Part shown: in pieces, positions 1 to 52,338 of the stretch
How the letters are laid out: every line of letters begins with the position of its first letter
Position numbering within the stretch: position 1 is the first letter of the stretch
DNA from: an uncultured bacterium
Lineage (GTDB): Bacteria; Planctomycetota; Phycisphaerae; Sedimentisphaerales; Anaerobacaceae
NCBI GenBank assembly: GCA_913009355.1
Contig: CAJVYN010000001.1
Location: 1-52,338 of the forward strand
Length of the DNA: 52,338 nucleotides
Reading direction: 5' to 3'
Program-made: the position numbers and the translations under genes
The notes under the pieces: model-generated
Told to the model about the DNA's origin: nothing
Database searches by the model: none
Seen by the model: the letters and a program-made list of their open reading frames with translations, nothing else

Positions 1-1
1 T

Positions 2-1558
2 GAGGTTTTCTCGCTCGCCTGGTCACTGGGCGGGGCAATCAGCGGCGAACATGCAGACGGGCTGGTAAGAGCGGCCTTCATAAAGAAGCAATACGGCGAT
101 AAATTCTACGAGTTATTATGCAAAATTAAGAACATATTCGACCCTGACGGTTTGATGAATCCAGGCAAAATCATCAATAGTGATGTTGATGTTATGGTTA
201 AGAACCTCAGGGCCGAGAGGAAGTTTTTGCCGGAAAGACTTTTTGAAAAAACGGATTTGCTTTTTGAAAAAGATGAGCTTGCCGCCGAGATTGAACAATG
301 TTACGGCTGTGGACTTTGCCGAAGCTGCGATTCTGTTCTGCGGATGTGCCCGGTGTTTCGTGCTTTAGGTGAAGAATTGGGAAGCTGCCGAGCGAAGGCA
401 AATATACTTGGTTTCTGGGCGACGGGGCAGTTGGAAAAACAGGATTTTGAATCGCCGGAGTTTAGAAAATTTCTGGATTTGTGTATTAACTGCAAAGCCT
501 GCCTGCGGGAATGTCCCTCCGGGGTTGATATTTCCAAGATTATCGTTGCAGCTCGAGCTGAATATGTCAAACGCAGAGGCTCAGCGCCCACAGAGCTGCT
601 CTTAACCCATAATCGCTATCTTAGTATGCTGGGCAGTGCCTCCTGGCCTGTTTTAAATTTTGTAATGAATCGGGCGGTTTTTAAATGGTTTCTTGAAAGA
701 ATCACAGGGCTCGACCAACGCAGGAATATACCCGGTTTCGAGTGTAAATCTTTCCTGAAAACGGGGCGTAAATTTTTAGCATCTTGTGAGCCGATAGAGA
801 AACCAATCGATAAAGTTGCGTATTTTGTAGATACTTATGCAAATTATAACGACCACGAATTAGGATTTGCGGTTCTTCGCGTACTGAGGCATAATAATAT
901 CGAGGTGATTCTGCCGAAGCAGTTGCCTGCGCCGCTGCCGGCTATTTGCTATGGCGACGTCAGTTGCGCCCGCAGGGATTTATCTTACAATGTCAAACAT
1001 CTTGCCAAGGTGATTTCCGCCGGTTTCAAAATCATTTGCTCCGAGCCGAGCGCTGCACTGTGTCTGAAGCAGGAGTTGAGGCATTTCGTCGCAAACAAAG
1101 ATGCCGAGCTTATCTCAGAAAATGTCTTTGAACTAATAAGTTATCTGCTGGATTGGTTCAAGCAGGGAAAGTTAAAGCCGGTATCGGAAAAGCTGAGATT
1201 GCTTCGTCGCTGCGCTCCTCGCAATGACACAGAGCACAACTTTGTCTATCATTGCCCCTGTCATTTACTTGCCGTTGGCAGTAACGGAGCGAGTGTAGAG
1301 CTTTTAGAAAAACTTTGCTCTGTTTCAGTCAGCGAACTTAATGCCGGCTGCTGCGGCTTAGCGGGGACATTCGGGATGCAGAAAAAAAACTACGATTTGT
1401 CGTCAAAAATTGCCGCTGGATTAAAAGAGGCACTAAAATCATCACCAACCAAATGTGTATTGACCGAATGCAGCGCCTGCAAAATGCAGATAGAACATAT
1501 AAGCGATTGCGTGGTTAGGCATCCGATTAAAGTAATAGCGGATAGTTATAGCACATAG
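2..1558 (+). CDS. FAD-linked oxidase / Fe-S oxidoreductase fusion, 3' part (5' end outside window)
   Basis: The frame is open from base 2, so the gene begins upstream; an ATG at 152 is internal. The first about 50 residues are the end of a GlcD-type FAD-linked oxidase C-terminal domain (SGEHADG, then FDPDGLMNPGKI). A ferredoxin-like domain follows, with two Cys clusters at about 299-350 and 481-516 (CINCKACLRECP). Two CCG-type segments then appear at about 1252-1360 (CPCH, GCCG) and 1467-1481 (CSACK). This is the one-chain GlcD-GlcF arrangement of 2-hydroxyacid (D-lactate, glycolate or 2-hydroxyglutarate) dehydrogenases passing electrons from FAD to Fe-S centres. The substrate cannot be read. 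A dispersed repeat is embedded in frame at 1194-1229, in the linker before the first CCG segment. Confidence 0.85.
   Translation, partial: EVFSLAWSLGGAISGEHADGLVRAAFIKKQYGDKFYELLCKIKNIFDPDGLMNPGKIINSDVDVMVKNLRAERKFLPERLFEKTDLLFEKDELAAEIEQCYGCGLCRSCDSVLRMCPVFRALGEELGSCRAKANILGFWATGQLEKQDFESPEFRKFLDLCINCKACLRECPSGVDISKIIVAARAEYVKRRGSAPTELLLTHNRYLSMLGSASWPVLNFVMNRAVFKWFLERITGLDQRRNIPGFECKSFLKTGRKFLASCEPIEKPIDKVAYFVDTYANYNDHELGFAVLRVLRHNNIEVILPKQLPAPLPAICYGDVSCARRDLSYNVKHLAKVISAGFKIICSEPSAALCLKQELRHFVANKDAELISENVFELISYLLDWFKQGKLKPVSEKLRLLRRCAPRNDTEHNFVYHCPCHLLAVGSNGASVELLEKLCSVSVSELNAGCCGLAGTFGMQKKNYDLSSKIAAGLKEALKSSPTKCVLTECSACKMQIEHISDCVVRHPIKVIADSYST
1194..1229 (+). repeat. Dispersed palindromic repeat arm inside a coding region
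   Basis: This 36-base stretch starts TGAGATTGC and ends CTCGCAATGACA, the same termini as the right half of the intergenic palindrome at 13123-13203. It is translated in frame as the linker peptide LRLLRRCAPRNDT of the Fe-S oxidoreductase. It has no stop codon in that frame, so the gene stays open. Confidence 0.75.
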
Positions 1559-1647
1559 CAGATAGAATTTCGTATCTCGTGAAACGTGAAGCGTATCTCG
1601 GAAAAAATATCCACAAAAAGACACAAAAAGCACAAAGGAAAGTCAAA

Positions 1648-2151
1648 GTGAAAAGGCAAGAGGAAAAAGGGAAAAGTGAGAAGGGGTTTTCGCTCGATTT
1701 TCTGACTGACTGGAAGGCTGCCCGGCAAAAGCCGGTTCATCTTGCCATAGTGATGACCCTTGGCTTTTGGCTTTTATTTATTTGTATTCCTGCTATATTC
1801 ATTCAAGATTTTAATCGAGTGCTATTGGTATCAAGCGGACTTCTCTATTGTGGGCTTCTTTCCTTTTTAGCTGCTGGCCTTACTCAGTATGACTTTTTGT
1901 ATCGTTATGTACAGTGGTGTAAAAAGCATAAAAAGATAAGGATCATAATTGCAGTTGGGCTCTTATTTTTAGGCTGCTTGTTCTTTTTGATGTGTAAGAT
2001 GTGGCCCGAATCCGTTGGTAGAATCTTTTTCCGGTTACCAACTTGCGTGATGATGATAGCAGTAAGTATAGTGCTTGTAGCATTTGTCGGTGTTGCAATT
2101 GGTGGGTGGGTTAAGTACGTGCGGCGAGCGAATAAACGAACAGACGGTTAG
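1648..2151 (+). CDS. Hypothetical membrane protein with four predicted transmembrane helices
   Basis: I do not recognise a family. Taking the GTG at 1648 gives 167 residues. Hydrophobic segments lie at about residues 30-52, 58-78, 97-119 and 130-155, with Lys/Arg-rich loops (CKKHKK before TM3, KYVRRANKR at the C-terminus). The GTG at 1648 is preceded by AGGAAAG at good spacing. An upstream in-frame GTG at 1579 would add 23 residues coded by word-repeat spacer (resembling CACAAAAAGCACAAAG), which makes that longer start unlikely. It sits 90 bases after the oxidoreductase and may be co-transcribed. The function is unknown. Confidence 0.55.
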   Translation: MKRQEEKGKSEKGFSLDFLTDWKAARQKPVHLAIVMTLGFWLLFICIPAIFIQDFNRVLLVSSGLLYCGLLSFLAAGLTQYDFLYRYVQWCKKHKKIRIIIAVGLLFLGCLFFLMCKMWPESVGRIFFRLPTCVMMIAVSIVLVAFVGVAIGGWVKYVRRANKRTDG

Positions 2152-2261
2152 AAGATGAGCCGGTTTGGAGGGAATATCGAATATCGAACAAGGAATGATG
2201 AATGTCGAAGTAGGATCCTTCGCTTCGCTCAGAATGATAAAAAGGGGCAAGAAACTTAATT
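2152..2261 (+). repeat. Spacer with word repeats and a GGATCC..TCAGAATGATA dispersed repeat
   Basis: The spacer contains AATATCGAATATCGAAC words. At 2213-2239 it holds a dispersed repeat beginning GGATCCTTCGCTTCGCTCAG and ending AATGATA. A diverged relative lies in the tuf leader at 50968-51002. No coding potential is seen. Confidence 0.5.
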
Positions 2262-3296
2262 ATGGCGACTGAAGAAGCAAATCTTAAAAAGGCGGTGCTT
2301 TGGGAAGCAGCGGAGGATAAAAAACTTCGATGTAAGCTGTGTAACTGGCGATGCTCAATTGCTAATGGTAAATCAGGCAGGTGTGCTGTCCGCAAAAACA
2401 TAGACGGTGTACTCTATTCGCTAAATTACGATAAGGTTTGCTCGGCTAATCCCGACCCGATAGAAAAAAAGCCATTGTTCCATTTTCAGCCGGGGACAAG
2501 TAGTTTTTCCATCGCTACGATGGGTTGTAACTTTCTATGCGAATTCTGCCAGAACTGGCAGATAAGTCAGGCAGCTATTGAAGATGGACGAATTGATGGG
2601 CAGGCGATAAGCCCGGGAAAAATAGTCGAGGCGGCTGTCCGCAGCGGATGCAAAAGTATCGCTTATACCTATACCGAGCCGACAGTTTTTATGGAGTTGT
2701 GCAACGATTGTGGGCGTTTAGCCAAGAAAAAGGGCTTGACGAACATTTTCGTCAGTAATGGCTATCAGACCCGCGAGGCAATCGATTTTGCTTTACGATG
2801 GCTCGACGGGATAAATGTTGACCTGAAATCTTTCAGTGACGATTACTATAAAAAATTGTGCAAGGCACGGCTACAGCCGGTACTTGATACGATTAGCTAT
2901 ATCGCAAAAGAAACCGATATCTGGCTTGAAGTTACTACCTTACTGGTTCCGGGCGAAAATGATTCCGACGATGAGTTGAAGGCGCTGGCTGATTTTATCG
3001 TCTCAAAAGCCGGCGCTGATGTGCCCTGGCATATCAGCCGATTCCATCCGAATTATAAGTATCTGGATTCGGCTGTAACGCCGGTTGAAACACTCCAGCG
3101 GGCATACGAGATTGGTAAAACGGCAGGGCTGCATTATATATATCTCGGTAATGTGCCGGGAGCAAAAGCGGAGAATACTTTTTGTTATAAATGTGGTAAA
3201 TTGCTGATTGAACGCAGCGGCTATCATATATCGGCCAACCACATAACCAATGCCTGCTGTCCCGATTGCGGGGTAAAGATAGCTGGGGTATGGTAA
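2262..3296 (+). CDS. amrS: AmmeMemoRadiSam-system radical SAM enzyme (AmrS-like)
   Basis: A 344-residue radical SAM protein. The cluster motif is CNFLCEFC (Cys89, Cys93, Cys96; CX3CX2C), preceded by conserved cysteines at 24, 27, 31 and 41. TYTEPTVF, NGYQTREA and DLKSFSDDYY are typical of the PflA-like AmrS family. The C-terminus has a zinc-ribbon-like CYKCG..CCPDCG. In other genomes AmrS accompanies Memo and AMMECR1 proteins; neither is present here, so its substrate is not shown. The ATG at 2262 follows an AAAAAGGGGC stretch. pdxB begins 16 bases after the stop, suggesting an operon with pdxB and folP. Confidence 0.85.
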   Translation: MATEEANLKKAVLWEAAEDKKLRCKLCNWRCSIANGKSGRCAVRKNIDGVLYSLNYDKVCSANPDPIEKKPLFHFQPGTSSFSIATMGCNFLCEFCQNWQISQAAIEDGRIDGQAISPGKIVEAAVRSGCKSIAYTYTEPTVFMELCNDCGRLAKKKGLTNIFVSNGYQTREAIDFALRWLDGINVDLKSFSDDYYKKLCKARLQPVLDTISYIAKETDIWLEVTTLLVPGENDSDDELKALADFIVSKAGADVPWHISRFHPNYKYLDSAVTPVETLQRAYEIGKTAGLHYIYLGNVPGAKAENTFCYKCGKLLIERSGYHISANHITNACCPDCGVKIAGVW

Positions 3297-3312
3297 TTGA
3301 TTATTGATTCTG

Positions 3313-4464
3313 ATGAAAATAATTGCAGATAGAAATATTCCGTTTGCGGCTGAATGCTTCTCTTCCATCGGCGAGGTTGAAGTTGTTGCCGGCCAGGATA
3401 TAACGCCAGGCGTTGTTGCCGACGCAGATTGTTTATTGGTTCGCAGTGTAACGAAAGTAGATTCGAATTTGTTAGCTGAAAGTTCGGTTCGGTTCGTGGG
3501 CACCGCTACTATCGGTTTTGAGCATATAGATACTGATTTTCTGGCCAGACACAATACTGGTTTTGCATCCGCGCCAGGGTCAAATGCCAACTCCGTGGTC
3601 GAATATATCGTTGCTGCGCTGCTCGAAGTCGGGCAAAAAGCAAATCTTAACCTAAAGGACAAATCGATAGGCGTTATCGGCGTTGGTAACATCGGCAGCA
3701 AAGTGGCTGAAAAAGCTGCGGCGATAGGTATGAAGGTCTGCCTCAACGACCCGCCATTGCAGCGACAAACCGGTGATGCAAAATACCTGCCTTTGGAAAA
3801 GCTTTTCGATTGCGATTTTATAACGCTTCATACGCCGTTGACCTTCGAAGGGATTGACAGAACTTTTTATTTGGCTGACGAAAGATTCTTTAAATCGCTG
3901 AAGAAAGGGTGTATCTTTTTTAATACTTCTCGCGGCGCAGTGGCTGACACAGGAGCTTTGAAGGCAATGATTAAATCAGGCAAATTGGGAGCTGCCGTAC
4001 TCGATGTCTGGGAAAATGAGCCGAGTATCGATACCGAACTTCTGGAAATGGCCGCTATCGGCACGCCGCATATAGCCGGCTATTCGCTTGACGGCAAAGT
4101 CGCAGGGATGATTATGATTTATAAGGCGGCCTGCGAATATTTCGGACTCGAAGCCGGATTTGATACGAAATCATTTTTACCTGAGCCAGCTGTCCGTGAG
4201 TTGAAGGTAAATCCGCAGACCGGCAGCGAGCAGGATATGTTGCGGGAAGCTGTTGAAAAAATTTATAATATTAAAAAAGATGACTCCAATCTACGGCGGA
4301 TTTTGAATATGCCCTTAGGCAAAAGATGCGGATTGTTTGAGAAACTGCGCAGCGATTATCCGGTCCGAAGGGAATTTCAAAATACCACGGTTGTTGTCAA
4401 AGATAAAAACAGCGGTCTGGCTAATAAGCTAAAGGGCATTGGATTCCTGCTTTCGAAGGAATGA
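3313..4464 (+). CDS. pdxB: Erythronate-4-phosphate dehydrogenase
   Basis: Second enzyme of the DXP-dependent pyridoxal-5'-phosphate pathway, oxidising 4-phosphoerythronate with NAD. The ATG at 3313 gives 383 residues beginning MKIIADRNIP, the usual PdxB start; a TTG at 3304 is a weaker alternative. The Rossmann motif GVIGVGNIG is at 120-128. Catalytic Arg207 (NTSRG), Glu236 (ENEP) and His253 (TPHIAG) fit the D-2-hydroxyacid dehydrogenase triad. The C-terminal dimerisation domain (about 290-370) separates PdxB from SerA. The last residues (GIGFLLSKE) are coded by a GGATTCCTGC..GGAATGACA repeat. The stop overlaps the folP ATG as ATGA, implying translational coupling. Confidence 0.85.
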   Translation: MKIIADRNIPFAAECFSSIGEVEVVAGQDITPGVVADADCLLVRSVTKVDSNLLAESSVRFVGTATIGFEHIDTDFLARHNTGFASAPGSNANSVVEYIVAALLEVGQKANLNLKDKSIGVIGVGNIGSKVAEKAAAIGMKVCLNDPPLQRQTGDAKYLPLEKLFDCDFITLHTPLTFEGIDRTFYLADERFFKSLKKGCIFFNTSRGAVADTGALKAMIKSGKLGAAVLDVWENEPSIDTELLEMAAIGTPHIAGYSLDGKVAGMIMIYKAACEYFGLEAGFDTKSFLPEPAVRELKVNPQTGSEQDMLREAVEKIYNIKKDDSNLRRILNMPLGKRCGLFEKLRSDYPVRREFQNTTVVVKDKNSGLANKLKGIGFLLSKE

Positions 4465-5333
4465 CAAATATGGAAAAAAGTAGCGGTGAAAATGTTGTTG
4501 AATGGCCAAAGGGAAGATTGGATTTTTCGGCTGGCTGTGTTGTGATGGGCGTTTTGAATGTTACGCTGGACTCCTTCAGCGACGGCGGCCAGTTCTTCAA
4601 TATCGACAAGGCCATTGAACACGGTCTTAAAATGGCTGCCGACGGAGCTGCGATAATAGATGTAGGAGCTGAATCCACCCGGCCGGGTGCCAGGCCTGTC
4701 TCGGTTGATGAGCAGATAAGCCGGGCAGTTCCGGTAATAAAAACGCTTCATAAAAAAATAGATGTGCCTATTAGTATTGATACTAAAACTTACGATGTCG
4801 CTAAAGCTGCTTTGGAAGCAGGGGCGGGGATGATAAACGATATTACGGCTTTGAGCGATGAGCGGATGGGAACGCTTGCAGCCGAGCATAAGGTGCCGGT
4901 CGTCCTGATGCATATGCAGGGCAGCCCTGCAACAATGCAAATCCAGCCGAAATATGATGATGTGGTTGGCGAGGTTCTTGCATTTCTTTTAGAGCGAGCA
5001 AAACGAGCTGAGGGGTTTGGTATTCCAAAGGATATGATTTTTATTGACCCCGGAATTGGTTTCGGTAAAACATTAGAGCATAATCTTTTGCTTTTGAAAA
5101 ATATTGATAAGTTTGTCGCTACCGGCTACCGTGTGCTTGTCGGCACAAGTCGTAAAAACTTTATTGGCAAACTCACCGGCAAAGAAAAACCGTCAGAACG
5201 CATATTCGGCACCGCTGCTACAGTCGCCTTATGTGCCGTCGCAGCCGTCTCAATCGTACGCGTCCACGATGTGACTGAAATGGTCGATGTAGTAAAAGTA
5301 GCAACTTCTATTGTAAATTTAAACTTAGTCTGA
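4461..5333 (+). CDS. folP: Dihydropteroate synthase
   Basis: Condenses p-aminobenzoate with 6-hydroxymethyl-dihydropterin pyrophosphate in folate synthesis; cytosolic TIM barrel. The 290 residues carry the family signatures MGVLNVTLDSFSDGG (29-43), DVGAESTRPGA (67-77), SIDTKTYDVA (106-114), NDITAL (126-131), LMHMQGSP (149-156), DPGIGFGK and GTSRKNFIG. Its ATG overlaps the pdxB stop. The last about 30 codons (5215-5300) are repeated at 5819-5904 after the DUF4160/DUF2442 pair. The tail after VVKV (ATSIVNLNLV) differs from that of the second copy. This suggests the 3' end was replaced or regenerated when the pair was inserted. Confidence 0.93.
   Translation: MTNMEKSSGENVVEWPKGRLDFSAGCVVMGVLNVTLDSFSDGGQFFNIDKAIEHGLKMAADGAAIIDVGAESTRPGARPVSVDEQISRAVPVIKTLHKKIDVPISIDTKTYDVAKAALEAGAGMINDITALSDERMGTLAAEHKVPVVLMHMQGSPATMQIQPKYDDVVGEVLAFLLERAKRAEGFGIPKDMIFIDPGIGFGKTLEHNLLLLKNIDKFVATGYRVLVGTSRKNFIGKLTGKEKPSERIFGTAATVALCAVAAVSIVRVHDVTEMVDVVKVATSIVNLNLV
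5215..5300 (+). repeat. Direct repeat copy 1: folP 3' end
   Basis: Bases 5215-5290 match 5819-5894 with four differences; similarity then fades through 5300. This copy is the functional folP 3' end. Confidence 0.85.
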
Positions 5334-5339
5334 TATAAT
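5311..5339 (+). promoter_or_regulatory. Sigma70-like promoter for the DUF4160/DUF2442 pair
   Basis: TTGTAA (5311-5316), a 17-base spacer and TATAAT (5334-5339) lie inside and just after the folP 3' end. A start about 6-7 bases after the -10 would fall at the ATG at 5346, predicting a leaderless mRNA. No Shine-Dalgarno fits between the -10 and the ATG. Confidence 0.6.
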
Positions 5340-5345
5340 TATCTT

Positions 5346-5585
5346 ATGAGCCCAACTGTCTTCAAGTATAAGAATTATCGCTTCCTTTTTTTCTCTCGAG
5401 AAGAAAGCAGAATTCACATACATGTATCCTCTCCCGAAGGTGAGGCAAAGTTCTGGATTACACCGCAGGTTCGTTTAGCAAAGAACTTCGGTTTCTCTCA
5501 AAATCAAATCACTGAGTTGAAAAAGGTTGTTGAGGAACACAAAAATGACATTAAAAACGCATGGTCAAAACATTTCAGAAGTTGA
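5346..5585 (+). CDS. DUF4160 domain protein, possible toxin-antitoxin partner
   Basis: A 79-residue protein starting MSPTVFKYKNYRFLFFSREE, with the RIHIHV and GEAKFWI segments that mark DUF4160. The family's biochemical role is not established. It is commonly found next to DUF2442 genes, and such pairs are suspected toxin-antitoxin modules. Here it overlaps the DUF2442 gene by 41 bases, so the two are certainly co-transcribed. A TATAAT box ends six bases before its ATG. The pair lies between the two copies of the folP 3' end, indicating a mobile or recently inserted cassette. Confidence 0.7.
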   Translation: MSPTVFKYKNYRFLFFSREESRIHIHVSSPEGEAKFWITPQVRLAKNFGFSQNQITELKKVVEEHKNDIKNAWSKHFRS

Positions 5586-5805
5586 AGTTTCTCATATCGA
5601 CATTCATGGTTTCTGGCTTTGTATAGAAGATAAAGAATACTTTTTGCCCTACGATGACTATCCCTGGTTTAAAGAAGCAAAGGTAAAGGAGATTCTAAAT
5701 GTCAAACTGCTACATAAGTATCACCTATATTGGCCGGAACTTGATATCGATATAGAGACCGATTCTCTGGAGAATCCGCAAGACTATCCATTAAAATACA
5801 AATGA
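5545..5805 (+). CDS. DUF2442 domain protein, partner of the DUF4160 gene
   Basis: 86 residues from the ATG at 5545; a TTG at 5527 would add six residues and is less likely. The segments VEVSHIDIHGFWL and LPYDDYPWFKEAK are typical of DUF2442, a small fold often paired with DUF4160 and proposed as one half of a toxin-antitoxin module. The start lies 41 bases inside the upstream gene in another frame, consistent with translational coupling. Which partner would be toxin or antitoxin cannot be told from sequence. Confidence 0.68.
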   Translation: MTLKTHGQNISEVEVSHIDIHGFWLCIEDKEYFLPYDDYPWFKEAKVKEILNVKLLHKYHLYWPELDIDIETDSLENPQDYPLKYK

Positions 5806-5818
5806 ATGTAGCCACTCA

Positions 5819-5925
5819 CTGCAACGGTCGCCTTATGTGCCGCCGCAGACGTCTCAATCGTACGCGTCCACGATGTGACTGAAATGGTCGATGTGATAAA
5901 GGTTGTAAATGCTATCAGTATGTAA
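5819..5925 (+). pseudogene. folP: Second copy of the folP 3' end (fragment)
   Basis: About 35 codons homologous to the folP C-terminus (ATVALCAAADVSIVRVHDV, then TEMVDVIKVVNAISM and a TAA at 5923-5925), with no start codon or upstream gene body. Bases 5819-5894 differ from 5215-5290 at four sites. The tail VVNAISM looks more like a natural FolP end than the tail of the intact gene does. This may be the original 3' end displaced by the inserted DUF4160/DUF2442 cassette. Confidence 0.8.
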
Positions 5926-5927
5926 AT

Positions 5928-5945
5928 CCGAATATCGAAATTCGG
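5928..5945. terminator. Short hairpin between convergent folP fragment and lon
   Basis: CCGAAT and ATTCGG form a 6-bp stem with a 6-base loop in the convergent gap. There is no clear U-run on either strand, so terminator function is only possible. Confidence 0.25.
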
Positions 5946-5968
5946 AATATCAACTGCTCAAAATACCC

Positions 5969-8431
5969 TTACTCAAGTTCCAAGGCCAGTCTGAGAACCT
6001 CGTTGGTATTTTTTACAAACTGAAACTTCAGGCCCTTTTTGGCCTCCTTCGGCACTTCGGGGATGTCCTTTTTATTCCTGGCAGGCAAAATGACCGTCTT
6101 TATACCAGCCTGTTTTGCAGCTAAGATTTTTTCTTTCAGGCCTCCCACCGGCAAAACCAGACCACGCAAAGTAATCTCGCCTGTCATTGCAACATCCGGG
6201 CGGGTCGGTTTACCGAGAAGCAGGCTGACCAGCGACGTGAACATTGCGACTCCGGCGCTTGGGCCGTCCTTGGGAATTGCTCCCGCAGGGACGTGGATAT
6301 GGTAATCGAATTTCTTGAACCTGTCAGAAGCGATTTTCAGTTTCTTGTTATTTGCCTTTACAACGGTAAAAGCGGCCTGGGCGCTCTCTTTCATAACATC
6401 GCCGATTTGGCCCGTCAACTGCAACAGGCCTTTGCCGGGCATAGAGGCCGATTCAATAAAGAGCAGCTCACCGCCAACCGGCGTAAAGGCAAGTGCGGTT
6501 GCGACGCCGGGTATGCCGGTTCGCAAAGCTAATTCGGATTCAAATTGTGCCGGCCCTAAAATTTTCGCCAAATCTTTTTTGCCGATAGTCGCCCGTCTTT
6601 TCTTGGCTTTGGCTATTTCGGTGGCAACGGCTCTGCAGATTGCGGCTATACTTCTCTCGATGTTTCTCACTCCAGCCTCACGCGTATAGCCCTTAATTAT
6701 TGCAAGTATTGCCTCGTCTTTTATGGCCAAGCGGTTTTTGTTCAGCCCGTGCTCGGCAAGCTGGCGAGGGACGAGATATTTTTTTGCGATGTTGAGCTTC
6801 TCCGTTTCGGTGTAGCCGGGCAGTTCTATAACTTCCATCCTGTCACACAGTGCCGGCGGAACAGGTTCGGTATAATTAGCCGTACCGATAAACATTACAG
6901 AGGACAGATTAAAAGGCTCATCGAGGTAGTGGTCAGTGAAGCCGAAGTTCTGCTCGGGGTCAAGCACTTCCAGCAGTGCACTTGCAGGGTCGCCTCTGAA
7001 GTCGGCGCCGATTTTGTCCAGCTCATCGAGCATAAATACGGGGTTTTTGCTTCCGCACTTTCTCAATTCCTGCAAAATTCGGCCCGGCAAAGCGCCGATA
7101 TAAGTTCTTCGATGTCCACGAATATCGGCCTCGTCCCTTATTCCGCCGAGCGATATGCGAATGAATTTTCTTCCCATAGCACGTGCGATGGATTTGCCGA
7201 GCGAAGTTTTGCCTACTCCGGGCGGGCCGACAAAACAAAGTATCGGACTTTTACCAGTCGGGTTCAGCTTGCGTACAGCCAGAAATTCGAGAATACGTTT
7301 TTTTACCTTGTGCAAATCGTAGTGGTCACGGTTCAATATTCGTTCAGCCGCATTGATATCAAGTCGGTCTTTGGTCTGAATGGACCAGGGCAGTTCACAA
7401 ACCCAGTCCAGATACGTTCGGATAACGCTATATTCCGGCGAAGCAGGTGGTATCTTGCTCAACCTGTCCAATTCCCGAAGGGCCTCGGCCTCAACCTTTT
7501 TTGGCATTTTGGCCTTTTTGATATTCTTACTGATTTGCTTGAGCTCTTCGGTCCGCGAATCCGCCTTGCCAAGCTCAGACTGGATGGCTTTTAACTGCTC
7601 CTGCAGAAAATATTCCCGCTGATTTTTGTCCACCGACTCTCTAACCCTGCCTTGAATTTTGTGACTCAGTTCCAAAACCTCCAACTGATTTGCCAGAGCA
7701 ACGGATATCTTCTCAAGACGTTTGGCGGCGTCAAGTTCTTCGAGCAATTGTTGTTTCTTTGCAATGTTAAGGTTGAGATTGGCCGCTAAAAAATCAGCCA
7801 AGGCGGAAGGATTTTCGATATTTTCCAGCAGTACGGACGCCTCTTCGGGAACATTGGGACTTAACACGATAACACGGTTAGCTGCATGGCGGACGCTGAC
7901 GATAAGCGCCTGGACTTTTTTGGTCATCTTAGCCTTGACCTTGAGCGGTTGGACCGCGGCCTTGAGATACGGCTCTGTTGTTATCCTTTTTATTATTTTG
8001 AAGCGAGCTATGCCGTGAACTACAATGTGAATCGAGCCCTGCGGCATTTTTATAACTTTAAGCACCGAGGCAGCGGTTCCGACAGAGTAAATATCGTCGA
8101 AATCCGGCCTGTCGGTCTCAGGATTGTGCTGTGTGACAAGCCCTATGATAGATTCATTGGGCCTGGTGTCGGCAAGCAGGCGTTTGCTTCTCTTTCGTCC
8201 TATTGCCAACGGCGTTACTGTCCCCGGGTAAGCAACGGCATTTCGAATCGGCAAAATGCCGATTACGCCCGGCAGTTTGAATACCTGGTTGTTCTCTCGT
8301 GATTGGCCGTTCTCGTTGTTCAAATAACGCTCAAGGTTTGCAGTATCTTCTGCAATCACTTCAACCAACCAATCGCTATCGGAAAACAATAAATTTTTAA
8401 GATTACTCGCCATTTTGTTTAGCTCTGCCAC
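5969..8431 (-). CDS. lon: ATP-dependent endopeptidase Lon
   Basis: Cytosolic AAA+ serine protease that degrades misfolded and regulatory proteins. The 820 residues show the N-terminal LonA substrate domain (about 45-250, starting LPGVIGILPIRNAVAYPG), a coiled region, Walker A GPPGVGKT (about 400-407), Walker B FMLDELDK, and the Ser-Lys protease domain with KDGPSAG (Ser about 724) and VGGLKEK. The length is normal for LonA. The start is a GTG at 8431; an ATG at 8413 (MASNLKNLL) is equally plausible, as neither has a clear Shine-Dalgarno. It is convergent with folP and downstream of carB, separated from it by a repeat-bearing spacer. Confidence 0.93.
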   Translation of the reverse strand: MAELNKMASNLKNLLFSDSDWLVEVIAEDTANLERYLNNENGQSRENNQVFKLPGVIGILPIRNAVAYPGTVTPLAIGRKRSKRLLADTRPNESIIGLVTQHNPETDRPDFDDIYSVGTAASVLKVIKMPQGSIHIVVHGIARFKIIKRITTEPYLKAAVQPLKVKAKMTKKVQALIVSVRHAANRVIVLSPNVPEEASVLLENIENPSALADFLAANLNLNIAKKQQLLEELDAAKRLEKISVALANQLEVLELSHKIQGRVRESVDKNQREYFLQEQLKAIQSELGKADSRTEELKQISKNIKKAKMPKKVEAEALRELDRLSKIPPASPEYSVIRTYLDWVCELPWSIQTKDRLDINAAERILNRDHYDLHKVKKRILEFLAVRKLNPTGKSPILCFVGPPGVGKTSLGKSIARAMGRKFIRISLGGIRDEADIRGHRRTYIGALPGRILQELRKCGSKNPVFMLDELDKIGADFRGDPASALLEVLDPEQNFGFTDHYLDEPFNLSSVMFIGTANYTEPVPPALCDRMEVIELPGYTETEKLNIAKKYLVPRQLAEHGLNKNRLAIKDEAILAIIKGYTREAGVRNIERSIAAICRAVATEIAKAKKRRATIGKKDLAKILGPAQFESELALRTGIPGVATALAFTPVGGELLFIESASMPGKGLLQLTGQIGDVMKESAQAAFTVVKANNKKLKIASDRFKKFDYHIHVPAGAIPKDGPSAGVAMFTSLVSLLLGKPTRPDVAMTGEITLRGLVLPVGGLKEKILAAKQAGIKTVILPARNKKDIPEVPKEAKKGLKFQFVKNTNEVLRLALELE

Positions 8432-8476
8432 AGGTACACTAATAGTTTTTTCTGCAAAATGAAATGATACACAATT

Positions 8477-8512
8477 AAAACTAAAAACTCAAAGCTAAAA
8501 ACTAAAAACCAT
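8477..8512. repeat. AAACTAAAAACTC word repeat between carB and lon
   Basis: A tandem series of AACTAAAAACTCAAAGCT-type words, followed by a short GCCT/AGGC hairpin (about 8517-8528). Relatives of the word occur at 18676-18718 and 23470-23510. Confidence 0.5.
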
Positions 8513-8564
8513 TCCGCCTAAAAAGGCAGGTAAAACTTTTGAATTTTATACCATGGCTTTTTGC

Positions 8565-11500
8565 CTACTTGATGGCCGAATGGTAGCTTTGCAGTGACCT
8601 TACAGAGTCCGCCAGGCCGGCTCGGCTGGCTGCAATGCCCTTGACGGCAGCGGCAGCGGCGGCTGTGGTGGTAATATAAGGCACATTATACTTGATAGCC
8701 GCCTTGCGAATATAAGAATCGTCATACTTGCTCAGCTTGCCGCTGGGAGTATTGATGATGAGCTGAATCTGGCCGTTCTTAATGGCATCGGCTATGTTAG
8801 GTCTGCCCTCGTGCATTTTGAGGATAGGCTCGGCTTTGATACCACTATCCGCCAGGAACCGATGAGTACCATTAGTTGCCTTTATTTTGAAGCCGAGGTT
8901 CCGAAAATCCTCTGTGATTTTCAGGGCGGCTTGTTTGTCACCGTCTGCGACTGTTATCAGGACAGTGCCCTCAGAACAAAGATGTTGTTTTGCGGCTTGC
9001 TGGGCCTTGAAAAATGCAAGTTCGAAAGAATCAGCTAATCCCAGCACTTCGCCGGTCGAGCGCATCTCCGGGCCCAAAAGCGGGTCGACTTTCGGAAACA
9101 TATTGAATGGGAAAACAGCTTCCTTTACGCCAAAGTACGGAATCGGGCGCTGCTTTAAATTAAGCTCGGACAGCTTCCTGCCAAGCATAATCTGGGTGGC
9201 AAGACGTACCATAGAGACGTTGCAAACTTTTGAAACCACAGGCACGGTACGAGAGGCCCGCGGGTTGGCTTCCAGAATATAAACAGTGTCTCCTGCTATG
9301 GCATATTGAATGTTCATCAGGCCCACTACCTTCAACTCGATTGCAATTCTTCTGGTATATTCGCAAATCGTGTCAATATGCTCCTGGGCTATGCTGACAG
9401 GCGGAATCACACAGGCCGAGTCGCCGGAGTGAATGCCGGCCAGCTCGATATGCTCCATAACAGCAGGGACAAAAGCATCCGTGCCGTCGGCGATAGCGTC
9501 GGCCTCTGCTTCTGTGGCATTTTCCAGGAATTTGTCAATCAAAATAGGACGCTGCGGTGTTACTTCGACAGCTGCGGTAATATATCGCCTGAGCATTTCC
9601 TCATCGTGCACAACTTCCATACCACGCCCGCCAAGTACATAAGAAGGCCTTAACATTAAGGGATAGCCAATTCGTTCGGCAATAACAAGAGCTTCATCGT
9701 AATTGGCGGCCATACCGGATTCGGGCTGAGGGATGCCCAGCTTTTCGCACACCTGCCGGAAGCGGTCGCGGTCTTCGGCCAGGTCGATTATTTCCGGCGA
9801 TGTCCCGATTACCTTGACGCCGGCGGCGGCCAGCTCGTTGGCGATATTAAGCGGAGTCTGGCCGCCGAACTGGACGATGACGCCGTCCGGCTTTTCGTTT
9901 TCGTAAATGCTCAAAACGTCTTCAACAGTGAGCGGCTCAAAGTAAAGCTTGTCCGAGGTATCATAATCCGTCGAGACGGTCTCAGGATTGCAGTTGACCA
10001 TAATACTCTCGATGCCCATCTCTTTCAAAGCGTACGAAGCGTGACAGCAGCAGTAATCAAATTCTATTCCCTGGCCAATCCTGTTAGGCCCGCCGCCAAG
10101 GATAAGGACCTTTTTGTTCGGTGTTCGGATGCTCTCGTTTTCGCTTTCGTAAGTCGAGTAATAGTAAGGCGTAAAGGCCTCAAATTCTGCGCCGCAGGTA
10201 TCCACAGCCTTATACACAGGCTTGACGCCAAGCTTGCCGCGCATCCGGCGAACAGAACTTTCATCAGTTTTAAACAGCCCTGCAAGTTGCTCATCACTAA
10301 AACCAAATTCCTTTGCTTTTAATAAAAGCTCAGCTGAGCAACCCCCTTCTCCGACTGCTTCTATTATCTCTTTCTCAAGGTCAACGATTTGCTTGATGTT
10401 GTGTAAAAACCATCTGTCTATTTTTGTAGCCTCATAGATCTGGTCTATGGACAATCCTTTTTGAAGGGCGTATTTGATATAAAAAATTCTCTCGGCGCAA
10501 GGGGCTCTTAATTTCTCATTGAGCACATCATCCGGGACATCAAATTTCAAATCCTCTAAGCCGCTTACGCCTATCTCCAATGACCGCAAGCCCTTTTGCA
10601 GGGACGCCTTGAATGTCCGGTCAATGGCCATTGCCTCGCCGACAGACTTCATAGAAGTAGTCAGTACCGGGTCTGCTTCAGGAAACTTCTCGAACGTAAA
10701 GCGAGGAATCTTGACCACGCAATAATCAATGGTCGGCTCAAAACAAGCGGGGGTTTTTTTGGTGATGTCGTTTGGAATTTCATCCAGTGTGTAGCCGACG
10801 GCAAGCTTTGCTGCTATTTTTGCAATGGGAAAACCGGTAGCCTTGGAAGCTAAAGCAGAACTCCTGGATACCCTCGGATTCATTTCAATGACAACCATTC
10901 TGCCGGTATCAGGATTGACGGCAAACTGGATGTTTGAGCCGCCCGTCTCAACGCCTATCTCTCTGATGCAGGCGATTGCCGCATCCCGCATTTTCTGGTA
11001 CTCGGCGTCGGTCAATGTCTGTGCCGGTGCGACGGTGATCGAATCGCCAGTGTGAACGCCCATAGGGTCGAGGTTTTCTATCGAGCATATAATAACTACA
11101 TTGTCGTTCAGATCCCTCATTACCTCCAGTTCAAATTCCTTCCAGCCGGTCAGTAGCTCCTCGACTAATATCTCGCTGACCATACTGGCTTCAAGGCCCC
11201 TCTGGGCGGCTTTAGTAAACTCCTCCCTATTGTACGCTACACCACCACCCGTGCCGCCCAGGGTATAACTCGGACGAATAATAACGGGCAAGCCCACTTT
11301 CTCAACAACTTCTTCTGCTTCCTTTAAACTGTGGGCTTTTCCACTTCTGGGCAGATCCAGGCCGATTTTTTCCATTGCCACCTTAAACAGCTCTCGGTCT
11401 TCGGCTTTATGAATCGCCTTGATGTTTGCACCTATTACTTCCACATTGTGTTTGTCTAAAATGCCTTTTTCCGCAATCGTAACAGTAAGATTTAAGGCGG

Positions 11501-11780
11501 TCTGGCCGCCTAACGTCGGCAAAATGACATCGGGCTTTTCTTTTTCGATTATCTTTTCAACTACTTCAGGGGTGATTGGCTCAATGTAGATGATATCCGC
11601 TGTGCCCGGGTCGGTCATAATGGTAGCTGGGTTACTATTAAGCAAAACTACTTTGAAACCTTCGGCTTTTAAGACCTTGCAGGCTTGCGTACCAGAATAG
11701 TCAAATTCACAGGCCTGGCCAATGACAATAGGGCCGGAGCCGATAATCAAAATCTTCTTTATGTCAGTCCGCTTAGGCAC
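8565..11780 (-). CDS. carB: Carbamoyl-phosphate synthase, large subunit
   Basis: Makes carbamoyl phosphate from bicarbonate, glutamine-derived ammonia and 2 ATP for arginine and pyrimidine synthesis. The 1071 residues hold the two homologous ATP-grasp halves. The first starts [21 protein letters not shown]; the second, near residue 550, starts [19 protein letters not shown]. Repeated NPR motifs ([18 protein letters not shown] and [16 protein letters not shown]) are present, and a C-terminal MGS-like allosteric domain begins at about residue 930. The length is standard. It overlaps carA by 8 bases, so the subunits are translationally coupled. Confidence 0.96.
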
Positions 11781-12855
11781 AATCTTGCTCCATCATCTTA
11801 ATAAATTCTGTAAACAGATAGCGTGCATCGTGAGGGCCGGGCGAGGCCTCAGGGTGAAACTGTACTGAGAATATCGGCAGCTTCTTATGTCTTATCCCTT
11901 CAAGGGTATTGTCATTGAGGTTAATATGAGTGATTTCGATATCCTCTTTATTCAAAGAATCTATGTCCACACAGAATCCGTGATTTTGCACGGTTATATG
12001 GACTTTGCCTGTTTTCAAATCCTTAACCGGGTGGTTTCCGCCATGATGGCCGAATTTAAGTTTGAAAGTTTTGCCGCCCAGGGCTAAACCTAACATCTGG
12101 TGGCCGAAACAAATGCCAAAAATGGGAATTTTGCCTAATAATTCTTTTACCGTCTCAACTACGTACGGCACACCTTCCGGGTCACCCGGACCGTTAGAAA
12201 GCAGGATGCCATCAGGTCCAAGAGCGAAAATCTGCTCAGCGCCGGTCATAGCCGGAACGATGGTTACTTTGCAATCGTGGAGAGCTAATTGCCGTAGTAT
12301 GTTGTACTTAACACCGGTATCGACAACCACCACGTTGTATTTGCCTTTATCATTCCACTGGTGAATTTTCTCGAAAGTAACGCCTTGTACCAAATCCCTG
12401 CCAATCAAACCGGGTGAGGCCTTTGCCTTGGCCGTCAGGTTTTTTTCGTCCAAATCCTCGGTGGAAATAACCGCCTTCATTGCACCGGCCAGGCGGATAT
12501 GCCGCGTCAGTGCACGTGTATCTATACCTTCTATGCCGACGATATTATTTTCCTTAAGATATTCGCCCAGGCTTTTCTCGCAACGCCAGCTACTCGCCAG
12601 ACGGCTGCATTCTCTAACCACAAACGCTTCCACATAAGGCTTTGCCGATTCGACATCCTCTGAATTTACACCGTAGTTGCCAATGAGAGGATAAGTCATA
12701 GTAACAATCTGGCCTTTGTAGGAAGGGTCGGTGAGGATTTCCTGGTAACCGGCCATACTGGTATTGAAAACTACTTCGCCGGCCCGCTCTCCCGCTGCGC
12801 CAAAAGAAGAACCTTTGAAAACAGTGCCGTCCTCTAATACTAATAATGCCTTCAT
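11773..12855 (-). CDS. carA: Carbamoyl-phosphate synthase, small (glutaminase) subunit
   Basis: Hydrolyses glutamine and channels ammonia to CarB. The 360 residues comprise the N-terminal CPSase domain ([30 protein letters not shown]) and a class I glutamine amidotransferase domain. The nucleophile Cys is in GICFGHQ and the His/Glu pair in [13 protein letters not shown]. It is first gene of carAB, with a good promoter about 40 bases upstream. No arginine or pyrimidine attenuator is evident in the very short leader. Confidence 0.96.
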
Positions 12856-12895
12856 ATTCTTATCCTAATCCTGTCCAGCAATTATTGTTTGGCAG

Positions 12896-12924
12896 ATTAA
12901 ACTGTGATAGAGCTGATTTGTCAA
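12896..12924 (-). promoter_or_regulatory. Sigma70-like promoter for carAB
   Basis: On the minus strand TTGACA (12924-12919) is followed after 17 bases by TTTAAT (12901-12896). The inferred start is near 12889, about 35 bases before the carA ATG. Confidence 0.65.
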
Positions 12925-12986
12925 ATGATTAACTCACATTTGCCTCAATCTGCGGCTTTCGAACGGATATTTTCGTCACCGTGCTT

Positions 12987-13021
12987 GTGCTACATAGCGT
13001 AACTACTACGCAAAGTAGCAC
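12987..13021. repeat. Intergenic hairpin
   Basis: GTGCTAC (12987-12993) pairs with GTAGCAC (13015-13021). Inside, GCGTA (12997-13001) pairs with TACGC (13007-13011), separated by a 3x3 internal loop. The function is unknown. Confidence 0.6.
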
Positions 13022-13095
13022 CAGCGACCGCTAAACAAATAACAACCATAAGTATAAAAACCAGAACAAAAGAACCATCTTGCTTCAACCACTAC

Positions 13096-13230
13096 TGCTC
13101 TGTTACTTGTAATTTGACGGGCTGTCATTGCGAGCGAAGCGAAGCAATCTCAAATCTAACGGTTGAGATTGCCACGGCCTGCTCCGCAGGCCTCGCAATG
13201 ACAACTCCTCGATTGAGCAGTAACAGAGCA
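13096..13230. repeat. Composite palindromic repeat element, MITE/REP-like
   Basis: Perfect 12-base terminal inverted repeats TGCTCTGTTACT (13096-13107) and AGTAACAGAGCA (13219-13230) flank nested inverted repeats. These are TGTCATTGCGAG (13123-13134) with CTCGCAATGACA (13192-13203), GCAATCTCAA (13144-13153) with TTGAGATTGC (13163-13172), and GGCCTGC (13176-13182) with GCAGGCC (13186-13192). It has no coding capacity. Part of it recurs inside the oxidoreductase gene at 1194-1229. Confidence 0.75.
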
Positions 13231-13321
13231 CTAATATAAACATCAGTTTTCCGCTAATCTGCCAAGGACTGATAATAATAGACTTTCATAACTAAAAATT
13301 GGGTTTCTCGATATTTTTTCC

Positions 13322-13349
13322 TTGACAAATTCAATATTTCCGTTAAATT
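13322..13349 (+). promoter_or_regulatory. Putative promoter of the HTH-receiver gene
   Basis: TTGACA (13322-13327), a 16-base spacer and TAAATT (13344-13349). The predicted start leaves a leader of about 60 bases carrying a GGAGAGG Shine-Dalgarno before the ATG at 13418. Confidence 0.5.
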
Positions 13350-13417
13350 GGGCTAAAAAGGTAATTTGGGAGAGTATTATGTCAAAAGGATTTGGTTAAA
13401 GGAGAGGAATAGACAAA

Positions 13418-13993
13418 ATGAAGGATTTATTTACTACCGGCGAAGCCGCCGAAATTTGTAAGGTAAGCCAGCAGACGATTATCCGTTGTTTCGATTCCGG
13501 CCGGGTCGAGGGATTTCGCGTTCCTGGCTCAAGATTCCGCAGGATTCCACGCCAGAACCTGATCAAATTCATGAAGGAAAATAATATCCCCCTGGATAAC
13601 ATCAACTCCGGCAAAAAGAAAGTTCTCATCGTTGATGATGATGCTGAAATAGTCGAGCTTATGGCCGATGTGCTTGTTCGCGATGGCAGATTCGAAATTA
13701 AAACCGCAGCCAGCGGCTACGAAGCAGGAATATCAACACAGCAGTTCCGGCCCGACCTGATATTGCTCGATTATATGCTGCCCGATGTCAACGGAAACGT
13801 CGTCTGCCAGACGATAAGAAAAAATCCCGATTTCGAAAACATCAAAATTATTATTGTAAGCGGCGTTATAAAACGGGATGAGATTGACCAGCTACTAAAA
13901 TCAGGCGCCGAAGATTTCATTAAAAAGCCATTCAATATCGCCGAACTTACCGACAAAATCACCGCTATCTTACAAATGGAACAAGCAAAATAA
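13418..13993 (+). CDS. HTH (excisionase/MerR-like) domain fused to a response-regulator receiver domain
   Basis: 191 residues. Residues 1-52 form an HTH_17-type DNA-binding domain (FTTGEAAEICKVSQQTIIR, then GFRVPGSRFRRI). Residues 67-189 form a receiver domain with the acidic pocket DDD at 73-75, phospho-acceptor Asp118 (LLDYM), Ser148 and Lys170 (KKPF). This domain order, HTH first, is the reverse of OmpR/NarL regulators. It is followed 173 bases later by a histidine kinase on the same strand, which may phosphorylate it. DNA targets are unknown. Confidence 0.85.
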   Translation: MKDLFTTGEAAEICKVSQQTIIRCFDSGRVEGFRVPGSRFRRIPRQNLIKFMKENNIPLDNINSGKKKVLIVDDDAEIVELMADVLVRDGRFEIKTAASGYEAGISTQQFRPDLILLDYMLPDVNGNVVCQTIRKNPDFENIKIIIVSGVIKRDEIDQLLKSGAEDFIKKPFNIAELTDKITAILQMEQAK

Positions 13994-14166
13994 CGTATAA
14001 CGTTTGGCAAATATCTAAAAGATAAATCTGAAATCCGAAGCACAAAACAAAAAAGTGTAACACTTAAAATTAAAGATAGGTGATTTTTGAATTTTACACT
14101 ATGACTTACACCTCAACTTTTTAATTTTTGGGCTAAATACAATACGAAATACAAGGATATTACTAA

Positions 14167-16398
14167 ATGCCGGGAAAAACCACTGACCCAACAGTTGCCC
14201 ACCAGGTAGAGCTTGCTATTAGTCAGCTCGATTCACTTTCGACCCTGCCTTCTGTTGCAGCACAATTTTTTTCCAAGCTCTTCAAGCACCAATTCTCACC
14301 ATCAGCCTTAGCTGAAATTATTGAATCAGACCCGGCCCTTACCGCCAGAATTCTTTCAGTTATGCACCAGCAGGGTTTAAGTCTATACGACGAAAAACTC
14401 TCAATTCGCCAGGCACTTGACAAACTTCCTGCACAACTCGTTCGCGATTCGGTTTTATCTGTTGAAGTCTTTCAAGACCTTAACAGCAGTCGTGCCGTGC
14501 TTAAAAAAGGGCTTGCACTTCACGCTCTGGCAGTGGCCTGCTGCGCTAAAAATATCGCTGAAATCATATCACCCAAAATGGATTCGCAGTTAGCTTACTC
14601 GGCCGGCCTGCTGCACGATATTGGCAAATTTGCACTCGAGCAGGCAATGCCGAAAAGTTTTGCCCGCATCATCGAAGAAGCAAAATCACAAAACGCCCCG
14701 GCCTGCAGCATTGAGCAAAAACACCTCGGCACCAACCATACAATCCTCGGCAAACGATTAGCCGGCAAGTGGCATCTGCCAAATCAAATTACGATGGCCA
14801 TCTGGCTTCATCACAGTAACACTAACATAATTTCTGCGAGTATGCCCGAAGCAAGAATTGCCCAAATCATCCAGTTAGCTGATTCTACAGCACGTCAATG
14901 CGGCATCGGCCAGTCCGGCAATCACGATTCACCCGATTCGGCAGAGCAAATCGCACTGTTACTGTCAATCAACCCGGGACAATTGGAACAAATCCGCAGA
15001 AACCTGCCTGACCAGGTCGCACAAAAATCTCAAATACTGGGCCTGGATTCACCAAATGCTGCGGCAGCTTATTGTGATATTGTTCACACTACAGCCGTCC
15101 AATTAGCCCGTCAGCACACGGAATTGTCACTGGAAAATCACCGGCTGCAAAGCGTTTGGCACCATTTTGATTTCATAACAGATTTTCTTGTGAGTATAAA
15201 TTCGGCTACCGAAGCCATCGATGCAGCAGAGAATTTTGCTGTTCGTTGGCAAAAGTTTTTCCAAACAGGCCCTGTCTGCCTGTATTTAGCCCCTGCCGAC
15301 AACTCACAATTTCTCGAAGCTGTTATCATAGAAAGTCCATCACAAACAAAAAAGGTTTACTTAAACGCCCCTGCTGAAATACACCCCGTACCACAGGGGC
15401 CGGCAAGAAGCTCTGCAATCTTAAACGCTCACGAGTATGCTGATTGGCTGTTTGAGCAGTTGGACGTAGAATTCGACCTGAACCAGACTAAATTAGCGCC
15501 CCTGATTTCAGCCGGCAAAGCAGTCGGCGCAATTGTTTTTGAACTTCGTCATCCGGCAGATACAGAGAAACTTGAAGAAAGATTCAGGGCAACTACTTCA
15601 ATTGCCGCCTCTATTTTAGATATGGCTTTTACTTCCCGGAAACAACAGCGATTTGCTGAGCAGTTTGCCCAACTGCTCAGCCAACCGCAAGCCGACCAGC
15701 AACAACAGCCCGCACCAGCCCCCCCCGCCCGCTCACTGAACGCTTTGGCTGAAATGGCAGCTGGCGCAGCACACGAATTAAATAACCCACTCTCGGTCAT
15801 ATCCGGACGAGCACAACTACTCGGCCAAACCGAGACCGACCTGGAAAAAACGCAAATCCTAAAACAGATTCAGGAAAACACCAATGAAATAGCTGCTATT
15901 ATCGATGACCTGATGACTTTTGCCGCACCGCCACAGCCCAGGCCAAGCCAAATAGATATTAAACAGATACTCGACGAAGCTACATATTTAGCCGCCCAAA
16001 AGACAAATGTAGAAAAGCTTGATGTCCAAATTGAAGTTGCCGAAACGAGCAAAAACGTTTTCGTAGATTCGGCTCAGATTGTATCCGCAATTGCAAATAT
16101 TTTTTCCAATTCTCTTGAATCCTATAGTGGGGAACCGGGGCCAATAAAGGTTACCGCAGAGCAGGATGAATCCGGTGAGTCTGTGAAATTAGTAATAGCG
16201 GATTTCGGCTGCGGAATGGACCCTGAGACCCTGCAAAAAGCGACCCAGCCATTCTTTTCCGCTAAACCTGCAGGCCGCAAGCGAGGGATGGGACTCGCCC
16301 ACGCACAACGAACCATACAATTAAACAAAGGCAGCCTTCGCATAACAAGCCAGCCAGACAGCGGAACCACAGTAACGATTTATTTGCCCTGCAAATAA
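14167..16398 (+). CDS. HDOD domain - histidine kinase hybrid
   Basis: 743 residues, no signal peptide or membrane helix, so a cytosolic kinase. An HDOD domain fills about 15-215 (LPSVAAQFF, SDPALTARILSVM, LLHDIGKF). A GAF-like sensory region lies at about 330-490, then a Pro/Gln-rich linker (QADQQQQPAPAPPARS). The HisKA H-box is AAHELNNPLSV, with the phospho-His near residue 536. The HATPase domain has an N-box (NIFSNSLES), G1 box (ADFGCGMD, about 677) and G2 box (GRKRGMGLAHA). Together with the upstream HTH-receiver protein it probably forms a two-component pair. The input signal is unknown. AAGGA ten bases before the ATG supports the start. Confidence 0.85.
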   Translation: MPGKTTDPTVAHQVELAISQLDSLSTLPSVAAQFFSKLFKHQFSPSALAEIIESDPALTARILSVMHQQGLSLYDEKLSIRQALDKLPAQLVRDSVLSVEVFQDLNSSRAVLKKGLALHALAVACCAKNIAEIISPKMDSQLAYSAGLLHDIGKFALEQAMPKSFARIIEEAKSQNAPACSIEQKHLGTNHTILGKRLAGKWHLPNQITMAIWLHHSNTNIISASMPEARIAQIIQLADSTARQCGIGQSGNHDSPDSAEQIALLLSINPGQLEQIRRNLPDQVAQKSQILGLDSPNAAAAYCDIVHTTAVQLARQHTELSLENHRLQSVWHHFDFITDFLVSINSATEAIDAAENFAVRWQKFFQTGPVCLYLAPADNSQFLEAVIIESPSQTKKVYLNAPAEIHPVPQGPARSSAILNAHEYADWLFEQLDVEFDLNQTKLAPLISAGKAVGAIVFELRHPADTEKLEERFRATTSIAASILDMAFTSRKQQRFAEQFAQLLSQPQADQQQQPAPAPPARSLNALAEMAAGAAHELNNPLSVISGRAQLLGQTETDLEKTQILKQIQENTNEIAAIIDDLMTFAAPPQPRPSQIDIKQILDEATYLAAQKTNVEKLDVQIEVAETSKNVFVDSAQIVSAIANIFSNSLESYSGEPGPIKVTAEQDESGESVKLVIADFGCGMDPETLQKATQPFFSAKPAGRKRGMGLAHAQRTIQLNKGSLRITSQPDSGTTVTIYLPCK

Positions 16399-16486
16399 AT
16401 CCCGTCGTGCGTATATCGTATTGCGGGGGAAATTAACCGCAGAGGAAACTATGAAAGCCGGTACCCCCATTACCTGCCTTAAAAAA

Positions 16487-16560
16487 TAGCGGGGGCAGGA
16501 TTCGAACCTGCGACCTCCGGGTTATGGGCCCGACGAGCTACCAGACTGCTCTACCCCGCG
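16487..16560 (-). tRNA. Initiator tRNA-Met (CAT anticodon)
   Basis: 74 bases without encoded CCA fold as a cloverleaf. Initiator hallmarks are three G-C pairs in the anticodon stem (TCGGG/CCCGG) and an unpaired first position (C1 opposite U72, where E. coli has C1 and A72). The anticodon loop is CCCATAA, so position 33 is C rather than the near-universal U. The T-arm is GCAGG-TTCGAAT-CCTGC. A TTTTTT run directly follows the 3' end and may terminate transcription. It is the last gene of the leftward ribosomal block. Confidence 0.93.
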
Positions 16561-16626
16561 ATCATTGGGCTACTAAAAATTAAAATACCACAAAAAACAT
16601 TTTTTATCAAGAACGATAAGGCAAAA

Positions 16627-17043
16627 TTACAAATTTTCGCGAATCTTAGCGGCAATTGCTTCTATCCTGCCTTGCTCATACTCGTAAGCCGGCCACCGGT
16701 CAAATAGGCCATCGCCGGTATTGCGAGGGATTATATGAAAATGCAAATGATTAACAATCTGGCCGGCCGCCCTGCCATTATTGCACAACACATTATAGCC
16801 GTCAGAACTCATCGCAGATACCACTGCTTCGGCGATTTGTCCAAGGCGGGAACCAACCCTGCCTAAAACCTCACCGGGACAATCGTGCAGTCTTTCAAAG
16901 TGCTGCTTGGGAATCACCAAACTGTGACCATCGCTTACCGGCCCAATATCCAAAAAAGCAAGAACAACCTCATCCTCGTAAATTTTCGTAACCGGTATTT
17001 GCCCAGCTACCATTTTACAAAAGAGACAATCGCCCACACTCAT
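16627..17043 (-). CDS. HIT-family nucleotide-binding hydrolase
   Basis: 138 residues with the histidine triad HLHFHIIP near residue 100 and the N-terminal CLFCKMVAGQIP typical of HINT/HIT proteins that hydrolyse AMP-lysine-like or dinucleoside phosphates. The physiological substrate is not shown. It lies 68 bases beyond rplQ. A tandem 14-base repeat at 17045-17072 immediately precedes the ATG and duplicates an AAGGAT Shine-Dalgarno-like word. Confidence 0.88.
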   Translation of the reverse strand: MSVGDCLFCKMVAGQIPVTKIYEDEVVLAFLDIGPVSDGHSLVIPKQHFERLHDCPGEVLGRVGSRLGQIAEAVVSAMSSDGYNVLCNNGRAAGQIVNHLHFHIIPRNTGDGLFDRWPAYEYEQGRIEAIAAKIRENL

Positions 17044-17044
17044 C

Positions 17045-17072
17045 CTACGGTTATCCTTCTACGATTATCCTT
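17045..17072. repeat. Tandem 14-base repeat upstream of the HIT gene
   Basis: CTACGGTTATCCTT (17045-17058) is followed directly by CTACGATTATCCTT (17059-17072), with one mismatch. On the transcribed strand each unit carries AAGGATAA. Confidence 0.6.
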
Positions 17073-17111
17073 CAAAAGATTAGTTTACCGCTACTGATTG
17101 GCTTTGTTTGC

Positions 17112-17597
17112 TCAACTGTTGGTTTCGGCAGTCTCTTCGGTCTTTTTGCGAGAGTCTTTTTTAGCAACGGCTTTAGCTTCTTTTTTTGAGTCCTCGCCCT
17201 TGCCTACAAGTTGCAGCAGAACCAATTGGCCGTTATCGCCCAACCTCCTTAAGGACAGACTAATAATTCTTGTATAGCCGCCCGGCCTGTCAAGGTATCG
17301 AGGACCAAGTTCGCTAAACAATTTTCCGATTATCGTGCCTTTCTTATCTACCTTGCCGTTTTCATCACTTACGATGTTACGATTACCAAGCAGGGCAATG
17401 GCCCGACGTCTGGCTGACAATGTTCCTTTCTTAGCCAGTGTAATTAACTTTTCGGCGAATGATTTTACCTCTTTGGCCTTTTCTATCGTCGTTGAAATCG
17501 TTTCGTGCTCGAAAAGCGAAGCAACCATATTTCGGCGCATAGCCAATCTATGCTCACTATCTCTACCTAACCGACGTCCTGCCACTCTATGACGCAT
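17112..17597 (-). CDS. rplQ: Ribosomal protein L17
   Basis: Large-subunit protein near the exit tunnel. The 161 residues begin MRHRVAGRRLGRDSEHR and contain the L17 core to about residue 125 (LGPRYLDRPGGYTRII). A Lys/Glu/Thr-rich C-terminal tail of about 35 residues (SKKEAKAVAKKDSRKKTEE) is longer than in the 116-130 residue norm. It follows rpoA by 50 bases in the usual alpha-operon order. Confidence 0.95.
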   Translation of the reverse strand: MRHRVAGRRLGRDSEHRLAMRRNMVASLFEHETISTTIEKAKEVKSFAEKLITLAKKGTLSARRRAIALLGNRNIVSDENGKVDKKGTIIGKLFSELGPRYLDRPGGYTRIISLSLRRLGDNGQLVLLQLVGKGEDSKKEAKAVAKKDSRKKTEETAETNS

Positions 17598-17647
17598 ATT
17601 CTAAATTTCCTCTAATGCGAAACTACTCGCAACTGTTATTAAAGAAG

Positions 17648-18658
17648 CTAATCACTTATATCTGTCATTCCTAAGGATAAACCTATATCGGCAAGCTTTC
17701 TTTTGATTTCCCGCAGAGAAGTTTTGCCAAAACTGCGAACCTTCAGTAACTCAGCTTCCGTCATTTTCGATAACTGGCCAACCGTTTCCACTTTCGCCGA
17801 TTCAAGACAGTTGCTTGCTCTTACCGACAGTTCCAACTCTGCAATGGGAGTATTCAGTTTTTGGGCTAATTCCTCATCAATTGCTTTCTCTTCCGGCACA
17901 TCTTCTGCTTCTGTAATCTGGTCAACAACGGTTTGTTCTCCAATCTCGAAATACTGTATGAACGGATTAATATGCTTGCGCAATATCTTAGCGGCCTCTA
18001 CCAGTGCCATTGCAGGTGTAATTGTTCCTTTGGTCCAAATCTCAAGAATCAGCTTGTCATAATTGGTCTTCTGCCCTACCCGGGTATCTTCGGTTGTGTA
18101 GCGAACTCTTGTAACCGGCGAATATACGGCATCGAGCAGTATTCTTCCAACATCCTGGTCGAATCTATCAGCAACAGCGATTCGTTCGGAAGCCGGCAGA
18201 TAGCCGCGACCGTTCTCAACCACCATTTCCATTTCAAAATTTACATCTTCGGTTAAAGTGGCTAACACCATATCTCTGCCTACCACTTCTATAGCTGCGT
18301 CTGCAACTATATCGGCTGCTGTTATAACTCCAGCTTTGTTTGCCAAAATCTTCATGGTCTTCGGCTCTTCACCCTGCAGCCGAATGACAAGATTCTTGAC
18401 ATTCAAAACTATCTCGGTAACATCCTCCATTACACCCTTTATCGAGGTAAATTCATGATCAACATCTGCTATTTTGATGGATGTTACGGCACTACCTTCC
18501 AAAGAGGAAAGCAATACACGTCTTAGACTGTTACCGATGGTAGTGCCGAAACCCCGCTCGAAAGGTTCTATAAAAAACCGGCTGTATTTATCACTCAATA
18601 CCGTCGTGTCTTGTTCAACACGCGTCGGTAATTCCAAACCACGCCATGTAACTCGCAT
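17648..18658 (-). CDS. rpoA: RNA polymerase alpha subunit
   Basis: 336 residues. The N-terminal assembly domain (FERGFGTTIGNSLRRVLLSSL; SIKGVMEDVTEIVLNVK) is followed by a linker and an alpha-CTD (ELSVRASNCLESAKVETVG; RSFGKTSLREIKRKL). The length is usual. The upstream spacer to rpsD holds a perfect 9-bp hairpin (18676-18697). Confidence 0.97.
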   Translation of the reverse strand: MRVTWRGLELPTRVEQDTTVLSDKYSRFFIEPFERGFGTTIGNSLRRVLLSSLEGSAVTSIKIADVDHEFTSIKGVMEDVTEIVLNVKNLVIRLQGEEPKTMKILANKAGVITAADIVADAAIEVVGRDMVLATLTEDVNFEMEMVVENGRGYLPASERIAVADRFDQDVGRILLDAVYSPVTRVRYTTEDTRVGQKTNYDKLILEIWTKGTITPAMALVEAAKILRKHINPFIQYFEIGEQTVVDQITEAEDVPEEKAIDEELAQKLNTPIAELELSVRASNCLESAKVETVGQLSKMTEAELLKVRSFGKTSLREIKRKLADIGLSLGMTDISD

Positions 18659-18675
18659 ACGCGCCTCCTAATGTA

Positions 18676-18697
18676 AGTTTTGAGTCAGCTCAAAACT
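18676..18697. repeat. Hairpin in rpsD-rpoA spacer
   Basis: AGTTTTGAG (18676-18684) and CTCAAAACT (18689-18697) form a perfect 9-bp stem with a 4-base loop. AAACT word repeats (ACTAAAAACTTAAAACT) follow. Possibly attenuating or an RNA-processing site before rpoA. Confidence 0.6.
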
Positions 18698-18727
18698 CAA
18701 CACTAAAAACTTAAAACTATTCTATAG

Positions 18728-19360
18728 CTATCTCGAACAGAACTCTACAACCAACTGCTCCTCAACAGGGATCTGAACATCATCTCGACAAGGCAGTGCA
18801 ACAATAGTAGCTTCAGGTTTTTCACGATCCAATTGCAACCAACTTTGTGTAGTAAAGTTTGGATTACTTTCCAACTGCTGCTTTACTCTTTTGAGACTCT
18901 TTTCGGAACCTTTGAGTGTTATTTTATCGCCGATTTTTGTAGTATAATCGCTGATATCAACCTTGTGGCCGTTTATATGCATGTGGCCGTGAGCGATCAG
19001 TTGTCTTGCGGCCTTACGCGACGGTGCAAAATTCAGCTTATACACCACATTATCAAAACGCCTTTCCAGCAACTGCAATAAGGTCTCGCCGGTATTACCC
19101 TTGGCCCGCTCGGCTTCGTGGAAAGTCTTGCTAAACTGGCGTTCCAGAAGTCCGTAGTACCTTTTTACTTTCTGCTTTTCGCGCAGTCGAACCCCGTACT
19201 CACTTACTCTGCCTCTGCGCCAACTATGCATACCAGGAGCTAAATTACGCTGCTTTTTTTCAATTGGACACTTAGCCGTCTCACATCTGATGCCCTTGAG
19301 CATCAACTTCACTGCTTCACGACGACAATGTTTACAAGATGAACCAAGATAACGCCCCAT
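18728..19360 (-). CDS. rpsD: Ribosomal protein S4, zinc-binding form
   Basis: 210 residues. The N-terminus keeps a four-Cys zinc site (CKHC at 9-12, then two further Cys at about 26 and 31). The S4 RNA-binding domain follows (RRFDNVVYKLNFAPSRKAARQ). S4 is a primary 16S rRNA binder and a translational repressor of the alpha operon in other bacteria. The position between rpsK and rpoA is canonical. Confidence 0.96.
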   Translation of the reverse strand: MGRYLGSSCKHCRREAVKLMLKGIRCETAKCPIEKKQRNLAPGMHSWRRGRVSEYGVRLREKQKVKRYYGLLERQFSKTFHEAERAKGNTGETLLQLLERRFDNVVYKLNFAPSRKAARQLIAHGHMHINGHKVDISDYTTKIGDKITLKGSEKSLKRVKQQLESNPNFTTQSWLQLDREKPEATIVALPCRDDVQIPVEEQLVVEFCSR

Positions 19361-19393
19361 CTTTTTTATTTATCTCCAAAAAAAGTTTTCTTT

Positions 19394-19774
19394 TTATACC
19401 CGTCTTCGCTTTGGCGGTCTACAGCCATTATGCGGAAGAGGCGTAACATCCTCTATCGATGCTATACGCAATCCGGCCTGCTGCAGCGCAGAAATAGCAG
19501 ATTCACGCCCTGAGCCGGGCCCGTTAACCCTAATTTCGACCTCACGCACGCCATTACGCATAGCGGCACTGGCACAACGTTGCGCCGCCTGCTGAGCGGC
19601 AAAAGGCGTACTCTTACGAGAGCCTTTGAAGCCGACACAACCTGATGAACCTGAACAAATTGTGTCGCCGTCTAAATCCGTAATCGTAATCAACGTATTG
19701 TTAAAAGTCGCTTTTATGTGCACAATAGCCTTGACGACATTTCTTCTAACTTTTCGTTTCGCACTTTTTGCCAT
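19394..19774 (-). CDS. rpsK: Ribosomal protein S11
   Basis: 126 residues with [16 protein letters not shown]-like ([10 protein letters not shown]), [17 protein letters not shown] and [18 protein letters not shown], the universal S11 C-terminus. Platform protein near the mRNA exit. Standard alpha-operon order after rpsM. Confidence 0.97.
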
Positions 19775-19812
19775 TATCTCGTATCCCGTATCTCGTATCT
19801 CGCTTCACGCTT
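19775..19812. repeat. CGTATCTCG word repeat between rpsM and rpsK
   Basis: ATCTCGTATCCCGTATCTCG and a further TATCTCGCTTCACGC fill the spacer. The same words recur at 1570-1600, 27752-27775, 31571-31600 and 48937-48970. Confidence 0.55.
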
Positions 19813-20196
19813 TTAGCGTGCTTCCTTTACGCTCTTCTTGCCCGCCACCGTTTTTCTGGGGCCTTTGCGAGTTCGTGCATTGCTTTGAGTGCACTGACCC
19901 CGAACAGGCAGTCCCCTTCTGTGCCGAAGACCTTTGTAACAGTTTATACTGCGCAGCCGAGCGATATTTTGAGCCACCTGTCTGCGAAGCTGGCCTCCCA
20001 CAATGTAATTGCGGTCGATAATCTGAGTTATCCGGCTAAGCTCGTCTTCGGTGAGTTTGTTTGCCTTCGTGTCTCCTTTAATCCTGGCCTCTTTCAAAAT
20101 CTGCTCCGAGGTATATTGCCCTATACCATTAATATAGGTCAATGAAATCCATATGGATTTGTCATTGGGAATATCGACACCAACTATACGCGGCAT
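19813..20196 (-). CDS. rpsM: Ribosomal protein S13
   Basis: 127 residues beginning [19 protein letters not shown]. It has helix-two-turn-helix and the conserved [22 protein letters not shown], followed by a basic tail contacting the P-site tRNA. Follows rpmJ as usual. Confidence 0.97.
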
Positions 20197-20268
20197 ATTA
20201 GCTCCTTTTTCAGTTCGTAGTTCGTGGTTTCCTGTCCATGAACTATGAACTCATAACTATCAACTCAA

Positions 20269-20382
20269 TTATCCCTGTCGCTGTTTGTGTCGTGGGTTTG
20301 TACAAATCACCCGCACAACACCTTTGCGACGAATAACCTTGCAATTTTCACATATACGTTTTACAGAACTTTTAACTTTCAT
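20269..20382 (-). CDS. rpmJ: Ribosomal protein L36
   Basis: A 37-residue protein [20 protein letters not shown], then [17 protein letters not shown]. The zinc ligands (Cys11, Cys14, Cys27, His32) of the C+ form are intact. It lies between infA and rpsM, its usual place. The start is fixed by the invariant N-terminus. Confidence 0.95.
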
Positions 20383-20435
20383 TCTTTCTCAACTATTTCT
20401 CATTCGCGATTCGCTCGCATACACGCGCAACTCAA

Positions 20436-20651
20436 TCAATTGCGCAGAACTATTCGGCCTCTATTCAAGTCATACGGTGACATTTCAACCGTAACGGTAT
20501 CACCCGGCAAAATTCGAATAAAATGCATTCTCATTTTGCCCGAAACATGGGCCATAATTTTGTGGCCGTTTTCCAATTCCACCTTAAACACCGCATTCGG
20601 CAAAGCATCTGTCACCTTGGCCTGTAATCTTATTGTGTCCTTCTTTACCAT
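20436..20651 (-). CDS. infA: Translation initiation factor IF-1
   Basis: 71 residues, an S1-like OB fold: [39 protein letters not shown], and the C-terminal [12 protein letters not shown]. Binds the ribosomal A site during initiation. It starts 7 bases after the map stop. Confidence 0.96.
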
Positions 20652-20657
20652 AGGCGT

Positions 20658-21437
20658 TTATTTTACAGTCAACACCTCACAACCATTTTTTATTAATGCA
20701 ATTGTATGCTCAAAATGAGCTGAGCATTTCTCGTCTTTTGTTACCACTGTCCATCCGTCTTTCAGTGTTCGCACGGCACTGCTGCCGGCATTAATCATCG
20801 GCTCCACTGCTATAACCATACCTTCAGTCAAAACAATATCATCAGCTAATAACTCATCGCTGACAAAGTTAGGTATTTTCGGCTCTTCGTGCATTTTTCT
20901 GCCAATGCCATGCCCAACAAACTCCTTCACTATCGAAAAGCCGGCCGATTCAGCATAGTTTTGCATTTCCGCAGCTATCCGGCTCCACTTAACAGACGGC
21001 ACAGCCTTTGCTATCGCTATATCGAGAACATGCTTTGTTACGTCTATCAGCCTCTGTTTATCCTCGGAAACCTCACCTATGCCAATCGTAACAGCGGCAT
21101 CTCCACAATAGCCGTCAAGGCTAACGCCGAAATCAACGCTCAGGATATCACCGCTCTTAAGTTTTACGGTCTCGGAAGGAATTCCATGAACGACCTGCTC
21201 ATTTATCGAGGCACAAATCGCACCTGGAAACGGAATCCGAGACGAGGGGCTGCGGACACCCTTAAACAAAGCCTTTGCCCCGGCATCAGCGGTCATTTGC
21301 AAAGCTACACTGTCCAGGTGAGCCGTGGTTACTCCCGGCTCTGCAATCTCTTGTAATTTTGAAAGAACATTTTCTACGACAGCGCCCGCTTTACGAATTA
21401 ACTCGATTTCTCTTCGGCTGCGAAGCGTTATAGCCAT
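20658..21437 (-). CDS. map: Methionine aminopeptidase, type I
   Basis: Removes N-terminal Met from nascent proteins. 259 residues with the pita-bread metal ligands visible: Asp in VDFGVSLDGYCGDAA (two Asp), His in GHGIGRKMHEEP, Glu in EGMVIAVEP and Glu in HFEHTIAL. Lacks the N-terminal zinc extension of type Ib. It overlaps adk by 10 bases, so it is translationally coupled. Confidence 0.95.
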   Translation of the reverse strand: MAITLRSRREIELIRKAGAVVENVLSKLQEIAEPGVTTAHLDSVALQMTADAGAKALFKGVRSPSSRIPFPGAICASINEQVVHGIPSETVKLKSGDILSVDFGVSLDGYCGDAAVTIGIGEVSEDKQRLIDVTKHVLDIAIAKAVPSVKWSRIAAEMQNYAESAGFSIVKEFVGHGIGRKMHEEPKIPNFVSDELLADDIVLTEGMVIAVEPMINAGSSAVRTLKDGWTVVTKDEKCSAHFEHTIALIKNGCEVLTVK

Positions 21438-22087
21438 AGGGCATCCAACTTCTCGAATACTAAAGCACTTACCTCGTCGGCATCCTTATTAGCATCAATG
21501 TCGTAAACCGTGCTACCGTTTTTATTCTTATAGTAATCCACCACCGGTTCTGTCTGCCGGCGGTAGGTTTTAAGCCGATTCATCACCACTTCAATACTGT
21601 CATCCGGTCTCTGAATAAGCTCAGTGCCGTCGTTATCGCATATTCCTTCAACCTTTGGCTTTAGGTTTTCAATGTGGTAAACCGCACCACATTGAGGGCA
21701 GCTTCTCCTGCCAGTCATCCTCTGGGCCACCATCTGCTCATCTATCTGAAGGTTCAAAACAACATCTATTTTTTTCTCGTCCGAAGCCTTCAACAATCTA
21801 TCAAGCTCGGCGGCCTGATGAACGGTTCTGGGAAAGCCGTCCAGTACAAAACCGGCCTCTGAAGCTTTGTTTATCGCACCAGCCATCATCCCAACTATCA
21901 CCTCATCCGGCACAAGTGCACCTGAATCCATATAACTTTGGGCTTTTTTTCCCAGTTCAGTGCCTGCAACCCTTTCCTGGCGTAAGATATCTCCGCTGGA
22001 TAGATGCAGCAAGCCATATTTGGCAACAATACGCTTACACTGGGTTCCTTTGCCCGCACCAGGAGCGCCCAACAAAACTATTCTCAT
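21428..22087 (-). CDS. adk: Adenylate kinase
   Basis: 219 residues, long-LID form. P-loop GAPGAGKGTQC is at 7-17 and DGFPRT marks the NMP-binding side. The LID carries a structural zinc site with three Cys and an Asp (RRSCPQCGAVYH, CDND), as in Bacillus enzymes. Catalyses ATP + AMP to 2 ADP. Overlaps both secY (4 bases) and map (10 bases). Confidence 0.96.
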   Translation of the reverse strand: MRIVLLGAPGAGKGTQCKRIVAKYGLLHLSSGDILRQERVAGTELGKKAQSYMDSGALVPDEVIVGMMAGAINKASEAGFVLDGFPRTVHQAAELDRLLKASDEKKIDVVLNLQIDEQMVAQRMTGRRSCPQCGAVYHIENLKPKVEGICDNDGTELIQRPDDSIEVVMNRLKTYRRQTEPVVDYYKNKNGSTVYDIDANKDADEVSALVFEKLDALWL

Positions 22088-23439
22088 CCATACGCCCCTT
22101 TTATCCTGCCGGTCTCGCTGAAACCATCATAACTGCGCATCAACAGATTAGCCTCGATTTTCTGAACCAGATCGAGGGAAACACTGACAACTATCAATAA
22201 GCCGGTACCGCCCAAAAATGTAGCTATTCGCCAATCAACTCCCAACAATATTGAAATCACCGACGGCACAACGGCAATTATAGCTAAGAATGACGCTCCA
22301 AAATAAGTGATTCTGGTCATTACCGTTTCCAAATATTCAGCGGTTCGCCGTCCGGGCCGAAGTCCCGGGATAAAGCTGCCCGAATCCCGCAGGTTTTTGG
22401 CCATTTCCTTCGGCTGGAACTGTACAGTCGTCCAAAAATAAGCGAACAGGAATATCAATAACATGTACAAAACATTGTACGTATAGGCGCCGGGGCCCAA
22501 AGCGTTTTGCAAACTATAAAGAAATCCCGATTCACTGAATCTCGGAATGTTTGCCAACCAGCCAACTATCACCGGCAGAAACATCATAAAACTCGATGCG
22601 AAGATTATCGGCATCACTCCACCGTGATTGACACGAAGCGGCAGATAGTGTCTCTGGCCACCATACATTCGACGTCCCCGCATCTGTTTTGCCTGTTGAA
22701 TCGGTATTCGGCGCTGGCCCTGGGTTATTAGTATGGCGCCTGCAACAACAAATACAAACGCTGCTATCAGAAACAATATCTTTGCCGGACCTATGGTGCC
22801 GACAGGTGCACCAACTCTAAAGTTAACATTCTGCCAAAGCATATTGACTGCCCAGGGCATTCTGGATACGATACCGGCCATAATTATCAAACTAATGCCG
22901 TTGCCTATGCCATATTCATCTATCTGCTCGCCGAGCCACATCAAGAAGACGGTGCCGGCCGTCATAGCGACAATACCCATCATTACAGCTTGAGTATGCA
23001 TGCCGGCATAGACATAAGCTCCCAACATTTTCATATACATCATCGCCTGGATGACACATATCAATACTGTCAAGTAACGTGTGTACTCCTGTATCTTTTT
23101 ATGGCCTGTTTGGCCTTCCTGTCGCAATTTTTTCAAAGCGGGAATAACCTCGCCCAACAGCATAAGAATAATCGATGCGGTAATATAAGGCATAATTCCC
23201 AGACCAAACAAACTGCTGCGGCTCAAGGTTCCACCGGTAAACATTTGCATGTATTCAGCAGCTCTGCCTAAGGGGCTATCCGTGTCTCTTGTGGCGACAG
23301 CGGCGGCTATCTTTTCCTGGTCAAAACCGGGGTTGGGGATATGGAAACCAACCCTGTATATCATCAGCAGCGCCACAGTAAAAAGAATCTTGTTACGCAA
23401 ATCCGGAATTCTGAATATATTTAATACTGTTCCAAGCAT
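22084..23439 (-). CDS. secY: Preprotein translocase subunit SecY
   Basis: Channel subunit of the SecYEG translocon. 451 residues with ten hydrophobic segments, SecY signatures GIMPYITASIILMLL and LNQYT-region equivalent HLPLRVN, and the loop PKEMAKNLRDSGSFIPGLRPG. Sits between rplO and adk, the usual spc-operon position. Confidence 0.97.
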   Translation of the reverse strand: MLGTVLNIFRIPDLRNKILFTVALLMIYRVGFHIPNPGFDQEKIAAAVATRDTDSPLGRAAEYMQMFTGGTLSRSSLFGLGIMPYITASIILMLLGEVIPALKKLRQEGQTGHKKIQEYTRYLTVLICVIQAMMYMKMLGAYVYAGMHTQAVMMGIVAMTAGTVFLMWLGEQIDEYGIGNGISLIIMAGIVSRMPWAVNMLWQNVNFRVGAPVGTIGPAKILFLIAAFVFVVAGAILITQGQRRIPIQQAKQMRGRRMYGGQRHYLPLRVNHGGVMPIIFASSFMMFLPVIVGWLANIPRFSESGFLYSLQNALGPGAYTYNVLYMLLIFLFAYFWTTVQFQPKEMAKNLRDSGSFIPGLRPGRRTAEYLETVMTRITYFGASFLAIIAVVPSVISILLGVDWRIATFLGGTGLLIVVSVSLDLVQKIEANLLMRSYDGFSETGRIKGAYG

Positions 23440-23531
23440 TTTTTCAAATCAAAAATTAAAAGCCATAACTCAAAATTTAAAACCATACGAAACTAAAAAC
23501 TGTTAAATTTAAGGTTCCACAGCTTTTCACT

Positions 23532-23981
23532 TTACGTTTTACATTTTTTCGCCGTACCACCAGAAGCCACAATCTTCTGCTCTGCGGTTTTGCTGAATTT
23601 ATGAGCTGTTATTTGCAGTCTTTTAGTCAGTTCACCATCACCAAGAATCTTAACCTTACTTTTCAGACTGTCAATCAGTCCGGCATTAGATAATTGTTCT
23701 ACTCCGATAGCGGCGCCATCATCAAATTTTTCCAATTGTGATACATTGATAATCTCATAGCGTGTAGCGAAATTATAATTACTAAAGCCACGTTTGGGCA
23801 ATCTTCTAAACAGAGGCATCTGTCCGCCCTCAAAAAGCGAATTGGAAGTCGAACCAGCCCTGCTGCCGCCACCTTTATGGCCTCGACCGCATGTTTTGCC
23901 TCGGCCGGAGCCGGAGCCTCTGCCAACACGACGTCGGCGTGCATGCTTACCTGCAATAGAAGTTACTTGCAAATTGGACAT
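23532..23981 (-). CDS. rplO: Ribosomal protein L15
   Basis: 149 residues with the Gly/Arg-rich N-terminal extension (RRRVGRGSGSGRGKTCGRGHKG) and the RRLPKRGF motif. It lies only 8 bases after rpsE; rpmD (L30), normally between them, is absent. The upstream spacer to secY has AAAATT word repeats and a CACTTTACGTTTTAC word. Confidence 0.95.
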   Translation of the reverse strand: MSNLQVTSIAGKHARRRRVGRGSGSGRGKTCGRGHKGGGSRAGSTSNSLFEGGQMPLFRRLPKRGFSNYNFATRYEIINVSQLEKFDDGAAIGVEQLSNAGLIDSLKSKVKILGDGELTKRLQITAHKFSKTAEQKIVASGGTAKKCKT

Positions 23982-23989
23982 CTAAATCA

Positions 23990-24550
23990 TCACCACCTTT
24001 TTACAGTTTCAAGTTTTACGCCACGAAGAGATTCAACCATTTCTTTGCTGCGCAATCTCAGAAGCCCGTCTAATGTAGCTTTGACAACATTTTTAGCGGA
24101 GGTACTTCCGTAAACTTTTGTAAGTACATCCTGCACACCGGCAAATTCCAGTACTGCTCGAGCGCTGGAGCCGGCGATAACGCCGGTGCCGGGACTGGCC
24201 GGTACGAGCGTTATTTTTGTAGCTCTATATCTGCCATTGATCTGATGCGGAATTGTTCGGCCGACCAAAGCTATTTTGTGCAAAGATTTTTTGGCATCTT
24301 TCACACCTTTCTCCACCGCCAGAGGGACTTCGTTGGCCTTACCATAACCAACACCCACCGTACCCGCACGGTCGCCAAGCACAACTAACGCCGCAAAACT
24401 GAACCGCCGGCCTCCTTTGACCACTTTGGAACAGCGAAACACTTTTACAACCGTATCTTCCAACGGCTTTTCTTCCTGACCAGATAATTTAACCGGTTCT
24501 GCTGTCAATTTTTCTCCAATTCCAAAAACCTTTTTTTGCCACAAAGGCAA
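23990..24550 (-). CDS. rpsE: Ribosomal protein S5
   Basis: 186 residues with the S5 double-stranded RNA-binding N-domain (VVKGGRRFSFAALVVLGD, GVGYGKANEVPLAVEKG) and the C-domain (LVPASPGTGVIAG). A roughly 30-residue N-terminal extension precedes EDTVVKVFRCSKV. Decoding-fidelity protein of the 30S. Spc-operon order. Confidence 0.96.
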   Translation of the reverse strand: MPLWQKKVFGIGEKLTAEPVKLSGQEEKPLEDTVVKVFRCSKVVKGGRRFSFAALVVLGDRAGTVGVGYGKANEVPLAVEKGVKDAKKSLHKIALVGRTIPHQINGRYRATKITLVPASPGTGVIAGSSARAVLEFAGVQDVLTKVYGSTSAKNVVKATLDGLLRLRSKEMVESLRGVKLETVKRW

Positions 24551-24618
24551 CTAAAGCTTAAATATATTTGTTTTTTTGACCTTTAATTTAGCTATCGCCG
24601 TTTCATCGCTAAATTCAA

Positions 24619-24984
24619 TTAAAACACCAGCCCGGCTTTTCTTGCCGCTTCGGCAAGAGCTTTGGCTCTGCCGTGAAACTTATAGCGGTTTCTATCAAAG
24701 CAAACACACTTAATACCAACACCAATCGCCTGTTTTGCGACTGCTTCACCCACTATTTGCGCAGCCTTTTTATCACCGCCATTGGGTAATCGGTCGCGCA
24801 TGCCTTTTGTTCTTGTGCTTGCCGAGACTAACGTTGCTCCCACAACATCATCTATAACCTGAGCGTAAATATGCCTGTTCGAGCGAAATATTGACAGTCG
24901 TGGCCTGTCCGGTGTCCCAAAAACTTTCTTTCGCACGTGATATTTACGTCTCAGCGCTGCTTTTCTTGTCCTGTTAATTCTCAA
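24619..24984 (-). CDS. rplR: Ribosomal protein L18
   Basis: 121 residues with the 5S rRNA-binding core [20 protein letters not shown] and the C-terminus [23 protein letters not shown]. The best start is an unusual TTG at 24984, lying inside a GAATTGAGAATTGAGAATT word repeat, so the spacer repeat supplies the start codon. No better in-frame start matches the family N-terminus. Confidence 0.93.
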
Positions 24985-25007
24985 TTCTCAATTCTCAATT
25001 CTTAGTG
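24981..25007. repeat. TTCTCAA tandem word repeat at the rplR start
   Basis: TCAATTCTCAATTCTCAATT is a tandem 8-base repeat spanning the rplR start codon. Confidence 0.6.
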
Positions 25008-25017
25008 TTTAGTTCTT

Positions 25018-25599
25018 TTATGCTGCTCCTGTGGCAAATGCTTTGCCGGCTTTGCGTCTTATGTGTTCGTCAGCATAACGAATACCCTTTCCCTTATAGG
25101 GTTCAGGCGGCCTTATTTTCCGTATATCGGCAGCAAACTGTCCCAGCAGAGACTTGTCTGTTGCCAAAAGCGTAAACCTGGCGGGGACTTCATTGCCTCT
25201 GGTTGCGCCCGTCCCAATATTTACCTTTATACCCTCCGGCACTACCATCTCTACCGGATGGCAAAAGCCGATTTGCAAAATCACTTTTCCGCCCTGCTCC
25301 TTGATACTATAGCCGGTGCCGTATATTTCCATTTTCTTTTCAAAACCTTTACTGACGCCGGTTACCATATTGGCAATCAAGGCACGCATTGTGCCGTGTA
25401 ACTGCCTATCCTGGCGTATTTTTGGATGCTCATTTTCAACCAATACTTTCCCTGTGGAACTGTCAACTTTTATCTTTATCCGCTGGTGACAGTCCAACTG
25501 CAAACTACCGAGCGGACCTGTCACTTTAACACACAGACCCTTCTGCTCGACCTTTACCCCTTCAGGGATAATAATTGGTTTTTTTCCGATACGACTCAT
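25018..25599 (-). CDS. rplF: Ribosomal protein L6
   Basis: 193 residues from the ATG at 25599, which begins MSRIGKKPIIIPEGV as in the family; a start five codons upstream is not needed. Two L6 repeats are present, with GTMRALIANMVTGVSKGFEK and RKIRPPEPYKGKGIRYADE. The start overlaps the rpsH stop as TAATG, so the genes are translationally coupled. Confidence 0.95.
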   Translation of the reverse strand: MSRIGKKPIIIPEGVKVEQKGLCVKVTGPLGSLQLDCHQRIKIKVDSSTGKVLVENEHPKIRQDRQLHGTMRALIANMVTGVSKGFEKKMEIYGTGYSIKEQGGKVILQIGFCHPVEMVVPEGIKVNIGTGATRGNEVPARFTLLATDKSLLGQFAADIRKIRPPEPYKGKGIRYADEHIRRKAGKAFATGAA

Positions 25600-25997
25600 T
25601 AACTCACCGTACAAAGTATTTCGCCGCCGACATTGGCCTGGCGACAGTTTTTATCACTCATCACACCCTTGCTTGTCGAAACGATTGCTATACCGTAACC
25701 GGCTAAAACATGCGGCAACTGGTCAACAGGCAAATAGATTCTTCTGCCTGGTTTACTCGTTCTTGTTACTTCGCTAATAACAGGTTTACCATCCTGGTCG
25801 TATTTTAGAGTAACTCTTAGTATTCCCTGGTTGCCGTCATCGATTCGGTCAAAATCTTCGATGTAACCTTCCTTTTTTAAAACAGTCGCTATGCCCTCAC
25901 AGATCTTCGATGCTTTAATATTGACCTGCTCTCTATTTATTCGCACAGCGTTGCGAATTCTCGTCAGCATATCAGCGATTGGGTCGCTCAAACTCAT
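25599..25997 (-). CDS. rpsH: Ribosomal protein S8
   Basis: 132 residues: SDPIADMLTRIRNA at the N-terminus and GVMSDKNCRQANVGGEILCTVS at the C-terminus (STSKGVMSD is diagnostic). 16S central-domain binder and, in other bacteria, the spc-operon repressor. Shares one base with rplF. Confidence 0.97.
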   Translation of the reverse strand: MSLSDPIADMLTRIRNAVRINREQVNIKASKICEGIATVLKKEGYIEDFDRIDDGNQGILRVTLKYDQDGKPVISEVTRTSKPGRRIYLPVDQLPHVLAGYGIAIVSTSKGVMSDKNCRQANVGGEILCTVS

Positions 25998-26061
25998 ATT
26001 CGTACCTCATATTTCGTACATCATATATCGCATTTCTTTTAACGATATACGCACGGCAAGT

Positions 26062-26247
26062 CTACCAACTGGCTTTTTTCACTCCTGGAATTTTTCCTTC
26101 GTTGGCTAACGTTCTAAAGCAAATCCGGCAAACTTTGAACTTGCGATAAACAGCCCTGGCTCTTCCACAAAGCTGGCAACGCCTATATTGCCTAACGCGA
26201 AACTTTTGTTTCTTTTCTGCCTTGTTTTCCAGCGCTGTAGTTGACAT
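26062..26247 (-). CDS. rpsN: Ribosomal protein S14, zinc-binding short form
   Basis: 61 residues from the ATG at 26247, chosen because TTGGAG lies 7 bases upstream; a longer start at 26265 would read through that site. The zinc knuckle CQLC..CRIC and the ending [10 protein letters not shown] identify the type Z form. Confidence 0.94.
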
Positions 26248-26295
26248 CCACACACTCCAAATCAATTAACTATCGATTATTTTCTATCCACTCTC

Positions 26296-26313
26296 CGTAG
26301 TAAGACTACTACG
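26296..26313. repeat. Hairpin in rplE-rpsN spacer
   Basis: CGTAGTA (26296-26302) and TACTACG (26307-26313) form a perfect 7-bp stem with a 4-base loop, flanked by ATTGATTATT words. Confidence 0.5.
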
Positions 26314-26348
26314 AAGGATAAATTGATTATTCTTAGCAGTTTTTCCAA

Positions 26349-26906
26349 TTATTCATTATCCGGTTTTGGCTTCTTAAACGGCATACCAAAGAGAGTTAAC
26401 ATCTCCCTTGCTTCCTCATCAGTATTTGCGGTTGTCACAAAGGTTATGTTCATACCTTGCTGAAACTCAATCTTCGCGGGGTTGATTTCCGGAAAAACAC
26501 TCTGCTCAATTAGTCCCATCGAGTAATTGCCTCTACCGTCAAAACTGTTTGGGTCAAGACCTCGAAAATCTCTTACCCTCGGAATTGCAAGACTAATAAG
26601 CCTATCCATAAATTCATACATTCGCACGCCGCGGACAGTAACTTTCAGACCGGTTTCATCGCCCTGACGAACTTTGAAATTCGAAACGCTTTTTTTGGCT
26701 TTACAGACAACCGGCGCCTGTCCTGTAATCATCATCAGGTCCTTTTTAGCCAGTTCCAGAAATTTTTTATCCTGCGCTGCTTTGCCCACACCCATAGAGA
26801 CAATGACCTTCTCCATCCGCGGCACAGCCATAGGATTCTTATACTCAAACTCCTTGGTCAATTCCGGAACTATCTTAGACTTATATACATCTTTCAAACG
26901 TGTCAT
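26349..26906 (-). CDS. rplE: Ribosomal protein L5
   Basis: 185 residues starting MTRLKDVYKSKIVPEL, with NPMAVPRMEKVIVSMGVG, RDFRGLDPNSFDGRGNYSMG and a C-terminal TTANTDEEAREMLTLFGMPF. Binds 5S rRNA and touches the P-site tRNA. Order rplX-rplE-rpsN is canonical. Confidence 0.97.
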   Translation of the reverse strand: MTRLKDVYKSKIVPELTKEFEYKNPMAVPRMEKVIVSMGVGKAAQDKKFLELAKKDLMMITGQAPVVCKAKKSVSNFKVRQGDETGLKVTVRGVRMYEFMDRLISLAIPRVRDFRGLDPNSFDGRGNYSMGLIEQSVFPEINPAKIEFQQGMNITFVTTANTDEEAREMLTLFGMPFKKPKPDNE

Positions 26907-26939
26907 ATCTCATATATCGTATCTCGAACGAGACACACC

Positions 26940-27281
26940 TCACACTTCACTTTTCACTTTTCTGACAACACCAATTTCGGTATTGTCAACGGCAACTCGC
27001 CTTTTGCTCCCATCCTCATTTAGCTGATAACGAACCCTACTGCCTCTCGAGCTTTTCGGATTTACCGGCAGCACATTACTTATATGTATCGGCTGTTCAA
27101 CACTGATGCGGCCTCCCTGAGGATTTCTGCGTGAAGGCCGAACGTGTTTTTTTGCTATATTGTGTCCCTGAACCATTACCTTATTCTTTTCAGGATAGAC
27201 ATGCAGCACTCTGCCGGTAGCACCTTTATGGTCACCAGCTATAATCTCAACCATATCACCTTTTTTTATATGTAGAGCCAT
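26940..27281 (-). CDS. rplX: Ribosomal protein L24
   Basis: 113 residues with the KOW motif (KKGDMVEIIAGDHKGATGRV) and NIAKKHVRPSRRNPQGGR. Assembly-initiator protein of the 50S. Preceded by a strong 15-bp hairpin in the spacer to rplN. Confidence 0.96.
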   Translation of the reverse strand: MALHIKKGDMVEIIAGDHKGATGRVLHVYPEKNKVMVQGHNIAKKHVRPSRRNPQGGRISVEQPIHISNVLPVNPKSSRGSRVRYQLNEDGSKRRVAVDNTEIGVVRKVKSEV

Positions 27282-27310
27282 CTTTCAATCTCGTATTGCG
27301 TATATCGTAT

Positions 27311-27351
27311 TGCGTGATGCGTATTTCTCCTCACGCAATACGCATCACGCA
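27311..27351. repeat. 15-bp perfect hairpin in rplN-rplX spacer
   Basis: TGCGTGATGCGTATT (27311-27325) and AATACGCATCACGCA (27337-27351) form a perfect stem with an 11-base loop. The arms consist of GCGTAT/ACGCA words. There is no U-run after it on the transcribed strand, so it is not a standard terminator. Confidence 0.75.
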
Positions 27352-27364
27352 CGACGCACAACGT

Positions 27365-27751
27365 TTACACTACTTCACTTGCCAACGAAATAATTTTCAT
27401 ATAATTTTTTTCACGAAGTTCGCGGGCAACCGCACCGAAAATTCTTGTTCCTATGGGATTACCATCGCCATCAATCATCACAGCAGCATTACTATCGAAC
27501 CTCACATAACTACCATCAGGACGTTTCACAGGACTTTTAGTGCGGATAATAACGCACTTGTGCACCTTCTTGTCGTCCAGTTGGCAGGTCGGCAATGATT
27601 TCTTTATAGCAACACAAACAATGTCTCCTACCGACGCTACAGGACGGGTCTTCTTACCGCGGGCTCCGCCTCTTCCAAGAACCTTAATACATAACGCCGA
27701 CTTGACACCTGAGTTGTCAGCTATATCCAACATTGTTTCCTGCTGAATCAT
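27365..27751 (-). CDS. rplN: Ribosomal protein L14
   Basis: 128 residues starting [18 protein letters not shown], with [13 protein letters not shown], the family signature near [17 protein letters not shown], and the [21 protein letters not shown]-terminus. First gene of the spc group. Confidence 0.97.
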
Positions 27752-27821
27752 TTTCGTATCTCGTATCTGGTTTCATTCTTTTTGCGAATGAACCCTGGTT
27801 TCATGCTCGGCGTGTGGCGAT

Positions 27822-28064
27822 TCACGCTTCCTGCTGAACAGCCTTTTCTACAACTCTTACAAGACGCCAACTTTTGGTTTTGCTATAAGGCCTGCACTGG
27901 GCAACTTCAACAACATCACCGACACCACAACTGTTATGCTCATCATGGACACCAAGCTTCGTTCTGCGTTTTACGTATTTACCGTATTTCGGGTGCTTGA
28001 CCTTGAAGTCAATAGCAACTTTAATGCTTTTATCACCGCTTCGGCTTATCACCACACCAGTCAT
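27822..28064 (-). CDS. rpsQ: Ribosomal protein S17
   Basis: 80 residues from the ATG at 28064 ([19 protein letters not shown]). The OB-fold continues through [19 protein letters not shown] and the [16 protein letters not shown]-terminus. A longer frame from 28151 would add 29 residues coded by spacer words (TTTGCAGTTTGCAGTTT on the plus strand); these match no S17 N-terminus, so I prefer the short form. Confidence 0.92.
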
Positions 28065-28193
28065 AGTTTTGAGTTTGCAGTTTGCAGTTTCGAGTTCTTG
28101 GTTCTGCATCTTCGATTTCCAATCGTCAATCTCGCAAAAACTAAAAGCCAAAAGTCATGCTTTAAAATTTAAAACCTGATTCAACTTTAAGTT

Positions 28194-28397
28194 TTACGCT
28201 ATAGTTTTATGTTTTTCGCTTTCCCGCATTACCGTTTTAATCCTGGCGATATCGCGTCTGACATTAGTTACGGCCTTGGAATTCTCCAGTTTTTCCGTAA
28301 CCGCCTGCGAGTGCAAATCGAACAAATGCCTCTGGATTTCTTCCAGTTTACTCTCAAGCTCATCAGGACTCATCTCACGGTAATGCTGCGCTTTCAT
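28194..28397 (-). CDS. rpmC: Ribosomal protein L29
   Basis: 67 residues from the ATG at 28397 (MKAQHYREMSPDELESKLEE), with AGAGGA about 11 bases upstream; the TTG two codons earlier is less likely. Two-helix coiled hairpin near the exit tunnel with VRRDIARIKTVMRE. Confidence 0.94.
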   Translation of the reverse strand: MKAQHYREMSPDELESKLEEIQRHLFDLHSQAVTEKLENSKAVTNVRRDIARIKTVMRESEKHKTIA

Positions 28398-28507
28398 TAT
28401 CAAGCTTTCCTCTTCTTTGCCACAAAGTCACTAAGATTTTATCATATTTATTTTTTTAACTCTTATCTTTTTTTATGACTTCGTGTCCCTGTGGCCGAAA
28501 TTCCTTA

Positions 28508-28927
28508 CTACAATGAATGTCTTCGCTTAACAAACCTGCACCTAATCGGCATTTTATGAGCGACCCTGACCAACGCCTGCTTTGCCACATCCTCACTTAC
28601 ACCGCCAATCTCGAAGCAAACCTGTCCGGGTCGAACTCTGGCAACCCAAAATTCTGGCTCACCCTTGCCTTTTCCCATTCGCGTTTCCAACGGCTTGGCA
28701 CTTACCGGCTTGTGTGGAAACAGCCTAAGATAGACTTTGCCTTCACGATGCAAAAAATGAGTCGCTGCAACTCGACCCGCCTCAATGTGCCTGGCGGTAA
28801 TCCAGCTACCTTCCAAGGCCTGCAGCCCATACTCGCCAAACGCTACGAAATTGCTTCGGCAGGCATTGCCCTTCATTCTGCCGCGCTGGCTCTTGCGGTG
28901 CTTAACTCTTTTTGGCATCATTGCCAT
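28508..28927 (-). CDS. rplP: Ribosomal protein L16
   Basis: 139 residues: [37 protein letters not shown] and [24 protein letters not shown]. Organises the A-site tRNA region of the 50S. Starts at 28921 or 28918 are also possible within MAMMPKR. Confidence 0.96.
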
Positions 28928-28960
28928 TTGTTCAGACCTTTACAAATTGATTATTGCTTA

Positions 28961-29770
28961 CTAATTATCCGGTTTCTCAACATTCTCTGCTGTTTCTGTG
29001 GTCAATGTTTTCTCGGTCTTGACGGCATTTTTACGGCCTTGTACCGGTGCAGCTTTAGGCCTGTTACCACCCCGCGGATTTACGCCGCGCCTTGGCGGAC
29101 GATGCCGGCGAACCTGCCTCGGCTCAATTTCTTCGCCGAATTTGCCTTTATAAATCCAAACTTTAACGCCAATCGCTCCGTATGTTGTCCTAGCTGTTGC
29201 ACATGCGTAATCTACATTAGCATCCAGGGTATGCAGCGGGATACTGCCAAGCTTCTGCGTTTCCTTACGTGCCATTTCTGAGCCTGCCAACCGTCCGCTG
29301 CAGATAATCTTAACTCCTTTAGCACCGGCGTTCATTGCCGATTCGCAATGCTGCTTCATTGCACGCCTGAATGAAGCACGTTTACATAGCTGCTCGGCAA
29401 TTGCTTCGGCTACCAAAGCAGCATTCAGGTCAGGCTCTTTTATCTCGATAACATTGACGCTCACCTTTCGCCCTGTCATATCCTCAAGCTCTTCCCGCAA
29501 CCTATCGACTTCACCACCTCTGGGGCCAATAACTATGCCGGGCCGAGCACTATGCAGTGTTACTTTTACCTCGTTGCGTGTTCGGATCACTTCAACCTTT
29601 GCCACCGCCCCTTTGGGCATTTGACGGTTGTGTTTCTTGTCAACATACCTGCGAATTTTCTGATCCTCGACAAGAAAATCACCGTAGTCGGCCTTGGGAG
29701 CAAACCAAGTGCTTTGCCATCCAAGCGTTATTCCTGTTCTAAAACCTATTGGTGATACTTTCTGACCCAT
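28961..29770 (-). CDS. rpsC: Ribosomal protein S3
   Basis: 269 residues from the ATG at 29770 (MGQKVSPIGFRTGITLGWQS), the invariant S3 start. An in-frame extension to 29818 is spacer word repeat (GTCGCTCATCGCTCGTCGCT) and is rejected. The KH domain shows RPGIVIGPRGGEVDRLRE; the C-domain has GAKGVKIICSGRLAG. An Arg/Pro/Thr-rich tail of about 50 residues extends beyond the usual length. Confidence 0.95.
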   Translation of the reverse strand: MGQKVSPIGFRTGITLGWQSTWFAPKADYGDFLVEDQKIRRYVDKKHNRQMPKGAVAKVEVIRTRNEVKVTLHSARPGIVIGPRGGEVDRLREELEDMTGRKVSVNVIEIKEPDLNAALVAEAIAEQLCKRASFRRAMKQHCESAMNAGAKGVKIICSGRLAGSEMARKETQKLGSIPLHTLDANVDYACATARTTYGAIGVKVWIYKGKFGEEIEPRQVRRHRPPRRGVNPRGGNRPKAAPVQGRKNAVKTEKTLTTETAENVEKPDN

Positions 29771-29828
29771 AATTTCGTCGCTCATCGCTCGTCGCTCGTG
29801 TCTCGGATTGCGAGGCACAGCTCACGAG

Positions 29829-30377
29829 TCACACTTCTGTTACTGTTATATGTATATGGCAGGCCTTTTTGCGAATAGGGTGGGCTCTGCCTCTGTCTTT
29901 TGGTATCCATCTTTTGGTACCAATACGTATTCCCGCATCGTCAACACGTGCTTCACTGACATAAAGATTATCCACATCAGCCTGCTGCTCATCGGCATCT
30001 GCGACGGCACTTTTTAGAACCTTATCAATCATTGTTGCAGCACGTTTTCTTGTGAACTTCAATATATCCATTGCGTCCTGGACACTTCGGCCGGCTATTA
30101 ATCTCGCAACCAATCTGGCCTTGCTGGCTGAACCTGGAGCATAGCGATAAGACGAATGCCAGTCGAGCAAGTCATTTACATCAGCAGATAAGGCAGTCGC
30201 CAGACGCCGAACATCTTCTCTGTGCGGTATGGGCGTAAACAGGCCTTTCTGCCAGTTTTTAACGGCGGCAACTGCTTCTTTTCTATTCAGATTCCCTCTG
30301 ACAAGTTGGCCGGCCAACTGCTCTATACTCATCTGTCGCTGTTCGCAAAGCCGTTTTAATTTATTAGCGCTTAACAT
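29829..30377 (-). CDS. rplV: Ribosomal protein L22 with an extra N-terminal HTH-like domain
   Basis: 182 residues against a usual 110-120. The L22 core occupies about 73-182 (SKARLVARLIAGRSVQDAMD, ILKFTRKRAATMIDKVLKSA, DNLYVSEARVD, KDRGRAHPIRKKACHI). Residues 1-72 look like a Cro/XRE-type helix-turn-helix: LKRLCEQRQMSIEQLAGQL, a recognition-helix-like KEAVAAVKNWQKG, then HREDVRRLATALSADVNDLL. No Met start lies close before the core, and the frame is uninterrupted in a gap otherwise only 41 bases from rpsS. The extension is therefore probably translated. It could bind rRNA or DNA, or regulate its own operon; this is inference. Confidence 0.9.
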   Translation of the reverse strand: MLSANKLKRLCEQRQMSIEQLAGQLVRGNLNRKEAVAAVKNWQKGLFTPIPHREDVRRLATALSADVNDLLDWHSSYRYAPGSASKARLVARLIAGRSVQDAMDILKFTRKRAATMIDKVLKSAVADADEQQADVDNLYVSEARVDDAGIRIGTKRWIPKDRGRAHPIRKKACHIHITVTEV

Positions 30378-30418
30378 ATCTTGTAAATGGATTTATGCGT
30401 TACTCATACACGTATTTA

Positions 30419-30688
30419 CTATCTTATTTTCTTGCTTGAATGACCCTTAAAAGTCCGTGTCGGCGAAAACTCGCCCAGCTTATGTCCAACCATATCCTCG
30501 GTAACAAAAACCTTATGAAACATTTTGCCGTTATGAACCATAAAGGTAAAACCCACAAACTCGGGAATTATCGTACACCTTCTTGCCCAGGTTTTTATCG
30601 GCTCACGGGTGCCGGCTTCAACCTGCCTGTTGACCTTGATAAACAACTTCTCGTCAACATAAGGCCCTTTTTTAAGAGATCTTCCCAT
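30419..30688 (-). CDS. rpsS: Ribosomal protein S19
   Basis: 89 residues starting [15 protein letters not shown], with [20 protein letters not shown] and [20 protein letters not shown]. 30S head protein. S10-operon order. Confidence 0.97.
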
Positions 30689-30718
30689 AATTCTTATCTC
30701 GTATTTAGCTTTACACTT

Positions 30719-31570
30719 TTACAGAACCAGCTGTCCCTGTCTTTTATTTTTTCGTCTTCGAATAATTCTTTTATTGCTTGTATTTCGCGGATTTCTTGTT
30801 TTACCGCCTTTTGCCAGCACACCCGTAGGCGAACAGGGATGCCGTCCGCCGTTTGCCCTGCCTTCCCCGCCACCCATTGGATGAGCAACAGGATTCATTG
30901 CCTTGCCTCTTACGTGGGGTCTGCGTCCCATATGTCGCTTTCGCCCAGCCTTACCGATCCGTACATTTTGATGGTCAGGATTACTCAGTCGGCCAATTGT
31001 CGCCCTGCATTCCTTGCGAACCATCCGCATTTCACCACTTGGCAAAACAATAGTAACCCAATTACCTTCTTTGGCCACAATTTTTGCAGCATTGCCGGCG
31101 CCTCTGACCATTTTACCGCCCTGCCCTGCTGTCATTTCGATATTATGAATCTCCATACTGGCGGGGATAGCTGCCAACGGCATAGCGTTACCAACCTTAG
31201 GTTCACAAGAGGCACCGCTTTCCACCTTATCTCCGGCCTTTATACCCAACGGCGTTAGTATATATCTCTTCTCGCCGTCGCTATAGTGCAGCAGGGATAT
31301 AAAACAATTCCTGTTAGGGTCGTATTCAACCGTTGCCACCTTTGCGGAGACACCATCTTTATTACGCTTAAAATCAATGAGACGGTAAATTTTCCTTGCC
31401 CCGCCGCCTCTAAACCGCGTAGTAGTAACGCCGTGATGATTTCTTCCGCCGGTCTTTTTTATCCGCCTGCAAAGCGACTTCTCAGGCTTGGCCGCAGTCA
31501 ACTCGGCATAATCATTTACCGAACTGTTTCTGCGTCCCGGACTCGTTGGTTTATAAACTCGAATACCCAT
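30719..31570 (-). CDS. rplB: Ribosomal protein L2
   Basis: 283 residues starting MGIRVYKPTSPGRRN. The central OB/SH3 domains carry GGRNHHGVTTTRFRGGG and IELTAGQGGK-like NIEMTAGQGGKMVRGAG. The peptidyl-transferase-region loop is NPVAHPMGGGEGRANGGRHP, with the conserved His. Normal length. Confidence 0.97.
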   Translation of the reverse strand: MGIRVYKPTSPGRRNSSVNDYAELTAAKPEKSLCRRIKKTGGRNHHGVTTTRFRGGGARKIYRLIDFKRNKDGVSAKVATVEYDPNRNCFISLLHYSDGEKRYILTPLGIKAGDKVESGASCEPKVGNAMPLAAIPASMEIHNIEMTAGQGGKMVRGAGNAAKIVAKEGNWVTIVLPSGEMRMVRKECRATIGRLSNPDHQNVRIGKAGRKRHMGRRPHVRGKAMNPVAHPMGGGEGRANGGRHPCSPTGVLAKGGKTRNPRNTSNKRIIRRRKNKRQGQLVL

Positions 31571-31607
31571 AATTCGTATCTCGTATTTCGTATCTCGCTT
31601 CAGGTTC
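31571..31607. repeat. CGTATCTCGTATTTCG word repeat between rplW and rplB
   Basis: ATTCGTATCTCGTATTTCGT followed by ATCTCGCTTC fills almost the whole spacer. Confidence 0.55.
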
Positions 31608-31886
31608 TTAGAACAAATCTATATGATAATCCGGCTCCAAAAATACAACCGCTTTTTTCCAGCTTGGTGTCTGCCCGAAGCTCCTGCCTTTGCGGCGATA
31701 CTTACCTTTCCGGTTAGCAGTTCTGACTTTGCGCACCTTGACGCTGTATATTTTCTCTACAGCGTTTTTTATTTCCGGTTTATTGGCCCTTTTGTTTACC
31801 TCAAAGCAGTAAGCACCTTTTGTATTCGCAAAGTGCATCCCCTGCTCTGTAACCAAAGGCCGAATTATTATATTATAGTTGTCCAC
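31608..31886 (-). CDS. rplW: Ribosomal protein L23
   Basis: 92 residues with IIRPLVTEQGMHFANTKGAY, FEVNKRANKPEIKNAVEKIY and the VKVRKVRTANRKGKYRR loop at the tunnel exit. The start is a GTG at 31886 that lies in the first unit of a tandem 17-base repeat (31881-31931). Two further upstream GTGs in the repeat open only 11- and 15-codon frames. Confidence 0.94.
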   Translation of the reverse strand: MDNYNIIIRPLVTEQGMHFANTKGAYCFEVNKRANKPEIKNAVEKIYSVKVRKVRTANRKGKYRRKGRSFGQTPSWKKAVVFLEPDYHIDLF

Positions 31887-31931
31887 AAGTTATAGCCGTC
31901 CACAAGTTATAGCTGCCCACAAGTTTTTAAT
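31881..31931. repeat. Three tandem 17-base repeats over the rplW start codon
   Basis: GTCCACAAGTTATAGCC (31881-31897), GTCCACAAGTTATAGCT (31898-31914) and a degenerate third unit (31915-31931). On the transcribed strand each includes ACTTGTGG, so the GTG initiation site of rplW is triplicated in three different frames. Confidence 0.75.
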
Positions 31932-31939
31932 CGGACCTG

Positions 31940-32590
31940 TTAATTTTCACTTCGTTCGTCTTTATTCAAAAGAGACAGGAATGCCTCTTTAGTAAACAAC
32001 ATTTTACTGTGATTACAGATATCGCCGGCGTTCAAATCAGCCACAGGCATAAGAGCCACTCTTGAAACGTTCCTGGCTGATTTATAAAGGTTTGCGTCTA
32101 TGGAGCTAATCGCTACGAGACAACTGCCTTTATTTAAAATTTTTAAGTTACTCAAAACACTTACGAAATCTCTGGTGCGCGGCTTTTCAAAGCTCAGTTC
32201 GTCAACCACTACAATATTATTACTCAAAAGCTTTGCTAATACTGCCGAGTCTCTGGCTAATTTTCTTTGCTTTTTAGGCATACGTTTACTGAAATCTCTG
32301 ACAACCTTTGCGAAGGTAACACCACCGCCAACACGTTTGCCGGTTCTGCTGTTGCCAACTCTGGCATTGCCCGTACCCTTCTGCCTGAACAGCTTTCTGG
32401 TCGAGCCGACTACCATGCCCCTGCTTTTGGTTGTAGCTGTTCCCACGCGCTTATTGGCGTGATACATAACAATTGCCTGCTTAAGCAACGGGTACCTGAC
32501 CGAGCCGCCAAAAGCCAGCTCATCGACCTTCAAGCTGTCGATCTCTTTACCATCTCTGTTGTAAACAGTCAAATCAATCATCTTTTTCAT
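31940..32590 (-). CDS. rplD: Ribosomal protein L4
   Basis: 216 residues with RVGTATTKSRGMVVGSTRK, FRQKGTGNARVGNSRTGKRV (tunnel-lining loop) and the C-domain (VVDELSFEKPRTRDF, VSNLKILNKG-like). In E. coli L4 represses the S10 operon from its leader; the long leader upstream of rpsJ here would be the place to look. Confidence 0.96.
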   Translation of the reverse strand: MKKMIDLTVYNRDGKEIDSLKVDELAFGGSVRYPLLKQAIVMYHANKRVGTATTKSRGMVVGSTRKLFRQKGTGNARVGNSRTGKRVGGGVTFAKVVRDFSKRMPKKQRKLARDSAVLAKLLSNNIVVVDELSFEKPRTRDFVSVLSNLKILNKGSCLVAISSIDANLYKSARNVSRVALMPVADLNAGDICNHSKMLFTKEAFLSLLNKDERSEN

Positions 32591-32633
32591 ATCTCGTTGT
32601 TCGTGTCCCGTCTCCAGTAACTCGGGGCACGGG

Positions 32634-33281
32634 TCACACTTTTTGGGAGCTACGCACTATGACATAGCCGCCGGCGGAGCCTGGTACAGAACCTTTGACC
32701 ACTAATAAGTTTTTCTCTTCGTCTATCGCCACCAGACTATGGCTTTTTGTTGTAACTCTGCAGCTACCCATATGCCCTGCCATTTTCTTACCTTTTTTAA
32801 GATTTCCACCATGTCCGGCATCGCTGGCAAAACTTGATATCGAGCCGGGCGCTCTATGCTTTCGTTCCGTGCCGTGTGAAGCCGGGAAACCGCCAAAGCC
32901 GTGCCGCTTCATCACGCCGGCGAAGCCTTTGCCCTTGCTGGTACCAATAACATCGACAGATTTGCTTTCCGCAAAAACCGAGACCGTGATAAGGTCTCCA
33001 ATTTTGCACTCCGGTTTAGCATTGTCCGGCAATCGCATCTCTTTGACGAATTTCTTTGGCGTTGTATTGGCTTTTTTAGCATGTCCGGTTTCCGGATTAT
33101 TCCTGCGTGACGGCTTCACATCGTCGAAACCGAACTGAACGGCATTGTAGCCGTCAGTCTCGCCCGTTTTAACCTGCATAACAGCACACGGGCCGGCCTG
33201 TATGACCGTAACGGGCAACAACTTACCCGATTCGTCATAGACCTGAGTCATTCCAACTTTCTTTCCCAATAACATTGCCAT
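32634..33281 (-). CDS. rplC: Ribosomal protein L3
   Basis: 215 residues from the ATG at 33281 (MAMLLGKKVGMTQVYDESG), preceded by GAGGAA at 9-base spacing. A frame from 33323 would add spacer words (CGTCGCTCGTGCCCC region) and is rejected. The diagnostic FAGVMKRHGFGGFPASHGT and AGHMGSCRVTTKS are present. Confidence 0.95.
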   Translation of the reverse strand: MAMLLGKKVGMTQVYDESGKLLPVTVIQAGPCAVMQVKTGETDGYNAVQFGFDDVKPSRRNNPETGHAKKANTTPKKFVKEMRLPDNAKPECKIGDLITVSVFAESKSVDVIGTSKGKGFAGVMKRHGFGGFPASHGTERKHRAPGSISSFASDAGHGGNLKKGKKMAGHMGSCRVTTKSHSLVAIDEEKNLLVVKGSVPGSAGGYVIVRSSQKV

Positions 33282-33335
33282 TATTTCATTCCTCGTCGCT
33301 CGTGCCCCGCTCACTCGAGTCACGGGGGCACCAAG

Positions 33336-33650
33336 TCACGCCTTTATCTTTACAAAAACGCCTGCCGGCACCACCAAACGGTTCAACACTTCAACTGTTC
33401 TTGCGTTGGCCTCGTGAATGTCTATCAGACGCTTGTGAGTTCTTAACTCAAACTGCTCACGCGATTTCTTATCGATGTGGGGACTTCGCAAAACGGTGTA
33501 CCTTTCGATACGAGTAGGCAATGGCACCGGCCCACTGACCTTGGCATTGGTCCTTCGAGCGTGCTCTACTATCTCCTTAGCAGATGCATCAAGAGCCCTA
33601 TGGTCGTAGGCCTCCATTCTGATTCTTATTCTTTCAGTTTCAGCAGCCAT
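33336..33650 (-). CDS. rpsJ: Ribosomal protein S10
   Basis: 104 residues from the ATG at 33650 ([20 protein letters not shown]), with GAGGAAAG six bases upstream; a start at 33674 would include the Shine-Dalgarno itself. [25 protein letters not shown] is the S10 core (given here in part). First gene of the S10 operon, driven by its own promoter about 440 bases upstream. Confidence 0.95.
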
Positions 33651-34094
33651 AACTTTCCTCGACGTTTTCGCCAACGCAAAAGTTTTATTTCAAATTCACG
33701 CTTCAAAATTTATAAGACTCTGAAGTATATCAGCTTATAAATCAGACGCAAGATAAAAAAATTTACTCTTAGCACAGCGTATAGTTCTTTATTATCCGCT
33801 AAATCTATCTTGCTTGATTTTGGCAGGAAAGGCCTTTTAATTGATTATTGATTATTGATTATTTTTTTATGTTTTCTTCTATCGTCAATTATCGATAATC
33901 AATAATCACTCGCCTTCCTTAAAGAGTTCGGGTTCGGACCATTTTGCGGCCCTTCTAAAGCCATTCGTCGGCTTCGGTATACCCCTAAGTATTTAATAAA
34001 CCATCCTTGACTACCAAATCACAGATATGCCACAGCCCAACTGGTTTTACGCAAAGTCATCCCTGACAATGCTCGCTACGGCTGAAAAACTCCG
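33651..34094 (-). promoter_or_regulatory. Long 5' leader of the S10 operon, possibly structured
   Basis: About 440 bases separate the predicted start near 34088 and rpsJ. A GC-rich island (about 33911-33995 on the plus strand) contrasts with AT-rich flanks. On the transcribed strand it includes GGGCC-GCAAAAT-GGTCC, a 5-base hairpin with two-base asymmetry, and runs such as CCGAAGCCGACGAATGGC. It is followed by a TTGATTATTGATTATTGATT / AATCAATAATC inverted word repeat (33840-33910). No gene is seen in it. A regulatory leader is inferred from length and position only. Confidence 0.45.
33840..33910. repeat. TTGATTA word repeat forming an inverted repeat
   Basis: TTGATTATTGATTATTGATT near 33841 faces TCGATAATCAATAATCA near 33891 across an AT-rich loop. 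The same words recur at 41640-41690 and 37265-37285. Confidence 0.65.
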
Positions 34095-34123
34095 AATATA
34101 TCACGCAAATCAATCACTGTCAA
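34095..34123 (-). promoter_or_regulatory. Strong sigma70-like promoter for the S10 operon
   Basis: On the minus strand a perfect TTGACA (34123-34118) is followed by a 17-base spacer and TATATT (34100-34095). It lies in the gap after the fusA stop and points at rpsJ. Confidence 0.7.
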
Positions 34124-34168
34124 CAAAATGTTACAAAAATTTCGGAATAAATATAAAAAACAGCGATA

Positions 34169-36241
34169 TTAAAGCAGAATTTTCCTGGCAATCTGTTCCG
34201 GCATCTTTTCATAGCTCAAAGGTTCCATAGTGAAGTTTCCCTGGCCGGCAGTAGCACTTCTAATTTCGCTGGAATACCCAAACATTTCCACCAGGGGCAC
34301 CTTAGCATCAATTATCCGCATAGTTCCATGGACCCTGCTATCTGTGATCAAGCCCCTTTTCCCAAGCAAATTACCCTGAACAACCCCAAAATAGGATTCC
34401 GGAACCACTACTTGCAGCCGCATTATCGGCTCCAGTAGAACCGACCCTGCCTTTTGGAGCAGCTTTTCTACCGCTATTGCGGCGGCCTGTTCAAAAGCAA
34501 TATCCGAAGAATCAACCGGATGAAATGAGCCGTCAATCAGCGTAACTTTAACTCCTACAACAGGGAAGCCGGCCAACACACCACTACCCAGAGCATCCCT
34601 GACCCCCCTTTCCACAGAACCGATATACTCTCTCGGCACTGTACCGCCGACAGTTTTGTTTTCAAATTCAACTTCGCTACTCCAATGACCATCCTCTATC
34701 AACAGCGGTTCAGCCGTCAAAACGACATGTCCAAATTGGCCATGACCTCCCGTTTGACGCACAAATTTACCCTCTGCCTGGGATAATTTGGTAATAGCTT
34801 CTTTATAGGCCACCCTTGGCCTGCCAACCCTGACATTAACTCCTTTTTCTCTGACCAGCTTGTGCTGAAGCACTTCCAAATGCAGTTCACCCATTCCACT
34901 GATGATTGTCTGGCCCGTTTCGCTATCTACTTTAGTTATAAAAGTTGGGTCTTCACGTCTCAAAACAGCCAGTGCATCTGACAATTTCGCCTTGTCTGCT
35001 GAGGTTGCCGGCTCTATCGACATACTAACAACTGTCTGAGGAAATGTAATGCTCGGCAGACAGATGGGGTTTTTAATATCACAAATCGTATCGCCTGTAA
35101 GAGTCTTTTTCAAGCCTACAACAGCGACAATATCGCCGGCACTGGCTGAGTCCAGAATTTTTCGCTCGCCGGCGTGCATCTCAAATATCCTGGTAATATT
35201 TTCCCGCCTGTTACGACTTGCATCTAAAACTCTACTACCGGATTTCAGTGTGCCTTGATAAATCCTTAGAAAGTTCAAATCGCCGTGAACATCGCTGGTA
35301 ATCTTAAATACAAGTGCAACCAGGCTTGCCTCTCGGTCGCACTTAACGAATATCTTTTTATCTTTATCAGCCGGTTTGTGCCCAGCTATAGCAGGTTTGT
35401 CCAACGGAGAAGGCAAGTATGCCACAACGCCGTCAAGCAGTCTTTGCACACCAATGAATTTTAGAGCTGAGCCGACAAATACCGGATTAAGCTTGTTGCT
35501 TAGAGTTGCCTTTCTTATCACTTTATTAATCATTTCAATATCTATCGGCTTGTCGTGGACATAGAGGTCCATCATCTCTTCGTCGTGTTCGGCTGCAAGC
35601 TCAATCATCTGATGTCTATATTTTTCTGCTGTTTGCTGCAGTTCATCCGGTATATCGGTTTCTTCAAAAGTCGCTCCCAGTTTTTCGGTCTTGTAGAAAA
35701 TCGCCTTCATCTTTATAAGGTCTATTATCCCCCTGAAAGAGGATTCCGCCCCGACGGGAATCTGCAGCACAATCGGATTGGCAACAAGTTTATCGCGAAT
35801 ACTTTCAATAGTCATCTCGAAATCTGCGCCGACCTTGTCCATCTTGTTCACAAAGCACAGACAGGGCAATTCGTATTTCTGTCCCTGTCTCCAGACGGTC
35901 TCGCTCTGGGCCTGCACACCTTCACTGCCGTCAAATACCGCCACCGCACCATCGAGAACGCGCAGAGACCGTTCAACCTCCGCGGTAAAATCGATATGTC
36001 CCGGCGTATCGATAAGGTTGATTTCAAAGTCCTTCCAGGGACATTTCGTTGCGGCAGAGGTAATAGTAATACCCCTTTTTTGCTCCTCTTCCATAAAGTC
36101 CATAACCGCGGTGCCGTTGTGGACTTCACCCATCTTATAGGTCCTGCCTGTATAGAAAAGAATGCGCTCGGTTACTGTTGTTTTGCCGGCGTCGATATGA
36201 GCCATAACCCCGATATTGCGTAATTTTTTCAAAGTACTCAT
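34169..36241 (-). CDS. fusA: Elongation factor G
   Basis: Translocase GTPase, 690 residues. G1 is AHIDAGKTT (near 15-23), G3 DTPGHID, G4 NKMD. Domains II to V follow, with GMGELHLEVLQHKL and the domain IV GGHGQFGHVVL. The length is that of canonical EF-G. No clear Shine-Dalgarno precedes the ATG at 36241. An intrinsic-terminator-like hairpin lies 30-75 bases upstream, between rpsG and fusA. Confidence 0.97.
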   Translation of the reverse strand: MSTLKKLRNIGVMAHIDAGKTTVTERILFYTGRTYKMGEVHNGTAVMDFMEEEQKRGITITSAATKCPWKDFEINLIDTPGHIDFTAEVERSLRVLDGAVAVFDGSEGVQAQSETVWRQGQKYELPCLCFVNKMDKVGADFEMTIESIRDKLVANPIVLQIPVGAESSFRGIIDLIKMKAIFYKTEKLGATFEETDIPDELQQTAEKYRHQMIELAAEHDEEMMDLYVHDKPIDIEMINKVIRKATLSNKLNPVFVGSALKFIGVQRLLDGVVAYLPSPLDKPAIAGHKPADKDKKIFVKCDREASLVALVFKITSDVHGDLNFLRIYQGTLKSGSRVLDASRNRRENITRIFEMHAGERKILDSASAGDIVAVVGLKKTLTGDTICDIKNPICLPSITFPQTVVSMSIEPATSADKAKLSDALAVLRREDPTFITKVDSETGQTIISGMGELHLEVLQHKLVREKGVNVRVGRPRVAYKEAITKLSQAEGKFVRQTGGHGQFGHVVLTAEPLLIEDGHWSSEVEFENKTVGGTVPREYIGSVERGVRDALGSGVLAGFPVVGVKVTLIDGSFHPVDSSDIAFEQAAAIAVEKLLQKAGSVLLEPIMRLQVVVPESYFGVVQGNLLGKRGLITDSRVHGTMRIIDAKVPLVEMFGYSSEIRSATAGQGNFTMEPLSYEKMPEQIARKILL

Positions 36242-36271
36242 TTTTTTTAGCGTTTAGTATTTAGCGAATAG

Positions 36272-36315
36272 TAAAAAAATAGCGGATAGCAAAAAACTTT
36301 TGCGCTATCCGCTAT
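36272..36315 (-). terminator. Intrinsic terminator or attenuator between rpsG and fusA
   Basis: A perfect 12-bp stem is formed by ATAGCGGATAGC (36279-36290) and GCTATCCGCTAT (36304-36315) with a 13-base loop. On the transcribed minus strand it is followed directly by a run of seven T (36279-36273). This is the textbook shape of a rho-independent terminator, but it lies inside the str operon. The arms consist of the same TAGCGGATAG-type words found elsewhere in spacers. Confidence 0.65.
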
Positions 36316-36334
36316 ATTGTATTCTGCTGTAAAA

Positions 36335-36808
36335 TTACCAGGCAAAGTGGGCAAATGCCTTATTCGCATCAGCCATTCTATGGATATTTTCCCGGGTGGT
36401 CATTGCACCGCCGCGTTCATTATAAGCATCCATCAACTCAGCAGCCAACCGTTCACACATAGGCGTGCCTTTCTTACCCCTGGCCGACTGCAATATCCAC
36501 CTGAAAGCAAGGGATTGCTGCCGCTTGGAACTTACCTGCATCGGCACCTGATAACTGGACCCGCCAACACGTTTGCTGCGAACTTCTATCATTGGTTTTA
36601 CATTATTTATTGCCTTCTCAAACACCTCAAGCGGTTGGGTGTCTTTGAGCTTTTTAGATACAATACCCATAGCATCATAAAAAACCCGCTGGGCAACGCT
36701 TTTCTTGCCGTCCAACATCAAACAATTAATAAACTTCGAAACCAGCTTACTATTGTATGTCGGGTCAGGCTTTAATTGTTGGCTCGAAGCGGTAAACTTT
36801 TTAGCCAT
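36335..36808 (-). CDS. rpsG: Ribosomal protein S7
   Basis: 157 residues from the ATG at 36808 ([18 protein letters not shown]), with GAGGAGATT immediately upstream; a start at 36841 is in the spacer. Contains [37 protein letters not shown] and the C-terminal region KREDTHRMAEANKAF-like. 30S head assembly protein. Confidence 0.95.
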
Positions 36809-36833
36809 AATCTCCTCATATATATATTGGTAA

Positions 36834-36880
36834 AGGCACAAAGCATCTTTATCCCTCTGTACCTCTGTATCTTTGTGCCT
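36834..36880. repeat. AGGCACAAAG inverted word repeat in rpsL-rpsG spacer
   Basis: AGGCACAAAG (36834-36843) and CTTTGTGCCT (36871-36880) form a perfect 10-bp stem. The loop carries CCTCTGTACCTCTGTATC words. Confidence 0.65.
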
Positions 36881-36883
36881 CTT

Positions 36884-37252
36884 TTACGTTTTCTTTGCAC
36901 CGTATTTACTTCTACCCTGTTTGCGATTATCCACACCGGCACAGTCAAGGACTCCGCGAACGATATGATAGCGAACACCCGGCAGGTCCCTGACACGGCC
37001 ACCACGAATGCAAACCTGACTGTGCTCCTGCAGGTTGTGGTCAATGCCTGGTATATAAGCTGTAACTTCCTTGCCGTTGGTCAGTCTGACGCGAGCGATT
37101 TTTCGTAAAGCAGAGTTCGGCTTCTTAGGCGTCTGAGTCCTTACGATTAAACACACACCTCTTTTCTGCGGCGAACCGCTGATATCAGATACCCGTTTAG
37201 CGCCCTTCCGTTTTGATCTTGGACGTCTGACTAACTGGTTTATAGTAGGCAT
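36884..37252 (-). CDS. rpsL: Ribosomal protein S12
   Basis: 122 residues with [40 protein letters not shown] and GVRYHIVRG. The two Lys positions mutated in streptomycin resistance (in TPKKP and, in most bacteria, near the second loop) look wild-type at the first site. Decoding-centre protein, 24 bases after rpoC. Confidence 0.96.
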
Positions 37253-37275
37253 AATCTATTTCCGATTTCCAATTA

Positions 37276-40200
37276 TCAATTATTGATTCCCAAAGCTTCC
37301 TTAATGGCGGCCTCTGCTTTTGCTTCCGCCTCTTTAACTTCTTTAACTTCCTCAAATCCCTTCGGCAATGGAGCTTCTACAAGGTGCTTGACCTTCAATT
37401 CCAGATGTGGCTTGAAAGCTGTACCAGCCGGAATCAGATGGCCAAGTATCACGTTTTCCTTCAAGCCGCGAAGTCTGTCTACTCTACCAGCTAAAGACGC
37501 CGCAGTCAAGACTTTAGTTGTTTCCTGGAAGCTGGCCGCAGCGATAAAGCTCTCTGACCGCAGTGAAGCTTTTGTTATCCCCAGAAGCAATGTCTTGGCA
37601 GTTGCAGGTTTTGGTTTTCTCCCTTTTGCCGGTGCACCGCCGATCATTTCAATCTTTTCGTTAATCTTGGCAAGTTCTTCCTTGCCGACAACTTGCCCCT
37701 CTTCTAAATCAGTTATATCTCCAACCTTGGTAATTTTGACACTATTGGCCAATTTTTCGTTCTCTTTTCGGAATATGAATTTATCAACGACCTCGCCCGG
37801 CAGAAATGAGCTGTCGCCGACAGATTCGATTTCAATCTTTCGCATCATTTGAGAGGAGATAATTTCAATGTGTTTGTCATTGATAGTTACATTCTGTGAA
37901 CGATAGACATTTTGAATTTCTGCAGTTAAATATCTCTGCAACGCTTCCTCGCCCTTAATTCGCAGAATATCGTGCGGGACCAACGGACCATCCGTCAAAG
38001 TTTCTCCGGCGATTGTTTCATCTCCGGTGTGAACATTCAGGTGCCTGTCTCGCGGAACGTGGTGTTCTTTCTCCATTCCGCTTTCACTGCGAACTATAAT
38101 CGTCATTTTACCCTTGTGCTTATCGCTTTGCAGCTCTACCCTGCCGCTAATCTCAGCCATCACGGCTGGGTCCTTGGGTTTACGTGCTTCAAATACTTCG
38201 GTAACTCTGGGCAGGCCACCTGTGATGTCCTGGGTACCGCCGGTAGCTCTGGGTTGATGAGCAAGCAGTTGGCCGGCCTGCACGCTCTGGCCCTCAATAA
38301 CCTCGATTCTGGCTCCTGCAGGCAGATAGTGGACATCAAGTATTTTGCCGCTGGTATCTTCTATGATAATTTGTGGGTGCTTATCGCCCTTATGTTCGAT
38401 TACCACGGGCTTGCTAATCTGGCCTTTCCGCTCTTCTTCAACCCGAATTGTCTCGCCTTCCACGACATCTGTAAATCGAATTATACCCGGCACTTCCGCC
38501 AGTATCGGCGTACGGTGCGGGTCCCATTCGAACAACACAGTCCCAATTTCCACTTTCTTGCCGTCCTTAACTACAACAGTGGCACCATAAGGCACTTTAA
38601 ACTTGTCAAGTTCTCGCTGCTTTGCGTCAAAGATAGCTATTTCGCCATTGCGTTTGAGTACAACCATCTGTTCAGTACCATCGTCTCGCTTAAAGGGAAC
38701 CGCATTTATATCGCGATACTGAATCAGCCCTGTAACTGTGGCTTTCTGTTCTCGTTCAAGAATAGCTCTGGAAGCGAGGCCGCCGGTATGGAACGTGCGT
38801 AGTGTCAACTGAGTGCCAGGCTCTCCGATTGACTGTGCGGCGATTATACCAACCGCCATACCTTCTTCAACAAGACGACCGGTGCTCAGATCCCATCCAT
38901 AACACTTCGCGCAAATACCAAACGAACTGTCGCAGGTCAGAGGACTTCTAACTCTGATGGCATCAAGACCCAAAACTTCGACCTTCGCTGCTGCTTCAGG
39001 GGTTACAACCTCGTTTTCACGAACAATCATTTCGTTGGTAATTGGGTTACGAATATTATCTCTGGCGGTTCTGCCGATAATAAGTTCAGAAAGCGGCACA
39101 TCAATCTGCTCGCCGCTGCGTACAGAAGCCGTACTTTTGGTAATTCCCTGTAGGGTTCCGCAGTCGCGTTCGGTAACAATTACATTTTGGGCCACATCGA
39201 TAAGTTTGCGGGTAAGATAGCCGGAATTGGCTGTTTTCAAAGCTGTATCTGCCAGTCCCTTACGTGCTCCGTGCGTAGAGCTAAAATACTCCAAAACCGT
39301 CATACCCTCACGGAAGTTTGATTTGATTGGTGTTTCGATAATTTCACCGCTGGGCTTAGCCATTAACGCTCGCATCCCCGCAAGCTGTTGAATCTGGTCA
39401 ACACTGCCTCTTGCTCCGGAATCGCTCATAAGGTATATCGGGTTCAGGTATGGAGAACCATCTTCCTTGGTATCCTCTTTAAGGCCACGCATCATTTCGC
39501 TGGTAACCGCCACACGAGCATGTGTCCAGGCATCAACAACCTGATTATACCTTTCGCCCTCTGTCAAAACACCACTTCTGTAGTTTTTGTAGATTTTTTT
39601 GACTTTCTTCTCTGTCTCGTTGATAATGTCCTGTTTCTTTGCCGGTATTTTCAAGTCCACTAACCCAAAGCTCAAGCCTGCAAGTGTGACATGTTTGAAA
39701 CCCAAATCTTTTATTCTATCAAGCAGTTCCACCGTTTCGGCACTACCAGCGAACCTGGAACAGTCACTAATTACGCGGCTCAACTCCTTGCCTGACATCG
39801 TTATATTGTAAAACGGCATCCCGCTCCCACCTTGAGGAACTATATCGTTGAATATACATCTGCCAACTGTTGTCTCAATATAGTTTCTATTCCTTGGCTT
39901 TGAGTTTTCACCACCGCCTATTGCCGACAGGGGTAAATCCCCATCACTCACCACTGGTCTTGATTTATCAATCAAAACTTTAATCCTTGTATGTACACTG
40001 ACTTTGCCCGTTTCATAGGCCATTATTGCCTCGAAAGTGTTCCGAAAAACTGGCACTTGCGAATCGTCAGTCGAGGATTTGTACATATAAGTCAGATAAT
40101 AGTTACCCATCACCATATCCTGAGAGGGACCAACCATTGGAGAGCCATTGGACGGCGAAAAAATATTGTTGGTAGTCATCATCAAGGTATGAGTTTCAGC

Positions 40201-41616
40201 CTGTGCTTCAATACTCAGCGGCAAATGCACGGCCATCTGGTCGCCGTCAAAGTCGGCATTGAAACCCTTACAGGCTAACGGGTGAAGCATAATGGCGTTG
40301 CCTTCCACAAGAATCGGCTCAAAGGCCTGGACACCCATTCGATGAAGGGTAGGCGCACGGTTGAGCAAAACAGGATGCTGATGAATAACCTCCTCCAACA
40401 CATCCCATACCTGCTCATCCCGACGTTCAATCATTCTCTTGGCGCTCTTAATCGTATCAGCAAGGCCGTGCTGTTTGAGTTTTCGAATAATGAAAGGCTG
40501 ATACAACTCCAGAGCTATCTTCTTCGGTAAACCGCATTGATGTAGTTTCAAATTAGGTCCCACCACAATTACCGACCGGGCTGAGTAATCTACGCGCTTG
40601 CCAAGCAGATTCTCACGGAATCGGCCCTGCTTGCCCTTAATCATATCGGTCAAGCTCTTCAATGGTCGATTGTTACTGCCGAGGACCGGCCTGCGGCAAC
40701 GCCCGTTATCCAGCAGCGAATCAACAGCTTGCTGCAGCATTCTTTTCTCATTGCGGATAATCACATCGGGGGCGTTAAGGTCTATGAGTTTCTTTAAGCG
40801 GTTGTTGCGATTGATAATTCGTCTGTAAAGGTCATTTAGATCGCTGGTTGCGAAGTTTCCACTTTCAAGAAGGACCAGAGGACGCAAATCCGGCGGAATA
40901 ACGGGAACAACATCAAGCACCATCCACTCAGGTTCGTTACTACTGCTTCTAACTGCGTTAACCGTCTTGAGGCGTTTCGTCAGGTCTTTGATTTTCTGCT
41001 TGCTGTTGGTTTTGGTTATGGCGGTCTTTAGCTCATTACCCAGGGCATCCAGGTCAAGATTATTTAAGAGCGACTTAATGCCTTCGGCGCCCATTGACGC
41101 CTTAAACGAATTGCCGTATTTGTTCGTTGCTTCGCGGTATTCTTCTTCGCTAAACAACTGCCCCAGCTTCAAAGGGCTTTGACCGGGGTCGGTAACAACG
41201 TAGTCCTGGAAATAAACTATTTTCTCCAGCTCAGCTGTTTTCATTGCCAAAAGGGTACCGAGATGATTTGGTATGGCCTTGAAAAACCATATATGCACCA
41301 CCGGAGCTGCAAGATTGATATGTCCCATTCGCTTGCGGCGAACGCGACTATGCGTAACTTTGACTCCGCAGCGGTCGCAAATTATCCCCTTAAACTTGGT
41401 GCCTTTATATTTGCCGCAGGCACATTCCCAGTCCCGTTCCGGCCCGAAGATTCGCTCACAAAACAAGCCGTCCTTCTCCGGCCGATAAGTACGGTAGTTG
41501 ATAGTCTCGGGCTTGCGTACTTCGCCGAAAGACCAGCTACGAATATCATTGGGACTGGCCAATGAAATCTTGACCGAACCGTAATCATTAATGCGATCGT
41601 AAATATTTCCTAACAT
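37276..41616 (-). CDS. rpoC: RNA polymerase beta' subunit
   Basis: 1446 residues. The N-terminal zinc site is [16 protein letters not shown] (about 62-90). The active-site Mg-binding motif NADFDGDQ is at about 452-459. The trigger-loop/bridge-helix region contains [21 protein letters not shown]. The second zinc site uses [11 protein letters not shown] (about 893-903) plus an upstream Cys. A Glu/Ala/Lys-rich tail ends the protein. No split or lineage-specific break is seen. Confidence 0.97.
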
Positions 41617-41687
41617 TTAAAGGCCCTTACATATTGATAATTGATATCCGCTGATTCAATAATCAATAATCATTTATCATTTATCCT
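41617..41687. repeat. TTGATAATTGAT / AATCAATAATC words between rpoB and rpoC
   Basis: TTGATAATTGAT (about 41634-41645) and ATTCAATAATCAATAATCA (about 41655-41673) form an imperfect inverted repeat in the 71-base rpoB-rpoC spacer. Confidence 0.5.
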
Positions 41688-44600
41688 TTATAGAGCAGAG
41701 CTTCCAAGACGCTTCTTTTCAAGCTGGATATTTAATCCCAATCCTCTTATTTCATTGCACAATACGTCAAAGGATAGCGGTGTACCCGCTTCGAGCCTAT
41801 TTACTCCTTTGACCATTGATTCATAGATTTTTGTCCGGCCCTCGACATCGTCACTTTTGACTGTCAGCATTTCCTGCAATGTATAAGCTGCACCGTAGCC
41901 TTCCAGAGCCCAAACTTCCATTTCGCCGAACCTTTGTCCACCGGTTCTGGCCTTGCCGCCTAACGGCTGCTGTGTAATCAAACTATAAGGCCCGGTTGCT
42001 CTGGCATGGATTTTGTCATCAACAAGATGATGCAGTTTCATCATATAGATGTATCCGACTGTTGCGCCCTGGTCAAACGGCTCACCTGTCCTGCCATCGT
42101 ACAATTGAATCTTCAAGGTTTTCGGGATATTCACAAAAAGTTCATCGCTGGGCGGAGCTTGTTTGTCTTCTTCGAGCTTAGCCGCCCGTTGCTCCATAAG
42201 CTCGTTTGCTTCAGCGGTAAGCTCTTGGATATCATCCTCATTAGCACCGTCGAAGACCGGCGTAATAGCGTTAAAGCCCAACACCTTTGCCACCCAGCCA
42301 AGATCGGTTTCCAGAATCTGGCCAACATTCATTCGGCTGGGCACACCGAGAGGATTTAGCAATATGTCAAGACTTGTACCATCTTCAAGGAACGGCATAT
42401 CTTCTTCCGGCATAATCCTGGCGATAACACCTTTGTTGCCGTGGCGTCCGGCCATTTTGTCACCGATTGACAACGTCCTTTTAGCTGCAACGTAAATTTT
42501 TACCATTTGCAGCACACCGCTGGGCAGCTCGTCACCGTGTTTCAAACTCTCAGCTTTGCGCTTCTTCTCTTCCTGAACCTCAACGATATTCACCCAGAAC
42601 TTATCGCAGATTTTTTGTACGCTTTTCCGGATCGAGGCAGGGCTGGTCCACTTGATATCAAAGTTCTCTACCTGCTCATAGATAACCTCATCATCCTTAC
42701 TGGTACCGACTTTCTGACGTGTAGACGGATCGACAATACTGATATTGAATTTTTTGTGTTTTTCATAAACGGTTTCTATCATTTGCCTGAATATCGCACA
42801 TTCCTTGGCCCTCATCTGCTTTTCATATTGTTTTATCTGTGCTTTTAGATTGCTCTTCGCTTCTTCACCACCCGCTCCGCGTCTGCTGAATCGTTCCGTT
42901 TTTATTACCACTCCTTCATATCCGCTGGGCAGTTCAAGTGAATCATTTTTGACATCTTCGCCGGCTCTGCCGAATATAGCGTGCAGCAGTTTTTCCTCAG
43001 GCGTCAATTCGGTTTTGCTCTTGGGCACCACCTTGCCTACCAGAATATCGCCGGTGCATATCCTTGCTCCTTCACGGATTACTCCGTGTTCATCAAGGTT
43101 TCGTAGCGCCCTTTCGCTGACATTGGGAATATCGTTCGTAAATTCTTCCTTACCGAGTCGTGTTTCACGAACCTCTGCGGTAAATTCGTCGATATGAATG
43201 CTTGTGAAGCTATCGTTTTTGACAAGTCTTTCACTGACAATAATTGCGTCCTCAAAGTTGAAACCATCAAAAGAGACAAATCCCACAAACACATTTTTAC
43301 CAAGTGCCAATATGCCGCTATCGGTACCCCCGCCATCTGCTATGACCCGGCCCTTCTCAACTCTTTCGCCGAGTTTGACCGTGGGCTTTTGATTAAGACA
43401 AGTTCTCTCATTCAGCCCAACAAATTTAGCGAGCTTATATTCGTCGGTATGGTCAATGACTATTCTCGTAGCGTCCACTGCGGTAACTACACCAGCCGTT
43501 TGCGCACGGACCACCATACTTGAGTTTTGGCCGACAATTTTCTCCATACCTGTGCCAACCAAAGGCGGCTCTGTCTTCAGCAGCGGAACCGCCTGTCGCT
43601 GCATGTTAGAGCCCATCAAAGCTCGGTTTGCATCGTCGTGCTCCAGGAACGGGATAAGCGAAGCTGAAAGACCAACAATCTGTTTGGGTGAAATATCAAT
43701 GTAGTCAACCTCATCACTGGAGACAGCGGCCAATTCACCACCTTTTCTGGCCAATACCATCCCCTTTTTCAATTGCCAATTGCCAGCTGACGACTGCCAA
43801 TCGACAGCGCTCGGGGGTGCCAGTATCGCCTTCATCTCCTCATCGGCACGCAAATAGTTCACCTTGTCAGTAACTTTACCATTTTTAACTTTGCGATACG
43901 GCGTAAGCAAAAATCCATATTCGTCAACCGCCGCAAATATCGCTAACGAGGCAATCAAGCCGATATTTGTTCCTTCGGGCGTTTCAATCGGACAGATTCT
44001 GCCGTAATGGCTGATATGAACATCACGAACCTCAAAACCCGCCCGCCTTCTGTTCAAGCCGCCGGGGCCAAGAGCTGATAAACGCCTTTCATGCGTCAAT
44101 TGGCTTAAAGCGTTGGTCTGGTCAACAATCTGTGAGAGCTCGCCGCGACCGAAGAAATAGTTGATACTGCTCGATACGCTCTTGGAATTTACCAAATCTG
44201 CAATGCGCACCGACTCACTGGCATCTCTTCTTGCACTCATTCGTTCCTGAACGGTCTTGCGAAGCTTTAGCAGCCCTTTTCTGATTTCATCAGCAGCAAG
44301 TTCGTCGATTGTGCGCAGCTTTCTATTACCAAGGTGGTCTATATCATCAACCGTACCCTCATTGTTGCGCAGGGCCATTATGTATTTCATTGTGTTGAGG
44401 AAATCTTCGGGCCGAAGTGTCATCTCATTTTCGTCCACTTTTCCCGTACCGGGCCTGTGTTCGAACTTACGATTCATTCTGAATCTGCCGACTTTGCCCA
44501 GACGATAGCGATTTACATCAGAAAACTTCTCTGTAAAGAAGGTTTTTGCCTTTTCTTCATTGGGCGGATTGCCGGGCCTTAATCTCATATAAAACTTTAA

Positions 44601-45500
44601 CAATGCCTGCTCGTGGTTTTCACAATCGTCTTCACCTAATGTATTCAGTATCAAAACGTCTTTAACATCCTCAATAACCTCTATCTTTTTCGTTTTAAAA
44701 GCGCTTTGTTGTATCAAAGAGACTCTATCGCCGATTTGTGTGCCGGCTTTCACAATGACTTCGCCGGTTTCTGTATCTACAATTGGTCCCACCGCCCACA
44801 TAGTAGGTGTAAGTTTAGTTCTCGGAACAGTTTTCGTCGGATAGAAGAGACGCAGAATCGCCTCGGTATCACTGCAGGCAGGGTCTATCGCCCGCAGAAA
44901 AATAGTTGCGGGTATTTTGCTGGACTGGTCAATCTTGACAACCAGAATGTCTTTTTTAGTAACACCTATCTCTATCCAACTACCCCTTTCGGGTATGATT
45001 CTGCCGCCGTGCAATATCCTATCACCTTCTTTGCTGTCGATAACAAAATCGACTCCGGGGCTTCGGTGCAACTGACTTACAATCACCCGCTCAGCTCCGT
45101 TGATGATAAACTCCCCACCACCTATCATAACCGGCATTTCACCGAGGTATATTGTCTGCTCAGCCAAATCTTCACCGTCTTTGGTACGCAGTCTGCAACA
45201 AATTTTTAATGGGTAGCCGTAGGTCAACCGTAACTGTCGACACTCAGTAGGCGTATAATGTGGCTTCTCCAGTTCATAGTAGAGATATTCCAAACACATA
45301 TTTTTGTCATAGCTTTCAACGGGGAATATCTCCTGAAACAGTGCTTCAAGCCCGAAACGCTTTCTCTTGGTTGGCGCCACATCTTTTTGCAGGAAGTCGG
45401 CGTAACTTTTCCTCTGTACCGCTACCAGGTCCGGAATCTCAACTGCATCGCGAACTTTGCCAAAATTGCGAAATGTCCATCCAGCATCAATCTCCGGCAT
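41688..45500 (-). CDS. rpoB: RNA polymerase beta subunit
   Basis: 1270 residues from the ATG at 45500 ([16 protein letters not shown]), with GGAG eight bases upstream. The rifampicin region (about 447-510) reads [20 protein letters not shown], then SALGPGG; the usual Asp, His and Ser sites are wild-type, while two neighbouring positions differ from E. coli (Asn to Thr and Pro to Ala). [20 protein letters not shown] and the C-terminal [19 protein letters not shown] are conserved. An in-frame word repeat (43770-43806) encodes [14 protein letters not shown] in a variable loop before LARKGGEL. Confidence 0.97.
43770..43806. repeat. CAATTGCCAATTGCCA word repeat inside rpoB
   Basis: On the plus strand CAATTGCCAATTGCCAGCTG is followed by ACGACTGCCAATCGACA. 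The series of TTGCCAA words resembles the spacers, not coding sequence, yet keeps the rpoB frame open. Confidence 0.6.
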
Positions 45501-45541
45501 TATCAATCTCCAGCATTAAATGTCTAAATCATATATCCCGT

Positions 45542-45561
45542 CCCACCCCTCGGAGGGCGGG
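45542..45561 (-). other. GC-rich hairpin in the rplL-rpoB spacer
   Basis: On the transcribed strand CCCGCCC and GGGUGGG pair (7 bp with one G-U) around a 6-base loop, in the spacer between rplL and rpoB. There is no U-run. In other bacteria this spacer holds an attenuator or RNase III site; the role here is inferred from position. Confidence 0.4.
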
Positions 45562-45606
45562 GATCGTGAAGCGAATCTCGCATTCTATCGCTCCCCACTT
45601 CACGTT

Positions 45607-46071
45607 TTACGTTAATTCAACCACTGCACCAACAGCTTCAAGTTTTTCTTTAGCAGCTTCAGCTTCTTCTTTGCTCAGGTCTTCTTTGACCGGCTTAGGA
45701 GCGTTATCGACGAGGTCCTTGGCCTCTTTCAATCCCAATCCCGTCAAAGCTCTTACCTCTTTGATAACCTGAATTTTTTTGTCGCCGAATTCTTTTAGGA
45801 TTACATTAAAGCTGGTTTTTTCTTCCTCTTGCTCTTCCTGGGCTTGTCCAGCGGGCCCTGACATCACAACAGCGCCAGCAGCCGGCTCAATACCATACTC
45901 ATCCTTGAGATAATCACCAAGCTCTTTGGCCTGCATCAACGTCAGAGCGACTATTTTATCGCCGAGTTTCTTAATCTCAGCGCCCCATTTCTTTGTCTCT
46001 TTAGCTTCCGACGTTTCTTCCGTTTTCTTGGTTTCCTTGACTTCTTTAGTTTCTGCTTTTTCTTCTGCCAT
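45607..46071 (-). CDS. rplL: Ribosomal protein L7/L12 with a charged N-terminal extension
   Basis: 154 residues against the usual 120-128. Residues 1-28 are a Lys/Glu/Thr-rich extension ([18 protein letters not shown]). The dimerisation domain (about 34-60), an Ala/Gly/Glu hinge, and the factor-recruiting C-domain ([36 protein letters not shown]) follow. Multimeric stalk protein. Order rplJ-rplL-rpoB is canonical. Confidence 0.95.
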
Positions 46072-46198
46072 TCTTATTAACTCCTATTCTATTAGCTGAC
46101 GCCCGATGGTAGCCGAAACTCCGCCGTTTCGTTTAACCCCGTTACTTAAAACAGGGACAGCCATCCAAGCAGTTTTATTTTTACTTTTTACTCTTAAT

Positions 46199-46732
46199 TT
46201 ACGCTGCCTGCTTCTCTTCGCTTTCTGCGATAGTCTTTATACAACCAGCGATAATCCCTGCAGCAGCGCCGAATGCACAGACCAATCGCCCGCCGGGTGA
46301 CTGTGTCAGGCTGACAATCTCGCCCTGCAGTTCTGTTCGTGTCGGCATTTTTGAAAGTTGTTCCGCTGCTTCGGCGTCTAAAGCCGCCCCGTCCAAAAAG
46401 GCGCCTTTAACCTCTATCACAGGAACCTTCTTGCTCCACCCAACCATCTCTTTTGCAACGTCAACGATGCTGTCGCCCCCGTAAGCAATCGTGCAGGTAC
46501 TGCTGAACAAAGCCGCCGCCGGCTCCATCTGACAGATACACAGCGCCTTTGTGAATAGTGAATTCTTCACCATTAACAATTTAACGCCCTTTTCCTTCAG
46601 TTCGCCCCGCATCAGGTTGCCGTCAACACCGCCTACGCCTCTGGTACTGACAACCAGAAAATCCTTGATACCTTCATCGATGATTTTCCGTTCCAACTCT
46701 GACTGCAGTAATCCTTTTATGTATTTGCTCAT
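46199..46732 (-). CDS. rplJ: Ribosomal protein L10
   Basis: 177 residues: an N-terminal rRNA-binding domain ([20 protein letters not shown]) and a C-terminal helix for L7/L12 dimers ([18 protein letters not shown]). It starts 8 bases after rplA, leaving no room for the long L10 autoregulatory leader known upstream of rplJ in other bacteria. Confidence 0.94.
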
Positions 46733-46740
46733 TTTATCAC

Positions 46741-47418
46741 CTAAACGCTAACTGTTATGCCAGGGCTCATTGTCGCAGATATACACATTTTTTTGATATA
46801 CGTACCTTTTGCCGTTGCCGGCTTGACTTTCTTTATATGTGAGAGGAAAGCCTCGATATTTCCGATTAGTTTTTCGGTCTCGAAGCTCTGCTTGCCGACC
46901 ACTATGTGAACATTGCCTCCGGCATCGTTACGAAACTCGACCTTGCCGGCGGCAAATTCAGCTACTGCATTTGCAACATCAGCGGTTACCGTACCGTTTT
47001 TGGGCGAAGGCATTTTCCCCTGTGGCCCGAGAACCCTGCCAAGTTTGCCGACCCTGCTCATCACCTTTGGCGAAGCGATTGCCACATCAAAATCCATCCA
47101 GCCGCCCGAGACCTTTTTTATCAGCTCATCACAGCCGACCTCGATGGCGCCAGCCGCCTGCGCTGCTTCAATATCCGAATCCTCGCAGAAAGCGATAACT
47201 TTTTTCTGCTTACCTATCCCATGAGGCAAAGATATTGAGCCGCGAACCAACTGGTCGGCCTGCTTCGGGTTGATACCCAAATGCAGCACACATTCTACGC
47301 TCTGGTCAAATTTTACCGACTTAAACGATTTAACTTTTTCGACCGCCTCAGCCAAACTCACCGGCTCTTTACTTAGCTGCTGCGATTCCTTTTTGTATCT
47401 TTTGCTTTTTAATCCCAT
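46741..47418 (-). CDS. rplA: Ribosomal protein L1
   Basis: 225 residues from the ATG at 47418 ([15 protein letters not shown]), with the L1 motifs [39 protein letters not shown] and [17 protein letters not shown]. An in-frame extension to 47472 is spacer word repeat overlapping the rplK end and is rejected. L1-stalk protein and translational repressor in other bacteria. Confidence 0.95.
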
Positions 47419-47461
47419 AATTCGTGTCCAGTCGCTCGTGTTCTGTGTTTCGTAGATCGAG

Positions 47462-47896
47462 TCATGACTCACGAGTCACGATTTCTATTCCCATGCTTCG
47501 GGCGGTGCCTTTTATAATCTTTTCAGCCTGCTCTAAATCATAAGCATTCAAATCCTTGAACTTCGTCTCAGTGATTTTACGCAGTTGCTGGTGCGTGATT
47601 TCCCCAACTTTTTCTTTATTTGGAACGCCACTTCCCTTAGCGATTTCCGCTGCTTGTTTTAAGAGTACCGCTGCCGGGGGACTTTTGACCTCAAAGGTGA
47701 AACTTTTATCCTTATAAACGGATATTACAACCGGCACAATTGTTCCATTAAGCTCTTTTGTTCGTTCGTTGAACTGCGAGACGAACTGGCCGATATTAAC
47801 ACCATGTTGTCCCAGTGCAGGTCCTATCGGCGGAGCCGGCGTCGCCTTTCCACCATGTGCCTGCAATTTAATCTTTACTGCTACTTCTTTGGCCAT
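47462..47896 (-). CDS. rplK: Ribosomal protein L11
   Basis: 144 residues with [35 protein letters not shown] and [15 protein letters not shown]. The final VTRES is coded by a GACTCACGAGTC palindromic spacer word (about 47468-47479), so the repeat forms the C-terminus and stop codon. GTPase-centre protein. Confidence 0.96.
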
Positions 47897-47943
47897 TACT
47901 TACCTTTAATTAGGGCACAGCTATTACTATGCGCTATTTCTTA

Positions 47944-48486
47944 TTACAATTTTTCGATTTGCCAATACTCTATATCCAGCGGTGTACTTCGACCGAATAT
48001 CGTAACAATTACTTTCACAATCCCACGCTCATGGTCAATCGAATCAACCGTACCTTCAAAGTTTTCAAAGGCTCCTTCCCGAATTTTAATCTGGTCACCT
48101 TTTTCAAATTCGACTTTAATGCTTGGTACATCATCCGGCTTTTCCGCCTCTGAAAGCATCTTTGCCACATCAGTATCTCGCATCGGCGTGGGAATTCCTT
48201 CTGTGCTGATAAAATCTCCCACCCCGGAAGTTTCCTTAATCATAAACCAGGCACCATCCTGAACCCGCCCATCCTCTGCCGGCTCCATTTCCATAAAAAC
48301 ATAGCCTGGATAAAGTTTGCGCTTATGAATCGTTTGCTTATTGCCTCGGATGTGCTTAACCTGCTCAACAGGAACCTCTATCCTGCCAACAATGTCACTT
48401 AAATTCCCCATCTGCACTTTCTGCGAAAGAGCTTCTTTGACATACATTTCTTTATTCGACTGAACTCGTAAAACGTACCACTGCAT
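47944..48486 (-). CDS. nusG: Transcription termination/antitermination factor NusG
   Basis: 180 residues. The NGN domain (WYVLRVQSNKEMYVKEALSQ; KLYPGYVFMEME) is followed by a KOW domain (FEKGDQIKIREGAFENFEG). The standard two-domain form without large insertions. Binds the beta' clamp and links to ribosome or Rho. Adjacent to secE as usual. Confidence 0.95.
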   Translation of the reverse strand: MQWYVLRVQSNKEMYVKEALSQKVQMGNLSDIVGRIEVPVEQVKHIRGNKQTIHKRKLYPGYVFMEMEPAEDGRVQDGAWFMIKETSGVGDFISTEGIPTPMRDTDVAKMLSEAEKPDDVPSIKVEFEKGDQIKIREGAFENFEGTVDSIDHERGIVKVIVTIFGRSTPLDIEYWQIEKL

Positions 48487-48549
48487 ATTAATGCCTATAA
48501 TATAAAATCAACGTATAGCTTATTCTCTTCCTATTCTGTTATCTTTATA

Positions 48550-48933
48550 TCAGCGCAACAGCCACGAAAAGAACAATTGGAAGCTCAAATCAGTAACTCC
48601 AAGAAGCACAGCCATAAAAATAACAACCACAATAACGATAGATGTCGAAACCACTATTTCTTTTCTGCTCGACCAACTGACCTTTTTCATCTCGCCTTCA
48701 GCAACAACCATAAAATCTGCAATTGCAGGTTTATTTACCAGCCAAAAAATCAGAATGCCCAGGGCAACAAATAAGCCGGCGGGCACCATAATTTCGACCC
48801 ATAATCCCAGGTCAGCGGCCTGCAATTTCTTGTAAAGCTGCAAACAGCCTAATCCTACAATTGTTGCTATGCCAAAAGCGCTGCAGAGCCTTGTGTATTT
48901 ACCTTGACCTCGTTTATAAATATCAAATGCCAT
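48550..48933 (-). CDS. secE: Preprotein translocase subunit SecE with additional N-terminal membrane segments
   Basis: 127 residues, about twice the minimal SecE. The conserved SecE helix starts at about 77 (AEGEMKKVSWSSRKEIVVST) and runs into the last transmembrane helix (about 93-117). Two further hydrophobic segments precede it (about 17-35 and 44-66), giving three membrane spans as in E. coli-type SecE, unlike the single span of most non-proteobacterial forms. Located between tRNA-Trp and nusG. Confidence 0.92.
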   Translation of the reverse strand: MAFDIYKRGQGKYTRLCSAFGIATIVGLGCLQLYKKLQAADLGLWVEIMVPAGLFVALGILIFWLVNKPAIADFMVVAEGEMKKVSWSSRKEIVVSTSIVIVVVIFMAVLLGVTDLSFQLFFSWLLR

Positions 48934-48971
48934 ACTATTCTCGTATTTCGTATCCCATTCGAGATACTATT

Positions 48972-49044
48972 CAGGCCAGGAGGGAATCGAACCCCCAACC
49001 TTCGGTTTTGGAGACCGACGCTCTGCCAATTGAGCTACTGGCCT
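48972..49044 (-). tRNA. tRNA-Trp (CCA anticodon)
   Basis: 73-base cloverleaf: acceptor AGGCCAG/CTGGCCT, anticodon loop with CCA, T-arm GGGTTCGATTCCC, discriminator G. CCA is not encoded. Between rpmG and secE, the classic tuf-trnW-secE neighbourhood. Confidence 0.94.
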
Positions 49045-49180
49045 AATTAATTGATTGCTGATTATTTTTGAGTACCCTTATCAAAACAAATACCACTGAT
49101 TCCAAATAAAGTTGCCTTTCGTTTGTCCCACCTTAATCTGCTGAGATACGAATACTTAAATGCTCTTTCCCAATAATCGT

Positions 49181-49351
49181 TTATTTCCGTCGTATCTTAT
49201 GAACCGTGTGTTTGCGTTCATTTTTACAAAACTTTTTGAGCTCTATTTTTGGCGTACCCTCTGCTACACTAACACTTGTGCGATAGTTTCTGTGGGCACA
49301 TTGCTTACACTCAAGCCAGACATACTCCCTTTTGCTCTTCTTTTTCGCCAT
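49181..49351 (-). CDS. rpmG: Ribosomal protein L33
   Basis: 56 residues: MAKKKSKREYVWLECKQCAH, then RNYRTSVSVAEGTPKIELKK and FCKNERKHTVHKIRRK. The first zinc pair CKQC is intact, but the second keeps only one Cys (FCKNE), an intermediate between zinc-binding and zinc-free forms. The start is set by the family N-terminus. Confidence 0.92.
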   Translation of the reverse strand: MAKKKSKREYVWLECKQCAHRNYRTSVSVAEGTPKIELKKFCKNERKHTVHKIRRK

Positions 49352-49458
49352 AAATTCCTGTCCCTGCCAAGCAGATTCTCTTGCTTGAAAAACTCCTTAT
49401 CTTGCAGACGCCCACCACACATTACACCACAGCCAATGTGAGCACCCTTGCTTTTGCC

Positions 49459-49482
49459 CCCCTGCTTGTTGGCTTGCAGGGG
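49459..49482 (-). terminator. Hairpin after tuf
   Basis: CCCCTGC (49459-49465) and GCAGGGG (49476-49482) form a 7-bp stem 22 bases beyond the tuf stop. No U-run follows on the minus strand, so partial termination, pausing or processing is more likely than full termination. Confidence 0.4.
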
Positions 49483-49503
49483 TCAACGATTTCCCAGAGA
49501 CAG

Positions 49504-50718
49504 CTACTCGAGTATCTTCGTTACCACACCGGCACCTACCGTCCGGCCACCCTCGCGAATAGCAAACCGAAGACCGTCCTCCATAGCGATTGGGGAAATG
49601 ATCTCCACCTCCATTGTTATATTATCACCCGGCATACACATCTCTGCCTTCTTGCCGTCCCTGCTCATTAATGCGTGAACTGCGCCGGTAACATCGGTCG
49701 TTCTGAAATAAAACTGCGGCTTGTAGTTCGGGAAGAATGGCGTATGACGACCACCTTCTTCCTTGGTTAGAACATAGACTTCAGCGTGAAATTTGGTATG
49801 CGGAGTAATACTGCCTGGCGCTGCGATAACCTGTCCTCGCTCCAAATCCTTCTTTTCTACACCGCGTAAAAGCACGCCCACATTATCGCCGGCCCGGCCC
49901 TCATCGAGAGTTTTGTTAAACATCTCTACGCCGGTAACGACTGTCTTGCGTACTTCTTTTGCAAGTCCGACAACTTCAACTTCGTCTCCAACGTGCACTA
50001 TCCCACGGTCAACCCTGCCGGTACCGACCGTCCCTCTGCCCTTAATGCTGAAAACATCTTCAATCGGCATAAGGAAGGGTTTATCAACATCGCGTTCGGG
50101 AATTGGAATATAATCGTCAACCACCTTCATCAGCTCGTCAATACATTTGCAGGATTCGTCATCTTTGCCTTCGCTTTCCATCGCCTTCAGAGCAGAACCT
50201 TGAATAATAGGAATATCGTCGCCGGGAAATTCGTATTTGCTCAGCAGCTCTCTTATCTCCAGTTCGACCAATTCCAGCAGTTCAGGGTCATCCACCTGGT
50301 CCACCTTATTCATGAAGACCACTATCTTGGGTACATTAACCTGCCGGGCGAGAAGGATGTGCTCGCGAGTCTGCGGCATAGGCCCGTCACTGGCTGCCAC
50401 AACTAAAATAGCTCCATCCATCTGGGCCGCACCGGTAATCATATTCTTGACGTAGTCAGCATGTCCCGGACAATCAACATGAGCATAGTGGCGATTGTCC
50501 GTCTCATACTCCACGTGTGCGGTATTTATTGTAATGCCGCGTTCCTTCTCTTCCGGGGCGTTATCTATCTCTTCAAATTTCTTGACATTGCCCGTTCCAG
50601 CCTTAGATGCCAGTCGCATTGTGATTGCAGCCGTTAATGTTGTTTTGCCATGGTCGATATGACCGATAGTTCCGATATTGACATGTGGTTTTGTCCGCTC
50701 AAATACCGCCTTAGCCAT
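49504..50718 (-). CDS. tuf: Elongation factor Tu
   Basis: 404 residues. G1 GHIDHGKT (about 18-25), G3 DCPGHADY, G4 NKVD (usually NKCD or NKVD). Domain II has [13 protein letters not shown], and the C-terminal [11 protein letters not shown] ends the protein. Delivers aminoacyl-tRNA. GGAGG lies 11 bases before the ATG. This is the tufB-type site after tRNA-Thr; no second copy follows fusA. Confidence 0.97.
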
Positions 50719-51072
50719 CTTATTTTAAACCTCCAATGTGCTGGGTTAGTATTTATTTCCTTCTCGATATGACTCTCGAAAAACTGCTTTCAAACCTTAA
50801 TTATATAGTTAACTCACAGCCGGATTATAGTTCAGCCGGGATTTCTGAATATTCCGCACCAACAGGATTAGTGCGAAACAAGCTGTCCGGACTCGACCCT
50901 TCGCTTGTCATTTTGAGCTGTTCGGCTGTCATAGGCCCCCCTTACGGAGAACTCACCATCACAGCCTTTCGCCTTGCTCAGGATAAACGAAGCGAAAAAT
51001 CCTTTTTCTTCCTCTCCTAAAGCGTAGCGAAGACTCTCTTCTCTGCGCTCGAGGGCGGGCCTGCTTGCATTT
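50719..51072 (-). other. Spacer between tRNA-Thr and tuf with dispersed repeat
   Basis: 354 bases without a gene. It carries a diverged copy of the dispersed repeat seen at 2213-2239 (50968-51002, TTCGCCTTGCTCAGGATAAA then CGAAGCGAAAAATCC) and another ACCCTTCGCTTGTCATTTTG stretch near 50895. An apparent 94-codon plus-strand frame here is repeat-derived. Confidence 0.5.
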
Positions 51073-51144
51073 AGCTGCTGATGGGACTCGAACCCATGAC
51101 CTCGTCCTTACCAAGGAAGCGCTCTACCACTGAGCTACAGCAGC
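51073..51144 (-). tRNA. tRNA-Thr (GGT anticodon)
   Basis: 72-base cloverleaf: acceptor GCTGCTG/CAGCAGC, anticodon loop TTGGTAA, T-arm GGGTTCGAGTCCC. CCA is not encoded. It heads the tuf-rpmG-trnW-secE cluster. Confidence 0.94.
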
Positions 51145-51658
51145 AATATCGAATTAATCGTTTACTTCTCTACTGATAAATCTAATCAACCAACGAACAA
51201 CTCTGCCTAACATTCACAGAGCTGCTAAAAATGAACCTCACCCTCTATTCCCACCTCAACAAATCTATACGCTAAGCGCAGGAAGTTATAATCACCTCTG
51301 ATTTTTTAATACGAAACGTACAATCTATAGAACAAATAGTAAAAGTGCAAACATAAAAAGTCAAAAAAATGCAAAAAAACAAGAAAAATTTAGTTTTTTT
51401 ACGAAAATTACGTCAAACCGCCTAAACATCTCGATAATCGGCCAATTTCAGCAACCTTTGCCTTTACATCCCAACAACTTTCTATTATATAACGACTTGT
51501 TGTGCCGGGGTCAAGTGAAAAGACCCGACGACCCGGCTGTTTTAAGACTCTGTTGTACAAAAACGATTGTGGGCGGTTAGCTCACAAAGAAGTACTTGGC
51601 CTATTGGCCTAAAAGTCTGCTAAAGCGTCAAAGGCTGTTATATTGCGGAAAGATTCTT
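51145..51658. other. 514-base divergent regulatory gap
   Basis: AT-rich, with a leftward promoter at 51484-51514 for tRNA-Thr/tuf and a roughly 340-base leader before the tRNA. A CTCTG..CAGAG hairpin lies near 51210. No gene was found on either strand. Confidence 0.6.
51484..51514 (-). promoter_or_regulatory. Sigma70-like promoter for the tRNA-Thr-tuf-rpmG-secE cluster
   Basis: On the minus strand TTGACC (51514-51509) is followed by TATATA after 17 bases (51491-51486), overlapping TATAAT (51489-51484) at 19. The only strong leftward promoter found upstream of tRNA-Thr. Confidence 0.6.
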
Positions 51659-52117
51659 ATGGATAAGCTGGATTGCCGAATACTTCAAGCACTTCAAAAT
51701 GATTTTCCTTTAAGCCCAAAGCCCTACGAAATCCTGGCGCACAAATTACAGGTTCCTTTCGAGCAGCTTTGGGACAGGGTACAGCAGTTGAAGGCGGAGG
51801 GAGTGATTCGCCGGATTGGCGTCAGTCTTGATTCCCGTAAGCTCGGCTTTGCCAGTACATTGGCCGCTGTCAGTATCGAGCCGGGCCTTGTTGAGCGGGC
51901 AGCCAAAATAATAGGTCGGTTTCCCGAAGTAACCCATAGTTATCTCCGCAAGGACAATTTCAATATCTGGTTCACTCTAATCGCAGCAGACGAAGAGAAG
52001 ATTGGACATATTCTCGAGCAAATCCGTTCAGCTTTATCGCTTGAGAGTTCGCAGGTCCTCAATTTGCCTATGAAACGTCTGTTCAAGCTCAACGCCCGCT
52101 TCAACGTCTCATCCTGA
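51659..52117 (+). CDS. Lrp/AsnC-type protein, siroheme decarboxylase (AhbA/NirD-like) subunit
   Basis: 152 residues from the ATG at 51659 (MDKLDCRILQALQNDFPLSP), with GCGGAAAG about 9 bases upstream; an upstream TTG at 51596 reads spacer. An N-terminal winged HTH (ILAHKLQVPFEQLWDRVQQL; EGVIRRIGVS) is followed by an AsnC-like ligand domain with THSYLRKDNFNIWFTL. The NYLR..NLWFTL-like motif marks the AhbA/AhbB and NirD/L/G/H family, which decarboxylate siroheme on the way to heme or heme d1. The usual second subunit is not in the window. Transcriptional regulator is the alternative call. Confidence 0.75.
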   Translation: MDKLDCRILQALQNDFPLSPKPYEILAHKLQVPFEQLWDRVQQLKAEGVIRRIGVSLDSRKLGFASTLAAVSIEPGLVERAAKIIGRFPEVTHSYLRKDNFNIWFTLIAADEEKIGHILEQIRSALSLESSQVLNLPMKRLFKLNARFNVSS

Positions 52118-52338
52118 CTGCGTAAAGGAATTTAAAACAAAAAGGCTGAGCGAAAACCTAAGAAGAAGATACGAAAGGATATCAGGAATGAAGATAAACA
52201 GGTATGGTGTCTCAATCCTGTTCGGCACGTGATTTGCCTCTTTCTTATTTAATGTAACATTCACGTCCTTATTTGTATTGTATGATGCACTGAAACGAGA
52301 GGCAAGGTATTTTCGCGCAGCATAAACTGCGGCAGCAG
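52118..52338. other. Unassigned window end
   Basis: No convincing gene. A minus-strand frame without a stop runs from the window edge to a TGA at 52111-52109, overlapping the end of the plus gene. Its translation is low-complexity and hydrophobic, so it may be non-coding; more sequence to the right would decide. Confidence 0.4.

Follow-up and report, generated by a model that had tools for sequence, protein, structure and literature searches.

The window (the whole 52,338-nucleotide stretch of DNA that was analysed) opens within a gene for an FAD-binding and Fe-S oxidoreductase, the 5' end of which is lost at the contig start. The remaining frame encodes the C-terminal 518 residues of the protein, in which Pfam recognizes the end of FAD-oxidase_C, Fer4 and CCG. 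The NCBIfam GlpC model gives 274 bits, just below its cut-off of 278. Homologues in related genomes have open frames mostly of about 960-1000 aa, and a fold search placed the oxidoreductase next to structures of EtfD, LutA-LutB and heterodisulfide reductase, as expected of CCG proteins. The features discussed here are the following.

2..1558, + strand: 3' part of the FAD-binding/Fe-S oxidoreductase gene (FAD-oxidase_C end, Fer4, CCG)
1172..1243, + strand: linker region, residues about 391-414, which holds different repeats in different relatives
1194..1229, + strand: 36-nt half-unit of the TGTCATTGCGAG...GCAATCTCA repeat, in-frame reading (L)RLLRRCAPRND(T)
1244..1492, + strand: CCG cysteine-rich domain, residues 415-497 (Pfam match)
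13093..13233, no strand assigned: larger imperfect inverted repeat around 13123-13203, with CTCTGTTAC / GTAACAGAG ends
13123..13203, no strand assigned: copy of the repeat between genes, composed of a 30-nt and a 40-nt half in inverted orientation

The 36-nt element at 1194-1229, TGAGATTGCTTCGTCGCTGCGCTCCTCGCAATGACA, overlaps residues 398-410 in the open frame 2-1558 (518 aa). The initial annotation had proposed an in-frame repeat at this point, ahead of the CCG domain, and this is borne out by the codons, which read K-L-R-L-L-R-R-C-A-P-R-N-D-T, and by the CCG match from residue 415. The peptide that the element adds to the linker is RLLRRCAPRND. An intergenic copy in another locus of the same genome (L083) is identical at 36/36 positions, with unrelated flanks. 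An AlphaFold2 model of the window protein, built from 39 sequences, has a mean pLDDT of 82.7 and a pTM of 0.82. It places the insert between helix 378-387, the last of the central domain, and strand 413-416, the first of the CCG domain. Across the insert, the pLDDT in ten-residue blocks falls from 97 to 70 and 48 before returning to 85, and residues 402-410 are below 50. The insert-bearing stretch is thus predicted to be a flexible loop joining two confident parts.

Within the window alone, the 10-mer TCATTGCGAG with one mismatch was found 3 times against 4.07 expected, which is not above chance, and the whole genome was therefore needed. The 2,474,233-base assembly (G000) contains 89 exact copies of TGTCATTGCGAG, 48 forward and 41 reverse, against 0 in the reversed control, in agreement with the earlier description of the repeat as dispersed. 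The 34-nt core of the in-gene element, at up to three mismatches, occurs at 11 places versus 0 in the reversed sequence. An inverted partner lies within 110 nt of 40 of the 89 TGTCATTGCGAG arms, and the GTAACAGAG/CTCTGTTAC ends of a larger composite are close to 22 of them. The family is modular, with TGTCATTGCGAG followed by a variable inner part and then by GCAATCTCA; the outer pairing is ATTGC/GCAAT around a long variable inner part, and TGTC precedes ATTGCGAG in the searched arms, which were found with that motif. The intergenic palindrome reported at 13123-13203 is present there. It is of the type with GTAACAGAG/CTCTGTTAC composite ends and lies between what we take to be a carbamoyl-phosphate synthase small-subunit gene on one side and a divergent regulator on the other. 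Copies within genes are rare in G000: when the arms were classified by frame, 14 of 89 fell in frames of 100 aa or more, the oxidoreductase copy being the only one in a frame longer than 230 aa. Rfam searches over the window returned tRNAs only. The family is scattered unevenly across Planctomycetota, being present in 10 of 119 sampled genomes including that of the window.

Other repeats were also seen in the window. At 4438-4465, ATTGGATTCCTGCTTTCGAAGGAATGAC, which is like the GCGGGAATGAC repeat described below, lies exactly at a gene junction: it supplies the last residues and the stop codon of the ORF 3304-4464 and extends over the first ATG (4461) of the ORF that follows. A repeat-like stretch, GATCCTTCGCTTCGCTCAGAATGATAA, is found between two ORFs at 2207-2245, and quasi-tandem TCGTATCTCGTATCTCG motifs (direct-repeat families D1-D3 and D17) occur at several places in 19768-33311. 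Two 97-base direct copies, 89% alike, occupy 5215-5311 and 5819-5915; the former is presumably the 3' end of a dihydropteroate synthase-like gene, and the latter is a partial duplicate of the gene end, lying downstream.

The oxidoreductase was found in 54 of the 61 genomes searched. Between fixed flanking residues, 56 of 78 homologous loci have a linker region of exactly 40 residues. One locus (L166) was dropped from the linker alignment because one half of the query was missing, and another (G035_L161), which is in two frames and misaligns, was kept in the denominator of 78 and not scored as 40. In the window the region is 52 residues long, and the additional 12 residues correspond to 36 nt, or one element. 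A homologue from the same genus (G001) is empty, with 40 residues, and an insertion, exact in length, on the branch leading to the window's genome would be the simplest reading of this difference. Neither of the two outcomes that the initial annotation named as counting against it was found: the added residues are absent from homologues that lack the repeat, including this same-genus copy, which is 85% identical, and many other copies of the repeat exist in the genome.

The linkers of three other genomes (G012, G072 and G081) are also occupied by the window's family, read in the same frame. Congeners with empty linkers are G070 and also G033 with G080. In the linker of G072 (L105), RLLRRCAPRND is followed by nine more residues, GRKDATRND, which resemble a second partial repeat. 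In G047, and in L261 and L278 of a second data set, the window's family is read in another frame (KIAA...GLAMT). The linkers of G016 and G009 contain a perfect hairpin with GGGCTAAA after it, translated as PHVKRGAKY; G009 has another, related hairpin behind it. Two hairpins, read GILPANRGRDALDT, are present in G018, and a GCGGGAATGAC repeat, read IDSRLRGNDT, in G037, which belongs to another family of the order. One linker in related Planctomycetota has therefore taken up four or more palindromic families that are unrelated to one another: the window's (in two frames), the hairpin-GGGCTAAA, the GILPANRGRDALDT double hairpin and the GCGGGAATGAC repeat. The earlier observation is confirmed and its reading supported, but the phenomenon is larger, as the linker is a repeated landing place for several unrelated repeats.

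These families are dispersed in the genomes that carry them. Counts of GTCATTGCGAG were 96 in G000, 233 in G081, 84 in G072, 14 in G047 and 7 in G012, with at most 3 per strand in reversed controls of 16 genomes. CGTGGGGCTAAA occurs 25 times in G016 and 40 times in G009, AGGGCGAGACGCCCTCG 10 times in G018 and not in 9 other genomes, and ATTCCCGCNTNCGCGGGAATGAC 13 times in G037 and 5 times in G000. Of the linkers filled by these families, the counts cover those of the genomes just named. Seven more inserts (in G027, G096, G059, G025, G085, G104 and L260) were judged repeat-like by eye or by hairpin shape; CGTGGGGCTAAA was counted in G027, G059, G096 and G104, with 0 in each. The linker inserts are not all repeats, and longer linkers of other make occur in the outer families of the order (L273, L274, L276, L277 and L282).

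Among 81 distinct full-length homologues (502 core columns), inserts of at least 4 aa are confined to residues 391-410 of the window protein, except for one row at 364 and two at 481. The row at 364 is L049, from G018 with its double hairpin in the linker, which has a second insertion, SASSARNHGLE, after that residue. The rows at 481, the only other recurrent insertion site in the protein, come from two related genomes (L244 and L247), in which 15 residues (CSTPALGRDPSQPRA / CSTPALGGDSSQPGA) are inserted.

Copies in frame were also found in other genes. In G016, 6 of 23 examined hairpin copies (of 25) lie in frames of at least 300 aa; the hairpin is open in three of six frames, and all six copies are read in one frame only, as PHVKRGAKY or a near form. 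One of the six hosts is the oxidoreductase, and Pfam and PDB comparisons identify three more: a HemL (glutamate-1-semialdehyde aminomutase) with 43 residues where a solved homologue has 4, a MurE ligase with the hairpin repeat between its middle and C-terminal domains, and a TilS that has it behind the TilS substrate-binding domain. The remaining two hosts gave a sub-threshold DUF4139 match only (L296) and no match (L301). Of the 40 copies in G009, 22 were examined and a single one was in a frame of 300 aa or more; the in-gene share of hairpin copies thus varies widely between the two genomes, which counts against the general reading given below. G081 has 42 half-units of the window's family; of the 30 examined, 3 were in frames longer than 400 aa, all read RL(L/P)RR.APRND. 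The three hosts are the oxidoreductase linker, a glycosyltransferase (L326), for which phmmer against PDB sequences gave no match at 1e-20, and a long frame (L351) that carries the copy near its start and may not be translated. In the window's own genome, a RecG-like helicase frame (L063, contig C42, frame 1-1263) contains CGTGACTCGTGTCCCGTGCC...ACGAGCGACGAG, read RDSCPVPRDSSDERRATSDD, between its DEAD and Helicase_C matches. Motifs similar to this quasi-tandem stretch of L063 recur in the window.

The hairpin-GGGCTAAA family is associated with a candidate mobilizing enzyme. In 3 of 33 Y1_Tnp loci (L063 of G000, and L190 and L202 of G016), a gene of 154-157 aa is tightly flanked by inverted hairpin-GGGCTAAA repeats, and one L190 hairpin is the same 25-mer as the linker insert of G016. 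The best NCBIfam match of these genes is the REP-associated tyrosine transposase, below cut-off, with Pfam Y1_Tnp at or over cut-off. Judged from this arrangement, a RAYT-like enzyme likely moves the hairpin-GGGCTAAA family. Neither GTCATTGCGAG nor its complement occurs in any of the 33 loci (0/33), and no transposase was found beside the window's family there. There is about an even chance that several unrelated palindromic families, one or more of which would be driven by a RAYT-like enzyme, write peptides into the linkers of core enzymes genome-wide in this planctomycete order, the HemL-, MurE-, TilS- and RecG-like proteins, the glycosyltransferase and the oxidoreductase being the cases in point.

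Selfish palindromic repeats very probably insert widely in these genomes and persist within genes where they are open in frame and the linker is tolerant. Several unrelated families would have spread through these planctomycete genomes, most copies surviving between genes. A minority would survive within genes, namely copies that read through without a stop in the host frame, preserve that frame and fall in a surface linker. In the window, the 36-nt half-unit would have entered in frame in the loop between helix 378-387 of the central domain and strand 413-416 of the CCG domain, and the oxidoreductase probably remains active with it. A tolerant linker would then be filled independently in several lineages. 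Insertion, dispersal and empty sites are observed, as are several families at one site and their concentration in the linker. We infer that selection for tolerance, and not choice of target, makes the hot spot.

A single ancient linker insertion, inherited and lost many times or recombined between genera, could also leave the same linker filled in several genera, but is unlikely. On a tree of 81 proteins with the linker removed, no fewer than 3 state changes are needed for the same-frame insert of the window's family and no fewer than 11 for repeat-like inserts of any kind (14 rows by our naming). One clade for the four same-frame rows was rejected (AU p 0.00016). Between same-frame lineages, the element DNA is identical at 32-35 of 36 positions and third positions of flanking codons agree at only 0.40-0.55, so that near-identical elements sit in diverged flanks. 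In addition, the reading frames differ (RLLRR.APRND in f1, KIAA...GLAMT in f2), as do the entry points within the linker, and for the site as a whole the four different families oppose one origin. In favour of common descent, the f2 inserts of G047, L261 and L278 are identical at 34-35 of 39 positions, with third positions at 0.60-0.67, and appear to be one older inherited insert that has aged with the gene. The inserts of G012, G072 and G081 have similar left-flank residues, PxExxxKE, and so may go back to a single event or have travelled by recombination; the independent f1 events for the window's family would then be two, not three.

Repeated use of one place would also follow if the linker DNA were a preferred target of the mobilizing enzymes, so that insertion and not selection made the hot spot. 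This is very unlikely, as the entry codon varies among families that differ in their ends, from the one right after KLK to one about eight codons further on, no shared target was seen among the linker entry points, and the same repeats occur at unrelated places in other genes. That the peptide itself is useful and selected for its sequence is highly improbable. The f2 insert has been kept over a long term, but unrelated peptides occupy the same place, 56 of 78 loci show no change in length and the insert is predicted to be flexible. An assembly or binning artefact deserves almost no credence. The assembly of 315 contigs does include one contig with Illumina adapter-like sequence (AGATCGGAAGAGCACACGTCTGAACTCCAGTCAC, at about 1915-1950 of L010, near 24630 of contig C7), which we take to be an assembly flaw, but the frame of the oxidoreductase is intact and the same kind of insert is found at the same place in several other assemblies. 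Passive insertion with retention in a tolerant linker remains the preferred reading; the working is most likely passive, and the hot spot would lie in the tolerance of the protein and not evidently in the DNA.

If palindromic families do write peptides into linkers genome-wide in this order, it would be a Rickettsia counterpart outside the alphaproteobacteria, with one linker filling independently in genus after genus. With the linker filled in some and empty in others of dozens of relatives, with several insert families and with a control within the protein, the case is a natural experiment, and it also supplies enzymes that do and do not carry inserts. In the open literature searched, the matches listed included none on this linker or on the window's repeat, and those for the DNA 10-mer and the translated peptides were unrelated papers only.

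Rickettsia palindromic elements (RPEs; Ogata et al. 2000, 2002) lie inside protein genes, and intragenic in-frame repeats are known from Rickettsia and other REP-bearing bacteria, according to PMC10969869, PMC2229807 and PMC3733652. The likeness to RPEs drawn in the initial annotation holds in the sense of working alike. In both cases dispersed palindromes sit in frame in otherwise normal genes, with several families per genome and the used frame open, and the window's family, itself a dispersed palindrome, has a copy in frame in a gene that lacks it in homologues. In contrast, the half-unit here is 36 nt, whereas RPEs measure 105-146 bp according to PMC2229807, the hosts are planctomycetes and one linker takes several unrelated families across genera. 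The CGTC-tagged repeats, as described in PMC3733652, are similar in the tag at one end (CGTC or a TGTC/CCTC variant, here TGTC), a stem starting with AT, some copies within genes and the lack of a dedicated flanking transposase, none having been found here beside the window's family in 33 Y1_Tnp loci. Their stem of 8-9 bp and loop of 4-5 bases (PMC3733652) differ from the window's family, in which 5 pairs form the outer stem, the inner part is unequal and the loop is long and variable. The five phyla listed for CGTC repeats in the results of PMC3733652 do not include Planctomycetes.

The inverted hairpin-GGGCTAAA pairs around the Y1_Tnp/RAYT-like genes of L063, L190 and L202 recall the REP/REPtron arrangement outlined in PMC3733652. 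However, the tag read outward is TTTAG and not the GTAG given there for REPs (PMC3733652), and the locus proteins fall under the NCBIfam RAYT cut-off. A precedent for the shared site is recB, where different REPs are found at about the same place in X. campestris and X. oryzae (section 15 of PMC3733652). That case concerns two species, whereas at least four families, more lineages, counted empty sites and a rest-of-protein control are available here. What the present analysis contributes is a single planctomycete linker at which several families are recorded across several genera and empty sites have been counted, together with core enzymes of a relative that carry inserts of this sort.

Follow-up and report, generated by a model that had tools for sequence, protein, structure and literature searches.

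To our knowledge, universal ribosomal proteins in bacteria seldom gain whole folded domains. The window, by which we mean the whole 52,338-nucleotide stretch analysed here, carries an rplV gene that raises the question of whether ribosomal protein uL22, which lines the nascent-chain tunnel, has acquired a helix-turn-helix (HTH) domain of the phage-repressor kind, a fold that normally reads DNA, and whether such a domain would regulate genes or belong to the ribosome.

The rplV locus and the fold of its extension

The str-S10-spc ribosomal cluster lies on the minus strand of the window, as do all features described below. Within it, rplV (29829..30377, stop included) holds the S10-operon position of uL22, between rpsS upstream (30419..30688, 41 nt away) and the rpsC reading frame downstream (28961..29818). 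The gene starts with ATG and has 182 codons. Residues 78-179 (29841..30146) form the universal uL22 core: they match Pfam Ribosomal_L22 (PF00237) at 105.9 bits against a cut-off of 28 and NCBIfam TIGR01044 at 95.2 bits against 73.65, and Foldseek aligns the modelled uL22 part with bacterial uL22 chains (E 5.9e-10). Since the Pfam match starts at residue 78, some 73 residues precede the core (residues 1-73, 30159..30377), close to the 72 or so of the original prediction; by Pfam, the product consists of the HTH followed by the core and nothing further.

The full protein was modelled by AlphaFold2 from 71 natural homologues (mean pLDDT 90.6, pTM 0.81). The extension reached a pLDDT of about 90-92, with helices at 4-14, 18-25, 32-43, 53-62, and 67-70, and kept the same fold when modelled by itself. 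Its top VIA-align match was C.Csp231I (Z 10.4, rmsd 1.6 A over 67 residues), followed by CylR2, SinR, P22 c2, and others with the Cro/C1 fold, which made up nearly all of the top list. Foldseek likewise ranked Cro/C1 proteins first (probability about 1), with a best E of 0.058 and none below 0.001. The extension of the window itself falls below the Pfam cut-offs (HTH_31, 22.5 bits vs 27; HTH_26, 16.5 vs 22), and those of two relatives pass them (L140, HTH_3, 25.3 vs 23; L139, HTH_31, 27.1 vs 27). A phmmer search of the extension against PDB sequences gave no meaningful match, and weak profile matches to TniQ HTHs (E 0.001) were treated as generic HTH similarity. On these models, the extension is predicted with high confidence to be a lambda-repressor-like Cro/C1-type (XRE) HTH fold. 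The assignment to this type, originally made from sequence, is thus borne out by the structure prediction that had been proposed as its check, with helices close to those named at the time. An 11-residue strand (71-81) runs in the model from the HTH straight into uL22 with no flexible linker, and the junction is accordingly modelled as rigid. The claim of a true HTH-L22 fusion is supported as well.

Compared with known Cro/C1 (XRE) proteins (C.Csp231I, CylR2, SinR, P22 c2), the extension shares the five-helix fold (Z 9-10) and the W..G...P pattern after helix 3, whereas it has a longer loop between helices 2 and 3, an invariant Asn ahead of the Trp, variable DNA-reading positions, and fusion to a ribosomal protein with no free copy. 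With bacterial uL22 it shares the core domain, the core fold, and the slot between rpsS and rpsC; the ordinary form, however, begins at the core, and the form in the window adds a folded N-terminal domain of 73 residues. The L22/unknown-domain fusion PRK12279 (NF008917) also joins uL22 to an extra domain, but the extra domain here is N-terminal, and the window protein matches only the L22 part of that family (47.3 bits vs a cut-off of 526). Extensions as such are ordinary, given that uL22 is among the proteins that gained them at evolutionary transitions (PMC11354259). As the original prediction had supposed, no description of an HTH-uL22 fusion was found in the literature searched, although absence there is not proof, and a complete HTH at the N-terminus of bacterial uL22 appears to be new.

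Distribution, translation, and ancestry

We surveyed 148 Phycisphaerae genomes of at least 90% completeness with a profile of the extension. It was found in 27 of 28 Sedimentisphaerales and in all members of two further families, f10 (9/9) and f25 (2/2), so that collecting rplV from related planctomycetes, as had been suggested, found the domain conserved across the order and beyond it in these two families. All 38 strong matches in the class were rplV N-termini, and everything else had E >= 0.002. In the one order member without a match (G135), the S10 leader RNA lies 489 nt from a contig end, which seems to interrupt the operon; every Sedimentisphaerales member with an assembled rplV has the extension. 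Other planctomycete lineages, among 392 genomes of the phylum, lacked it. Furthermore, a free-standing paralogue as its source was sought and not found in the window's own genome, which has a single copy of the extension, or in the class or phylum genomes; the sole extra match below 1e-4 (26.7 bits) lies inside a 912-residue frame (G220). An HMM built from the order only scored 65-68 bits in f25 and 48-66 bits in f10, both out of sample, and by sequence the extensions of Sedimentisphaerales, f10, and f25 are homologous.

The start codon, the extension length, and the core residues are conserved across Sedimentisphaerales. The start lies 74 codons ahead of the core in nearly all members of the order, 75 in f10 (GTG), and 72 in f25. 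With no assembled rplV of the order lacking the extension, and with the start almost always 74 residues before the core, it is not a product of chance. Among 61 close genomes, 57 had a match, and all 57 matches spanned the extension. In 76 close pairs, which are not independent, dN/dS was about 0.20 for the extension and 0.075 for the core at similar synonymous divergence (pS). The extension evolves faster than the core, and the ratios indicate that purifying selection is acting on it at the protein level.

These data also bear on whether the extension is translated and then removed, or whether mature uL22 begins internally near codon 70, both of which we consider very improbable. The rplV start in the window has no clear Shine-Dalgarno, and the uL22 of other families in the class begins near the codon 70 point, as either of these readings would lead one to expect. 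Against them, no internal ATG or GTG near the core is conserved among the compared rplV genes, the commonest internal codon being TTG, and one complete genome (L010) has no internal start near codon 70 at all; the strand that continues over the junction and the selection on the extension also argue for its use. The conserved start near codon 70 that was named at the outset as a finding against the fusion was looked for and not found. The extension is apparently translated and a uL22-specific domain.

Measured from the rpsS stop, the uL22 core lies 223-460 nt away in fused lineages; the spacing is mostly 11-153 nt in non-fused ones. A separate HTH gene ahead of rplV was sought in the latter and rejected, as these gaps, including an exceptional one of 219 nt in a genome with a short uL22 (G234), held no HTH. 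The fused lineages were not recovered as a single clade: f10 and f25 were placed with non-fused families in both the 23S rRNA tree and a FastTree tree of concatenated ribosomal proteins (with f20, f22, and f24, supports 1.0), and their uL22 cores were most similar to those of non-fused families. This placement implies that the domain is either ancestral and was repeatedly lost, or moved between lineages. We give about even chances to a history in which a repressor-type HTH was captured by uL22, became within Phycisphaerae an obligate large-subunit domain that took on a new task on the face of the tunnel exit (docking of a factor, or clamping of rRNA), and was later lost or transferred between lineages.

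The HTH and the S10 leader RNA

The original prediction suggested that the HTH could autoregulate the S10 operon, in that free HTH-uL22 would bind DNA or the S10 leader RNA and repress its own operon. The HTH fold, the basic residues, and the place of the gene within the operon are compatible with such a role, as is the conserved leader RNA that precedes rpsJ in the order. A DNA-binding regulator is expected to keep its base-reading residues, and their conservation within an orthologous group marks Cro/C1 transcription regulators. Here, by contrast, the canonical DNA-reading positions 32-37 belong to the most variable part of the domain (entropy 2.2-2.9 bits, except for the conserved A35). In addition, the distance from the rpsS (S19) stop to the rplV start goes down to 1 nt in some genomes, which leaves no operator there.

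The leader itself is a structured RNA (34084..34033) that lies some 360 nt ahead of rpsJ and is preceded by a promoter recognisable by sequence (TTGACA-N17-TATATT, 34123..34095). It comprises an outer stem (CAGCC/GGCTG), a conserved AGCGAGC/TGCG internal loop, and a hairpin, with compensatory changes in 11 of 13 pairs and values of covariation reached by none of 500 shuffles. One copy is present in each of the 28 Sedimentisphaerales, and none was detected in the 120 other class genomes, including those of f10 and f25. It had no match in Rfam, and we rejected mimicry of 23S rRNA (R1 model, no 23S match at E <0.9). On sequence evidence, we propose it as a candidate new ribosomal-protein leader. 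As f10 and f25 carry the HTH without a detectable leader, the two are uncoupled across the class, making binding of the leader by the HTH less likely in the order as well. Moreover, the S10 leader of E. coli is bound and controlled by uL4 (PMC10931766), so such a leader needs no HTH. Taken with the hypervariable DNA-reading positions and the 1-nt gaps, this leaves autoregulation by the HTH unsupported, and we regard it as improbable. Further leader blocks at 33940..33820 are kept within the family, where TTAAGGAAGGC pairs with GCCTTTCCTGCCA; they may form a regulatory hairpin belonging to that S10 leader.

A probable place of the domain on the ribosome

Most likely, the domain belongs permanently to the ribosome of these lineages and does not serve as a gene regulator. 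More specifically, we lean towards a reading in which uL22 with its rigid HTH is an architectural 50S module in Sedimentisphaerales and two Phycisphaerae families, contacting rRNA or a neighbour and reading no operator. HTH-uL22 would be made as one chain and assemble into every 50S subunit, with the HTH on the solvent side near the tunnel exit, where uL22 lies, touching the rRNA backbone or a neighbour protein through a conserved face (K6, K/R40, N41, W42, K/R44, K/R48, P49, and P51). In Sedimentisphaerales, N41, W42, P51, A60, and W73 are invariant, and K or R almost always occupies positions 6, 40, 44, and 48. This invariant or basic face, the variable positions 32-37, and the lack of a linker and of a free copy agree with a module anchored to the ribosome. 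Against this reading, the extension has a lower mean net charge (+4) than the core (+8) and is the faster-evolving part.

EDF1/Mbf1 shows that rRNA and ribosomal proteins can be bound by a Cro/C1 fold: its HTH attaches to the ribosome between rRNA helices h16 and h33 (PMC7486125). That protein also acts on the ribosome through a Cro/C1 HTH (PMC7486125), but it is a separate, unfused eukaryotic/archaeal factor on the small subunit of collided ribosomes, its HTH is joined to an N-terminal or zinc-ribbon domain where the extension has the uL22 core, and there is no sign of common descent between the two.

The added rRNA contact raised in the original prediction may exist, but no feature of 23S rRNA tracks the fusion: there was no such indel in 17 sequences, which dismisses an rRNA expansion as partner of the HTH, and no substitution separating fused from non-fused in 25 sequences, the one candidate column (E. 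coli 136) being lost once the set grew to that size. No rRNA partner is therefore pinpointed. Replacement of a lost S10-operon protein by the HTH was also rejected, as all others tested were present in fused lineages.

The lack of an rRNA feature tracking the domain speaks for a different reading, in which the HTH protrudes from the 50S subunit and, through contact between proteins, draws in a lineage-specific factor (a nascent-chain factor, a hibernation factor, or a polysome or membrane contact). uL22 is located around the tunnel exit (PMC13338714), and the VIA-align matches include Cro/C1 folds that sit in enzymes (HppE, HEPD) and not in DNA-binding proteins. Nevertheless, among exposed residues conservation is highest at basic ones, a pattern compatible with rRNA too, and no partner gene was identified; we consider docking unlikely, if less so than autoregulation.

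An architectural 50S module would clearly exemplify how a ribosome can take up a transcription-factor fold: a DNA-reading fold, present order-wide, on a protein that lines the tunnel. Planctomycete ribosomes should then show extra density, and cultivated relatives are possible test organisms.

The comparison of 23S rRNA also revealed single-genome insertions of about 300-480 nt in L189, L171, L178, and L307 (E. coli 518-571, 1822-1902, and 1157-1185), possibly introns or intervening sequences; the 23S of L307 is also over-long. In five further genomes (G040, G079, G105, G107, and G151), 23S matches fell in several pieces with gaps on one contig, representing either fragmented hits or intervening sequences.
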